Below are positions 1-47,467 of a DNA stretch of 47,467 nucleotides, piece after piece (positions within the stretch are counted from its first letter, which is position 1; every line of letters begins with the position of its first letter). The notes below the pieces were generated by a model. That model was given only the letters and a program-made list of their open reading frames with translations, was not told the DNA's origin and made no database searches. The stretch is taken from assembly GCA_018242545.1 (NCBI GenBank), contig JAFEBT010000006.1, positions 1-47,467 of the forward strand, in the 5' to 3' direction. This stretch comes from Pseudomonadota bacterium. Its GTDB lineage: Bacteria; Pseudomonadota; Alphaproteobacteria; 16-39-46. The translations under genes and the position numbers were made by a program.

Positions 1-217
1 GGCTCACATAGCTTCGATAATACACAAGAAGAAGGAGGACCATATCTTCAAGAGAAAGCTTAAAATCTCGCCCTGGTCTTTTATAGGCTCCCAACACCTC
101 TCTATCCCATAAAGGTGCCACTTCTTTTATTATTTTTTCAAATTGATGAGGGGTTACTCCGAACAATCTTAAAAAAACTGTTGGACTTTTCTTTACTTTC
201 TCGTATCTTAAGGACAT
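1..217 (-). CDS. IS transposase, N-terminal 72 residues (partial)
   Basis: Translating the minus strand from the ATG at 217 gives an uninterrupted 72-codon frame that runs off the window. It contains RLFGVTPHQFEKII, a region of the form VAPLWDRE, and then KRPGRDFKLSLEDMVLLLL. This arrangement (short N-terminus, helix-turn-helix with a GRxxKLSLED-type segment) is typical of the HTH_Tnp_4 head of IS5-like DDE transposases. The catalytic DDE domain would lie beyond position 1. The reading frame has no defect in the visible part, so the element may be intact. The family is recognised only from this head, so the exact IS group is not assigned. Confidence 0.7.
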   Translation of the reverse strand, partial: MSLRYEKVKKSPTVFLRLFGVTPHQFEKIIKEVAPLWDREVLGAYKRPGRDFKLSLEDMVLLLLVYYRSYVS

Positions 218-247
218 GGGAACCTACCTTGCTGGGTTTGTGTTCCC
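218..247 (-). promoter_or_regulatory. Hairpin over the transposase ribosome-binding region
   Basis: GGGAAC at 218-223 and GTTCCC at 242-247 form a perfect 6-bp inverted repeat ending immediately before the transposase ATG. On the minus strand the loop contains an AAGGTAGG purine stretch, the only Shine-Dalgarno-like sequence there. A hairpin that hides the transposase start is a known way for insertion sequences to limit read-through expression from flanking promoters. That role here is inferred. Confidence 0.4.
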
Positions 248-299
248 TACCTTTTCTCAAATTTCTCCAAAAATTCAATGTCTTATCTCTTTTCAAGAC

Positions 300-887
300 T
301 TACGCAGCAGATCTAATAATTGGTAAAATAAAGACGGAACCAAAAGTAGCAACATAGTTTCGAGTTAATTGATGACCATTGGAAGGCGTTGATTGGTTTA
401 TGGTTTTACCATCAGTATATATTATACCTGCGGCTCCAAACAAACTTACCCAATCTTGGAGTTTATAAGAAGCATAGGGTTGTAAGACGGCAGAATTGCT
501 CACTGTTTGTCCTGGAGGGGTTAAGAAAGATTTTGAATTTGAATGGGCGCCCGAAAAAGTTAGACCGACTGTCCAATCTCCATAAAGGGTGTCAACTCCG
601 ATGCTTGGAGAATATGAGCGGCTTGATCCATAACCTTCAGAAGAAGTATCTTTTGTTTTTCCATATCCAAAAGAAGACCATATGTTTGATGTTGGAAGTT
701 CTTCTTTTTTTTGAGTTGGGGCACTTTTGGTGATGTCGTTATGAAGATGATTTCTAAGATTTGATCTATAATCTAGATAAGTAGCGAGATGGTTTTGAAA
801 AGACCTTGAAGCAGTGTCCCCGTTTAAAAGGGAGGTTCCAAGCAAGAATCCTAAAAAAGAAAAGAAATGGAAAAGATTTTTTTTCAT
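300..887 (-). pseudogene. Autotransporter beta-barrel protein truncated by the IS
   Basis: The predicted 195-residue product begins with a signal peptide (MKKNLFHFFSFLGFLLG, residues 1-17) and then has alternating beta-strand sequence typical of an autotransporter barrel. Examples are SPSIGVDTLYGDWTVGLTF and AVLQPYASYKLQDWVSLFGAAG. Autotransporter barrels are usually about 260-300 residues and end in an aromatic-terminated strand. Here the frame stops after only part of the barrel with RSAA, where the last residues and the stop come from the insertion-sequence tip at about 300-306. A protein without its final strands should not insert in the outer membrane, so this is called a pseudogene. There is no passenger region in front of the barrel, only about 60 low-complexity residues. 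An AGGAAAA ribosome site precedes the ATG at 887. Confidence 0.65.
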
Positions 888-919
888 GATTTTCCTATGA
901 GATTAAAACAAACTTAAAT

Positions 920-1457
920 TTAACTGCATATTACATCAGAGCCACTGGAATAACAATTTTGTGAAGGCGTTGTTGCTTGAATCGGGGTTTGAACGGGGCT
1001 TTGATCGGTGCTTTGAACGGCACTTTGAACGGCTGTATTTGAAACAACAGCTACAGCGACGTCGGGTGCTATGTTTGAAATAGACACGGTATCTCTCATA
1101 ATTTCTGCTGGATCAATTGGTGAAGAGGTTGACTCTCCAGTGGGACCTGTTGGAGCTGTTGGACTATTTGAAATATTGCTTATAGGAGGATTAGAGGTTG
1201 AAGTAGTAATAGAAGATATATTAAGGGTTTGGCTGTGGGATAAGGTATTACTCAATTGATTATGGCTTATAAGCCCTCCTCCTACTGAAACAAGAGGGGA
1301 ACGAATAATTGAAGGTGCAATGGTGCTTTCTAGAATGGGAGAATCTATAGACAGCGAAAGGGCAGGCTCTAGAATTCCGATTGTCCCTAAAAAGAAGGAA
1401 GAGGAAATAAGAAGAAGGCGTAAGCTATTTTTTTGGATTACATGAATTTTTTCCCAT
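920..1457 (-). pseudogene. Ser/Thr/Pro-rich secreted protein with an out-of-frame leader at an A7 run
   Basis: An ATG at 1457 opens a frame (MGKNSCNPKK) that stops after ten codons, just past seven consecutive A on the minus strand (1428-1434). Adding one A joins it to the main frame, which reads NSLRLLLISSSFFLGTIGIL, an obvious signal-peptide core. It continues for about 165 codons of Ser/Thr/Pro/Gln-rich sequence to the TAA at 920. The last residues are NCYSSGSDVICS, a small Cys-bracketed turn of the kind found in autotransporter passengers. No other ATG or GTG starts the main frame ahead of the signal peptide; a TTG at 1255 would give a 111-residue leaderless product. The gene is either decayed, phase-variable, or rescued by slippage. 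It lies 32 bp upstream of the barrel gene and may once have worked with it. Confidence 0.5.
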
Positions 1458-1754
1458 CTTTGATTATTTTTTAGTGTGTATTTTAATTTTTATGATAACG
1501 ACCTTTCTTGAGCGACAATGCGTCTTCATATTTTTTTAGAAAGACTTTTTAGACGAATGAATTAACTTAATATATATAAAATTAAAGTCTATTTAACAAT
1601 AGATTATAGTTTTTAAAATCTCCTATTTTTTCACACCCTTTATTTTCTGACTTTTTTACATATAAAGAATCATTTTTTAAGTTCAAAAATATTTCTTAAC
1701 CTTTTTGAGAGATCAAGAAAAATCAAATCTTGGTTTTTTCTTAAAGCTCAAGAA

Positions 1755-2792
1755 TTATTGAAGATCTTCAAGAGGCCAACGAGGACGCGGAGAAAAATCT
1801 AAAGCATTTTGTTTTCCTTGTTTTAATCTTTCTATTCCAGCCCAAGCAACCATTGCGCCATTATCCGTGCAAAGTTTAAGGGGAGGAACTTTTAAAGGAA
1901 GATGATGTTCATATGCAAGCGTTTCAAGTTTCTTTTTAAGATAGAGATTTGATGCAACGCCTCCTGCGACAACAAAAGAAAAAGAAGGCTTAAATGTTTT
2001 GCAAAGATTAAAAGCATTTTGGCATCGATCCATTAAAACTTCTCCTACAGCTTTTTGGAAAGAGGCGGCCATATCATTTTTATCTTGAAGTGTTAAAGGA
2101 TGAGGAAGTGTTTCAACTTTTTTGAGAACGGCTGTTTTAAGCCCTGAAAATGAGAAGTTACAGTGAGATGTTCGTAAAAGAGGCTTGGGAAGCTCGAAAC
2201 GGTTCGAATCTCCAAGTTCTGCACTTTTTTCAAGGGCTGGTCCCCCAGGATACCCAAGATCTAAAAGCTTTGCAATCTTATCAAAAGCTTCTCCCGCAGC
2301 ATCATCAAGAGATGTCCCTAGCAGCTTATAACGTCCAACACCTTCTGTCCAAAGAAATTGGGTATGACCTCCCGAGATAAGGAGAAGAAGATAAGGAAAA
2401 GAAATTTCTTCGATCATTCTTATTGTAAGAGCATGCGCCTCGAGGTGATTAATGGCGAGGAAAGGCTTGTTGAGTGCAGCAGAAAGGGCTTTTGCATAAA
2501 GAACGCCAACCAGGACGCCTCCCATAAGACCAGGCCCCCCTGTCACAGCAATAGCGCTTATGTCCTGAAGTGAAAGATTTGCCTCTTGGAGAGCTTCTTT
2601 TAACAAAAGAGGGAGTCTTTCAAGGTGTGCTCTCGCGGCAAGTTCCGGAACAACGCCTCCAAATGACATGTGATCTTTTCGTTGTGTATAGACTTGATTG
2701 CTTAAAATTTGTCGATTCTCTGAAACAATGGCAATAGATGTTTCATCACAACTGGTTTCAATTCCGAGTATTCTTAAAGGTAAAGAGATCAT
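1755..2792 (-). CDS. tsaD: tRNA N6-adenosine threonylcarbamoyltransferase TsaD
   Basis: TsaD transfers the threonylcarbamoyl group from threonylcarbamoyl-AMP to A37 of ANN-decoding tRNAs, in the cytoplasm with TsaB and TsaE. The 345-residue product has the usual length and the full set of ASKHA/Kae1 motifs. These are GIETSCDETS (10-19), the metal-binding pair H116 and H120 in INHLEAHAL, LISGGHTQ, the SLDDAAGEAFDK segment, and CTDNGAMVAWAG near the C-terminus. The start MISLPLRILGIETS has the short leader typical of the family. The gene is divergent from groES, with about 140 bp between the two starts. It is unrelated in function to the surface-protein genes downstream. The call is secure. Confidence 0.98.
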   Translation of the reverse strand: MISLPLRILGIETSCDETSIAIVSENRQILSNQVYTQRKDHMSFGGVVPELAARAHLERLPLLLKEALQEANLSLQDISAIAVTGGPGLMGGVLVGVLYAKALSAALNKPFLAINHLEAHALTIRMIEEISFPYLLLLISGGHTQFLWTEGVGRYKLLGTSLDDAAGEAFDKIAKLLDLGYPGGPALEKSAELGDSNRFELPKPLLRTSHCNFSFSGLKTAVLKKVETLPHPLTLQDKNDMAASFQKAVGEVLMDRCQNAFNLCKTFKPSFSFVVAGGVASNLYLKKKLETLAYEHHLPLKVPPLKLCTDNGAMVAWAGIERLKQGKQNALDFSPRPRWPLEDLQ

Positions 2793-2816
2793 GACATGCT
2801 TGATTAAAAATAGTTA

Positions 2817-2846
2817 TTGACAGGAAAAAGAGACCTGATTTATATT
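2817..2846 (+). promoter_or_regulatory. Sigma-70 promoter of groES-groEL
   Basis: TTGACA at 2817-2822 (-35) is followed after 18 bp by TATATT at 2841-2846 (-10); TTATAT one base earlier gives 17 bp spacing. The -10 box touches the CIRCE operator that begins at 2845, the usual arrangement for HrcA repression at the transcription start. Confidence 0.85.
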
Positions 2847-2871
2847 AGCACTCATACAAGCAAAGTGCTAA
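2845..2871 (+). promoter_or_regulatory. CIRCE operator (HrcA site) upstream of groES
   Basis: TTAGCACTC, nine bases, then AAGTGCTAA matches the CIRCE inverted repeat (TTAGCACTC-N9-GAGTGCTAA) with a single change in the right arm. HrcA binds this element and represses chaperonin genes until heat shock engages GroEL. It overlaps the -10 region and lies about 60 bp upstream of the groES ATG. The hrcA gene itself is not in the window. Confidence 0.93.
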
Positions 2872-2929
2872 TACATTTCATATTACACTTAATTTATACA
2901 GTTTAACAAGAACAGAAAGGATTTTCATA

Positions 2930-3220
2930 ATGAAGTTCAGACCACTTCATGATCGTGTTATGATCCGTCGCTTAGAAAGTGAAGAGAAAACTAAAGGCGG
3001 GATTATTATCCCTGATACTGCAAAAGAAAAGCCAATGGAAGGCGAAGTTGTTGCCGTAGGTCCTGGTGGAAGAGGCGATGATGGAAAATTAATTGCGCTT
3101 GACGTTAAAGTTAAGGATCGGGTTGTTTTTGGCAAATGGTCCGGAACTGAGATTAAGGTTGATGGCGAAGATTATCTAATTATGAAAGAAAGTGACATTA
3201 TGGGCATTTTAACAGCCTAA
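2930..3220 (+). CDS. groES: Co-chaperonin GroES
   Basis: GroES forms the heptameric lid of the GroEL folding chamber. The 96-residue product matches the family from end to end: [14 protein letters not shown] at the start, the mobile loop [17 protein letters not shown] (about 19-35), the GxVxAVGPG turn, and a C-terminal [15 protein letters not shown]. It is preceded by AGAAAGGA and sits 49 bp ahead of groEL in the standard two-gene operon. Control is by the CIRCE element upstream. There is nothing odd in the sequence. Confidence 0.98.
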
Positions 3221-3269
3221 GTTTTTTTAAGGTGTTAAAATTGTATTAATTTAAAAGGAGAATTAATAA

Positions 3270-4934
<1,665 letters not shown>

Positions 4935-4975
4935 TCTAACCCATTATCTATTCAGACTCCATGTCTATCAAAGTA

Positions 4976-5001
4976 AAAAGGGGCCAATTTGGCCCCTTTT
5001 T
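4976..5001. terminator. Bidirectional terminator between groEL and mnmA
   Basis: AAAAAGGGGCCA, a three-base ATT loop, then TGGCCCCTTTTT forms a GC-rich stem flanked by A5 and T5. It has the features of a rho-independent terminator on both strands and lies between the convergent ends of groEL (4934) and mnmA (5024). Confidence 0.92.
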
Positions 5002-5023
5002 AATGGTTCAAACTTTAAAAACT

Positions 5024-6148
5024 TTAACGTGAAATCCAGCCCCCTCCAAGAACCTGACTGTTTTTATAAAAAACACAAGCTTGTCCTGCAGATATGCCAA
5101 ATTCAGGGGTTTCAAAAGTAATTTGAGCTGTTTTCTCTCCAAGATTCAGAAAAGCGGTGGCAGGCAAGGGCTCTTGAGAAGAACGCACCTTAACATGACA
5201 TGAAATTGAAGTATCTGCAGGAGACTGACTTAGCCAATTAACATCATTTAAATAAATTTCTTTTTTTGCTAAAGAAGATTGTGGTCCCACAATAACTTGA
5301 TGTTTTTCAGGGTTTAATCGAATGACATAAAGAGGTTCACCATTATTAGGGTTTGAAGACAGGTTAAGGCCTTTCCTCTGTCCTATTGTAAAATTGATAA
5401 TTCCTGAATGCTTTCCAAGAACATGCCCAGCCTCATCAAGAATTTCACCACTTTCTAAAGCACCAGGGCGTAGTTTTTCAACAACTTGAGCATAATTTCC
5501 ATTGGGTACAAAGCAAATATCTTGGCTATCTGGTTTATCAGCTACATTCAGGCCAAGACGATACGCATGAAGCCGAGTTTCTTCTTTCGTCATATGCCCT
5601 AAGGGAAATCTTAAATAATCAAGCTGATCGGTGGTTGTTGCAAACAAAAAATAGCTTTGATCTTTTTTTGAATTTTGAGCACGGTGAAGCTCAGGCCCGT
5701 GCTGGCCAAGACGTCTTTCTACATAATGACCTGTTGCAAGAGCATGGCCCCCCAAATCTTTGGCAACTTTAAAAAGATCTCTGAATTTGACGCGTTGATT
5801 GCATCTTACACAGGGAATGGGGGTTTCGCCCCTAAGATAACTGTCAGCAAAATCTTCAATGACAGATTCTTTAAAAACACTTTCATAATCAAGAACATAA
5901 TGAGGAAATCCAAATTTTTCTGCAACCAAAGAAGCATCATAAATGTCTTGCCCAGCACAACAGGCGCCTTTTTTTCCAAGGCTCATGCCATAATCATAGA
6001 GTTGGAGCGTGATTCCAATAACATTAAACCCAGCTTCATGGAGGAGCGCTGCTGTGACAGAGCTATCAACCCCACCTGACATCGCAACAATAATGCGTGT
6101 TTGGGAGGGATTTGAAAAGCCCAAAGAAGTTAAATCAAGGCCTGACAT
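5024..6148 (-). CDS. mnmA: tRNA-specific 2-thiouridylase MnmA
   Basis: MnmA makes the 2-thio group of 5-substituted 2-thiouridine at U34 of Lys, Glu and Gln tRNAs, using ATP and a relayed persulfide. The 374 residues carry the PP-loop AMSGGVDSS (22-30). They also carry the catalytic cysteines expected from the E. coli enzyme, Cys116 in CNQRVKF and Cys212 in SQDICFVP. An extra Cys113 forms CVRC, a variant common in alphaproteobacteria. The family tRNA-binding and C-terminal beta-barrel regions follow (FTIGQRKGL; TAQITFETP). It is transcribed alone towards the shared terminator with groEL. Confidence 0.97.
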   Translation of the reverse strand: MSGLDLTSLGFSNPSQTRIIVAMSGGVDSSVTAALLHEAGFNVIGITLQLYDYGMSLGKKGACCAGQDIYDASLVAEKFGFPHYVLDYESVFKESVIEDFADSYLRGETPIPCVRCNQRVKFRDLFKVAKDLGGHALATGHYVERRLGQHGPELHRAQNSKKDQSYFLFATTTDQLDYLRFPLGHMTKEETRLHAYRLGLNVADKPDSQDICFVPNGNYAQVVEKLRPGALESGEILDEAGHVLGKHSGIINFTIGQRKGLNLSSNPNNGEPLYVIRLNPEKHQVIVGPQSSLAKKEIYLNDVNWLSQSPADTSISCHVKVRSSQEPLPATAFLNLGEKTAQITFETPEFGISAGQACVFYKNSQVLGGGWISR

Positions 6149-6287
6149 TACGTTTTACTCAGATTAAATATTTTTAAGGAAAATCAATATATCTAAAATT
6201 TTTCCAAAAAAGAAGCATTCCTTTATAAGAAGAGTTAATTTGATCATTGACAGTCGCACATCCTCTCGTTAATTTACAAACACATCT

Positions 6288-6380
6288 GGAGGGGTGGCCG
6301 AGTGGCTGAAGGCGGCGGTTTGCTAAACCGTTATACGGTGAATAGCCGTATCGAGGGTTCGAATCCCTTCCCCTCCTCCA
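6288..6380 (+). tRNA. tRNA-Ser (anticodon GCT)
   Basis: This 93-nt type II tRNA folds with acceptor GGAGGGG/CCCCTCC and D-stem GCC/GGC. The anticodon stem GCGGT/ACCGT surrounds TTGCTAA, with anticodon GCT at 6322-6324. A long variable arm ATACGG/CCGTAT and T-loop TTCGAAT follow. The CCA is encoded. It reads AGC/AGT serine codons. The discriminator base before CCA is T, whereas bacterial serine tRNAs usually have G there. A tRNA next to the start of the glycan locus marks the edge of the conserved chromosome. Confidence 0.96.
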
Positions 6381-6664
6381 GTTTTAAATGGTTGTATATT
6401 CATATGACTATAATTAAATACGATGATAATGAATTTTCCTATCATTCCTCCTGAGCATACATAAGAGTAGATACTATTATCGAATATTTCAAAAATCGAT
6501 GATAACATCATTTCTTATCAGCATTTCTAATAATAACTTGGAGCATTATTCTCGAAGTCTTCTAAACCATTGGTTGGTGACGTTGGTTTTTCCGTCCAGT
6601 TTAGAGGAGAGTTATTTTAAGCAATATTAAATCTTTTCATTTTTTTGCTAAAGAGCATAGGATT

Positions 6665-7750
6665 TTAATTCTTCAAGGAGTTAGAAATAGCCTGGTCCCA
6701 AAGATTAAAAATTAAATTAGGATGAAACTGCTCAGAGAGTTGTTTTGCATTTTGAGAAAGTTTCACCCGTTGATTTGTATCTTTTAAAAGTTCAAGAGAA
6801 ATCTGCGTGAGAGCTTCAATATCCCCAATGGGAAAAAGTCGTCCGTTAATATGATCTTGTATAATATCAATGTTTCCAGAACAATTGGAGGCTATTACAG
6901 GTAGACCAATAGCCATGGCTTCACATAAAGCATTTGGGAATCCTTCGTAATGTGAGGGAAAGATGAAAAGATCTGCTTTAAGAAGAGAGGTCTGAATCTC
7001 TTTAAGAGCACCTGGGAGAAAGACTTTATTTTCTAAATTCAAGAAAGAAATAAGCTTTTCAAGATTTTTACGTTCTTGACCTTCTCCATAAATGGTAAGT
7101 ATTAAATTAGAATACTGCTGTAGGAGGTTTGAAAAGGTATAAATAAGTGTATCAAAACCTTTAAAGGGGCAGAGTCTTCCTATAGATACAATATGTTGAG
7201 GCATTAAATTAACATCTTGTTTTGTTTTATTTGGAATAAGAACAGCATTTGGAATAACAGAAACATTTTTTAAATTTTTAAAATATTGAGCCGCTGATTC
7301 CGTTTGAACGATAACTTGGCTTGCTTTTGAATAGAAAAGTCCTCGTAATTTTTGATAAAGTAAGGGAATTTTATGATATTTTGGATGGGTCCGCTCAGAA
7401 ACAATAACAGGAATCTTTAAGCCAAGTGAGGATATCAGGGTTGTGATATTCATGATGTCAACAAAAGACACAATGAGATCAGGTTTAAGCTTTTGAATTT
7501 TTTTTCTTAACGAGAGAAAACGATCTGAAATGGCTTTAAGACGATTTATACATGAAGTTTCTGGTTTATTTTTATTCAATTGAAAAATATTAATTTTAGA
7601 ATTTAAAGGATAAAAAGGAGGGGATTCAGGACGATCAAGCGTAATGAGTGAGATTTTATGACCTTGTGAGGCCCAATGGTTTGCAAGAATTGATAAAACG
7701 CGTTGAGCGCCACCAGAATTGAGAGAAGAAATAATGAGAGCAAGGTGCAT
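6665..7750 (-). CDS. GT4-family glycosyltransferase (left end of glycan locus)
   Basis: This is a GT-B fold enzyme that transfers a sugar from a nucleotide donor, probably at the cytoplasmic face of the membrane. The N-terminus MHLALIISSLNSGGAQRVL is the acceptor-side Rossmann start. The C-terminal donor site carries SIGRLCPFKGFDTLI, and then EGFPNALCEAMAIGLPV followed by IASNCSGN, the GT4 EX7E region. The ATG at 7750 is chosen over the GTG at 7756 because it aligns with the paralogue at 36754-37845, which begins MHIAL. The two are similar throughout and bracket the locus. The gene starts 14 bp after the end of the methyltransferase gene at 7764. No clear terminator follows it. Donor and acceptor sugars cannot be read from sequence. 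Confidence 0.9.
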   Translation of the reverse strand: MHLALIISSLNSGGAQRVLSILANHWASQGHKISLITLDRPESPPFYPLNSKINIFQLNKNKPETSCINRLKAISDRFLSLRKKIQKLKPDLIVSFVDIMNITTLISSLGLKIPVIVSERTHPKYHKIPLLYQKLRGLFYSKASQVIVQTESAAQYFKNLKNVSVIPNAVLIPNKTKQDVNLMPQHIVSIGRLCPFKGFDTLIYTFSNLLQQYSNLILTIYGEGQERKNLEKLISFLNLENKVFLPGALKEIQTSLLKADLFIFPSHYEGFPNALCEAMAIGLPVIASNCSGNIDIIQDHINGRLFPIGDIEALTQISLELLKDTNQRVKLSQNAKQLSEQFHPNLIFNLWDQAISNSLKN

Positions 7751-7763
7751 TGGCACGTGTGAA

Positions 7764-8588
7764 TTATCTTTTAAAAAGAATATAAGCTAAATGATTTGAT
7801 TTTTTAGATTTAATATTTATAAATTTAAATTTATTTCTTAAAAAGAACATTTTATATTGTGACTTTAAATAGTAATGGTCACCCGTTACCGGATCTGGCG
7901 GGAAATAAATATTCTGGAATGATCCCTTTAAACGTTTTGAACCGATGTTTTGGAGTTTCTTAAAATGTTTGAAGAAAGAGAGAGGAAAATACTTTGAGGA
8001 AACTATAAGGGATGCTAAATAATTTAAATAACATTTAAAATAAAGATTTTTAGATATAAAAAGCTCACCTACCATAATTAAAAATCCTCCCTTTTTAAGG
8101 AGCCGATAGGATTCTTGCAAAAGTACATCAGGATTTTCTGCATGATGAAAAGCTTGGGCCATTACAATAAAGTCCAAGCTTTCTGAAGGTAATTTAATGT
8201 CATAAAAAGATCCAAGACATAATGTGAGCTTTTCGGGGGAAATTTTATAATGCTCAAGTAATTTACTTCCTAAGTCGAATACATTTTTCCGAGAATAATC
8301 AATAGCATAAAATTGAGTTATTAACGGATAGTTTTTTAAGATAAAAGCTGTTAACCACATGGATCCTGCTGCAAAATCAGCGCCTACACCTGAAATTTTT
8401 TTTCCTAATTTTTCTAAACAAAGACAAGCTCTTTTAAAATCTTCTAGAAATCCTTCTTCTTCAATATATGTCTCTACTTCATTAAAATTATTAATTAGGT
8501 TATTAAAAGTGCCTCCAATATCTTTATTCTCCCAGTAATCTTGATACTTTTCTTTATTTTCCTTCCATATTTGAATATTATAGGTCAT
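7764..8588 (-). CDS. SAM-dependent methyltransferase (Methyltransf_11 type)
   Basis: The 274-residue product has a class I methyltransferase core. SGVGADFAAGSMWLTAFIL (about 66-84) is motif I, YAIDYSRKN follows as the acidic-loop region, and LDFIVMAQAFHHAENPDVL with the LLKKGGFLIMVGE segment are motifs IV and V. The N-terminal 60 residues contain YWENKDIGGTFNN, and the C-terminus is Lys-rich. It lies among sugar-building genes and most likely methylates a glycan or sugar intermediate, but the substrate is unknown. There is a 52-bp gap to the UDP-xylose synthase gene upstream and 13 bp to the glycosyltransferase gene downstream, so the three are probably co-transcribed. Confidence 0.8.
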   Translation of the reverse strand: MTYNIQIWKENKEKYQDYWENKDIGGTFNNLINNFNEVETYIEEEGFLEDFKRACLCLEKLGKKISGVGADFAAGSMWLTAFILKNYPLITQFYAIDYSRKNVFDLGSKLLEHYKISPEKLTLCLGSFYDIKLPSESLDFIVMAQAFHHAENPDVLLQESYRLLKKGGFLIMVGELFISKNLYFKCYLNYLASLIVSSKYFPLSFFKHFKKLQNIGSKRLKGSFQNIYFPPDPVTGDHYYLKSQYKMFFLRNKFKFINIKSKKSNHLAYILFKR

Positions 8589-8640
8589 TTTTGGTCCTTT
8601 GGAACAAATGTAATTTTATTATTCAATAAAGAGCTCATTT

Positions 8641-9588
8641 TTAAGCTAAGATTTTCTTAAAGTAATCTATTGTTAATTTTAATCCATCTTTAAGTGAAGT
8701 AGTTGGAGTCCAATCAAGGTATTTCTTTGCTTTTGATATATCTGGTTGACGTTGTTTAGGGTCATCTTGAGGAAGAGATTTATATTCAATTTCAAGCTTT
8801 TTTCCCATAAGCTCCATTATTGTTTCAGCTAAGCAATTCATTGTTATGGGTTGGGGGTTGCCAAGGTTTATAGGTGTTGTGATACTATTTCCAAGTTTCA
8901 TCAATTTTAAGAGGCCATCTACAAGATCATTAATATAACAAAAACTCCGTGTTTGAGATCCGTCACCATAAATTGTTAATTTATTGTTACGTAATGCTTG
9001 TACGATAAAGTTACTGACGACTCTTCCATCATCAGGTCTCATATAAGGACCATAGGTATTGAAAATCCGAGCAACTCTTATTTGAACATTGTATTCTCTA
9101 TGGTAATCAAAAAATAAAGTTTCAGCAGATCTTTTTCCTTCATCATAACAACTGCGTATTCCTATTGGATTGACACGCCCCCAATATTCTTCATGCTGAA
9201 CCTCTATTTCAGGATCTCCATAAACTTCACTTGTTGAAGCTTGTAAAATTTTAGAATTATTCATTTTAGCAAGATCAAGCATATTTATAGCACCCATGAC
9301 ATTAGTTATTATAGTTTTTACGGGGTCTGATTGATAATAAACGGGACTTGCAGGACATGCTAAATTATAGATTTCTTCCACTTGTGCTTTAAAGGGCTGA
9401 GTTACATCATGCCTTACAAGTTCAAAATAAGGACTCTTAAGAAGATCAGAAATATTTTCTTTTCTTCCTGTAAAGAAATTATCAAGGCAAATCACATCAT
9501 AATTTAAATCAAGAAGTTTTCTGCATAAATGCGTTCCTATAAATCCTGCACCACCAGTAACGAGCACTCTTTCTTTAAACATTGGCAT
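8641..9588 (-). CDS. UDP-glucuronate decarboxylase (UDP-xylose synthase)
   Basis: This enzyme decarboxylates UDP-glucuronate to UDP-xylose through a 4-keto intermediate. The 315 residues form an extended SDR: the NAD site TGGAGFIG (11-18), the catalytic TSE at 119-121, and SCYDEGKR with Tyr148 and Lys152. The RSCYDEGKR motif, and the segment [19 protein letters not shown], distinguish UDP-xylose synthases from generic epimerases. The start is ATG 9588 or ATG 9582, both compatible with [11 protein letters not shown]. The gene overlaps the GT2 gene by 14 bp. It implies that xylose, or an arabinose made from it, is in the glycan; the UDP-glucose dehydrogenase needed to make the precursor is not in the window. 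Confidence 0.9.
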
Positions 9589-10417
9589 TCCTTAGAAAAG
9601 TTTTGAAGCGTTGTAAGAGAAGATATGAAATTTGTTTGTTAACTTGAATAAAGTGGTAACATGATAAATGAAAAAACTTAATAATAGAAATGTAATCTTC
9701 TTTTAATAAGTTATAAAAGCACCTTGTTAAGCGAAAATAATAAATTACTAATTTTTTGATGTTCGTGCGGTTATGACTAATTCCATTCTGATGGACTCGA
9801 TATTTTATGAGAGGTAGGTTAAGATAATAAATAGGATATTTTGCAACAATTTTTGTTATAAAGAGAAAATCTTCTGAAGCTTTTAAGCTAAGCCGTTCAT
9901 CAAAATAATGTCCGGCTTGAACAACATCTCGATGAATCATAAGAGAGGAAAATGTTACTTTATTTTGATAAAGTTGATCTTTGAATGTTGTTATTTTATC
10001 TTTTGAGGAATTATAAGGAAAAGAAAGAACCAGATCATTTTCATCAATATAACTCGAATTTGTATAGCATAATTTAATAGAAGGATTATCTTGAAATGCT
10101 TTTATTTGAAGAGATATTTTATCTGCTTCCCAAATATCGTCATCATCACAAAAAGCGATAAAATTTCCTTTAGATTTTTTAATACCATAATTTCGTGGAA
10201 CAGCAGGCCTGCCTGAATGTTTTATTGTATGAAACTGCAGTCGATTATCTGAAAATTTTTCAACAACAGAATGTGTATTATCAGAGCTGCCATCATCAAT
10301 GACAAGTATTTCTAAATTAGAATATGTTTGAGAAAGAATGGAATTTAAAGTTTTTTTAAGAAACTCTTTTCTATTGAAAGTCGTAACAATAACGGAGATG
10401 AGAGGATTTTTATGCAT
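9575..10417 (-). CDS. GT2-family glycosyltransferase
   Basis: A 280-residue inverting GT-A enzyme. The N-terminus [16 protein letters not shown] leads to [15 protein letters not shown] with Asp41-Asp42. The metal-binding acidic cluster follows in [12 protein letters not shown] (Asp91-Asp94). The C-terminal quarter is basic and aromatic ([12 protein letters not shown]), which suggests peripheral contact with the membrane where lipid-linked glycans are built. Its 3' end overlaps the UDP-xylose synthase gene, so this may be the enzyme that uses UDP-xylose. That pairing is an inference from position only. Confidence 0.9.
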
Positions 10418-10561
10418 TTTATTTATAAGGCTGATAAGTAAAAGATATATTGTACATAATCGAATATATTAAAAACGTCTAATTTTATTTCTGATATTAT
10501 AGAGCTACCAATCAAAAATCATAAAATAATATCTATTCCACATTTTTTTAGAAAAGTAGTT

Positions 10562-11530
10562 TTATACTGGACACTGTTTTTTTATTCTAATTAAGATTTG
10601 GTTCCCAAAATTATTTTCTTCAATTACTTTTTTATACTCCTGATCAAATCTATAAATTAAATTTGCAAGATAATCTCCAATGAAACTTTTATCTTGTTCT
10701 AAAACCATCTTAATATCTTCTGGCAATCGATCTCCCCCCACAAGGCAATTATTATTGATTGGTTTTTGATTAAAATACCAATGCAAATGATTATAGAGGC
10801 TATAACCTTGTTTCGTTTGAACAGATGTATGGATGGTTCTGTCCTTTTTAAGATGGTTCAATAAAGAATTTATAGCTTTGAAGGAATAATACCCGATAGC
10901 GCATTCATCATAAAAGAAATGTTGATATCCTGGGTTATGCCAAACATCTTTTAAAACATCATTTAGATTAGGGGTTATAAAAATAATTTCTCCTCCTGGC
11001 TCAAGAAGGTTTAAGAGATTATTAAAAAATGAAAGGGGGTGTTTTATATACTCCAAACAGTAAAAAGAAAATATTTTTTTAAATTTAGTTTTAGAAGAAA
11101 TATAATCCTCAAGAGAAGGCTTGCAATTTATACCAAGTTTTTCCTTAACGTATTCTAACCTTACAGGGTTTATTTCAAGGCCATAGGGAACAGCCCCAAA
11201 TTCTTTTGCTGCCTTTAAAAAATAACCCCATGAACATCCTATCTCTAAGATTTTTGCACCCACATCTTCTTTATTAAGATAATCAGAGACATAAGTTTTA
11301 GATTGATTATAACCATTCTCAAAATCTTTTTCTTGTTTAGGAATATCAAGGCCTGCAGATTCTAATCGCGTTTTATCAAGTTGGTTGTTTGACAGTAAAG
11401 CGTCATTCTCATGAGAAAAAAACTCAAAATCACACACATGACAATAATGGAGAGTTGCTTCTTTTTTTGATCGTAATTGAACGGTTTTTTTAACGGTTGC
11501 CTGATTACAAATCCAACAGTTAATTGTCAT
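10562..11530 (-). CDS. Zinc-ribbon class I SAM methyltransferase
   Basis: The 322 residues begin with a zinc ribbon (CWIC at 5-8 and CHVC at 30-33) and continue with a class I methyltransferase domain. ILEIGCSWGYFLKAAKEFG (94-112) is motif I, YGLEINPVRLEYVKE is the acidic loop, and FFNNLLNLLEPGGEIIFIT follows. Zinc-ribbon methyltransferases of this design are common in polysaccharide and deoxysugar clusters, where some act as sugar C-methyltransferases. Whether this one acts on C, N or O is not shown. It overlaps the epimerase gene by four bases (11527-11530), so the two are translationally coupled. A 144-bp AT-rich gap separates it from the downstream GT2. Confidence 0.82.
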   Translation of the reverse strand: MTINCWICNQATVKKTVQLRSKKEATLHYCHVCDFEFFSHENDALLSNNQLDKTRLESAGLDIPKQEKDFENGYNQSKTYVSDYLNKEDVGAKILEIGCSWGYFLKAAKEFGAVPYGLEINPVRLEYVKEKLGINCKPSLEDYISSKTKFKKIFSFYCLEYIKHPLSFFNNLLNLLEPGGEIIFITPNLNDVLKDVWHNPGYQHFFYDECAIGYYSFKAINSLLNHLKKDRTIHTSVQTKQGYSLYNHLHWYFNQKPINNNCLVGGDRLPEDIKMVLEQDKSFIGDYLANLIYRFDQEYKKVIEENNFGNQILIRIKKQCPV

Positions 11531-12465
11531 TGTGTAACTCCAAAGGTTTGATCAGCCCAATTTTTAAAATTTGTTAATCCCAACTTAAGATCATATTGTG
11601 GATTATAATCGAGTTGTTTTTTTGCTTTAGAAATATCAGCATAGCATCCCATAATGTCGCCAGGGCTGGCTTCAACAATTTCAATTGTAATGTTTTTATT
11701 ATGAAGAACTGCGAGTGCGTCAATTAATTCTTTTATTGTTGTCTTAGATCCAGATCCAACATTAAAGATTTGATTAGGAATATCTTTTTTAAGACAAAGC
11801 ATCCACGCTGAAACAACATCATCAATATAAACCAAATCTCTAAATCTTTCTGAACTCCCTTGAAGAGGGATATGATTTCCTTCCCGTACATAGCTTAAAA
11901 AAATGCTAACCATTCCTTGATCTTTTCTTGAAAGATCTTGGCCGGGCCCATAGACATTAAACATTCTAAGAGCATTCCAACGAATTCCAAGTTTTTCAGC
12001 ATAAACTTTTAGATATTGTTCTCCTGTTAATTTTCCAACGCCATAGAGAGATTTTGGATCGCAAGGCAAAGTTTCTGTTAGCATTTCATGACTTGAGTTA
12101 TCACCATAAACGGTAAAAGAAGAGGCAAAGAGAATTCTGGGAATTTTAAGATGATCACAAAGACGAATAATATTTAAAGTTCCAAGGATGTTAATTTTTA
12201 AATCAAGCTCTGGATTCTTAAAGGAGGCAGGCCCTGATGACTGGGCTGCTAAATGAAGGACGACATCAAAAGTTCTATTTTGAAGATTGGTTTTGAGAGA
12301 TTCATAATTCGTGATATCTGCACAAATTAACTCATGCTGATTTTCTGAATTTTTAAGAGAAGTTGTAAGATTGTCTAAAATGGTAATTTCATGATTTTCT
12401 GTTTGAAGTTTCTGGATAATATGAGAACCTATATATCCCATTCCACCTGTAATAAGAATTTTCAT
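11527..12465 (-). CDS. NAD-dependent sugar epimerase/dehydratase
   Basis: An extended SDR of 312 residues acting on a nucleotide sugar. The NAD-binding ITGGMGYIG lies at 5-13, the catalytic SSFTVYG segment near 115-121, and Tyr141-x3-Lys145 in YGVGK. The ATG at 12465 is chosen because the protein then begins directly at MKILITGG and the gene makes an ATGA overlap with the upstream aminotransferase gene (stop at 12462-12464). A longer in-frame opening to 12543 would add an unrelated 26-residue head. Family members include UDP-glucose 4-epimerase and related enzymes. The exact reaction is not assigned. Confidence 0.88.
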   Translation of the reverse strand: MKILITGGMGYIGSHIIQKLQTENHEITILDNLTTSLKNSENQHELICADITNYESLKTNLQNRTFDVVLHLAAQSSGPASFKNPELDLKINILGTLNIIRLCDHLKIPRILFASSFTVYGDNSSHEMLTETLPCDPKSLYGVGKLTGEQYLKVYAEKLGIRWNALRMFNVYGPGQDLSRKDQGMVSIFLSYVREGNHIPLQGSSERFRDLVYIDDVVSAWMLCLKKDIPNQIFNVGSGSKTTIKELIDALAVLHNKNITIEIVEASPGDIMGCYADISKAKKQLDYNPQYDLKLGLTNFKNWADQTFGVTQ

Positions 12466-13535
12466 TGTTCCCTCACAAAGGTTTCCATTGATTTGATGAA
12501 TCTTTCCATAAGATTTTGAGGAGCTAATGTTATTGTAATACAATTATCCCAAGGTGAAGCCCAAGGACCTTTTACATAAATTTTCTGGTTTCTTAAGAAT
12601 TCAACACATTTTTTTGTTTGTTCGTTTGATTTTAAAGTAATTAAAAGATAGTTGCCTTTTTCACCTCTTGATGGAATTCCGAGTTTTTGAAGTGCTTCCT
12701 TAACGTAAATTCTTGATTGATTAATTTGATGTGTGTAGTTTTTTACAATCTCAAAATGATCTAAAAGATATTCAGCCATAGCGGCACTAAAAGAATTGGC
12801 TTCATGGGCGAAACGTGTTTTACATAATAAATCCATATTCTCCGAAGTTGAGACCATATACCCAAGCCGTGCCGATGGAATTCCAAATGCTTTTGAAAAT
12901 GTGCGCATAACGACAACGTTTTCAAACTCCTTTAAAAGAGGAAGGGCAGAATCTGCTCCAAAATAATGATAGGCTTCATCAACAACAAACAAACATCCAA
13001 CTTCTAAACATTTTTGAGCAATGGTTCTTAGTTCATCTAAAGAAAAACAAGACTCAATGGGTTGATTGGGATTAGGCAAAAATAGAATCGCTGGCTTTTG
13101 ATTTAGGAATGATTCGAATGCCGCCCAATCGGGGGTGTAATCTGACTTGTATCCAATATGAATAAGCTTAGCTTGAAATAACTTAGCATATACGTCGTAC
13201 ATTGCATATGTTGGTGCAAAGACACCAATTTTTTCACCAGGCTCAACAAGAATTTCAAATAAGGTTTTAATCACACCATCAATTCCAGATGAAACAAGGA
13301 TTTGTTCCTCTTCAACATTCAAATGGGTGGCCAGCTTTTTATAAAGTCCAGAAAGATCTGGATAGGTGCTGAAAAAAGAAGCTGGTTTGGATGCTAAGAC
13401 AGCCTCAATAAAATTTTCAGGCCAATTGTCGGCTTTTTCATTTCTGTCTAATCGAAGTCCATTGCTTAAATCGCGTGTTTCTGGAATTCGAATGCGCTTA
13501 ATATCTCTTAAATAGCTCTTTTTCTTTAAAAACAT
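12462..13535 (-). CDS. Histidinol-phosphate aminotransferase-like PLP enzyme
   Basis: A 357-residue fold-type I aminotransferase of the HisC/CobD group. Visible are LRLDRNEK near the N-terminus, the PLP-ring stacking region around APTYAMYDVY, Asn156 in PNPNQP, and Asp186 of DEAYHYF. The Schiff-base Lys215 sits in TFSKAFG, followed by Arg223 in ARLGY. HisC-like enzymes within glycan clusters, away from his genes, are usually dedicated to making an amino acid or amino alcohol that decorates the polymer rather than histidine. Here it is coupled by a four-base overlap to an epimerase gene and preceded by a large glycan gene, which supports that reading. The substrate is unknown. Confidence 0.8.
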   Translation of the reverse strand: MFLKKKSYLRDIKRIRIPETRDLSNGLRLDRNEKADNWPENFIEAVLASKPASFFSTYPDLSGLYKKLATHLNVEEEQILVSSGIDGVIKTLFEILVEPGEKIGVFAPTYAMYDVYAKLFQAKLIHIGYKSDYTPDWAAFESFLNQKPAILFLPNPNQPIESCFSLDELRTIAQKCLEVGCLFVVDEAYHYFGADSALPLLKEFENVVVMRTFSKAFGIPSARLGYMVSTSENMDLLCKTRFAHEANSFSAAMAEYLLDHFEIVKNYTHQINQSRIYVKEALQKLGIPSRGEKGNYLLITLKSNEQTKKCVEFLRNQKIYVKGPWASPWDNCITITLAPQNLMERFIKSMETFVREQ

Positions 13536-15344
13536 TTATTTTCCTTCCGTAAAAAGTTTATGGATTCTAGAATAGTCTGGGGCCTTATAATAGATGTCAA
13601 AATAGCTTTTAAATTTTTTTGATTGATCTTGATAATAATGCACATTTTCTATGAGTTTTTCGACCTTTTGAGAAACATCCGAAATATCCTTTCCTTTTAT
13701 AGATATATCTGGGATTCTATCAAGATCAATTTGTAAATCTGAGTTCATAAAAACAGCAGGAATTCCTCGAGCTGCTGCATTGAAGCAAATGGAGTTTGAA
13801 TTGTAAAAAACCAAGCAAGCTTTTTCTAAAAGTTCATCGGCGCTTAAAGGAGACCATTCAAGATCGATTCCTGGATTGGAAAAAAAATTCTGAATTTTCT
13901 CTTTATTTTCAGGAGAGATTAAAGGATGAAAATTAATAACAAGCGTTACATTTTTTTGAAGAGAAGGCTTTAATTTTTTAATAATCTTTATGGATGTTGA
14001 GATAAGTTCTAAAGAGTCATAAAATTGTATAGAACAAGCACATAAAATGACCTTTTTTTTGTAATGTGAATTGACCGGGAATTGTGAATTTTTTAATACC
14101 CGTTGAAATCGAAAATTTCCAAAGAGAGAACAGTCTTTTGTCCCCCTTTTTTCTATCCAATTTTTGAAAAAAGTATCACTTAATAAGAGAGAAGGACCCA
14201 TTTTTTCATGAATATAAGTATCAGAAAAGTAAGCAGTCAAATATTCTTTTGCAAATGGAAAGTGCTGGTAAGCATAAATTTTATGAGTGGGAAGTACTTT
14301 TTTAAAGGCTAAACTTAAGACCTTTTCCCAAGGTTGATTTTCAAAAGGGTAAATAAGTTTTACAGAAGGGTTTTTTAAGAATGTAAAAAGAGTGGTGGCG
14401 GCTGTATAGACTTCTAAAGCATGCAAAAGACGATACTTTAAGGTATCTTTTAAGCAAAACCATTTCCATAAAGAAGAAAAATCTATTCCTTCCATTTTGA
14501 AAGGATGATTATAATATTTTAAAAAATAAAAAGATTTAAAAAAGAGTTTAAAAAGATCTGAAATTTTAAGAAAATCTTGTAAGAGATAAAAATTATTTTT
14601 TTGTTTAATTGCTTCTTTTGCAATTTTTTTGAATGAATCAATAAAATTAAGAGGTTTTCCAACGATTGAAACTTTAAATCTCATATCAGCTAACTTTGAG
14701 AGTAAATCACCAAAATATCGGTCATTTAAAAAAAGATCATTATTTGTAAAAGAGCTTTCTCCTACCCAATTGATGCAAAGAACATCCGATTTTTCAAGAG
14801 CGCGCGTTTGTATTTTAGAGCGACAATAGTATCTCAAGAAATGAAGATACAATATGTTGTATAAACTTTGACAGAAATAGCAAACTTTTTGGAAAAGATG
14901 GCCAGTGAGTCTTTTTAGCAATTTCAAATAACTGATATGAGCTATTATCTTAAAACCATTTTTTCTAAGAAGGGATGCGTAAATATAAACTTGCTCGTCA
15001 TCATCACAGATAAATATAACATCTTCATTATTAAGCAGGTCCATTTTAAGGAGAGCGAAGGTGTTAAGAATATAAAGGGAGAAATTTTCAAGACAAAGGT
15101 TATTCTCTGCCAAATCACTTGCTAACCAGAGAGGATCTAAAATATCTAAGACGTGCTTGTCTAAGTTAATAATTTCTTCTTGAAAATTGTCTAAAAGAAT
15201 TTTTCGTTCTTTTGAGAGAAAATTAACTTGAATTCCTTTTCTTTCAAGATTTAAAAGGTTTTCTGTATTTACTCCGATATAGAAAAAATTTGAAATTCCT
15301 TGAGGGCACGACAAAACTTCCTTTATGTGGACAAATTTAATCAT
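13536..15344 (-). CDS. Large surface-carbohydrate biosynthesis protein, GT-B-like C-terminus
   Basis: I do not recognise a defined enzyme in this 602-residue protein. The C-terminal half looks like a GT-B or glycerophosphotransferase-type fold. It contains KIYAYQHFPFAKEYL (about 358-372), then SLFGNFRF, and VTLVINFHPLISPENK before a nucleotide-site-like segment CLVFYNSNSICFNAAARGI. The N-terminal half has aromatic-rich helices but no convincing signal peptide. The protein at 22058-23896 has the same architecture and similar size, so the two are probably paralogues. This layout recalls a family annotated as surface carbohydrate biosynthesis proteins (TIGR04326-like, from memory). It lies directly ahead of the aminotransferase gene with no gap. 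Confidence 0.6.
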   Translation of the reverse strand: MIKFVHIKEVLSCPQGISNFFYIGVNTENLLNLERKGIQVNFLSKERKILLDNFQEEIINLDKHVLDILDPLWLASDLAENNLCLENFSLYILNTFALLKMDLLNNEDVIFICDDDEQVYIYASLLRKNGFKIIAHISYLKLLKRLTGHLFQKVCYFCQSLYNILYLHFLRYYCRSKIQTRALEKSDVLCINWVGESSFTNNDLFLNDRYFGDLLSKLADMRFKVSIVGKPLNFIDSFKKIAKEAIKQKNNFYLLQDFLKISDLFKLFFKSFYFLKYYNHPFKMEGIDFSSLWKWFCLKDTLKYRLLHALEVYTAATTLFTFLKNPSVKLIYPFENQPWEKVLSLAFKKVLPTHKIYAYQHFPFAKEYLTAYFSDTYIHEKMGPSLLLSDTFFKNWIEKRGTKDCSLFGNFRFQRVLKNSQFPVNSHYKKKVILCACSIQFYDSLELISTSIKIIKKLKPSLQKNVTLVINFHPLISPENKEKIQNFFSNPGIDLEWSPLSADELLEKACLVFYNSNSICFNAAARGIPAVFMNSDLQIDLDRIPDISIKGKDISDVSQKVEKLIENVHYYQDQSKKFKSYFDIYYKAPDYSRIHKLFTEGK

Positions 15345-16156
15345 TTAATTAAAAACGCACCGCCTGTTGGAAGAGCTAAGAAATAAGATGGCTTATTTAT
15401 TTTTATAAAATCATCTATAGCCGTACTTGCTCCTGGAAACTGGTTAAACCCATAATCATCTAAAAAAATACTTCCTCCAGATACTAGCCTAGGATAAAAG
15501 AATTCTAGGCTATCTTTAATTGGATCGTGCAGATCAACATCTATGTTTACAAAACAAAATTTTTGACCTTCTACCTCATTAAATCGAGATGGAATCCAAC
15601 CTTTATGATATTGTATGAAATTAAAATCTTTTAGGTTATCTTTAACAAGATCGATACTTGCTGCAAAAACTTTGCGAGTTTCTTGAATTTTTTCTTCTGA
15701 AAGATTTGTTATATCATGTTTTGAATAGTCAGAAAGGCCTTCAAAAGAATCAAAAATATGAAAAGTATTATTATGTCCATTTAACATAATTGCTTTAGAA
15801 ATTATGTAAGAACTTTGCCCTTTAAAACACCCGCATTCAGCTATAGATGATTTTCCTTTATCTTTCTTTATTGCGTTCATTGCTAATTGAAAGACAAATG
15901 CATGACGTATGCGTTTAGAAAAATTATCTGAAAGTTTCATTTCTGTTTTTAATGAAGATTCATCAAAAATTAAATGGCAAAGTTTTAATAAATCTGTTTG
16001 TAAAATTAAATTCTTTTCATGTAAGAAGTAATTATTTTCTTTTTGAATAATATTAAGAGCAACATGTTTTGGTAGGTTTTTTCCTATAATTTTCAAAATC
16101 GCATAATTTATGTTACTAATAAAATTTGCAATGTTGTTAGCAGATGGTTTTTTCAT
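15341..16156 (-). CDS. TylF/MycF-family O-methyltransferase
   Basis: The 271 residues match the macrocin O-methyltransferase (TylF) family of metal-dependent sugar O-methyltransferases. The core SIAECGCFKGQSSYIISKA is motif I. Next come FHIFDSFEGLSDYSKHD, and FVNIDVDLHDPIKDSLEFF with the metal-binding Asp residues, then GGSIFLDDYGFNQFPGA. The family methylates hydroxyls of deoxysugars; in polysaccharide loci such enzymes cap or mask chain ends. It overlaps the next gene by four bases (15341-15344), so the two are coupled. Upstream there is a 149-bp, very AT-rich gap to the SGNH esterase gene. Confidence 0.88.
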   Translation of the reverse strand: MKKPSANNIANFISNINYAILKIIGKNLPKHVALNIIQKENNYFLHEKNLILQTDLLKLCHLIFDESSLKTEMKLSDNFSKRIRHAFVFQLAMNAIKKDKGKSSIAECGCFKGQSSYIISKAIMLNGHNNTFHIFDSFEGLSDYSKHDITNLSEEKIQETRKVFAASIDLVKDNLKDFNFIQYHKGWIPSRFNEVEGQKFCFVNIDVDLHDPIKDSLEFFYPRLVSGGSIFLDDYGFNQFPGASTAIDDFIKINKPSYFLALPTGGAFLIK

Positions 16157-16305
16157 TTGTGGACCTTTATTTAAATTTATGTATATTTTATTTTCCCTAA
16201 ATTTTGTATTTAAAAAATTCTTAATTTATTAAATTTTTACTTATTAATATTAATTATTAAACAAAAAATTTAATTATATTAAGAATTAATAGAGTTCCTT
16301 TCTTT

Positions 16306-17520
16306 TTAAGGCGGATGATTTTTTATAAATTTAGAAATAATATCGGAAAAATTTTGAGCTACAATATTCATTCCTTTTTCAGTGAAATGAACATCATCCA
16401 AAAAGTTTTCTTCTGAGCAGTCTACTTGTATTGCATTGTCTACATATGTTATTTTATTAGATGAACATAGATCACGAATGATAGCGTTTTGTTGTTCAAT
16501 AATAGTATTAAAAATTTGATATGCTTCTGAATTTTTTCTTTGATTATTTAAATAATGACAATATGTGGAGAAAATGAGAGGTATGTTTTTTCCTTGGCAG
16601 ACATGAATAAGGGTTGAAATATTTCTTGAAAAGGTTTCTAGGCCTTTTTCAAATGGTTGATTTAAATTAATATGATTTTTCTTATTAATCATCTTAATTA
16701 AATCTAATTTCAAATTACTATGACTAAAAAGATCCGAAACTACATTATCTAAAAAATAAGATTTTACTAATGAAATTAAAGAAGCAAAAAATACAAGATG
16801 TGAATAATTCGTTTTTATACTTCTTCTAAAATGACTAAAATCTGTCTCAAAACTCTCTGTAAGATAACCCCTAATATCTGAATATCCACCATAAAAAAGT
16901 ATTAAATCAGGGTCCAAATATTGCAAATCAAATAAAAACTTTATAATAATTTCTTGTGTGGTATAAGCAAAGAACGATGCATTGATAACTTCAATGCGTG
17001 TATTTTTAATCATAGCCTGTAGTTTTTTCTCAAGAAGTAAAGGGTAGTTCACTTTGTTTGAAGGGCTTGCAAAATTCAAGGAAACTGAATCTCCTAATAT
17101 AAGAATCCTATATGTATGCTTTTCTTTTTTTTGAGTAATGAATTTCTTTTCTTCAGAAGCATAAAACAAGCCAAGATTATTGGTAGGAACTCCTCCAAGC
17201 ATAAAAGCTTTGTCATCGAGTAAAGAGGCTTTATCTTTTTGAGGAGTCCAGTTTTTATAAATGCTCCAAGGTAAATACGGATGATGTACAAAAGGAATGT
17301 CTTTCTTGGTAATGAAAAAACGTTTTTCTCTTTTTCTCTTATGAAAAAGAAAATATTGGAATCTGCAATATAATTCTGTGATTAGAAATGCAAATAAAAA
17401 GGATAAAAGATTGTTTAAATAACATTTAAAAATAAGAAACGATAAAAATAAAAATACAATTCCACTTAAAGCACTTGGTTTTAGAAAAAAAAGTGAAAAT
17501 TTATAAAAAAATTTATTCAT
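16306..17520 (-). CDS. Membrane-anchored SGNH/GDSL hydrolase
   Basis: Two hydrophobic stretches lie in residues 1-50 (SALSGIVFLFLSFLIFKCYL and LLSFLFAFLITELYC), followed by basic RKRE, so the N-terminus is a membrane anchor. The catalytic domain begins with ILILGDSVSLNFAS (the GDS block with the nucleophile Ser). It continues with FYGGYSDIRGY in place of a block III GxND, and ends with DDVHFTEKGMNIVA, which carries the Asp-x-x-His of block V. SGNH enzymes in glycan loci add or remove acetyl esters. The hydrolase domain side of the membrane is not settled by sequence. It overlaps the preceding lactonase-like gene by eight bases. Confidence 0.82.
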   Translation of the reverse strand: MNKFFYKFSLFFLKPSALSGIVFLFLSFLIFKCYLNNLLSFLFAFLITELYCRFQYFLFHKRKREKRFFITKKDIPFVHHPYLPWSIYKNWTPQKDKASLLDDKAFMLGGVPTNNLGLFYASEEKKFITQKKEKHTYRILILGDSVSLNFASPSNKVNYPLLLEKKLQAMIKNTRIEVINASFFAYTTQEIIIKFLFDLQYLDPDLILFYGGYSDIRGYLTESFETDFSHFRRSIKTNYSHLVFFASLISLVKSYFLDNVVSDLFSHSNLKLDLIKMINKKNHINLNQPFEKGLETFSRNISTLIHVCQGKNIPLIFSTYCHYLNNQRKNSEAYQIFNTIIEQQNAIIRDLCSSNKITYVDNAIQVDCSEENFLDDVHFTEKGMNIVAQNFSDIISKFIKNHPP

Positions 17521-18124
17521 CGATAGACATAAATATTGAATTGTTATAAATGCGATTTAAACAGGGATAGGAATTTTGTATGTTGTCAAGAAGACATTGT
17601 CTTTCTTTTCCTAGGGCTAAAATATAAATTTTATGAGAAAGAAGAAGAGCTTCTTCTGATAAACTGATACGATTTGGAATTTGCTTTTTAGTATGATAAA
17701 GCCTCATGCCTACTTGTGTCCATTCTGGTGCTTCTTCAGGAAAAAGAGACGCAAGATGTCCATCTATTCCCATGCTTAAAATTGTAATGGGAGAAAAAGC
17801 TTTGATTTTGGTGAGGAATTTTTCATTTAATGGAATATAATTTGGAGCAGGAAGATAGTTTAAAAAAGATTCTTTTAACTGTTTTTCATTGCTCATGTCA
17901 TGATGTAGAGGAACATCTCTTTCATCACTTAATCCAATTGTGACTTTATTCCAGGGGACATCTAACGTAAGAAGATAGGGAAAAAACAATTTGATGCTGT
18001 TTCCGCCAGGTAAAATTAGAAGTCCTTCACCTTTCAAATTAATTTGATGTAAGATATCCTTTTGAATTTCTTGGTTCAGAAATGTTCCAGCTTCTGAAAC
18101 TGATTGAAAATAATATGCTTGCAT
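17513..18124 (-). CDS. 6-phosphogluconolactonase/glucosamine-6-P isomerase-family protein
   Basis: The 203-residue product carries the family signature motifs LPGGNS (38-43), GLSDERDVP (64-72) with a following SNEKQL, and LSMGIDGHLASLFPE (116-130). These are the substrate-binding and catalytic regions of 6-phosphogluconolactonase, including the His of DGH. It is about 30 residues shorter than typical DevB. Its place in an overlapping operon of sugar-acid genes, rather than next to zwf or edd, suggests a lactone or phosphosugar of the glycan pathway as substrate. It abuts the HAD gene by one base and overlaps the SGNH gene by eight. The specific reaction is inferred, not seen. Confidence 0.78.
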   Translation of the reverse strand: MQAYYFQSVSEAGTFLNQEIQKDILHQINLKGEGLLILPGGNSIKLFFPYLLTLDVPWNKVTIGLSDERDVPLHHDMSNEKQLKESFLNYLPAPNYIPLNEKFLTKIKAFSPITILSMGIDGHLASLFPEEAPEWTQVGMRLYHTKKQIPNRISLSEEALLLSHKIYILALGKERQCLLDNIQNSYPCLNRIYNNSIFMSIDE

Positions 18125-18768
18125 TAAAGAAAATCTCTAAAATCCTGAATAATGGGGATAGATAACTCAAAAGGATTCGCTTCTCCTTTAGCTACTCTTC
18201 CTATAAAATTAACATCGATTTTAGAGGCGGCATTAAAATCACTGATGCTATCCCCAATAAAAAAAATATCTTTTCTCTTAAAGCCATACTGATGGATGAG
18301 CTTGGTTCCAATCTCACTTTTTTCATAAGGAGATCCATATATACCTTTAAAGTAATGAGAGAGATGTTTTTCTTGGCAAATTTTAATTAACTCCTCATGG
18401 GGGGTAGCTGAAAGCAAAAAAGTAGGAATATTATGTGCTTTCATTTTTTCTAAAAAGTCAATGACACCTTCAACAAGAGGTGCTTTTAAAATCTTTTCAA
18501 AAACAATTTCAGAAAATTGTTGAGAAAGCTGTTCTCTTTCTTCGGATGGACAAGACTTGTTCAAAAAAAGTTGATGTATCGCTTCAAATTTTTTGGAGCG
18601 ATTTACGCCCTGATGCTTTAAATGGTGTTCTTTTGCTTTTTCGGCAATTTTTTTTCCATAGGGAAGGTATACATCATAGAATGCATCTGTTTTAATATGT
18701 GTAGATTCCACAACTACGCCATCAAAATCAAGGAAGAGGACTTTTATATTACTTAACGTGTTTTTCAT
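18124..18768 (-). CDS. HAD-superfamily sugar phosphatase
   Basis: A 214-residue HAD hydrolase with a helical cap. Motif I is FLDFDGVVVES (Asp14, Asp16), motif II is FLLSAT near 137, a conserved Lys lies in YEKSEIG, and motif III/IV is FFIGDSISDFNAA with Asp pairs. The family removes a phosphate from sugar phosphates or interconverts phosphosugars; the C1 cap with QGVNRSKKFEAI fits the phosphoglycolate/beta-phosphoglucomutase subfamily. In the six-gene set it could dephosphorylate a sugar-acid 8- or 9-phosphate before CMP activation, as KdsC does in Kdo synthesis. It overlaps the epimerase gene by 20 bases. Confidence 0.85.
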   Translation of the reverse strand: MKNTLSNIKVLFLDFDGVVVESTHIKTDAFYDVYLPYGKKIAEKAKEHHLKHQGVNRSKKFEAIHQLFLNKSCPSEEREQLSQQFSEIVFEKILKAPLVEGVIDFLEKMKAHNIPTFLLSATPHEELIKICQEKHLSHYFKGIYGSPYEKSEIGTKLIHQYGFKRKDIFFIGDSISDFNAASKIDVNFIGRVAKGEANPFELSIPIIQDFRDFL

Positions 18769-19633
18769 AGATTTCTTCCATGCAGCTCAAAATTCCTTGA
18801 CCAAATTCCAGATATTCAGAGCTGACAAGCTTACGTGAAATTTTTGGTTTAAAGACATAAGGGGTTAACTTATAATGCCCATGCACACGATCAATTTCAG
18901 GCTGAATTGTTTGAATTTCTATATCTTCCCCCAGCATTTCAGTAATAATATGGAGAAGCTCCCCGCGGCTAATATGTTGATAGCCTGTTAATATGATGTG
19001 AACATTTTTATATTCTTCTTTGAGAATATCAACACTCATGCGGGCGGCATCATAGACATGAATAAAATCTCTCTTTTCATCGCTGCCATATCCAACTTCA
19101 ATTTTCTTTTCTAAGAGCGCTTGTTTAATAACACGGTGAATAAAGTTCTTTTCATCCGCTCGGGGACCATACAGTGACCCATACCTTAAAATTGTATAAT
19201 CAATACCAAAGTTTTTTTGATATTCTTCAATGATAATTTCACAAGCTTGTTTGCTTGCTCTATAAAAACCGCCTGAGTCAGAGTAAACGTATACGGTTGA
19301 TGCAAAAACAAGCCGTTCTACAGGATGTTGTCGACAAGCCTCAAGGATGTTAATCGTTCCTTGAATATTTAAATGGAGCGTTTCTTTAGGATTCTCAAAT
19401 CCAACCTCAATATCTGCTTGTCCCGCAAGGTGATAAACATAATCTTTGTCTTCAATGACCTTACGAACAAGATTTTCGTCAAGAATGCTTCCTTGAATAA
19501 AGGTTTGTTTTGAATTTATAAATTCAGAAGGTCGAACATCAAAAATGGTTGTTTCTATACCAGAATTTGTAAGAGCATCAGCTACATGACTACCAACAAA
19601 CCCGGATCCCCCAAATACAACAGCTTTTTTCAT
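18749..19633 (-). CDS. NAD-dependent epimerase/dehydratase (six-gene set)
   Basis: An extended SDR of 294 residues: FGGSGFVGSHVADAL (7-21) is the nucleotide site, HLAGQADIEVGFENP follows, ASTVYVYSDSGGFYRASK holds the catalytic Ser-Tyr124-Lys128, and LRYGSLYGPRADEKNF is the substrate-binding segment. It resembles sugar-nucleotide epimerases, but the PGDH-like partner (four-base overlap) and the HAD partner (20-base overlap) suggest a precursor of the 2-keto acid made by this set. It cannot be assigned to a single substrate from sequence. Confidence 0.85.
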   Translation of the reverse strand: MKKAVVFGGSGFVGSHVADALTNSGIETTIFDVRPSEFINSKQTFIQGSILDENLVRKVIEDKDYVYHLAGQADIEVGFENPKETLHLNIQGTINILEACRQHPVERLVFASTVYVYSDSGGFYRASKQACEIIIEEYQKNFGIDYTILRYGSLYGPRADEKNFIHRVIKQALLEKKIEVGYGSDEKRDFIHVYDAARMSVDILKEEYKNVHIILTGYQHISRGELLHIITEMLGEDIEIQTIQPEIDRVHGHYKLTPYVFKPKISRKLVSSEYLEFGQGILSCMEEIYEKHVK

Positions 19634-20592
19634 TTTAATCCAACAAAATTAAATCCATTTAATGGCCTTCGTAAAGGCCGTCCTTGTATAAAGTTTAGAA
19701 CATCTTCAGAAACTTGGTTTTCCATTAATTTTCTAACTTCATGCGTCATTGATCCGAGATGAGAAGTTAAAAGACAGTTTTCCAATTCTGTCAAATTTCC
19801 GTTATAAGGTTCAATCTCAAATACATCGAGGGCAGCTCCTGCCAAGTGTTTTGTTTGGAGAATTTGATAGAGTGCATTTTCATCAATAATACCACCTCGT
19901 GATGTATTGACCAAGTAACTTCCTTGTTTCATTGTTTTTAAGAGATTAAGATCTACAAGACTTTTCGTCGAAGCATTTAAGGGAAGATGAAGAGAAACAA
20001 CATCAGATTCTCTAAAGAGTCTCTCAAGAGAACATTTTGTTGCATTTGAAATATGTGTGACATAAGGGTCATAAAAGAAAATGTCTGACAAGGGAGAGAT
20101 TGCTTTGATCATTTGAATAACTTTAGACCCAATTTTTCCAGCGCCTACAATTCCAAACTTAAAAGAAGATAACATTCTTCCCATAGGGCGATACCAAATT
20201 TTTTCGTGAAGTTTGTGATCAGAAATGGAGATTCCTTTTATAAGATTAAGAATAAGAGCAAGTGTGAATTCAGGAACTGATTCCGATGGTGCATCAGGAG
20301 TATAGGTAATGGACACAGCATTTTTTTTAGCCTCTTCAAGATCAATGTTATCAACTCCCACCCCTACACGTGCGATAAGTTTCAAGTGAGGAGCCTGTTC
20401 GAGAACGGATTTTGTAATTTTTTCCGTTCCTGCAATTAGGATATGAGAATCCTTAATTTTTTCTATAAAATCTTCTTCTGAAAATCTCTTTTTTTCTTTA
20501 TTTTCAGTAAGTTGAGCATTTTTTTGTAAGGATTTAAGAGCATCCGGTGCTGCTTCCCCAAATCCTATATTTGAAATAAGAATATTAAGCAT
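19630..20592 (-). CDS. D-2-hydroxyacid dehydrogenase (phosphoglycerate dehydrogenase-like)
   Basis: A 320-residue NAD-dependent dehydrogenase of the D-isomer-specific family. The substrate-side ARVGVGVDNID lies at 74-84 and the NAD-binding GIVGAGKIGSK at 147-157. The catalytic residues are Arg232 in NTSRGG, Glu261 in FEIEPY and His278 in TSHLGSM. It lacks the C-terminal ACT regulatory domain of biosynthetic SerA, so a serine-synthesis role is unlikely. Its partners, an HpaI-type aldolase and a CMP-transferase (eight-base overlap), suggest it makes or removes a 2-keto acid for the glycan pathway; oxidation of glycerate to hydroxypyruvate is one possibility. That step is an inference. Confidence 0.88.
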   Translation of the reverse strand: MLNILISNIGFGEAAPDALKSLQKNAQLTENKEKKRFSEEDFIEKIKDSHILIAGTEKITKSVLEQAPHLKLIARVGVGVDNIDLEEAKKNAVSITYTPDAPSESVPEFTLALILNLIKGISISDHKLHEKIWYRPMGRMLSSFKFGIVGAGKIGSKVIQMIKAISPLSDIFFYDPYVTHISNATKCSLERLFRESDVVSLHLPLNASTKSLVDLNLLKTMKQGSYLVNTSRGGIIDENALYQILQTKHLAGAALDVFEIEPYNGNLTELENCLLTSHLGSMTHEVRKLMENQVSEDVLNFIQGRPLRRPLNGFNFVGLK

Positions 20593-21343
20593 AGCGTTTT
20601 ACAAATTCATCTTGATGCAGAATTTTTTCTGCACGTTCTAAATCATATGGGACATCAACAGCCACAGTTTCTTTCTCTGTATAGACAACTCTTAAAGGGA
20701 GGCTATGTTCAAGGACACGCAGCATATCAATGGATTCAATTTTTTCAAGAGGCGTTTGTGGTAATTCACTAAATTCCTTGAGGAATTTCCGAGAAAACCC
20801 AATAACGCCTGTTTGTTGGTAGCTGGTAACGTTTTTGTCTCTATACGTTGAAGGGATGGGAGACCTTGAAAAATAAAGAGCCCTTTGATCTGGGGCAGAG
20901 ACAACTTTAACAACGTTCGGATCTTGATGGTCAGATTCTCTATAGAGTTTCGAGAGAAGGTTAATAACGGGGGAATGAGTTTGTTCATAATCACGTATAA
21001 CCATGTCAATCATATTTGGTGTGACAAGAATTTCATCTCCTTGAACCATTATAATAAGATCTTCTTGTTCTACAGAAAATGAAAGCTTCTCGATGGCCTC
21101 ACTTACCCTGTCCGTACAACGTTCATGTTTAGGACTGGTTAAAATGACAGGAATATTGTGTTCATGACAGACGTTTTCAATTTCTTTATCACATGTTGCG
21201 ACAGCAACATAATTTAAATGCTCTGATAATAAACAACGTTTTGCAACATGGATTATAACAGGGATATTCAAGGCTTTTTTGAGGGGTTTTCCTGGAAAGC
21301 GTGAGGAGCCCATTCGAGCCGGAATGATACATATTTTGTTCAT
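20585..21343 (-). CDS. KdsB-like CMP-sugar-acid cytidylyltransferase
   Basis: The 252-residue product matches 3-deoxy-manno-octulosonate cytidylyltransferase. Signatures are IPARMGSSRFPGKPL (7-21), CTDRVSEAIEKL (76-87), IMVQGDEILVTPN (98-110) with the metal Asp103, and EKIESIDMLRVLEHS. It also has a C-terminal VDVPYDLERAEKIL. It transfers CMP from CTP to the anomeric hydroxyl of a 2-keto sugar acid. Two features argue that the substrate need not be ordinary Kdo: it is encoded in an operon with an aldolase instead of kdsA, and residues around the usual KdsB GDEPLI loop are EILV here. A separate housekeeping kdsB is expected elsewhere but not visible. Confidence 0.85.
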   Translation of the reverse strand: MNKICIIPARMGSSRFPGKPLKKALNIPVIIHVAKRCLLSEHLNYVAVATCDKEIENVCHEHNIPVILTSPKHERCTDRVSEAIEKLSFSVEQEDLIIMVQGDEILVTPNMIDMVIRDYEQTHSPVINLLSKLYRESDHQDPNVVKVVSAPDQRALYFSRSPIPSTYRDKNVTSYQQTGVIGFSRKFLKEFSELPQTPLEKIESIDMLRVLEHSLPLRVVYTEKETVAVDVPYDLERAEKILHQDEFVKRYA

Positions 21344-22074
21344 CGATTTATTCCTTGTAAAGCGTATCTTAAAGCGATCATATCTGTCCCATAAGCAATA
21401 AAATCATAGCCTTCTTGAATGCGTGTTTCTAACTTTGATAAGCAGGGCTCGACTTGATGAAACCCAAGCATTTTTTTCTGTCTGATTGCTTCTTCGCGAA
21501 TGGTTTTACATAGTTCTTTAAAAAAAGGATCATCAAATTTTCCGGGGCTTCCAAGACTTGCTGATAAATCATAAGGACCAATCATAATTCCATCTATAAA
21601 TTGAGAAGAAAGTATGTTTTGAATACTTTCAGCACCTAATTTTGTTTCAATTTGTGCGATGAGAATGGGTTTAAATTCGTTAAAGTATTCTTCTAAATGA
21701 GATCCCCACCTGTTAGCACGAACGAGCCCCAATCCTCTTTTTCCTTGGGGCGGAAAAAAACAATGTTGCGCAAATTCATCAAAAGAATTTTTTGACTCAA
21801 CAACAGGAAGTATTAATCCGAGAGCGCCGGCATCTAAAAGACGACGCGCGAGATAAGGATCTGCAGATGAGAGCCTTACAAAAGGCTTACAATTCAGGCT
21901 CTCTGCTGCAATAAAAATTGTTTCAGCATCTTGGATGCTCATTGAGGTATGTTCTAAATCGACAACGATCCAATCAAATCCCAGACTTGCCATTGAAAAG
22001 GTTATCTGAGGTGAGGGGAGTTGTTGCCAAGCAGCAAATATGGGTTGATGTGAAAGTTTATTCTTTAATAGCAT
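21340..22074 (-). CDS. HpcH/HpaI-family aldolase
   Basis: A class II pyruvate-type aldolase of 244 residues. The conserved Glu41-His42 pair in VVDLEHTSMS, Arg67 in PFVRLSS, the metal-binding Glu143 in QIET and Asp169 in GPYDLSASLG are all present. HpaI-family enzymes reversibly join pyruvate, and in several cases hydroxypyruvate, to an aldehyde. Most are catabolic, but this one is fused by overlap to a CMP-transferase gene (four bases) inside a glycan operon, which suggests the condensing direction making a 2-keto-3-deoxy or 3-hydroxy sugar acid. It overlaps the large glycan gene upstream by 17 bases. Confidence 0.88.
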   Translation of the reverse strand: MLLKNKLSHQPIFAAWQQLPSPQITFSMASLGFDWIVVDLEHTSMSIQDAETIFIAAESLNCKPFVRLSSADPYLARRLLDAGALGLILPVVESKNSFDEFAQHCFFPPQGKRGLGLVRANRWGSHLEEYFNEFKPILIAQIETKLGAESIQNILSSQFIDGIMIGPYDLSASLGSPGKFDDPFFKELCKTIREEAIRQKKMLGFHQVEPCLSKLETRIQEGYDFIAYGTDMIALRYALQGINR

Positions 22075-23896
22075 TTAGAATCCTCTTATAAGACAGTGTA
22101 TCATTAAATGGATTAGCATAGTTTTTTAAAAAGGAGGATGATTCATAAGGATTCGTTGGGCTTTGTTTCGTTTTGTCCCAATTAAGAAGATCTTTATGAA
22201 GTGTTTTTACCAAAGTATCTGAGTTTTCAAAAAGAACATTATCTTCTTTCAAGGATTTTTTGAAATTTTTTATATAAAAATCTGAATTTATTAAACAATA
22301 AGATTTTAATCCACACGACATCGCTTGTATGAGAGAAGTAGAAGGTCTGTCTGTAATAAAATGTGTCGCTTTTATAAGAAAATTTTCTAAGGGCAAGGAA
22401 CTTACATAATGGACACGTTTATCTTCTTTAAAAAGAAATCTAAGAGCAGAATGATAGCCATCATGAGAGGGATGGGCTTTTAAAATTAAATCAAAATCTG
22501 ATTTAATATTTAGCAATGACTGAATAAAATCTTTTTGAAGGCTAAAGTCTATAAGTCCTGGTGGGTGATCAAGCGTTACTCTTACGCCATCATTAATAGC
22601 TTGAAGCAAGTATACAATGATAGGCTTAGAGGATTTTTTAGAAAAAATTTTCCTTTTTCTGTTCAATATTTGTTCTTTTAGAAAATCAACCTGTGCAGAC
22701 CCTACAGAATGAATATTTAGATTATTCCAGTCTCCTTCTTTTTTTATTTGTTTGGTAACGCCTTCTCCCCAAACAAAATAATCTGTAATAAAAGGATACT
22801 CAAGGTATGCGTTAATTTTATCTTTTATGATACCGTGTGATCCATGATGCAAACAATAAACCTTTTTTTTATAAGACTTAAAAATCTTTGCTATGGCCAT
22901 GGATCCAAATGTATTGAATCCTGTGGAAAGAATAGATTCCCATGTTTGAGAGGGATTTTTTTTGTAAAAATTGATTGTGTTTAATGTTTCTTTTAAAAAA
23001 GCATTGAGCGTCGTTATGATTATTTTCTTATAATATTCTTTAAAGCTCACTCCTAAGATTTCAAAATCATTTGGGGATAAAATACTGTTAACCATGCTTT
23101 GAGCAGTTCGAGGAGTTTCTATGTCATTTTGTGGTATCTTAGGTAAAAAGCAAAAATTTTTAAGCTTTCCATAAAAATAATGGACTTGGATATTGATGCA
23201 TAATAGATTTTTTCTCGAAATAATCCTTTGTAAAAATAATTTATATTTAAGAATGAGATTTAGAGCGGTCGGACTTTTTTTAAATTGACGGAGAATTTCT
23301 TTTGATTCGAACTCTGATTTATATCCTGCAAAGCTTCCAATTGGATTATAATAGCCAGCCTTAATTAATTCTTTATCTTTAAAAACTGACGTTATGGCGA
23401 AATCTAAGGAATGATTTGTGTGATAAGGAGCGTTAGGATAAGAAAAAGGCGGTTCTTCAAAAGAGACATAATAAACGTTTAAAAAATCTCCCAATGCTTT
23501 CTTTAGAGAAGCGAGCTCATAGATTCTTAACTCAATACTATCACACCACAAACGCAAAAAATAAAATGAAAACTGAGAAAATACCATATCATATTTTTTA
23601 AATACTGGATAATAAGAATATATTTCTTTATCTAAACGTTTTAATATTTCTCCAAGGGATTCGTAGGATTTCTCGAAAATGTAATGATTAAAAGTAGTAT
23701 AATTATAAAAGTCAGTAATTTTTGCAACTTGGAGAGTCTCTTTTTCAAGAAAGAGAAGCGCCGTTTCTGTAATTGCTATCCATAAAATTTTATCATTTTT
23801 AATCGCTTTATTTAAAAAGTATTCTTTAAAAATGGGAATTTGTTCAGGAAATTGAACAAGAGCAACTCCTTCAAAGTTACTTAAAAGTTTAGTCAT
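22058..23896 (-). CDS. Large surface-carbohydrate biosynthesis protein, paralogue of 13536-15344
   Basis: This 612-residue protein shares its architecture with the one at 13536-15344. An N-terminal half of unknown fold with many aromatic residues is followed by a GT-B-like C-terminal half. There, KVYCLHHGSHGIIKDK (about 345-360) corresponds to the YAYQHF segment of the paralogue. FDLILKAHPSHDGYHS corresponds to its NFHPLISPENK segment, and ATHFITDRPSTSLIQAMSC to its nucleotide-binding turn. The His-containing HPS loop resembles CDP-glycerol glycerophosphotransferase and related transferases. No enzyme name is justified. Start MTKLLSNFEGVALVQF lies on the eight-base overlap with the PIG-L gene upstream. 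Confidence 0.6.
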   Translation of the reverse strand: MTKLLSNFEGVALVQFPEQIPIFKEYFLNKAIKNDKILWIAITETALLFLEKETLQVAKITDFYNYTTFNHYIFEKSYESLGEILKRLDKEIYSYYPVFKKYDMVFSQFSFYFLRLWCDSIELRIYELASLKKALGDFLNVYYVSFEEPPFSYPNAPYHTNHSLDFAITSVFKDKELIKAGYYNPIGSFAGYKSEFESKEILRQFKKSPTALNLILKYKLFLQRIISRKNLLCINIQVHYFYGKLKNFCFLPKIPQNDIETPRTAQSMVNSILSPNDFEILGVSFKEYYKKIIITTLNAFLKETLNTINFYKKNPSQTWESILSTGFNTFGSMAIAKIFKSYKKKVYCLHHGSHGIIKDKINAYLEYPFITDYFVWGEGVTKQIKKEGDWNNLNIHSVGSAQVDFLKEQILNRKRKIFSKKSSKPIIVYLLQAINDGVRVTLDHPPGLIDFSLQKDFIQSLLNIKSDFDLILKAHPSHDGYHSALRFLFKEDKRVHYVSSLPLENFLIKATHFITDRPSTSLIQAMSCGLKSYCLINSDFYIKNFKKSLKEDNVLFENSDTLVKTLHKDLLNWDKTKQSPTNPYESSSFLKNYANPFNDTLSYKRILNAIKE

Positions 23897-24560
23897 TAAT
23901 AGACCTTATTATAGAAAAAGCTTCTGCTTTTCTAAGGCCTACGGAAGTTCCTCTATGAAGAGAAAGTGCTTCAAGACTTTCTATTGAGCGTGTATGAGGG
24001 TAAGCCCTCATTTCTTCGTTATAAGCCATTAAAGCATCTCTTTTTTGGTCCCAATAATCGGCGATATCAATAAAGTAATTTGGGACAAATCTCTTGTTTG
24101 CTAATCCCCATTCAGTTGAGGATAAAACTTCATAAGAATAGATGTTTTTAACAGAGCACCCTGGAACAGGGCGACAAGCAGTCATTGTTGCTTTGTGAAC
24201 AATTGAATGATCTATATTAAGATCTCCATAGTGATGTGTATAGATGGTTTGAGGTTGAAATTTATGAATGGTAGATTCAATTTTTTGAACAATATCTAAA
24301 AGCGCGATTGTATCCAAGCGATTATCTGGAAAATCAAGAAAATCTAAAGCTTCAGTATTTAGGATTTTTAAGGCATTTTTAGCAGCTTTTTTTCTTTTTA
24401 TTAAATTTTCTTGGAAGGTATCATTTCGAGCGCCAACACCGTCTGCTATAAAAAGAACCCCAACTTTGTCTCCCATTGCAGAATGACGTGCCATTGTTCC
24501 TCCGCAACCTAAAGCTTCATCATCTGGGTGAGCTGCAATTACAAGTATATTAGCCATCAC
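23889..24560 (-). CDS. PIG-L/LmbE-family N-deacetylase
   Basis: A 223-residue zinc deacetylase. The signature AAHPDDEALGCGGTMARH (9-26) supplies His11, Asp13 and Asp14, and a second His cluster lies in THHYGDLNIDHSIVH (108-122). The family removes N-acetyl groups from GlcNAc-containing substrates. In sialic-acid-like clusters it may expose an amine for formylation or amidation. The start may be ATG 24560 or 24557. It overlaps WbqC by eight to eleven bases and is coupled to the large glycan gene downstream. The substrate is not shown by the sequence. Confidence 0.9.
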   Translation of the reverse strand: MMANILVIAAHPDDEALGCGGTMARHSAMGDKVGVLFIADGVGARNDTFQENLIKRKKAAKNALKILNTEALDFLDFPDNRLDTIALLDIVQKIESTIHKFQPQTIYTHHYGDLNIDHSIVHKATMTACRPVPGCSVKNIYSYEVLSSTEWGLANKRFVPNYFIDIADYWDQKRDALMAYNEEMRAYPHTRSIESLEALSLHRGTSVGLRKAEAFSIIRSIND

Positions 24561-25236
24561 TTAAAACCTTTAAAGATTGTTTACCGCAGTTTGCCATTAA
24601 GTCGATACATGATAGGTAGGGAATAAATTCTTCGGATTTTTGAGGATATTGTGGATGTTTATAGGTATCAAAAATAACTTCAATACCGTGATCATGAAAT
24701 TTATTAAGTTCTAAATAATCTTTTCCAAATTGACCAGAAATATATTTTGTTGCGCCAAACTTCTTACAGATTTCTAAAATGAGATCTGATTTTTTTTCTT
24801 GAAAAGTATAATCTGATGAAAATAATATTTTTTTTTCGATTCCAAAATAGTCTAAGAAGTAAACTAAGAAAGTCTTTAAAATTTCAAAAAAATTATAAGA
24901 ATTTAAGCTGTATAATTCTCTTAAATCATCTCTAAATGTCATCCAATTTTCCTGCTTGGAGTAGGCTTGTTCAAGTGTAAGCCAATGTTTTTTCTTCCAA
25001 TTTATTTTAGGATCTATTGTCAGAGAATTGATTGCTAGATTTTGAAAGTTTCCCTTTGTTAGAAGAGGTATTGTTAACCAGAGTGGTTTTTCGTTTAAGA
25101 GAATTTTATTACGATTTGTAAAACTATTTTTTTCAAACTGAACATGATTTAAAACAATATGAAGATCACTTTTAAGAATACGATTAAAGTAGCCCAACCA
25201 AGGAAGATAAGCAGGCTGATTAATAGAAATGATCAT
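24550..25236 (-). CDS. WbqC-family protein
   Basis: The N-terminus MIISINQPAYLPWLGYFNRI is the diagnostic start of the WbqC family (PF08889). The family also shows FEKNSFTNRNKI (about 45-56) and a C-terminal part with ISGQFGKDYL and the FDTYKHPQYPQ segment. The length of 228 residues is normal. WbqC proteins occur in O-antigen and other glycan loci; some have been suggested to act as amino-acid or acyl transfer partners, but no activity is established that I can cite from memory. It sits in series with a methyltransferase gene upstream (no gap) and PIG-L downstream, consistent with decoration of an amino sugar. Confidence 0.88.
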   Translation of the reverse strand: MIISINQPAYLPWLGYFNRILKSDLHIVLNHVQFEKNSFTNRNKILLNEKPLWLTIPLLTKGNFQNLAINSLTIDPKINWKKKHWLTLEQAYSKQENWMTFRDDLRELYSLNSYNFFEILKTFLVYFLDYFGIEKKILFSSDYTFQEKKSDLILEICKKFGATKYISGQFGKDYLELNKFHDHGIEVIFDTYKHPQYPQKSEEFIPYLSCIDLMANCGKQSLKVLSDG

Positions 25237-25836
25237 TTATTTATACATATATATTGTAAAATCGTGAGGTAAATAATGATGTTTTAAAACAACTTTCGGG
25301 GTTAAATTAAAACAAAATTCAAGCGTCTTTAGGGGATTTGCATAAAACTCTCCTTTTTCTTGCTGAGATGCAAATGAACTAAGACAATTAAAAGCGACGC
25401 CTTTTTGAGAAATTTGGTACATTTTTTGAATTTCTTCATGCATCATTTTTGAATCTGCAATTGTGAAAATTCCACTTGCAATAACAAAATCAAAAGATTT
25501 TCTATGAATTGAAGATGTAAATAAGTGATCTTTATACTTTTTTTGTGCGATTTCTAACATGGAAGGAAGAATATCATATCCTGTATAGGAACCTGAATAA
25601 TGATGTTGGATTAAAAATTCTAAAAATGTACCGATACCACATCCATAATCTAAGATGCTGCTTTCAAAAAACAAATTTGAAATCTCAGAAAGAATTTTGA
25701 ATCTTAAAAATTGAGATTCTTGACTCCCCCATTTAACTTTTTTGTGGTCCATGGAAGCATTATAAGAATCGGAATAATATTCGTTGAGTTTAGAAGTATA
25801 ATTTTTTTGGTGCTCTAAATTTTCTTTATAGCTCAT
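25237..25836 (-). CDS. Class I SAM methyltransferase
   Basis: A 199-residue product with the methyltransferase core SILDYGCGIGTFLEFLIQHHY (about 79-98) as motif I, TGYDILPSMLEIAQKK as the acidic loop, and FDFVIASGIFTIAD as motif IV. The short N-terminal segment HQKNYTSKLNEYYSDS is helical. It follows a frameshifted methyltransferase with only one base between the genes and directly precedes WbqC. It probably methylates an intermediate of the formylated pseudaminic-acid branch or another sugar; the acceptor is unknown. Confidence 0.82.
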   Translation of the reverse strand: MSYKENLEHQKNYTSKLNEYYSDSYNASMDHKKVKWGSQESQFLRFKILSEISNLFFESSILDYGCGIGTFLEFLIQHHYSGSYTGYDILPSMLEIAQKKYKDHLFTSSIHRKSFDFVIASGIFTIADSKMMHEEIQKMYQISQKGVAFNCLSSFASQQEKGEFYANPLKTLEFCFNLTPKVVLKHHYLPHDFTIYMYK

Positions 25837-25837
25837 T

Positions 25838-26511
25838 TTATTTTCCTAATATTAAAAACCATTCTGCATGTATAATATTTTCAGGAGTATAAAATTTTTC
25901 CTCAATATGTTTCATTTCATAGATTTTGAAACCAGCGGCAAGAATTAATTTGTATAATTCTTCTTCGTTATAAAACTTTAAGTTATCTACCTTAAGAAAA
26001 GAGTCTGATTTAAATTGCGTTAAGCCGGAATCCAATAAATCACCTTCAAGATATGAAGTGTGCTTAGTTGAAAAAGGATTAAAACAAAAATATCCCTCAG
26101 GTTTTAATACGCGATGCACTTCCTTAAGGGATGCAAGGCATTCGTTAGTATTCACACACGTTAAAGAACTTCTATCAATGACAAGATCAAAAAAATTTGA
26201 TTGAAAGTCTAAAGGATAAAAAAGACTTTGTTGAAGATAAACAGGGAAAAGGTTTTCCCTTAAAAACCATTCTTTTGCGTGATTGACAGCAAATGAAGAT
26301 CCTTCTATTCCATAACAATTAAATCCCTCTTTTGCGCAAAACCAAAGATTACATCCTGACCCAAAGCCTAATTCTAAAATTTTAGTTTCATTTTTAGGCT
26401 TATGCCGTGGGTAATAATTAAAGATGAAGCTAACAACTTTATCCCAAGGGTATTTATTTTATTAAGTGAATTTTTAGCTTTATATCTAGCATCCCATAAA
26501 ATATTAAACAT
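25838..26511 (-). pseudogene. SAM methyltransferase broken by a 5-bp tandem duplication
   Basis: An ATG at 26511, overlapping the formyltransferase stop, opens MFNILWDARYKAKNSLNK. After that the frame is lost: it runs out of phase at two tandem copies of ATAAA (minus strand; 26453-26462). With one copy removed, the protein continues YPWDKVVSFIFNYYPRHKP and reaches ILELGFGSGCNLWFCAKEG (motif I). It then reads through LVIDRSSLTC and a complete C-terminal half to the stop at 25838. As sequenced, only a GTG at 26155 could start the 105-residue tail, which lacks motif I. Restoring the frame gives a normal-looking methyltransferase of about 220 residues, so the defect is recent or reversible. Confidence 0.8.
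26453..26462 (-). repeat. Two tandem copies of a 5-bp unit at the frameshift
   Basis: The plus strand reads TTTATTTTAT (two copies of TTTAT), equal to ATAAAATAAA on the minus strand. Losing one copy restores SLNKYPW across the junction, so this is the likely site of the frame change in the methyltransferase gene. Confidence 0.75.
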
Positions 26512-27367
26512 CGAAACTCTCTTCTGTTATAGTATAATCAGTGATTTTTAAAGAATGATCAGTACACTGAAGATAAATTTCATTATTAAGGCTATGTAAC
26601 CCACAAGTTTCAAATTTCTTTTCAGATATATTAGCTTTCCAAATGGTCGTTTTCATTCTATCTTTAATTAAAAACGCTCCAGGATATGGTCTTGAAAGAG
26701 CTCTAATAAAATTTAAGATTTCGTAAGCATTTTTATTTAAGTTAATGACGCCATCGGCTGGTTTTCTCGCTGGATAAATGGATCCCAATGCCGAATTTTG
26801 TGGTTTTCTTTGAATATTGTTATTTAGAAACATAGTGATGACGTCGTTGGTAATCGTCCTATATAGAGGATAAATTTTTTCGAGTACATCTCCAATATAT
26901 TCATGTTTGTGGATTGGCAATTCAACTTGTTTAATAATATCTCCTGTATCAACGTCAGCATCTATAAAATGTGCTGTTAATCCAACTTTATTTTCTCCAT
27001 GAATCATTGCCCAATTAAGAGAGGCACGCCCTTTAAATTTTGGAAGAAGACTTGGGTGTAAATTTATAGCTCCTAATCTAGGGAGTAGGAAAATTTCAGA
27101 AGGGAGTAAATATTTATAATCTGTAACCCAAATAAGGTCAGGCTTGATTTTATTTATAAAATCTAAAAGAAGAGGCATTTTGGGGCTTGCTCTTATAACC
27201 GGAACATTCAGTTCATTAGCATAGTCATGAACAGATAAATATTTATTACCATCTTCAGGATCTTCAGGATGTGCAACAACTCCAGATAAACATCCATAGG
27301 GATATAAAGCTTTTAGTACTTGAACACCTACAGTATGATTACCAAGAAAAACAATCTTTAATTTCAT
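26504..27367 (-). CDS. Sugar N-formyltransferase, probable PseJ-like
   Basis: The 287 residues have a formyl_trans_N domain followed by a smaller C-terminal domain. The catalytic triad Asn102, His104 and Asp140 (in AINLHPSLLPKFKGRASLN and DADVDTGDII) has the same 36-residue His-to-Asp spacing as methionyl-tRNA formyltransferase. The protein is too short for Fmt and sits in the pseudaminic-acid operon, so the formyl acceptor is probably an amino sugar. Its place next to PseI, in a pathway without a PseH acetyltransferase, suggests it formylates the 4-amino group of the PseC product to give a 7-N-formyl pseudaminic acid, as PseJ is reported to do. It abuts pseI by one base and overlaps the broken methyltransferase by eight. 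Confidence 0.85.
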   Translation of the reverse strand: MKLKIVFLGNHTVGVQVLKALYPYGCLSGVVAHPEDPEDGNKYLSVHDYANELNVPVIRASPKMPLLLDFINKIKPDLIWVTDYKYLLPSEIFLLPRLGAINLHPSLLPKFKGRASLNWAMIHGENKVGLTAHFIDADVDTGDIIKQVELPIHKHEYIGDVLEKIYPLYRTITNDVITMFLNNNIQRKPQNSALGSIYPARKPADGVINLNKNAYEILNFIRALSRPYPGAFLIKDRMKTTIWKANISEKKFETCGLHSLNNEIYLQCTDHSLKITDYTITEESFDV

Positions 27368-28416
27368 TATGTAAGATCCTCAATCTGAATAGGATCTCCT
27401 TGTTTTAAAGGTTTATTTATTGTTCTTCCTAATAAAAGCACTTCATTTTTAGGTAGAAATCCACAGCCCGGACGAGCGAATATAATATCGCTTTTTGAAA
27501 GTACATCTCCAATCTTAAGATCTCTTTTAGCACAACAAGAAAGTCTAAAATCACGTCGAGAATCTTTTTCACTTTCCGTAGGCCCTAGATATGGGATGCC
27601 AGTTGCTTTTTCAACATATCTTACACCTTCTACAAGTATAGAAAATTCTTTTGGGTCACAGGAAAATCTATGGTCAGGACCAGGTAGATTTTTATCAAGC
27701 GTAAAATGTTTTTCAATCCATGCCGTTTTATAAGTAATTGATCCTATGGCAGCCCAGGGCCCTTCTGAATGATCACTAAACCCACTGATAACACCAAACG
27801 TATCTCTTAATGTCTTAATTTTCATTAAATGGATATCTTCTGCAGGGGTAGGATAAGAAGATGTACAATGAAGTAAGATAAGGTTTTCGTTTCCTGTGCC
27901 ACGAAATGTCGTGACGGCATCATCAATTTCACTAATAGTTGCCATTCCTGTGGATAAAACGGTTGGAATTTGAGATTTTCCCATATAGTCAATAAGCTCG
28001 AGATTTGTTAAAAAATCAGAGCCATTTTTTAAGACATTAACACCTATTTTCTTAAGTAAATCCACGCCTTCAAAATTTGTAGGTGTCGAATGGAAGTCAA
28101 TCTTGTTTTGATCACAAAAATCTTTCAACTCCATGACATGCTTATGATTTAATTCGTAGCGTTTAAACATATCATACTGAAATTCTTTAACTAATTTTCC
28201 TTGGGAAAGATATTCGTAGGTTATGTTTTTTAGAGGAACAAAATCTTCAGTTTTGTAGTTTTGAAACTTGACAGCATCGGCTCCAGCTGTCTTTGCTGCA
28301 AGAATTGTTTTTTTTGCAAGCTCCATATCTCCATTATGATTAATTCCAATTTCGGCAACAATATAGGCAGGATAATCCTTTCCTATCTTTTTAGAACCTA
28401 AATCAATGTATGTCAT
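27367..28416 (-). CDS. pseI: Pseudaminic acid synthase PseI (NeuB family)
   Basis: PseI condenses phosphoenolpyruvate with 6-deoxy-AltdiNAc to make pseudaminic acid. The 349-residue product has the NeuB barrel: YIVAEIGINHNGDMELAK, GADAVKFQNYK, FHSTPTNFEGVDLL, VLSTGMATISEI and GFSDHSEG. The C-terminal SAF-like antifreeze domain begins near residue 290 (RDLKIGDVLSKSDIIFARP). The run of neighbours (PseB, C, F, G) points to PseI rather than sialic or legionaminic acid synthase, because PseG and PseB are specific to that branch. PseI and NeuB differ in substrate only, so a legionaminic-type product is possible. It overlaps pseG by 14 bases. Confidence 0.9.
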   Translation of the reverse strand: MTYIDLGSKKIGKDYPAYIVAEIGINHNGDMELAKKTILAAKTAGADAVKFQNYKTEDFVPLKNITYEYLSQGKLVKEFQYDMFKRYELNHKHVMELKDFCDQNKIDFHSTPTNFEGVDLLKKIGVNVLKNGSDFLTNLELIDYMGKSQIPTVLSTGMATISEIDDAVTTFRGTGNENLILLHCTSSYPTPAEDIHLMKIKTLRDTFGVISGFSDHSEGPWAAIGSITYKTAWIEKHFTLDKNLPGPDHRFSCDPKEFSILVEGVRYVEKATGIPYLGPTESEKDSRRDFRLSCCAKRDLKIGDVLSKSDIIFARPGCGFLPKNEVLLLGRTINKPLKQGDPIQIEDLT

Positions 28417-29395
28417 GTATAACCTCTAAGACTGAATTAATCCCCATCCCATCACAAGTTTCAGATGCGTTTTTTTGGAATGTTCTCAAGAATTCTTTAT
28501 CCATCATTAAATTATTTATGAAATCTGATGCAGTTTTTGTATTTTTAAGATCTTCTACCAAAAAGGCAGCTCCACTTTTATGAAGATTTTTAGCAATTAA
28601 TTCTTGATTAGAGCTTACAGTAAACATAAGGGTAGGAAGTCCAAGTGTGCATCTTTCCCACATGCTACTTCCAGAAGCACCTATTGCTAAGTCTGCCTGA
28701 TAAGTTAATTTTGGCATGTCTGCATTAATATGGATAAAACATTCATTAGGGATATTTTTAATGTATTCTTCTACAGAGCTTAGATTCTGTCCCTCAAATC
28801 CTAGAACAATATCCACATTTCCTCTGAATTGAGACCGCTTAATTATGTCAAGGGCTTTTAACGTATAGTTTTGAGGATCACTTCCTCCCATTGAAATAAG
28901 GATACGATTTATTTGGGTTGTTTGTTTTCTTTTTTTGAGGGCTTTTGGCCTTAATTCTCTAAATTCTGTTCGAAGTAATGCATACTTAATACCTGTTAAT
29001 ATTTTGCATCTTTGAGGGACGAGGTTTTTGTAAGTTTCTATTAATTGACCATAGGTTTGGTCTAATAAAATATCACACTCATGTTGTCTATTTGCAAGAT
29101 CATCAATAACCATTATTTTTTTGGCAAAGGGACGAAAATGAGCTTCGTAAGATTTTTCTATATTATAATTATCAATAACAAGAAGGTCACAGTGAAAAGG
29201 ATGATAATAAAATGAGCGTGGATCTACGCGCTCAAAAGATTTCAATTGAGAGATAAATTCATAAGTCGTTGGGAGCGTTATAATTTTACACATCCAATGA
29301 TGTTCTTTTAAAGCCTCTGCAAGGACACAAGAACGTATGGCATGTCCCGCTCCTATTTTTGAAGAGGCCTCAAATAAGAAAAGAGCGGTTTTCAT
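28403..29395 (-). CDS. pseG: UDP-2,4-diacetamido-trideoxy-altrose hydrolase PseG
   Basis: PseG is an inverting GT-B-fold hydrolase that removes UDP from the di-N-acylated altrose before PseI. The 330 residues carry KIGAGHAIRSCVLAEAL, in which His18 aligns with the catalytic His of Campylobacter PseG, and a nucleotide-binding C-terminal half with ILISMGGSDPQNYT, GASGSSMWERCTLGLPTLMF and NLHKSGAAFLV. It is encoded by overlap with pseF (four bases) and pseI (14 bases). The start ATG at 29395 gives MKTALFLFEASSKIG. If the acyl group at C4 is formyl, this enzyme must accept the formylated substrate. Confidence 0.9.
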   Translation of the reverse strand: MKTALFLFEASSKIGAGHAIRSCVLAEALKEHHWMCKIITLPTTYEFISQLKSFERVDPRSFYYHPFHCDLLVIDNYNIEKSYEAHFRPFAKKIMVIDDLANRQHECDILLDQTYGQLIETYKNLVPQRCKILTGIKYALLRTEFRELRPKALKKRKQTTQINRILISMGGSDPQNYTLKALDIIKRSQFRGNVDIVLGFEGQNLSSVEEYIKNIPNECFIHINADMPKLTYQADLAIGASGSSMWERCTLGLPTLMFTVSSNQELIAKNLHKSGAAFLVEDLKNTKTASDFINNLMMDKEFLRTFQKNASETCDGMGINSVLEVIHDIH

Positions 29396-30069
29396 ATTTT
29401 TGATGAGTTTTTAGTGAGAGTGTCAACGTCTTTTAAAAGAAGTTTTAAAGAGGTAGAAGAAGGATTTATTTTTTTAATAAAAGCATAGTCTTCCGGGGTG
29501 TCTAAGGTTATTCGAATGTGTCTGTGATTCCCTTCTGGGTTTTCAAAATTATGGACCTTAAGAGTGCGCCGCATCCATTCTGTAACATGTTCAAAGTCTT
29601 CAGGATGGGTGGCATATTGTAGGGAATTTTTGAGCTCTTCTATCCCAAACACCTCACAATCATAACCGTGTGGCCAGGTAGGGGGGAGATTATTGCAGGT
29701 ATATTCGGCTTTATTTTGAATATGCATTTGTAAAACATCTGAGCATACCTCAGGATTAATAAGGGGGCAGTCGCTTGTAACGCGCATAATAATATCTGCT
29801 TTTAAGTGCTTGGCTGCTTCATAATATCTTTCTAAAACATTTAATTCTGAGCCTCTAAAGATAACGGCATTATATTTTTCAGCTTCAGCAATAAGAACAT
29901 CATGATCTTTTCCAAGAGGAATAGCACAACAAACAACATCTATATTCTTAATTTGCTGACATCTTGATAAAACTTGGCCAAGAACTGTTTTATCCCATAA
30001 AGGAAGCATGACTTTCCCAGGTAATCTTGAGGACGTCATTCTCGCTTGAATTATTACTGCGGTGCGCAT
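29392..30069 (-). CDS. pseF: Pseudaminic acid cytidylyltransferase PseF (SpsF-like)
   Basis: This activates pseudaminic acid to CMP-Pse, the donor for glycosylation. The 225 residues from the ATG at 30069 begin MRTAVIIQARMTSSRLPGKV, the SpsF/PseF nucleotidyltransferase signature. It continues with SRCQQIKNID, IIMRVTSDCPLINPEVC, and HIRITLDTPEDYAFIKK. A longer frame to 30144 exists, but its head (MFNDTFICGTF) is unrelated and lies within the pseC 3' end. The chosen start leaves a 16-bp overlap with pseC. It overlaps pseG by four bases. Confidence 0.88.
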   Translation of the reverse strand: MRTAVIIQARMTSSRLPGKVMLPLWDKTVLGQVLSRCQQIKNIDVVCCAIPLGKDHDVLIAEAEKYNAVIFRGSELNVLERYYEAAKHLKADIIMRVTSDCPLINPEVCSDVLQMHIQNKAEYTCNNLPPTWPHGYDCEVFGIEELKNSLQYATHPEDFEHVTEWMRRTLKVHNFENPEGNHRHIRITLDTPEDYAFIKKINPSSTSLKLLLKDVDTLTKNSSKI

Positions 30070-31229
30070 ATGGATAAAATCTCTCGTATAATATTTTGTT
30101 GATCCCTTAGAGAAAGTCCCACAAATAAAGGTATCGTTAAACAACTCTCATAATATTGTTCTGCGCCTTTTAAAGTTTGAGGACCATATAGCTTTTTGTA
30201 ATAAGGTTGCTTATAAAGAGGAATATAATGAACTTGTGTTCCAATGCCTTTTTCTTTTAATCCTCTCATAATATCAGATCTTGATTTTCCGATTTTATTA
30301 TAATCGATGAAGATTATGTATAAGTGCCAAGCTGTTTCTGAAAATTTTAATTTTTTCAAAGGCTTTAAATAATTTATATTTATGAATGCGTCATCATAAA
30401 TTTTAACGATTTTAGAACGCTCAGATATAAATTCTGGGAGTCTTTTTAATTGGCTAAGCCCAAGAGCGCAATTGATATCGCTGATACGATAATTATATCC
30501 AAGCTCTTGCATTTCGTAATACCATGGATGTGATGATTCAATTTCTACCCATTTATGAGGGTCTCGTATCATTCCATGGCTCCGGTATAATTTTAACTTT
30601 TCTGCAATTTTATGATCATTTGTGGTAATTGCTCCTCCTTCTCCCATAGCAATGGTTTTAACGGGATGAAAAGAAAAAGTCGTAATGTCCGAAAATCTAT
30701 TTGAGCCAATAGGATGTCTGGTCCCCTCGTTGGTTAAATAAGAGGTTCCAATTGCATGAGCTGCATCTTCTATAATAAATAAATTATATTTCTGTGCTAT
30801 TTTATAGATTTCTTCTAAATTTTCACAGTGCCCTGTGAGATGGACATTCACAACAGCTTTTATGTTTTTGGAATGATTTTTTAAAATTGCAGCTTCTAAA
30901 GTTTCTGAAGTCATTAAGCCTGTTGTGGGATCAACATCTACAAAAGCAACGTGAGCTCCAACATATCGAGCAGCATTGGCGGAAGCTAGAAAGGTGATAG
31001 CCGGGACTAAAACGATATCTCCAACACCTATCCCTAAAGAGAGCATTGCAAGGTGTAATGCGGTTGTGCCATTCGAGCATGAAATAGCATGTTTTGCATT
31101 AACTGTTTTTTCCAGCATTTGTTCAAATTTTTCGACAACAGGACCACAGGTAAGCCAATCGCTTTGTAATACTTCAGTAAGGGCCTTTATATCATCAGGA
31201 GAGATGGAATGTCTTCCATAAGAAATCAT
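30054..31229 (-). CDS. pseC: UDP-4-amino-sugar aminotransferase PseC
   Basis: PseC transfers an amino group from glutamate to C4 of the PseB keto product. It is a DegT/DnrJ/EryC1-family PLP enzyme of 391 residues, a normal length. Visible are the N-terminal RHSISPDDIKAL, CSNGTTALHLAML, VDPTTG, the PLP-binding EDAAHA (154-159), and the Schiff-base Lys191 in FHPVKTIAMGEGG. Its product, a 4-amino-4,6-dideoxy sugar, is normally acetylated by PseH, but no GNAT gene is present here. It is separated from pseB by one base. Confidence 0.92.
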   Translation of the reverse strand: MISYGRHSISPDDIKALTEVLQSDWLTCGPVVEKFEQMLEKTVNAKHAISCSNGTTALHLAMLSLGIGVGDIVLVPAITFLASANAARYVGAHVAFVDVDPTTGLMTSETLEAAILKNHSKNIKAVVNVHLTGHCENLEEIYKIAQKYNLFIIEDAAHAIGTSYLTNEGTRHPIGSNRFSDITTFSFHPVKTIAMGEGGAITTNDHKIAEKLKLYRSHGMIRDPHKWVEIESSHPWYYEMQELGYNYRISDINCALGLSQLKRLPEFISERSKIVKIYDDAFININYLKPLKKLKFSETAWHLYIIFIDYNKIGKSRSDIMRGLKEKGIGTQVHYIPLYKQPYYKKLYGPQTLKGAEQYYESCLTIPLFVGLSLRDQQNIIREILSICAPQ

Positions 31230-31230
31230 G

Positions 31231-32244
31231 TTAATCTTCCAGCATTAATCTTAGTTGTTGTGAGTTAAGCCATTCTGTATTGGTATCACTGGAATATACC
31301 ATCCTTTTTTCAAAAGGCTTATTCTCAATTCGATTTTCCCATAAGTTTGGATTGATGAAGGAAGAAAGAATAGCATATCGATCTTCCATTTCACGAGTTT
31401 GTAATGACTCGTCAGAAGTGAGCATACATTCATGTAATTTTTCTCCAGGACGGATACCTATCTCGTGTGTTGGGATTCCTGGTTGAATGGCATTTGCTAA
31501 GTCAATAATTTTCATGCTGGGAATTTTGGGGATAAAAATTTCTCCTCCTTGCATTAAAAACAAATTAGATAAAACAAAATCAACACCTTGTTGTAACGTA
31601 ATCCAAAACCGTGTCATGTCATTATCGGTTATTGGTAGGGAAGTAGCTCCTTCTTTTAATAATTTTTTGAAGAATGGAACGACGCTACCTCTTGATCCTA
31701 CGACATTTCCATATCTTACAACAGAGAAGAGTGTTGGGTCTGATCCTCGTATATTATTGGCAGCTACAAAAATTTTCTCTGCAGCGAGTTTGCTTGCTCC
31801 ATATAAGTTAATAGGACTAACAGCTTTATCGGTTGAAAGAGCTAATACTTTTTGTACGGAGTTTCTTAAGGCAGCTCTTACAATATTTTCTGCTCCAATA
31901 ACGTTTGTATGAATACATTCATATGGATTGTATTCTGCAATAGGAACATGTTTTAAAGCTGCTGCATGAATGACAATGTCAACCCCTCGGAAAGCCATTT
32001 CTAGGCGGTTATAATCACGTACATCTCCTATAAAATAGCGCAAAAAAGGATATTTAGATTCTGGGAATTTTTGAGCCATTTCATATTGTTTGAGTTCATC
32101 TCGTGAAAAAATGATAAGTTTTTTTGGAGAATAGAGATTAATGATTGTTTGAACAAGTTGATTCCCAAAGGACCCTGTTCCTCCTGTTATAAGAATCGTT
32201 TTATTATTTAAATCAGGAGTTTTTATAAGAAAATTCTTAAGCAT
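31231..32244 (-). CDS. pseB: UDP-GlcNAc 4,6-dehydratase/5-epimerase PseB
   Basis: PseB starts the pathway by converting UDP-GlcNAc to a 4-keto-6-deoxy sugar with inversion at C5. The 337 residues have the NAD-binding TILITGGTGSFG (16-27), the PseB-type HAAALKHVP, and the catalytic segment STDKAVSPINLYGASK with Thr138, Asp139, Lys140, Tyr148 and Lys152. That TDK...YGASK pattern marks the short FlaA1/PseB group rather than the membrane-bound PglF type. A 139-bp AT-rich gap lies between it and the ABC exporter upstream, so it may have its own start of transcription. Confidence 0.92.
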   Translation of the reverse strand: MLKNFLIKTPDLNNKTILITGGTGSFGNQLVQTIINLYSPKKLIIFSRDELKQYEMAQKFPESKYPFLRYFIGDVRDYNRLEMAFRGVDIVIHAAALKHVPIAEYNPYECIHTNVIGAENIVRAALRNSVQKVLALSTDKAVSPINLYGASKLAAEKIFVAANNIRGSDPTLFSVVRYGNVVGSRGSVVPFFKKLLKEGATSLPITDNDMTRFWITLQQGVDFVLSNLFLMQGGEIFIPKIPSMKIIDLANAIQPGIPTHEIGIRPGEKLHECMLTSDESLQTREMEDRYAILSSFINPNLWENRIENKPFEKRMVYSSDTNTEWLNSQQLRLMLED

Positions 32245-32383
32245 AAATTTTTCCTTTGTAAGAGATGTCTACATTTATAAACATAATTCATAGATTTTTC
32301 TTTATCAATTTTATAGGAACTCAAAGAGCTGTGATTTTTATATTTTATAATCATTACATAAACCCATAAGCATGCAAAAAAAA

Positions 32384-34126
32384 TTAACAAATTTTTTGAG
32401 AGGTAATATTCTGAATGATTCCATTATTTATGGAAATGATCCTATTGCATTTTTTGAGGGTGGTCAATCGATGAGCTATCATAATCACAGTGTGATTTTT
32501 ACAAATCTCATGAATTGTTTTCATCAGATTTTGTTCCGTTTCATTGTCTAGTGCAGAGGTTGCCTCATCAAAAATTAAGACGTCTGGATTTCTATAGAGT
32601 GCACGTGCGATCGCGATACGTTGACGCTCTCCTCCAGAAAGACGCATGCCGCGTTCTCCGACAACGGTTTTTGTGCCATTGGGTAGATGGTTGATAAATT
32701 TGGTAAGTTGAGCAGCATTAAGAGCATTTTTTAAACGATTTTGATCAATAGTTTCGGCTTTTTCTCCAAAGGCAATATTTGATTCGATTGTATCATCAAT
32801 TAAATAAACGGATTGAGGAACATAACCTATGTGTTGGTGCCATTGATAACAGTTTATAGGATATTTTTGATCGATAAGAACAGTTCCATGCTTTGGTCTT
32901 AAAAGGCCTAAAATAATATCCACAAGGGTTGACTTTCCAGAACCTGTTTCACCAATAATACCAATACATTCGCCTTTATGAATGGTCAAAGTTAAGTTTT
33001 TTAAAACATCTTTCGTTGTATTTGGGTACTGAAAAGTTAAATCTTTAAAATCAATAGATTTTTTAAATTCAAAATTTGGTATATTTTGATAATTGTTTTT
33101 AAGAAAATTAGAATTATATTCTTCGTAAACACGATTAATATTTGGAATTGTAAGTTTAAAGGTATTTAGCTGACCAATAATACGATTCAGTCCCGGCATT
33201 AAACGGAATCCAATATATAGATACCCTCCAAGTATTCCTAACATTTGAGATGGCGAATCATGCTCAAGACAAAAATAAGTAATTGCGGTAATAAAAAGGC
33301 ATACAAATAGAATTTCAATAATTAAACGGGGAAGAGCATTTGAGGATATTTGAAGCGCTCGAATTCTAGATCTTTTTAAAGAGTATATTTGATAAGTGTT
33401 TATAAAAGAATCTTTTTTATTGCATAAAATAATTTCTTTAAATGCATGAAAAAATTGCAATAGACTTTTTTCGCTTTGAAGGGAAGCTTCTTGAAAGGTA
33501 TGTCCCCATGTATAAAAAAGTGGAAAAACAAATTTGTTTATAATAAGTCCTACGATTAATCCGATGCTAAAAAGAATTAGAGCAAGAGAAGAATTCAAAC
33601 CAATAATCATTAAAATCAAACAAAAGAAAACAATACTTTCAGATAATATGGAAGCAATAGGTGTTACACCACTTGAAAACATAAGTTCAGTATCACCGTT
33701 TACAACGGTTAGTCCTAAAGAAGAATTGCGTGTTAAATAAATACTATAATCAAGCTCAGCATATCGATGAAGTAATTTATTTTTAAAAGTATAATTCATT
33801 TTTTGGATGGAAAAATTTTGATAAAAAACTTCAATGGCAGCTACAAGGTTCTTAAGTAAAAAAGTAGCTCCAAATACAAGAGCAATATAAAAAATCATTT
33901 GAGTGGGCGTAAAATTTTTGCCCAGTCCTACTTTAGTAAAATATTTATACCCAAGTTCAGGTTGAGTAAGAACTTGTGCAAAAATAACGATTAGAGAAGC
34001 TGTTGCAATTTCTAAAAGAGAAGTACAAATAGCAAAGCTTAGAATACCAAGCCATTTTATTTTTTCTTTTCGAGTCAGAAAAGAAAAAAGCTTTTTAATA
34101 GCTGAAAAAAGAGAAGAATCGTTCAT
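32384..34126 (-). CDS. ABC transporter, PglK/MsbA-type lipid-linked glycan flippase
   Basis: A 580-residue half-transporter. The membrane domain has hydrophobic segments at about 23-50, 78-98, 164-200 and 268-310. The ATPase domain has Walker A GETGSGKST (392-400), Q-loop VPQ (near 437), signature LSGGERQRIAIA (496-507) and Walker B LIFDEATSALD (517-527), ending with IAHRLTTLK. In glycan loci such proteins flip lipid-linked oligosaccharides across the inner membrane, as PglK does. It starts the pseudaminic-acid half of the locus, with 139 bp to pseB and 216 bp to the nucleotidyltransferase gene upstream. MsbA-type lipid A export cannot be excluded. Confidence 0.87.
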   Translation of the reverse strand: MNDSSLFSAIKKLFSFLTRKEKIKWLGILSFAICTSLLEIATASLIVIFAQVLTQPELGYKYFTKVGLGKNFTPTQMIFYIALVFGATFLLKNLVAAIEVFYQNFSIQKMNYTFKNKLLHRYAELDYSIYLTRNSSLGLTVVNGDTELMFSSGVTPIASILSESIVFFCLILMIIGLNSSLALILFSIGLIVGLIINKFVFPLFYTWGHTFQEASLQSEKSLLQFFHAFKEIILCNKKDSFINTYQIYSLKRSRIRALQISSNALPRLIIEILFVCLFITAITYFCLEHDSPSQMLGILGGYLYIGFRLMPGLNRIIGQLNTFKLTIPNINRVYEEYNSNFLKNNYQNIPNFEFKKSIDFKDLTFQYPNTTKDVLKNLTLTIHKGECIGIIGETGSGKSTLVDIILGLLRPKHGTVLIDQKYPINCYQWHQHIGYVPQSVYLIDDTIESNIAFGEKAETIDQNRLKNALNAAQLTKFINHLPNGTKTVVGERGMRLSGGERQRIAIARALYRNPDVLIFDEATSALDNETEQNLMKTIHEICKNHTVIMIAHRLTTLKKCNRIISINNGIIQNITSQKIC

Positions 34127-34188
34127 TAATATTTATCAGTTTATATAGAGAAAGCCAGTAAGTTAGAAACCTAAAAATGATATCTCAA

Positions 34189-34352
34189 TCCGGGTGAAAA
34201 CGATCGGGATTTATAAGGTCTTTTTTTATAACAATGTCATTTCGTTTTATTAGATCCAAATTTTATAAGATATGCTTAAACGTAAAATATATTTAGGCTG
34301 CTTCTATTATATCTTGAAACAAGACAACATTCATTTCTTTTCCTATGTAATT
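34189..34352 (-). repeat. Diverged copy of the antiterminator 3' end and following spacer (copy B)
   Basis: This segment aligns with 35476-35642. Both begin TCCGGGTGAAAA on the plus strand and share TAACAATGTCATTTCGTTTT exactly, and both end in the last 19 codons of the RfaH-like gene. Over the final 60 aligned positions I counted 51 matches by eye. The offset is about 1,290 bp. The HEPN and nucleotidyltransferase genes lie between the two copies. The copy is diverged, so it is not a fresh duplication. Confidence 0.82.
34293..34352 (-). pseudogene. Remnant C-terminus of an RfaH/NusG-like protein
   Basis: The minus strand reads NYIGKEMNVVLFQDIIEAA followed by TAA. The antiterminator gene at 35583-36083 ends NFLGREMNVILSQDIIEAA followed by TAA. 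The match in frame and in stop position shows a second copy of the gene's end. No remaining copy of the N-terminal domain is seen. The nucleotidyltransferase gene at 34343-34714 ends in another frame inside this remnant. Confidence 0.8.
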
Positions 34353-34714
34353 AATGCTTTTTCAGTGCTTTCAAAAATAAGATTTAAATCATAGCTATTG
34401 TTAACACGTTTTTGAAAAACAACAATTTTATCTTTTTCTATTTCAGCACGAAGTGGGCTATTGGGGCTTAATTCATCAAATCGAACACAATCAATTTTGA
34501 TTAATGTTGGAGCATTTTCAATAATTCCACAAATATCATTCCAGCGATAACTATTTACTGTAGGACAATTGATCGCTAAATCAATATCTGATTTTGTTTG
34601 TGCATTACCTCTTGCACGTGAACCAAATAAATAAATTGCATCAAAATCTTCTATGGAGCTTACTTTGTCTACTATTGGCCTTATAATATTTAAGGTTTCA
34701 AAAAAAATATTCAC
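34343..34714 (-). CDS. MntA-type nucleotidyltransferase (antitoxin-like)
   Basis: A minimal DNA polymerase beta-fold nucleotidyltransferase of 123 residues. The active-site motif is GSRARGNAQTKSDIDLAI, with Gly31-Ser32, ten residues, then Asp43-x-Asp45 (GSX10DXD). In HEPN/MNT pairs, an MntA with this motif AMPylates the HEPN RNase and neutralises it. It is coupled to a second nucleotidyltransferase gene by a four-base overlap, and the HEPN gene is two genes upstream. Its 3' end runs into the antiterminator remnant, so the last few residues (ALIT) may have been acquired there. It is too short to be an antibiotic nucleotidyltransferase. Confidence 0.85.
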   Translation of the reverse strand: MNIFFETLNIIRPIVDKVSSIEDFDAIYLFGSRARGNAQTKSDIDLAINCPTVNSYRWNDICGIIENAPTLIKIDCVRFDELSPNSPLRAEIEKDKIVVFQKRVNNSYDLNLIFESTEKALIT

Positions 34715-35019
34715 ACCAAAAGCACCCCTTCATCTTTTGCAATTTTATAAATCAAAAGATCTTGATTGGGGTCACGAACAACTATATCGATTTTTTGCTC
34801 ACCCAATCGATCTTGCAACAAAATCCAAAACTGACTCTTTTGATCATAAACTTTATTAAAGTCAAAATGTTTCACTTCAATATACAAATCAATATCACCG
34901 CCACGCTTTTCAGGATAAACACGAGATCCAAACAACCATAAATGATCATATTCATCAAAACATTCTTTGAATGATTCAATGATGGATGCTAAATCTTTAG
35001 GCTCTAAGCGAATATTCAT
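34711..35019 (-). CDS. Second minimal nucleotidyltransferase
   Basis: The 102-residue product is a nucleotidyltransferase with motif LFGSRVYPEKRGGDIDLYIE: Gly31-Ser32, nine residues, then Asp42-x-Asp44. A third acidic strand reads KIDIVV, at about residues 76-81. It therefore has a complete-looking GSX9DXD catalytic centre. It overlaps the HEPN gene by 23 bases, which makes it the partner most tightly coupled to the RNase. The neighbouring 123-residue nucleotidyltransferase has GSX10DXD. Two catalytic nucleotidyltransferases per HEPN are unusual. Which of them modifies the HEPN protein is not clear. Confidence 0.85.
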   Translation of the reverse strand: MNIRLEPKDLASIIESFKECFDEYDHLWLFGSRVYPEKRGGDIDLYIEVKHFDFNKVYDQKSQFWILLQDRLGEQKIDIVVRDPNQDLLIYKIAKDEGVLLV

Positions 35020-35449
35020 GAATAATTTTTTCTAAGGTTTGCTCTAAGTATTGATAATTTTGAAAAATTTTGTTTAATGTCGTTACTAAGGCGCTGTATG
35101 AATTGGGATATTCATGGGATAAATCATTTCTCAGTTCCCGTAAATACTTCCATTTGGCTGTGCTTTCTAGGATTTTATATTTTTCAAGTTTATTTAAACG
35201 ATCAATCATGGATAGATTAACAACGTTTTCTCCAAGAAATTTTAGAAATTCAAGAAACAGCCCTTCCCCCATGGTGTCCTGGAGTTTCGCAAATCGGCCA
35301 GTAAACATGTCGAGTGAAGTTAAATCCTCATATTTTTCAAGAGGAAAGTTTTTTTCCTGAAAAGGATATAAATGCCGTATGTGCTCAGCCGCTTGTTTCA
35401 TTCTTTCTAAATGCAACTGACATTGTTCAATTTTTTGTTTTAAAACCAT
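34997..35449 (-). CDS. HEPN-domain RNase-like protein (HepT family)
   Basis: A 150-residue all-helical protein. Residues 104-112 read RELRNDLSH, which includes the HEPN catalytic Rx4H motif (Arg107 to His112) in a typical context followed by EYP. The N-terminal helices (MKQAAEHIRHLYPF) and the segment MIDRLNKLEKYKILES fit HepT architecture. HEPN proteins are ribonuclease toxins that form dimers with a composite active site. Here it precedes two minimal nucleotidyltransferase genes, as in HEPN/MNT toxin-antitoxin and defence cassettes. It starts about 130 bp after the antiterminator stop, with no obvious terminator between. Confidence 0.82.
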   Translation of the reverse strand: MVLKQKIEQCQLHLERMKQAAEHIRHLYPFQEKNFPLEKYEDLTSLDMFTGRFAKLQDTMGEGLFLEFLKFLGENVVNLSMIDRLNKLEKYKILESTAKWKYLRELRNDLSHEYPNSYSALVTTLNKIFQNYQYLEQTLEKIIHEYSLRA

Positions 35450-35475
35450 TTCCTATTCCATCATAGCTGCCGCAG

Positions 35476-35642
35476 TCCGGGTGAAAATCACCGAGACTGA
35501 TAAGGTTTCCTTTTTATAACAATGTCATTTCGTTTTGTCAGCTCGAAATGTTTACAGGATGGGTTTAAACGTTAAAAATAGGTTAGGCTGCTTCTATAAT
35601 ATCTTGAGACAGAATAACATTCATTTCTCTTCCTAAAAAATT
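35476..35642 (-). repeat. Antiterminator 3' end and following spacer (copy A)
   Basis: This copy includes the genuine 3' end of the RfaH-like gene (stop at 35583-35585) and the spacer beyond it. It is the partner of 34189-34352. On the minus strand the spacer holds a small hairpin, GGTGA-TTT-TCACC, near its downstream end. Copy B keeps the flanking sequence but not this hairpin, so the hairpin may be recent or the copies may have diverged there. Confidence 0.78.
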
Positions 35643-36083
35643 AAGGAATACTTTAACACGTTGTTTATCATCCAGTTTTTCAAAAATAGCTGTATGTCCT
35701 TCAAAGGGGCCGTTGAGAATAACCAATTTGTCACCTTTTGTGAAATGTACAAGACAATTTAATGGCAGAATACCGTCACTATTTTCTTGCTGTTTAAGAT
35801 CTTCAATAATTTGGGAAGGCAACGAGAGGGGGCAATTATCTTGGGTCAGCAAATATGAAACGCCACGTGTTCCATTGATGCTGCGCCAGGAGTGTATTTC
35901 AAGATCAATTCCAATAAAAAGATATCGCGGAAAAAGAGGAGAAAGAACTTCGCGTGTTTTGCGAGCATGACGACATATCTTTTTGAAACGCGGAAGATAG
36001 ACATCATATTTTTGCTCTAATAAATGACGTTGAGCGACAAGTTCTTTTGAGGGTTGCGTATGGACCACAAACCATTGTTTCAT
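35583..36083 (-). CDS. RfaH/NusG-family transcription antiterminator
   Basis: A 166-residue NusG paralogue. The N-terminal NGN domain begins MKQWFVVHTQPSKELVAQRHL and has PRYLFIGID. The C-terminal KOW domain follows the linker: FTKGDKLVILNGPFEGHTAIFEKLDDK (about 113-139). RfaH-type proteins join a paused polymerase at an ops site and suppress termination in long surface-glycan operons. Placement at the head of a 30-kb glycan run on the same strand fits this. A canonical ops element (GGCGGTAGCGT) was not found upstream of the flippase gene, so the site must differ if it is present. It overlaps the regulator gene by four bases (ATGA). Confidence 0.9.
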   Translation of the reverse strand: MKQWFVVHTQPSKELVAQRHLLEQKYDVYLPRFKKICRHARKTREVLSPLFPRYLFIGIDLEIHSWRSINGTRGVSYLLTQDNCPLSLPSQIIEDLKQQENSDGILPLNCLVHFTKGDKLVILNGPFEGHTAIFEKLDDKQRVKVFLNFLGREMNVILSQDIIEAA

Positions 36084-36700
36084 TTGTTTTTTCCGTTTTC
36101 TACATCACGTTTTGAAATATGAAGAAGTCTAAGCGTTAATATTTTTTGAGGATTAATTTTATTTTTAAGAAAATCATATGTCTCTTGAGGATGTATAATA
36201 TCTGTAACTAGAATAGCATCATATTTTTTTAAATTTTCATTTATAGAAATGATGCCAGTTTTTATATTTGTACCTTGAGCAACAAGCATTGCAATATCTG
36301 CTAAATCACCTGATCCTAGAAGACCGATCAATGTCCAACCTTGTTGTGAGCACTCTGAAAACACTTCTTCACATTGTGTTCGAGCGTCTCTAAAAAAGGT
36401 AAGAGATCGGGCTAAGTAATCTTTAACCATCTGGCTTTTTTCTTTAAAACCTTCTGGTGTTAAAAAATAAGTAATTCGACGTGGAGAAATTTGAGAAGCT
36501 CTGATCCACCCTTTGGTGACAGAGCTTTTCAAATACTGATTCATAAGTCCTAAAGCTATGCCAAGCTCCGATGCAAGGCCACGCTGCGTAAACGAAGGAT
36601 TCCGTTCAATCTCGCTGAGAAGATGAACCATGACGCGTTGCTCCGTTTGTTCTCGTGTATCTTGGAAAGCTGCCATTCTAAAAGAATACCCATAAATCAT
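36080..36700 (-). CDS. MarR-like winged-helix EPS-associated regulator
   Basis: The 206 residues begin with a winged helix-turn-helix: QRVMVHLLSEIERNPSFTQR, then GLASELGIALGLMNQYLKS and SPRRITYFLTPEGF. This resembles the MarR family regulators found next to exopolysaccharide genes (TIGR04176, from memory). A C-terminal half of about 100 residues (GLLGSGDLADIAMLVAQG, then AILVTDIIHPQETYDFL) resembles a nucleotide-binding or Rossmann-like sensing domain and is an addition to the basic regulator. The start is ATG 36700, or ATG 36676 giving MAAFQDTREQ. It overlaps the antiterminator gene, so the two form a regulatory pair for the operon. Confidence 0.8.
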   Translation of the reverse strand: MIYGYSFRMAAFQDTREQTEQRVMVHLLSEIERNPSFTQRGLASELGIALGLMNQYLKSSVTKGWIRASQISPRRITYFLTPEGFKEKSQMVKDYLARSLTFFRDARTQCEEVFSECSQQGWTLIGLLGSGDLADIAMLVAQGTNIKTGIISINENLKKYDAILVTDIIHPQETYDFLKNKINPQKILTLRLLHISKRDVENGKNK

Positions 36701-36753
36701 TTTATCGAGAGGTTATGTTCATGAACAGAACTTACTTTAAAGAAGAATATTTG

Positions 36754-37845
36754 TCAAGTAGATTGCAAAACTTTTTTTATAAGAGCATGCCAAAGAGTAA
36801 GAATTTTTTGTTCACTATAGGTTTGAGATATGTTTTTTGCTTTTTTTCCAATTCGTTGAGCTTCAAAAGGATCAAAGAGAAGTCTTTCAATTTGCTGAGT
36901 TAAAATCTTATAATTTCCAATCGGAAAAAGGAGCCCATTGATTTCATTTTGAATAATATCTCGATTTCCTGAGCAGTTTGAAGCGACAACGGGAAGACCA
37001 AGACTCATGGCTTCACAAAGTGCATTAGGGAATCCTTCAAATTTAGACGGAAAGACAAAAAGATCTGCTTTTAAAAGAGCCTGTTCAATGTTTGAAATTA
37101 TTCCTGGAAGATGAACAGAAGTATTCAGATCCAAAGTTTGGATATAGCGCTCAAGAGCGAAACGTTCTTTACCTTCCCCATAAATGGTAAGCTTTAAGAA
37201 AGGATACTTAATTGTTAAAACCTTAAAAGCCTTAAGGAGCGTTGGATAATCTTTTTGCGGAGAAAGACGCCCAACGGAGACAATGTGTTGAATTTTTTGA
37301 TATGTAAGGGCTTTTTTAGGCGTAAAAACAGAATTAGGAATAATTGAAATTTTTTTTTGGAGTTTTTTTGAAAAATAATTGGCTGCTGATTGCGTCTGAA
37401 CAACAATTTGAGAAGCCCAAGGATAAGTGAGACGTCTTAAGATTTTATAAATACGCGAAAGAGGATGAAAAGCAGGATCAATACGTTCCGACACAATAAC
37501 AGGAATTTTAAGTCCTCGTGTGAGAAGGAGAGTCAGAACGTTTATTTGATCAATAAAAGAAAGAATAAGATCAGGTTTTTCTTTTTTAAGAGTGCGTCTT
37601 AACAACAACAAGCGTGTGGTAATATTTTTTAAGTATTCAAACCAAGAAGTTGGTTTTGTAAAGATTGGGTTAAGTTGAATAAGATGAATGTTTGGATTTA
37701 AGGGATAAAAAGGTTTTTGAGAAGGATGCTCAAGGGTAATAAGGGTTATGTGATGTCCTTCTTCTTGCCAAGCATTCGCGAGCTGAGAAAGAACACGTTC
37801 AGCTCCTCCGGGACCAAGAGTAAGAATAACAAGGGCAATGTGCAT
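36754..37845 (-). CDS. GT4-family glycosyltransferase (right end of glycan locus)
   Basis: This 363-residue GT-B enzyme is similar throughout to the GT4 at 6665-7750. It has the N-terminal MHIALVILTLGPGGAERVL, the donor-side SVGRLSPQKDYPTLL, and EGFPNALCEAMSLGLPV followed by ASNCSGNRDIIQNEINGLLF. It sits just upstream of the regulator-antiterminator pair and points the same way, with 53 bp between. The pair of paralogues at both ends of the locus suggests either ancestral duplication or border recombination. Donor sugar is unknown. Confidence 0.9.
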   Translation of the reverse strand: MHIALVILTLGPGGAERVLSQLANAWQEEGHHITLITLEHPSQKPFYPLNPNIHLIQLNPIFTKPTSWFEYLKNITTRLLLLRRTLKKEKPDLILSFIDQINVLTLLLTRGLKIPVIVSERIDPAFHPLSRIYKILRRLTYPWASQIVVQTQSAANYFSKKLQKKISIIPNSVFTPKKALTYQKIQHIVSVGRLSPQKDYPTLLKAFKVLTIKYPFLKLTIYGEGKERFALERYIQTLDLNTSVHLPGIISNIEQALLKADLFVFPSKFEGFPNALCEAMSLGLPVVASNCSGNRDIIQNEINGLLFPIGNYKILTQQIERLLFDPFEAQRIGKKAKNISQTYSEQKILTLWHALIKKVLQST

Positions 37846-37888
37846 GGTTTTTTAAAATTGAAGAGAAGAAGTTAAAGGAGGTTCTACT

Positions 37889-38593
37889 TTAATGCATCTT
37901 TTGATACTGTTCAACCAATCGATCTAAGATTAGAAAAAGTTTTTCATGAATGGAGGTGTAATCATTCATCAGAAGCTCTTTGCAAGATTGGGTAAAGAGA
38001 GAAGGTATTAAATCTTGAGGACCTGCCTCAATAAGTTCTCTAATTCCCTCTTTTGTAATTTCTAGGTGACACTGAAAGCCATAAACAGAATGAGCATATT
38101 GAATAATTTGTATAGGGCAACCTGGGCTTGTTGCTAAAATTTGAGATGTTGATGTTTCTCCAGGCATATCATTATGCCAATGGATAACAGGAAAAGAAGA
38201 TGGAAATCCATTAAAGAGAGAATTTTCCAGGCCTTTTGTCGTGAGTGTAATGGGAAAAACGCCAACTTCTTTCTGAGGACTTTTCGTGGCCTTTGCTCCA
38301 AGAGCTTCTCCAATGAGTTGGGCGCCAAGACAAAATCCAAGAATAAGCTTAGATTTTGAAATTGAATCTTTAAGCAGGGAAATTTCATCCTTTAAGTAAG
38401 GATAAGGGGATAAGTCACACGCACTTTGAGGGCCTCCCATGAGAATTAAGAAATCAAATTCTTTTTCTGAAATACAAGACTCCCCTTTGTAAGGTTTGCA
38501 AATTTCATAGGAATAAGAATGTCTCTGAGCCCATTCTATAATAACACCAGGCGTTTCAAAGTCGGCATGCGTGATAAATTTTATTTTCATCAA
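37889..38593 (-). CDS. Class I glutamine amidotransferase (GMP synthase-like)
   Basis: A 234-residue stand-alone glutaminase-like domain. The oxyanion strand and nucleophile lie in LILGFCLGAQLIGEALGA (Cys in GFCLG), HWHNDMPG follows, and the catalytic His in FQCHLEITKEGI sits near 175 with the Glu two residues on. It is the type annotated as GMP synthase-like glutamine amidotransferase or type 1 glutamine amidotransferase. In some relatives the substrate is not glutamine amide but a gamma-glutamyl amine. It stands outside the glycan operon, 43 bp upstream of the GT4 gene, and its role is not shown. Confidence 0.85.
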   Translation of the reverse strand: MMKIKFITHADFETPGVIIEWAQRHSYSYEICKPYKGESCISEKEFDFLILMGGPQSACDLSPYPYLKDEISLLKDSISKSKLILGFCLGAQLIGEALGAKATKSPQKEVGVFPITLTTKGLENSLFNGFPSSFPVIHWHNDMPGETSTSQILATSPGCPIQIIQYAHSVYGFQCHLEITKEGIRELIEAGPQDLIPSLFTQSCKELLMNDYTSIHEKLFLILDRLVEQYQKMH

Positions 38594-38634
38594 AGATCTT
38601 TCAAATCTCTTAGGATTAAAGACTATATTTTTTA

Positions 38635-38994
38635 TTAATTAAGCTCATACCCAATTACTTCCAGTATAGCATTTTGTACTTTGTGCATGAATTTCTCAGA
38701 ACATTTTGTAAAAGGACCTTTTATAAGGCGATTGTTGTCAATTGCACGTATCTGATCGATTAATAGATCTGAATCTTTTTCTAATAAATCTTGAGCTTTA
38801 ACTCTAATTCTTAAAGGTTCAGAATTAGAAATCAGATTTGTTGTAAGAGGAACAATTAAAGTAGATGGATGATTTATATCTAAAAGAGCTTGATGTTGAA
38901 CGATCAAAACAGGTCTTATTTTACCAAGCTCTGTTCCTGTTCTAGGCGTTAAATTAGCAAGCCAAATTTCTCCAAAATTAAGCTTCTGGGTCAT
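38635..38994 (-). CDS. MazF/PemK-family mRNA interferase toxin
   Basis: The 119 residues carry the CcdB/MazF fold: FGEIWLANLTPRTGTELGKI, RPVLIVQHQALLD, then STLIVPLTTNLI and LLIDQIRAIDNNRL. Family toxins cleave RNA and are held by the adjacent antitoxin. It overlaps the antitoxin gene by 17 bases, downstream of it, the classic arrangement. The small gap to the amidotransferase gene is 41 bp. No special features are apparent. Confidence 0.92.
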   Translation of the reverse strand: MTQKLNFGEIWLANLTPRTGTELGKIRPVLIVQHQALLDINHPSTLIVPLTTNLISNSEPLRIRVKAQDLLEKDSDLLIDQIRAIDNNRLIKGPFTKCSEKFMHKVQNAILEVIGYELN

Positions 38995-39214
38995 CTTCTA
39001 TCTCAGCAAACTCAGAGTTTATAATCATGCTATTTTGGCGTACTAGTTGGCTTGCCCTTGCAAGCCTTGATATTTTTTCTTTCTTACATAATGTTTTATT
39101 CATTTCTTCGATTGCATTTCGAATATATTCTCCACGTGAAATATGGAGATTATGAGCTCTCATCTTGATGGTATTTAAAACCTGTTCTGATAATCTAATT
39201 GTAATTGTCGACAT
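38978..39214 (-). CDS. Ribbon-helix-helix antitoxin
   Basis: A 78-residue protein whose N-terminus STITIRLSEQVLNTIKMRAH forms the ribbon and first helix of an RHH/MetJ-Arc DNA-binding domain, with ISRGEYIRNAIEEM as the second helix. The C-terminal tail is acidic (INSEFAEIEDDPEA) and would wrap the toxin. It overlaps the MazF gene by 17 bases. It probably binds the inverted repeat at 39251-39273 to control its own operon. Confidence 0.88.
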   Translation of the reverse strand: MSTITIRLSEQVLNTIKMRAHNLHISRGEYIRNAIEEMNKTLCKKEKISRLARASQLVRQNSMIINSEFAEIEDDPEA

Positions 39215-39250
39215 CGAGCACCTATTTGAAATACATTTTGTAATACATAT

Positions 39251-39284
39251 ATGAAATAAAACATGAATTTCATATGCATGTCAA
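39251..39284 (-). promoter_or_regulatory. Probable operator and -35 of the toxin-antitoxin operon
   Basis: ATGAAAT (39251-39257) and ATTTCAT (39267-39273) form a perfect 7-bp inverted repeat with 9 bp between. On the minus strand TTGACA (39284-39279) lies just upstream, as a -35, and TTTTAT (39261-39256) fits a weak -10 after 17 bp. An operator across -10 and spacer suits autoregulation by the RHH antitoxin. This is inferred. Confidence 0.55.
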
Positions 39285-39395
39285 TAAAAATTGGTATAAA
39301 AATACCAAAATAAACAGAATGAAAAAGAAATTATTATAGACTTGTAGAAAAAATTCTTTCAATCTCTATTATTTTTTATAATAAATATACTGATG

Positions 39396-40130
39396 TTAGG
39401 GTATTTTCTCATTATTTATTGATTTTGATAAAAGCCCAACGAGGCGTATGGGAGCTTCTGTTCCCCCTTGGATTTTTATGGGAAGTGCAAGAGAGTATCC
39501 TCCAATAGGAGGCATCTTTGAAGCATTTTTGATATTTTCAACAATGTATTTTCCACTTCCCAAAAGCAAGCGATGGACAGGAAACCCGCTTTGAGGGCAA
39601 TCAGGACTCAGGGTATCAATTCCCAAGCCTCGAACATTTCTATCAAAGAGAAGACTGGCAGCTTCCATTGAAACACTTGGAAAAAGAAGATTATTTCGAT
39701 ATGCCTCGGGATCTTTCCAAAATCGACCCCATCCCGTGTAAATCATAACGAAAGCATGAGGGGGAAGAACTCCATATTTATTTTCAAAAGAAAGAATATC
39801 TAAAGACGTGACTTGATAAGTCTCATGAGCTTTAGAGGAGACATCAATCACAACGCAGGGAGAGGCAAGTTCGGTAAGAGGAAGTTCATCAACTGTAAGG
39901 CCTTCTTTCACACAGTGGGCAGGAGCATCTATATGGGTTCCAATACCAGCGTGGAGTTTAAATTGTTGAACTCGAAATTTTACATCTGTAGAGCAATCCT
40001 CATAGTCAAGTTTTATGTCTGAATGAAAACCACACGTTCCATTCCAGGACGGAATTTCAGGTGTAAGTGTATGGGTTAAGTCAATGAGCGTAAAAGGAAG
40101 AGGAGGGTTCAGTATATTTTGGAGGGCCAT
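39396..40130 (-). CDS. Cyclase/kynurenine formamidase-family hydrolase
   Basis: The 244-residue product belongs to the metal-dependent cyclase family (PF04199). The metal-binding motif LHAGIGTHIDAPAHCVKEG supplies His60, His66, Asp68 and His72, with LIDLTHTL near the N-terminus and FVMIYTGWGRFW in mid-protein. Members hydrolyse formyl amides or cyclic substrates. KynB is one named member, but sequence alone cannot assign that here, and no tryptophan-catabolism genes are nearby. It abuts the Smr gene by one base and may be co-transcribed with it. Confidence 0.85.
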   Translation of the reverse strand: MALQNILNPPLPFTLIDLTHTLTPEIPSWNGTCGFHSDIKLDYEDCSTDVKFRVQQFKLHAGIGTHIDAPAHCVKEGLTVDELPLTELASPCVVIDVSSKAHETYQVTSLDILSFENKYGVLPPHAFVMIYTGWGRFWKDPEAYRNNLLFPSVSMEAASLLFDRNVRGLGIDTLSPDCPQSGFPVHRLLLGSGKYIVENIKNASKMPPIGGYSLALPIKIQGGTEAPIRLVGLLSKSINNEKIP

Positions 40131-40702
40131 TAATGATCTTTCTTTTTTCTAAGAATAACATAAAAGGCGCCTTCTCCGCCATGATGCGAAAGCGCTTGCT
40201 CAACACTTGCAATAAGGGGTCTAAGATGGGGGCTTTGAAGCCAAAGAAGGAGCGCTTTTTTTAAAATTCCTTGGCCTTTCCCAGTGATGATTAGAAGAGA
40301 ACGTTTATTTTTTAGATGGTTCATTTCGATAAAAGAGATTAATTTCTCATGCGCACGTTCTTGTGTGAGCCCATGAAGATCAAGCGTTGCCGAAAATGAA
40401 TAGTCTTTTGATTTAATTTTGCGTAAGGTATGTTTTTCAAGAGGCGGGACAGGCGTTTCAAGAGAAGATTGTTTTTTGGGTAAAGAAATATTCGAAGAGG
40501 CAATAAAAGGAGGAGGGGAAGAAGAAATGAATCGAGAGAAATATTTTTTTTCCAAGGAAAGAACTTCATTTAATGCAGAAAGGTCAATTGTGTTTTTCTT
40601 AAGAGGTGTAATCGTTTTTTGAAGTTTTTTTAAAAGTTCTTTTTCATCTTCCGTAAGAAGAGAAGAAGCAGAATCAGAAAAGGACGTCTTTTTCGAAACC
40701 AT
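40130..40702 (-). CDS. Smr (MutS2 C-terminal-like) domain protein
   Basis: A 190-residue alphaproteobacterial-style Smr protein. The N-terminal 100 residues are charged and disordered; the C-terminal Smr domain is clear in ATLDLHGLTQERAHEKLISF, LIITGKGQGILKKALLLWL and SVEQALSHHGGEGAFYVIL. Smr domains nick or bind branched or collided-ribosome nucleic acids, but the free-standing version's target is not settled. The gene is divergent from ldcA, with an 83-bp intergenic region. Confidence 0.92.
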   Translation of the reverse strand: MVSKKTSFSDSASSLLTEDEKELLKKLQKTITPLKKNTIDLSALNEVLSLEKKYFSRFISSSPPPFIASSNISLPKKQSSLETPVPPLEKHTLRKIKSKDYSFSATLDLHGLTQERAHEKLISFIEMNHLKNKRSLLIITGKGQGILKKALLLWLQSPHLRPLIASVEQALSHHGGEGAFYVILRKKKDH

Positions 40703-40785
40703 AAATATTAAAAAACCTTAATAAAGAGTTTGAGGGAGATTTTTTTTAGTATAAATTAAAATGAGACAAAAAATTAAAGGATGCA

Positions 40786-41811
40786 ATGCAAAAAAAATCG
40801 CACAAAGATTCTAATGATCAAAAGCACACCTGGGATTTTTTAAAATCGGGAGATTCTCTTGAGATTATTTTTCCTGGGAAAGCTCCTTGTTCTCAAGCGC
40901 ATGTGTTAAAGGCAAAAGAAATTGTTGAAGCTTCTGGATTAAAAGTTATATATGACCCAAAAGCTCTCCAACCTCAAAATTCAGCTTTTGAGTATTATTC
41001 TAATGATGTCAATGCGCGCGTGAAGAATCTGATTTCTGCTTTAGAAGGTCCGTCTTCTGTTTTGTGGGCTTTTCGAGGAGGTTTTGGGTGTGTTGAGGTC
41101 ATAGAACGACTTGAATCTATGGGGTATATTCCTCCACAAAAGAGTCCAAAACTTCTCATCGGTTCTAGTGATATCACTCATTTGCATGCTCTTGTTGCAA
41201 AGTGGGGATGGATGTCTTTTCATGCTCCCGTCATGGGGGTTACCTCTGATACTTATGAGATGACGAGCATAAAGGCAAATCGTTTGGCAAGATTGCAAGA
41301 TGTTGTGGATGTTTTTTTAGGAAAGAAAAAAGCCTTAGAATATGAATTTGATCTTATTTATGCGCCGCCTTCTTTTAAGAAAGAAAAAACTCTTTTTGGA
41401 AGTGTCGTTGGAGGAAATGCAACACTCGTAAAGGAAACGCTTGGGACACCAACATCATTGGATACATCCAATCGATTTGTCTTTTTGGAAGATGCACGGG
41501 AAGATCCTAAACGTCTAAACCGCGTTCTTGTTTCCCTTCTCAGGGGCGGGATTTTTGATTCGGCAAAAGCCATTTTATTTGGGTCTCTTCCAATTGAAAA
41601 TGCGGAAGATGAAAGGGAAGCTTCTTTGGCAAGTACTCGCCTTTTTGTAACGGATCACTTAATTCCCCATGGCCTTTCGGTTCCTGTTTTATATTCTCCT
41701 CGATTTGGTCATGGAGAATATAATGATGTCATGCCCTTTGGAACAAAGGCTTCCTTAAAACTTGAAGGGGAAAAAGGCTTTTTAACAGTCACTGTAAATC
41801 AACCTTTTTAA
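40786..41811 (+). CDS. Muramoyl-tetrapeptide LD-carboxypeptidase (S66 family)
   Basis: This cytoplasmic serine peptidase trims D-Ala from murein tetrapeptides for recycling. The 341 residues show FPGKAPCSQAH near the N-terminus, WAFRGGFGCVEVIERL, then LLIGSSDITHLHAL with the nucleophile Ser128. GSVVGGNATLVKETLGT and the C-terminal RFGHGEYNDVMPFG complete the family pattern with the conserved His. The ATG at 40786 follows an AAAGGA site closely. A second ATG five bases upstream is out of frame. It is monocistronic as far as can be seen; the efflux promoter lies about 100 bp after its stop. Confidence 0.92.
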   Translation: MQKKSHKDSNDQKHTWDFLKSGDSLEIIFPGKAPCSQAHVLKAKEIVEASGLKVIYDPKALQPQNSAFEYYSNDVNARVKNLISALEGPSSVLWAFRGGFGCVEVIERLESMGYIPPQKSPKLLIGSSDITHLHALVAKWGWMSFHAPVMGVTSDTYEMTSIKANRLARLQDVVDVFLGKKKALEYEFDLIYAPPSFKKEKTLFGSVVGGNATLVKETLGTPTSLDTSNRFVFLEDAREDPKRLNRVLVSLLRGGIFDSAKAILFGSLPIENAEDEREASLASTRLFVTDHLIPHGLSVPVLYSPRFGHGEYNDVMPFGTKASLKLEGEKGFLTVTVNQPF

Positions 41812-41913
41812 CAGAAAAAAAGCAAAAAAAAATTAAGGAAGGGGAGATGCGAGGATTTAAAATGACACATTTTAAAATTGCAAGAGATTCTTTATCTATA
41901 ATTCGGATTTCTC

Positions 41914-41941
41914 TTTACAGAAACTTATATTGGACTATAAA
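41914..41941 (+). promoter_or_regulatory. Promoter of the RND efflux operon
   Basis: TTTACA at 41914-41919 and TATAAA at 41936-41941 are spaced by 16 bp. They lie about 50-80 bp ahead of the possible adaptor starts. No repressor gene or clear operator palindrome is seen next to them. Confidence 0.6.
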
Positions 41942-42019
41942 TAAAAGAAAAGCTTTAATGGGGAATTATGAAATTTTTCCAAATTTGGTGAGTTGAAATC
42001 GGAAAAAAGGGGACGTATT

Positions 42020-43372
42020 TTGAAGAAATCTACGGCAAGAGTATTTATCGGAGTGGCTCTGTTTGTATTACTCGGAAGTATTGCCTATAAACATCTTGAT
42101 TTTTTAGGAACTTTCTTAGGATTTTCAAAAAAAGATTCTAAAAAAGAAATGGAGCCTGTTGCTGTAGAGGCACAAGCGGTTGTGGTTCGCCCATTCGTGA
42201 CAGAACTTGTGGCTGTTGGAAATCTTATTGCGCATGATAGCGTGATTTTAAGACCAGAAATTGAAGGAATTATATCAAATATTTTGTTTGATAGTGGGTC
42301 TCAAGTTAAGAAGGGTCAAACGCTTTATACGCTTGATGATGCGTTGGCCCAAGCTCAGCTTTCCGATGCTAAAGCAGAACTTCTATTGAGTCAAAAAAAT
42401 TACTCTCGCGCACAAACCCTTTCAAAACAAAAATTTATTTCAGGAAAAGATGTTGATGAACTTTTTGCAAAGCTCGAAAAGGCAAAAGCACAAGTAGAGC
42501 TTGCGCAAGTCAGACTTTCTAAAACTGTTCTACAAGCTCCTTTTGAGGGATATGCAGGAATTATACAGCATAGTCGGGGGGCATTTGTTAAGGCGGGTGA
42601 AGACCTTATTACAATTGTGGCTTTGGACCCTATAAAAGTAGATTTTCATGTGGGAGAAGAATATCTCCAAAGACTTCAAGAAGGTCAAAAGATTTCAATT
42701 AAGGTGGATGGATTTGATCAAATCTTTGAAGGTGAAGTCGAGGCTATTCAGCCAGAGGTCGATGTGTCAGGTCATAGCATTCTTGTGCGTGGACGCATTG
42801 AGAATCACGAGGCTAAGCTTCATCCGGGTCTTTTTGCAACTGTTACATTGACACTCAATGTTGTGGAAGATGCTATTTTAATTCCTGAAGATGCCCTGGA
42901 AACGCAAGGAAATGAACAATTTGTTTATCGTATTGTGGATGGTGTTGCAACTCAAACACCTGTCACGGTGGGCGGTTTTGAAGATGGGATGGTCCATATT
43001 CTTGATGGCTTGTGGAGTTATGATACAGTTGTAACAGCAGGTGCTATTAAAATAAGTGATGGCGTTCCTGTCCGTGTTGTTAAAGGACCTAAGAATCTTG
43101 AAAAATCTCCCCTTTCTCCACAACAAATTGAAAACGCGAAAGCTCTTTTTAAAGGAGAAGGAAAGCTCCCCAAAGATGCTGAACAAGATGTCCTCGAGGG
43201 TGAGCCTCTTTTAGAGGAAAAAGCGCCTGAACCTTCCCAGGCAGATACAGCTTCGGCTGATGCTGATTTAAAAGAAGCGCTTCCAGGAACAACATCAGAT
43301 GAGAAAAATGAGACCTCGCGCTCTTCTTCCTCTGAAGACGCAGATCCACAGACTCAAAAATCAGGAGAATAA
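42020..43372 (+). CDS. RND efflux periplasmic adaptor (HlyD/MFP family)
   Basis: The protein is a membrane-fusion adaptor that links the inner-membrane pump to an outer-membrane channel. A transmembrane anchor (VFIGVALFVLLGSIAY) lies near the N-terminus. The lipoyl half reads SGSQVKKGQTLYTLDD. An alpha-hairpin with coiled-coil repeats follows (QLSDAKAELLLSQKNYSRAQ and EKAKAQVELAQVRL), then the second lipoyl half and the beta-barrel domain. The C-terminus carries an unusual acidic, Ser/Pro-rich tail of about 70 residues. I favour TTG 42020, since GGGG lies about eight bases ahead; a TTG at 41993 would add nine residues. There is no ATG start. It ends two bases before the pump gene, so the genes are coupled. 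Confidence 0.9.
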   Translation: MKKSTARVFIGVALFVLLGSIAYKHLDFLGTFLGFSKKDSKKEMEPVAVEAQAVVVRPFVTELVAVGNLIAHDSVILRPEIEGIISNILFDSGSQVKKGQTLYTLDDALAQAQLSDAKAELLLSQKNYSRAQTLSKQKFISGKDVDELFAKLEKAKAQVELAQVRLSKTVLQAPFEGYAGIIQHSRGAFVKAGEDLITIVALDPIKVDFHVGEEYLQRLQEGQKISIKVDGFDQIFEGEVEAIQPEVDVSGHSILVRGRIENHEAKLHPGLFATVTLTLNVVEDAILIPEDALETQGNEQFVYRIVDGVATQTPVTVGGFEDGMVHILDGLWSYDTVVTAGAIKISDGVPVRVVKGPKNLEKSPLSPQQIENAKALFKGEGKLPKDAEQDVLEGEPLLEEKAPEPSQADTASADADLKEALPGTTSDEKNETSRSSSSEDADPQTQKSGE

Positions 43373-43374
43373 GT

Positions 43375-46300
43375 GTGAGCCTTCCTGAATTTTGTATCCG
43401 CCGCCCTGTTTTTTCAACTGTGATGATGATCATTATCATATTGGTTGGAATGGTCTCTTATTCGTATTTAACAGTGCGCCAATACCCTCAAGTGGAAAAA
43501 CCAGTTGTGAGCGTACGGACAACCTATGAAGGCGCAAGTCCTGAGATTATAGAAGCTCAGGTTACAAAAATCTTAGAAGGCGCACTTGCAGGGGTTGAGG
43601 GGTTGGATACCATGACTTCTGTGAGTGAGCAAGAGTCAAGCCGTATCGATCTTCATTTTAAGCCAGATCGGACGCTTGATAGTGCAGCAAGTGATGTGCG
43701 GGATCGTATTGGGCGTGTAGCGGCACGTCTTCCCAAAGAAGCCGATAATCCCATTGTTAAGAAAACGGACTCTGACGCAGAGCCTATCATCTATTTGGCC
43801 CTAACAAGTGATGTGATGTCGCCTGCAGAGATGTATGATTTTGCAGACCGTGATACAAAAGATAAAATTGAAGCTTTAACAGGTGTTGCAAGTGTTGAGC
43901 TCTATGGAGCTTCAGCCTATGTGATGCATATTTGGCTTAATCCAGAAAAATTAGCCGCTTATCAATTAACCGCTAATGATGTGACAGAAGCCCTTGTTCA
44001 ACAGAACGTTGAAATTCCTGCAGGACGTATGATCAGTAAGGATCGGGAATTTCAAGTGACGACATCCGCAAATTTAAAGACAGAAGAAGATTTTAATAAT
44101 CTGGTTTTAACTGAGGCAAAAGGATATCTTGTCCGCCTTAAGGATGTAGGGCATGCGGAATTTTCTCCTTATGATGATCGATCTTATGTTTCTTTAAATG
44201 GAAAACAAGCGGTTGCGATTGAAATTGTTAAAAAATCAACGGCAAATCCTCTGGATCTTGCGAAAGATCTTCTAAAAAGATTGCCTGAAATCCAGAAATC
44301 TCTTCCAAAAGACCTTAAAATTGAAGTGGCTTATGATAAAACGCTTTATATCCAAAGTTCAATCGATGCGGTTTATCGAACAATTTGGGAAGCAACGGCA
44401 TTTGTGATCGTCGTGGTTTTCTTATTTTTGTGGTCGGGCCGGGGGGCTCTTATTCCCCTCATTACAATTCCTGTCTCTCTCATTGGAACCTTCTCTTTAA
44501 TGTATGTTTTTGGGTTTAGTATTAACGTATTGACGCTTCTTGCCTTGGTTCTTGCCATTGGTCTTGTTGTGGATGATGCCATTGTGATGCTCGAGAATAT
44601 TTATCGACATATTGAAGAAGGAGCATCTCCATTTGAAGCAGCTGTTAAAGGAAGTAAAGAAATTACTTTTGCCATTGTTGCAATGACATTAACGCTTGCA
44701 GCTGTGTATGCCCCAATTGCGCTTTCTCAAGGCATGATTGGAAAAATCTTTACAGAGTTTGCGCTGACTTTGGCGGGATCTGTTTTAATTTCGGGATTTG
44801 TCGCTTTGACGCTTTCTCCAATGATGTGTGCTCGTTTCTTGCGACGTTCAGGGGAAAATAAGGGAGGAGCAAGAGTTCTGACTAAAAAAACTTATAATTC
44901 TTCCCTTTTAAATTGGTTTTTAGGAGAGGTTCCTCCAAATGTACGTGTTTTAAATTGGATTGATGAGGCTTATGCAAAGACTTTAAAACATGTTTTGAAA
45001 TTAAAAATTTGGACTGTAAGCATTGCGATTCTAATTGGAATTTTAGGAGGTCTTCTTGGTCTTTATGGATTAAAAAGCGAGCTTGTTCCTGTGGATGATA
45101 AGGGAATTGTTTACGGTAAAGGGGAAGGGCCTCAAAGCTCAACTTTGAAATATGTTCTTCCCTATGTCAATGAAATGGATAAAATCTTTAATAATCTACC
45201 GGAGGTGGAGAAACAGTTAACGGTTGTGACGATTCCGACAATTGTATCTTATAACTTATTGAAGCCTTGGGAAAAAAGGAAACGTACAGTTCCAGAAATT
45301 ATGGCATCTATTAAACCTCTCCTGATGAATATTACAGGAATTTATGCTTGGCCAAGCGCAGGGGCTTCTTTTTTTGGAGGCGGTGGTGCAAATTCAGAGG
45401 CTTTAAACTTTGTGATTCAAACAACGCGTTCTTATGATGATCTCATTGAAGTTGCAAAATTAATACAATCTCTTATTCAGCGTAATCCTGGGATTGGACG
45501 TGTTCAAGCAGATATTGGGAATGATGCGATTGAGTATTTTATTGATGTGGATCGTAATAAAGCTGCAGCGCTTGGCATTACAGAAGATGTGATTGCAAAA
45601 ACATTAGACTCCTTGGTCTCAGGACGTGTTGTGACAAAGCTCAAGAAAGAAGGACAACAATATGATGTTCGGGCTCAGCTTGTTGAGCATTCGCGCAAGA
45701 ATCCTTATGATTTAAATGGTGTTTATCTTAAATCAAAGGTTGGACAAGCCTCCCAAATGGTCCCACTTTCTACATTTGTAGATGTTAAAACACGGTCTGT
45801 TCCTGTTGAAATCAACCATTTTAATCAGCTAAAATCGATTACCATTAGTGCTGAACTCAATAATGGTTTTAGCTTAGGAGAAGCCATTTCCTTTTTAGAA
45901 ACCGTGAAAGAAAGAGTTTTGCCTGAAGGTTTTCAAACTGACTTTTCAGGAGAAACACGGCGATTTATTGAATCTAAAAATACGATCTATCTTATTTTTG
46001 GGCTCGCCCTTGCTTTTATCTTTTTGGTTATGGCTGCTCAATTTGAAAGCTTTGTTGATCCTTTTGTGATTATGTTTAGCGTTCCTCTTTCCCTTGCAGG
46101 AGCCATATTAGCCCTTTGGTTTGCGGGCGGAACTTTAAATATATTCAGCCAAATTGGGCTTGTGACACTTATTGGACTTATTACCAAACATGGGATTCTC
46201 ATTGTCGATTTTGCGAATAAGTTAAGGGCACGAGGACGTTCGATTTCAGAAGCTATTTTAGAGGCCTCTCGTCTTAGATTGCGTCCTATTCTTATGACAA

Positions 46301-46491
46301 CAGCTGCAATGGTGCTCGGAGCCGTTCCTCTAACATTTGCGTCTGGAGCAGGAGCATTAGGACGTCAGCAGATTGGATGGGTTATTGTCGGTGGGATGGT
46401 TTTTGGAACACTTTTAACACTTTTCGTGGTGCCTGTTATATATACTTTATTTACGCCAAAAGTTTATAAAAACGTGGATGATTCCTTTTAA
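43375..46491 (+). CDS. RND multidrug efflux permease (AcrB/HAE1-like)
   Basis: The 1,038-residue inner-membrane proton antiporter has the usual 12-TM plan. TM1 begins at FCIRRPVFSTVMMIIIILVG; two large periplasmic loops follow. TM4 has the proton-relay Asp400-Asp401 in GLVVDDAIVMLENIY, and TM10 carries the Lys of LITKHGILIVDFANKL. The final segment MVFGTLLTLFVVPVIYTLF is also as expected. It starts with GTG at 43375. The operon holds no TolC-type outer-membrane gene, so the pump must borrow one encoded elsewhere. Substrates are unknown. proC follows after 29 bp. Confidence 0.95.
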   Translation: MSLPEFCIRRPVFSTVMMIIIILVGMVSYSYLTVRQYPQVEKPVVSVRTTYEGASPEIIEAQVTKILEGALAGVEGLDTMTSVSEQESSRIDLHFKPDRTLDSAASDVRDRIGRVAARLPKEADNPIVKKTDSDAEPIIYLALTSDVMSPAEMYDFADRDTKDKIEALTGVASVELYGASAYVMHIWLNPEKLAAYQLTANDVTEALVQQNVEIPAGRMISKDREFQVTTSANLKTEEDFNNLVLTEAKGYLVRLKDVGHAEFSPYDDRSYVSLNGKQAVAIEIVKKSTANPLDLAKDLLKRLPEIQKSLPKDLKIEVAYDKTLYIQSSIDAVYRTIWEATAFVIVVVFLFLWSGRGALIPLITIPVSLIGTFSLMYVFGFSINVLTLLALVLAIGLVVDDAIVMLENIYRHIEEGASPFEAAVKGSKEITFAIVAMTLTLAAVYAPIALSQGMIGKIFTEFALTLAGSVLISGFVALTLSPMMCARFLRRSGENKGGARVLTKKTYNSSLLNWFLGEVPPNVRVLNWIDEAYAKTLKHVLKLKIWTVSIAILIGILGGLLGLYGLKSELVPVDDKGIVYGKGEGPQSSTLKYVLPYVNEMDKIFNNLPEVEKQLTVVTIPTIVSYNLLKPWEKRKRTVPEIMASIKPLLMNITGIYAWPSAGASFFGGGGANSEALNFVIQTTRSYDDLIEVAKLIQSLIQRNPGIGRVQADIGNDAIEYFIDVDRNKAAALGITEDVIAKTLDSLVSGRVVTKLKKEGQQYDVRAQLVEHSRKNPYDLNGVYLKSKVGQASQMVPLSTFVDVKTRSVPVEINHFNQLKSITISAELNNGFSLGEAISFLETVKERVLPEGFQTDFSGETRRFIESKNTIYLIFGLALAFIFLVMAAQFESFVDPFVIMFSVPLSLAGAILALWFAGGTLNIFSQIGLVTLIGLITKHGILIVDFANKLRARGRSISEAILEASRLRLRPILMTTAAMVLGAVPLTFASGAGALGRQQIGWVIVGGMVFGTLLTLFVVPVIYTLFTPKVYKNVDDSF

Positions 46492-46520
46492 ATTCAGTAT
46501 GGAGTTTTAAGGGTTGAAAT

Positions 46521-47306
46521 ATGAAAATACTCCTTATTGGATGTGGAAATTTAGGGCGTGCTCTTCTCACTGCGTGGATGCCTGATCAAAAAAAATATAA
46601 GATTCTTGTTATTCAACCCAGTCTTTCGGCTCAAGCACTCTTTCCCTCTTTTCATTTTGTAAGAAATGCTTCTGAGATACCAATAGATTTTAATCCAGAC
46701 AGCGTTATCATCGCCATTAAACCCCAACAATTTCAAGAAGCTTTCCCTCTATATTCTTTGTATCTAAGGACATCTCTTGTTATTTCTTTTGCTGCAGGCA
46801 TTTCTATTGCATGTTTAAAAACATATTTTGAAAATAATAATAGATGTATACGAGTCATGCCAAACGTTGCCATGAAGGTTGGAAAAAGTGTGAATTTAGT
46901 TTATGCAGATCCTTCCCTCCCTCAGAAAGATCGAGCTTTAGCAGAGGACATCTTAAATGTGACAGGTTCTTTTTTTTGGCTCAAAGCAGAATCTTTAATT
47001 GAAGCTTTAACACCAATTTCTGCATCAGGCCCTGCTTATTTTTATATGCTTTCAAATATTTTGGTTCAATTGGCAACGGAAAATGGGCTCGAAGAGAGTT
47101 TTGCTCGGGAACTTGTCCAAAAAACTTTTTTAGGAAGTGCTCTTTTAACCTCTCCTCCTTACAACTTTACAGAAATGATTTCTTCTGTTGCAAGTAAAGG
47201 GGGTGTAACTGAAGCGGCCCTTAAGGCGCTTACTCCAGACTTTTCGGATCTTATGGAAAAAGCCTATGAAGCAGCAGCGACTAAATTGAAGACTTTAGGA
47301 AAATAA
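46521..47306 (+). CDS. proC: Pyrroline-5-carboxylate reductase ProC
   Basis: ProC reduces pyrroline-5-carboxylate to proline with NADPH. The 261-residue product has the N-terminal nucleotide site KILLIGCGNLGRALLTAW (2-19), AIKPQQFQ, VIRVMPNVAM in the form CIRVMPNVAMKVGKS, and the C-terminal ITASGPAYFY-type segment SASGPAYFYMLSNILVQLA followed by SSVASKGGVTEAAL. This is the full P5CR pattern. The gene lies immediately after the RND pump and may share its transcript, a link with no functional meaning that can be seen. Confidence 0.95.
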   Translation: MKILLIGCGNLGRALLTAWMPDQKKYKILVIQPSLSAQALFPSFHFVRNASEIPIDFNPDSVIIAIKPQQFQEAFPLYSLYLRTSLVISFAAGISIACLKTYFENNNRCIRVMPNVAMKVGKSVNLVYADPSLPQKDRALAEDILNVTGSFFWLKAESLIEALTPISASGPAYFYMLSNILVQLATENGLEESFARELVQKTFLGSALLTSPPYNFTEMISSVASKGGVTEAALKALTPDFSDLMEKAYEAAATKLKTLGK

Positions 47307-47407
47307 AGAAAGGACTGTGCCGATAAACAGAGATAGAGAGTAGCTTGAAAGAATAAGAAAGTTGAGACACTTAAATGGACATCTTTCTAGTTTGTGTGGA
47401 CAAAAAA

Positions 47408-47467
47408 TTAACGAAGCCAGATGAAGGTACCAACAAAATATAAAAAGCCTAAGAAAGTGACGGCGCA
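47408..47467 (-). CDS. 3' end of a minus-strand gene with a hydrophobic C-terminus (partial)
   Basis: Read from 47467 on the minus strand, twenty codons give CAVTFLGFLYFVGTFIWLR and then TAA at 47408-47410. The sequence is hydrophobic and looks like the last membrane segment of a transporter or other integral protein. The frame starts outside the window, so only the tail is visible and the family is not identified. It converges with proC across about 100 bp in which no clear terminator is seen. Confidence 0.35.
   Translation of the reverse strand, partial: CAVTFLGFLYFVGTFIWLR

Follow-up and report, generated by a model that had tools for sequence, protein, structure and literature searches.

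The window is a 47,467-nucleotide stretch of Pseudomonadota bacterium contig JAFEBT010000006.1. Between positions 17513 and 22074 it carries six open reading frames in one direction that overlap successively, from the lactonase-like gene to the aldolase gene, by 1, 20, 4, 8 and 4 bases (Table 1), in agreement with an earlier sequence-only reading of this DNA. The best Pfam E-values over the six genes range from 4e-16 to 8e-48. The overlapping run extends on both sides, to a GDSL gene (8 bases) and to a gene for a 612-aa glycosyltransferase-like protein (17 bases). In locus L184 the same six genes form one run with unrelated genes on either side, which shows that the six are a unit. A promoter scan gave 67 hits where 64 were expected.

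Table 1. The six-gene set and two neighbouring glycosyltransferase candidates in the window
Feature	Position	Strand	Remarks
HpcH/HpaI-type class II aldolase	21340..22074	-	244 aa; PF03328 E=1e-26
KdsB-like CMP transferase of the cassette clade, distinct from housekeeping KdsB	20585..21343	-	252 aa; PF02348 (CTP_transf_3)
D-2-hydroxyacid dehydrogenase (DHDH), PGDH-like	19630..20592	-	320 aa; PF02826 (2-Hacid_dh) E=3e-47
Extended SDR (NAD-dependent epimerase/dehydratase/dehydrogenase)	18749..19633	-	294 aa; PF01370 (Epimerase) E=8e-48
HAD-superfamily phosphatase, putative KdsC-like step	18124..18768	-	214 aa; PF13419/PF00702
6-phosphogluconolactonase-like (Pgl), putative lactone hydrolysis	17513..18124	-	203 aa; PF01182 (Glucosamine_iso/6PGL)
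Putative glycosyltransferase, candidate CMP-sugar user	22058..23896	-	612 aa; weak TIGR04396 surface-carbohydrate match
Putative glycosyltransferase, candidate CMP-sugar user	13536..15344	-	602 aa; family recurs beside cassettes

Catalytic residues, which the sequence-only reading had judged intact, are indeed kept at the checked positions in the window and near-invariant in homologues. The aldolase conserves D39, H42, R67, D81, E143 and D169, and DHDH retains R232, E261 and H278. The SDR has the motif YVYSxxGGFYRASK, its Y124, K128 and S112 being invariant in 62 homologues; the HAD motif residues D14, D16, S120, K150, D173 and D177 are conserved in 51 homologues, and the Pgl motif GxDGHxASLF is invariant in 11. 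Of the two glycosyltransferase candidates, the 612-aa protein shows KAHP and STS motifs in its translation, its single-sequence model (pLDDT 33) being unusable. The 602-aa protein has a generic GT-B-like predicted fold (pLDDT 74) and homologues in L096, L048, L053, L060, L046, L069 and L037.

To our knowledge, the well-known bacterial CMP-activated 2-keto sugar acids are all made by way of PEP-dependent synthases. The earlier reading saw no KdsA- or NeuB-type synthase here; this is correct for the six genes, yet a PseI-like, NeuB-type synthase gene lies 5.3 kb away (27367-28416). It sits inside a PseB/C/F/G/I-like set and so has its own pathway. The genome has a single kdsA, on contig 21 and not beside the six-gene set, and no kdsA-like gene was found in 80 loci of relatives.

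Those 80 loci were fetched by SDR similarity in a scan of 85k genomes. The aldolase is present in 42 of them, and every one of the 42 also has a CMP transferase, of KdsB or NeuA type, on the aldolase strand, versus 5 of the 38 loci lacking aldolase (p=2e-17; p=2e-15 after thinning of near-copies). The linkage spans 11 phyla. A NeuA-type enzyme alone is the partner in 15/42 loci, and the aldolase tree implies at least six switches between the KdsB and NeuA types; NeuB-type genes occur within 10 kb in 7/42. Because two types of CMP transferase pair with the same aldolase group, the proposal that the aldolase replaces a KdsA/NeuB-type synthase is strengthened, and it stands as a comparative-genomics inference. 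The aldolase and an alternative radical-SAM/cytidylyltransferase set are mutually exclusive (p=6e-8).

Aldolase, CMP transferase, DHDH, SDR and HAD occur together in 35/80 loci, and all six genes in 8. Since SDR, DHDH and HAD are also found in aldolase-free loci, they may serve a different step. In an aldolase-seeded sample of 397 Pseudomonadota genomes only three other cassette-type aldolases were found, all three with KdsB within ~3 kb; among the next 26 aldolases, none had KdsB within 1.5 kb. In the genus of L184, very probably Nitrosomonas, the aldolase is present in 37/37 genomes, with KdsB and DHDH beside it in all 20 loci read, and the cassette looks core to that genus. A close-relative search found the aldolase in neither congener; the aldolases that it did find were all of catabolic type, at ~34% or less, G043 excepted. 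The cassette is also present on an Acuticoccus plasmid. The trio of aldolase, KdsB and dehydrogenase thus recurs widely in other genomes, and the six genes make up an ancient cassette that has turned up repeatedly. No description of it was found in the open-access papers searched.

One phage contig has the aldolase and KdsB with Pgl, no SDR or DHDH being seen there. Viral scans by alignments and single proteins gave L025 as the sole match. The other phage KdsBs read score as non-cassette, and one adjoins a KdsA-like gene; KdsB matches on Streptomyces plasmids lie either in a set with kdsA or in none, and were rejected as cassettes.

The KdsB-like protein, which the sequence-only reading proposed to compare with true KdsB by phylogeny, is not the only kdsB product of the genome. 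A housekeeping KdsB, with 80% identity in congeners, is encoded on contig 8 and falls with the alphaproteobacterial KdsBs; another KdsB is present in 7/7 cassette genomes. In the KdsB tree the cassette proteins form their own clade apart from housekeeping KdsB (33 rows including the window protein; SH-aLRT 96). Neither outcome that the sequence-only reading had named as refuting it was found, be it a sole, housekeeping-type kdsB here or a neighbouring kdsA in relatives. The window protein passes the NCBIfam ‘KdsB’ subfamily model (270 versus 255) and falls below both KdsB equivalog cut-offs (TIGR00466, 151.3 versus 155.2; NF003948, 180.9 versus 281). The CTP/Mg catalytic residues (E. coli R10, R15, K19, Q98, D100 and D235) are kept in the window and in the 33 cassette KdsBs. 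E. coli H181, G183, Y185, E210 and Q211, in a domain reported as Kdo-binding (PMC3149649), are invariant in 26 housekeeping KdsBs. These five C-domain residues are altered in nearly all of the 33 cassette proteins, reading Q, G, I, D, M in the window and mostly Q, C, I, D, M in other members. With the CTP/Mg residues kept and the sugar-domain residues changed, the cassette product is probably not Kdo.

The same residues bear on the view that a surface polymer receives ordinary Kdo, made with the housekeeping KdsA and activated by the KdsB-like enzyme, while a separate sugar comes from the aldolase set. Capsule loci often have a second CMP-Kdo synthetase (KpsU-type, L144), the genome does have its kdsA and the subfamily cut-off is passed. 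Against these points stand the altered sugar domain, the failed equivalog cut-offs and the 80 loci, where a CMP transferase always accompanies the aldolase and NeuA types stand in for KdsB; we consider this view unlikely.

The aldolase itself reaches 93.7 bits with PF03328 (cut-off 25). HpcH/HpaI-family aldolases are reversible and often catabolic in role; HpaI, GarL and RhmA are catabolic, and enzymes such as 6-phosphogluconolactonase and 2-hydroxyacid dehydrogenase are common in metabolism. On these grounds a sugar-acid catabolic set, made up of aldolase, dehydrogenase and lactonase, could lie in a polysaccharide locus by chance. The branch separating cassette from catabolic aldolases is weak (SH-aLRT 70). 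However, the window aldolase scores 128, 110.8 and 105.3 bits with the HpaI, GarL and RhmA equivalogs, far under their cut-offs of 369, 407 and 441, and the CMP transferase linkage, the overlap of the genes and the lack of a zwf that would go with the lactonase make chance placement highly improbable.

The signature of the cassette aldolase clade is Y168 plus H206. We know of no part in CMP-sugar synthesis for SwHKA, the hydroxyketoacid aldolase of Sphingomonas wittichii. It belongs to the same Pfam family as the window aldolase (6r62; E=9e-27), and its F210 touches C3 of hydroxypyruvate (6r62; PMC10099721). This Phe aligns with H206, a His in the window aldolase, and the position hints at a non-3-deoxy product. 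PEP-dependent synthases yield 3-deoxy acids. Tentatively, and we would not call it probable, the aldolase nucleophile may be hydroxypyruvate, formed from D-glycerate by the 2-hydroxyacid dehydrogenase, giving a CMP-ulosonic acid with a C3 hydroxyl.

DHDH, whose nearest solved structure is 1wwk, is the sole PF02826 protein found in the genome. Its A54 and T56 align with R60 and R62 of E. coli SerA, which we take to be the phosphate-site arginines, and of the residues recorded at position 54 across 58 cassette DHDHs none is Arg. A role as a SerA supplying phosphohydroxypyruvate was set aside because these arginines are missing. Pgl scores 92.4 bits in the window, below the equivalog cut-off of 124.45, and its L184 homologue is above it (153 bits). 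A pentose phosphate pathway role was likewise set aside, since zwf is absent from the genome; no other pgl match was found there either.

The CMP-sugar acid could instead derive from a ready-made aldonic acid, with the SDR oxidizing a sugar to its lactone, the lactonase opening it and DHDH converting C2 to the keto group, leaving the aldolase a side role. The SDR, the lactonase (Pgl, or elsewhere a PF04199 hydrolase) and a DHDH without the SerA arginines would fit such a sequence of sugar, lactone, aldonate and 2-ketoaldonate, and Pgl and PF04199 occur together in 0/80 loci (p=0.1). The phage contig, however, retains aldolase, KdsB and Pgl with no SDR or DHDH seen, and loci L065 and L092 have aldolase and KdsB with DHDH not found; we regard this route as improbable.

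We favour, as the likely explanation, that the six genes are a dedicated route supplying a surface glycan with a CMP-activated 2-keto sugar acid, with the aldolase in place of KdsA or NeuB. The HpaI-type aldolase would link a keto acid of pyruvate type with a sugar aldehyde that is probably phosphorylated, and the HAD phosphatase would then strip the phosphate in a KdsC-like step. The KdsB-like enzyme (NeuA-type in other genomes) would activate the free ulosonic acid with CTP, and a neighbouring GT-B glycosyltransferase would probably take up the CMP-sugar. DHDH, SDR and lactonase may form the two building blocks or modify them. We infer this order, the substrates, the product and the roles of these last three enzymes from comparative genomics; gene co-occurrence falls short of proof that what the aldolase makes is what the CMP transferase activates.

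The Kdo pathway (KdsD-KdsA-KdsC-KdsB) resembles the cassette in combining a C-C bond former with a phosphatase and a CMP transferase of the KdsB family to give a CMP-2-keto acid for surface glycans. It differs in using PEP-dependent KdsA where the cassette has an HpaI-type aldolase; the cassette phosphatase is unlike KdsC (19 bits), the KdsB sugar-domain residues differ, and SDR, DHDH and lactonase are extra. Nonulosonic acid pathways (NeuB/PseI/LegI with NeuA/PseF) share the NeuA-type CMP transferase with some aldolase loci but have a NeuB-type synthase, which the cassette lacks. Sialic acid aldolase (NanA) belongs to a different, Schiff-base aldolase family. Its combination with CMP-sialic acid synthetase in one-pot synthesis (PMC7729866) is, like the cassette, a pairing of aldolase and CMP transferase that turns pyruvate plus an aldehyde into a CMP-sugar acid, but it is a laboratory cascade and not a gene cassette.

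Automatic ‘kdsB’ annotations would need correcting, and synthetic chemists would gain an aldolase that comes with its own natural CMP-transferase partner. A CMP-ulosonic acid with a C3 hydroxyl, if that is the product, would be a class of nucleotide sugar outside the reach of PEP-dependent synthases. The phage contig with aldolase, KdsB and Pgl suggests that phages also move or exploit such surface chemistry. For the bacteria, a widespread cassette with a metal aldolase would imply that many of them bear an unrecognised acidic sugar on their surface, among them all genomes sampled from one genus, very probably Nitrosomonas.

The six genes of the cassette are transcribed in the order aldolase, KdsB-like, DHDH (D-2-hydroxyacid dehydrogenase), SDR, HAD and Pgl (6PGL-like), with overlaps of 1, 20, 4, 8 and 4 bases, bearing out the sequence-only reading of a compact unidirectional set; the overlapping run extends further into adjoining surface-polysaccharide genes. 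Pfam profile searches back the family assignment of each protein. Among the NCBIfam cut-offs shown by the search, none of the six attained an equivalog cut-off, and the KdsB-like protein exceeded threshold solely for two 'subfamily' models.

Coordinates of the cassette and of other features in the window and compared loci
Source	Coordinates	Feature
Window	17513-22074, minus strand	Six-gene cassette
Window	26504-32244	Pseudaminic-acid-type set (PseB, C, F, G, I-like) with own NeuB-type gene
Window	26504-27367	Formyltransferase-domain gene within that set
Window	39396-40130	PF04199 'cyclase' hydrolase, 17 kb from cassette
L025, 5.8-kb viral contig IMGVR_UViG_3300010883_024701	344-2587	Pgl-aldolase-KdsB
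L151, 462-kb uncultured jumbo phage LR756500.1	6969-8723	KdsA-like gene adjoining non-cassette-type KdsB
L148, Leisingera caerulea plasmid	3386-6388	'Aldolase catalytic domain' protein next to divergent KdsB-like and HAD genes
L027, Gram-positive Streptomyces plasmid NZ_CP108746.1	10554-12729	Adjacent kdsA, SIS-domain and kdsB genes
L028, alphaproteobacterium	16800-17447	Exonuclease-like (RNase_T / Rv2179c-like) gene flanking cassette
L029, a different alphaproteobacterium	6523-7188	As L028
G160, C17	24079-24810	Cassette-type aldolase broken by in-frame TAG, KdsB-type gene nearby

A genome-wide scan seeded with the SDR yielded 80 loci, which were then searched with profiles. The aldolase occurs in 42, every one with a CMP transferase on the aldolase's strand (24 KdsB only, 15 NeuA only, 3 both); HAD accompanies it in 38 and DHDH in 37. 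Aldolase-free loci have a CMP transferase in only 5 of 38 cases (p=2e-17; 2e-15 without eight near-copies), p-values here and below being guides only, since seeding biased the sample to SDR and loci are not independent. In a second, independent seeding, the aldolase profile was run against 397 Pseudomonadota genomes; scores show a gap between the window's own aldolase with three others (>330 bits) and the remainder (<=248). KdsB lies near all three, L184 (below) being one of them, while none of the next 26 aldolase loci has a CMP transferase within 1.5 kb.

The aldolase-KdsB-dehydrogenase trio thus recurs in other genomes, as had been proposed for checking, and all six genes are present in genome G043 and in locus L184. 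The latter runs KdsB-aldolase-DHDH-SDR-HAD-Pgl; ahead of it stand O-antigen ligase and methyltransferase genes in divergent orientation, and after it comes an RNA-methyltransferase-like gene that has nothing to do with the set. Named Nitrosomonas contigs carry aldolases that share 74-87% identity with the L184 one, which makes Nitrosomonas very probably its genus; in that genus the aldolase is found in 37/37 genomes, with KdsB and DHDH adjoining in 20/20 loci read. An Acuticoccus plasmid carries the same enzymes, but with a NeuA-type transferase.

The sequence-only reading would have been undermined by a sole kdsB that clusters with housekeeping KdsB or by a kdsA adjacent to these genes in relatives, and it survives both tests. 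The 1.9-Mb host genome has four CTP_transf_3 matches; the KdsB on contig 8, which has 80% identity in two congeners and clusters with KdsBs of the same class, is the housekeeping enzyme, and kdsA stands alone on contig 21. One branch of the KdsB tree (SH-aLRT 96) parts 33 cassette KdsBs from 38 others, and each of seven cassette-bearing genomes checked has a further KdsB elsewhere. The cassette aldolase is absent from the congeners, and the cassette is therefore accessory in the host.

Catalytic residues are intact, as first read, in the aldolase (D39, H42, R67, D81, E143, D169), in DHDH, in the Pgl motif and, for CTP and metal, in cassette KdsBs. Nearly all cassette members differ at the positions of E. 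coli KdsB H181, G183, Y185, E210 and Q211, which do not vary among 26 housekeeping KdsBs; the C-terminal domain is described as the Kdo-binding part (PMC3149649), and we infer a sugar acid other than Kdo. Aldolase Y168 and H206 occur in 45/46 cassette members and few others. In the printed alignment H206 of the window falls at F210 of SwHKA, the Sphingomonas wittichii hydroxyketoacid aldolase; this Phe touches C3 of hydroxypyruvate (PMC10099721; PMC7610986), a hint that the nucleophile bears a C3 substituent. Cassette aldolases cluster in their tree (deepest branch weak, SH-aLRT 70; 36/46 rows at 94), along which transferase type switches at least six times; such swapping beside the same aldolase fits a substrate common to KdsB-type and NeuA-type partners.

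DHDH, the sole family member found in the host genome, lacks the phosphate-site arginines of SerA (phosphoglycerate dehydrogenase). Neither zwf nor any other pgl was found in that genome. In other loci a PF04199 hydrolase occurs; it and Pgl are present in 16 and 6, respectively, of the 42 loci that have the aldolase, with 0 shared (not significant), and our guess is a common lactone-opening role. PF04199 members lie inside many related cassettes, and the window's distant one is a weak match to those of cassette type (44 bits). The formyltransferase-domain gene means that the sugar of the window's pseudaminic-acid-type set may be N-formylated.

The viral contig L025, besides which no further viral copy was found, resembles the window in its aldolase (51% identity) and KdsB (60%), both of the cassette type; its adjoining genes encode a Cas4-type exonuclease, a GIY-YIG protein, a nucleotide kinase-like protein and ribonucleotide reductase. 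The jumbo-phage KdsA-like and KdsB pair is the classical counterpart of its aldolase-KdsB pair. The L148 plasmid set may represent a further route to a CMP-sugar acid.

SDR loci without aldolase have another cytidylyltransferase in 21/38 and a radical-SAM/SPASM protein, frequently alongside, in 12/38; only one of the 80 loci holds this cytidylyltransferase together with the aldolase (p=6e-8). L034, L038, L045, L046, L111 and others have these two and a short-chain dehydrogenase in place of aldolase, keeping SDR and often DHDH and HAD. Since this alternative module shares these genes yet almost never meets the aldolase, SDR, DHDH and HAD may make a precursor common to two routes.

In the proposed pathway, SDR, DHDH and Pgl would ready the building blocks, and the aldolase would join a keto acid and a sugar aldehyde, both presumed. 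HAD would then take off phosphate, the KdsB-like or NeuA-type enzyme attach CMP and a GT-B glycosyltransferase carry out transfer. We found no description of the cassette in the open literature; as far as that literature shows, it is probably a previously undescribed variant of CMP-ulosonic acid biosynthesis with a putative product.
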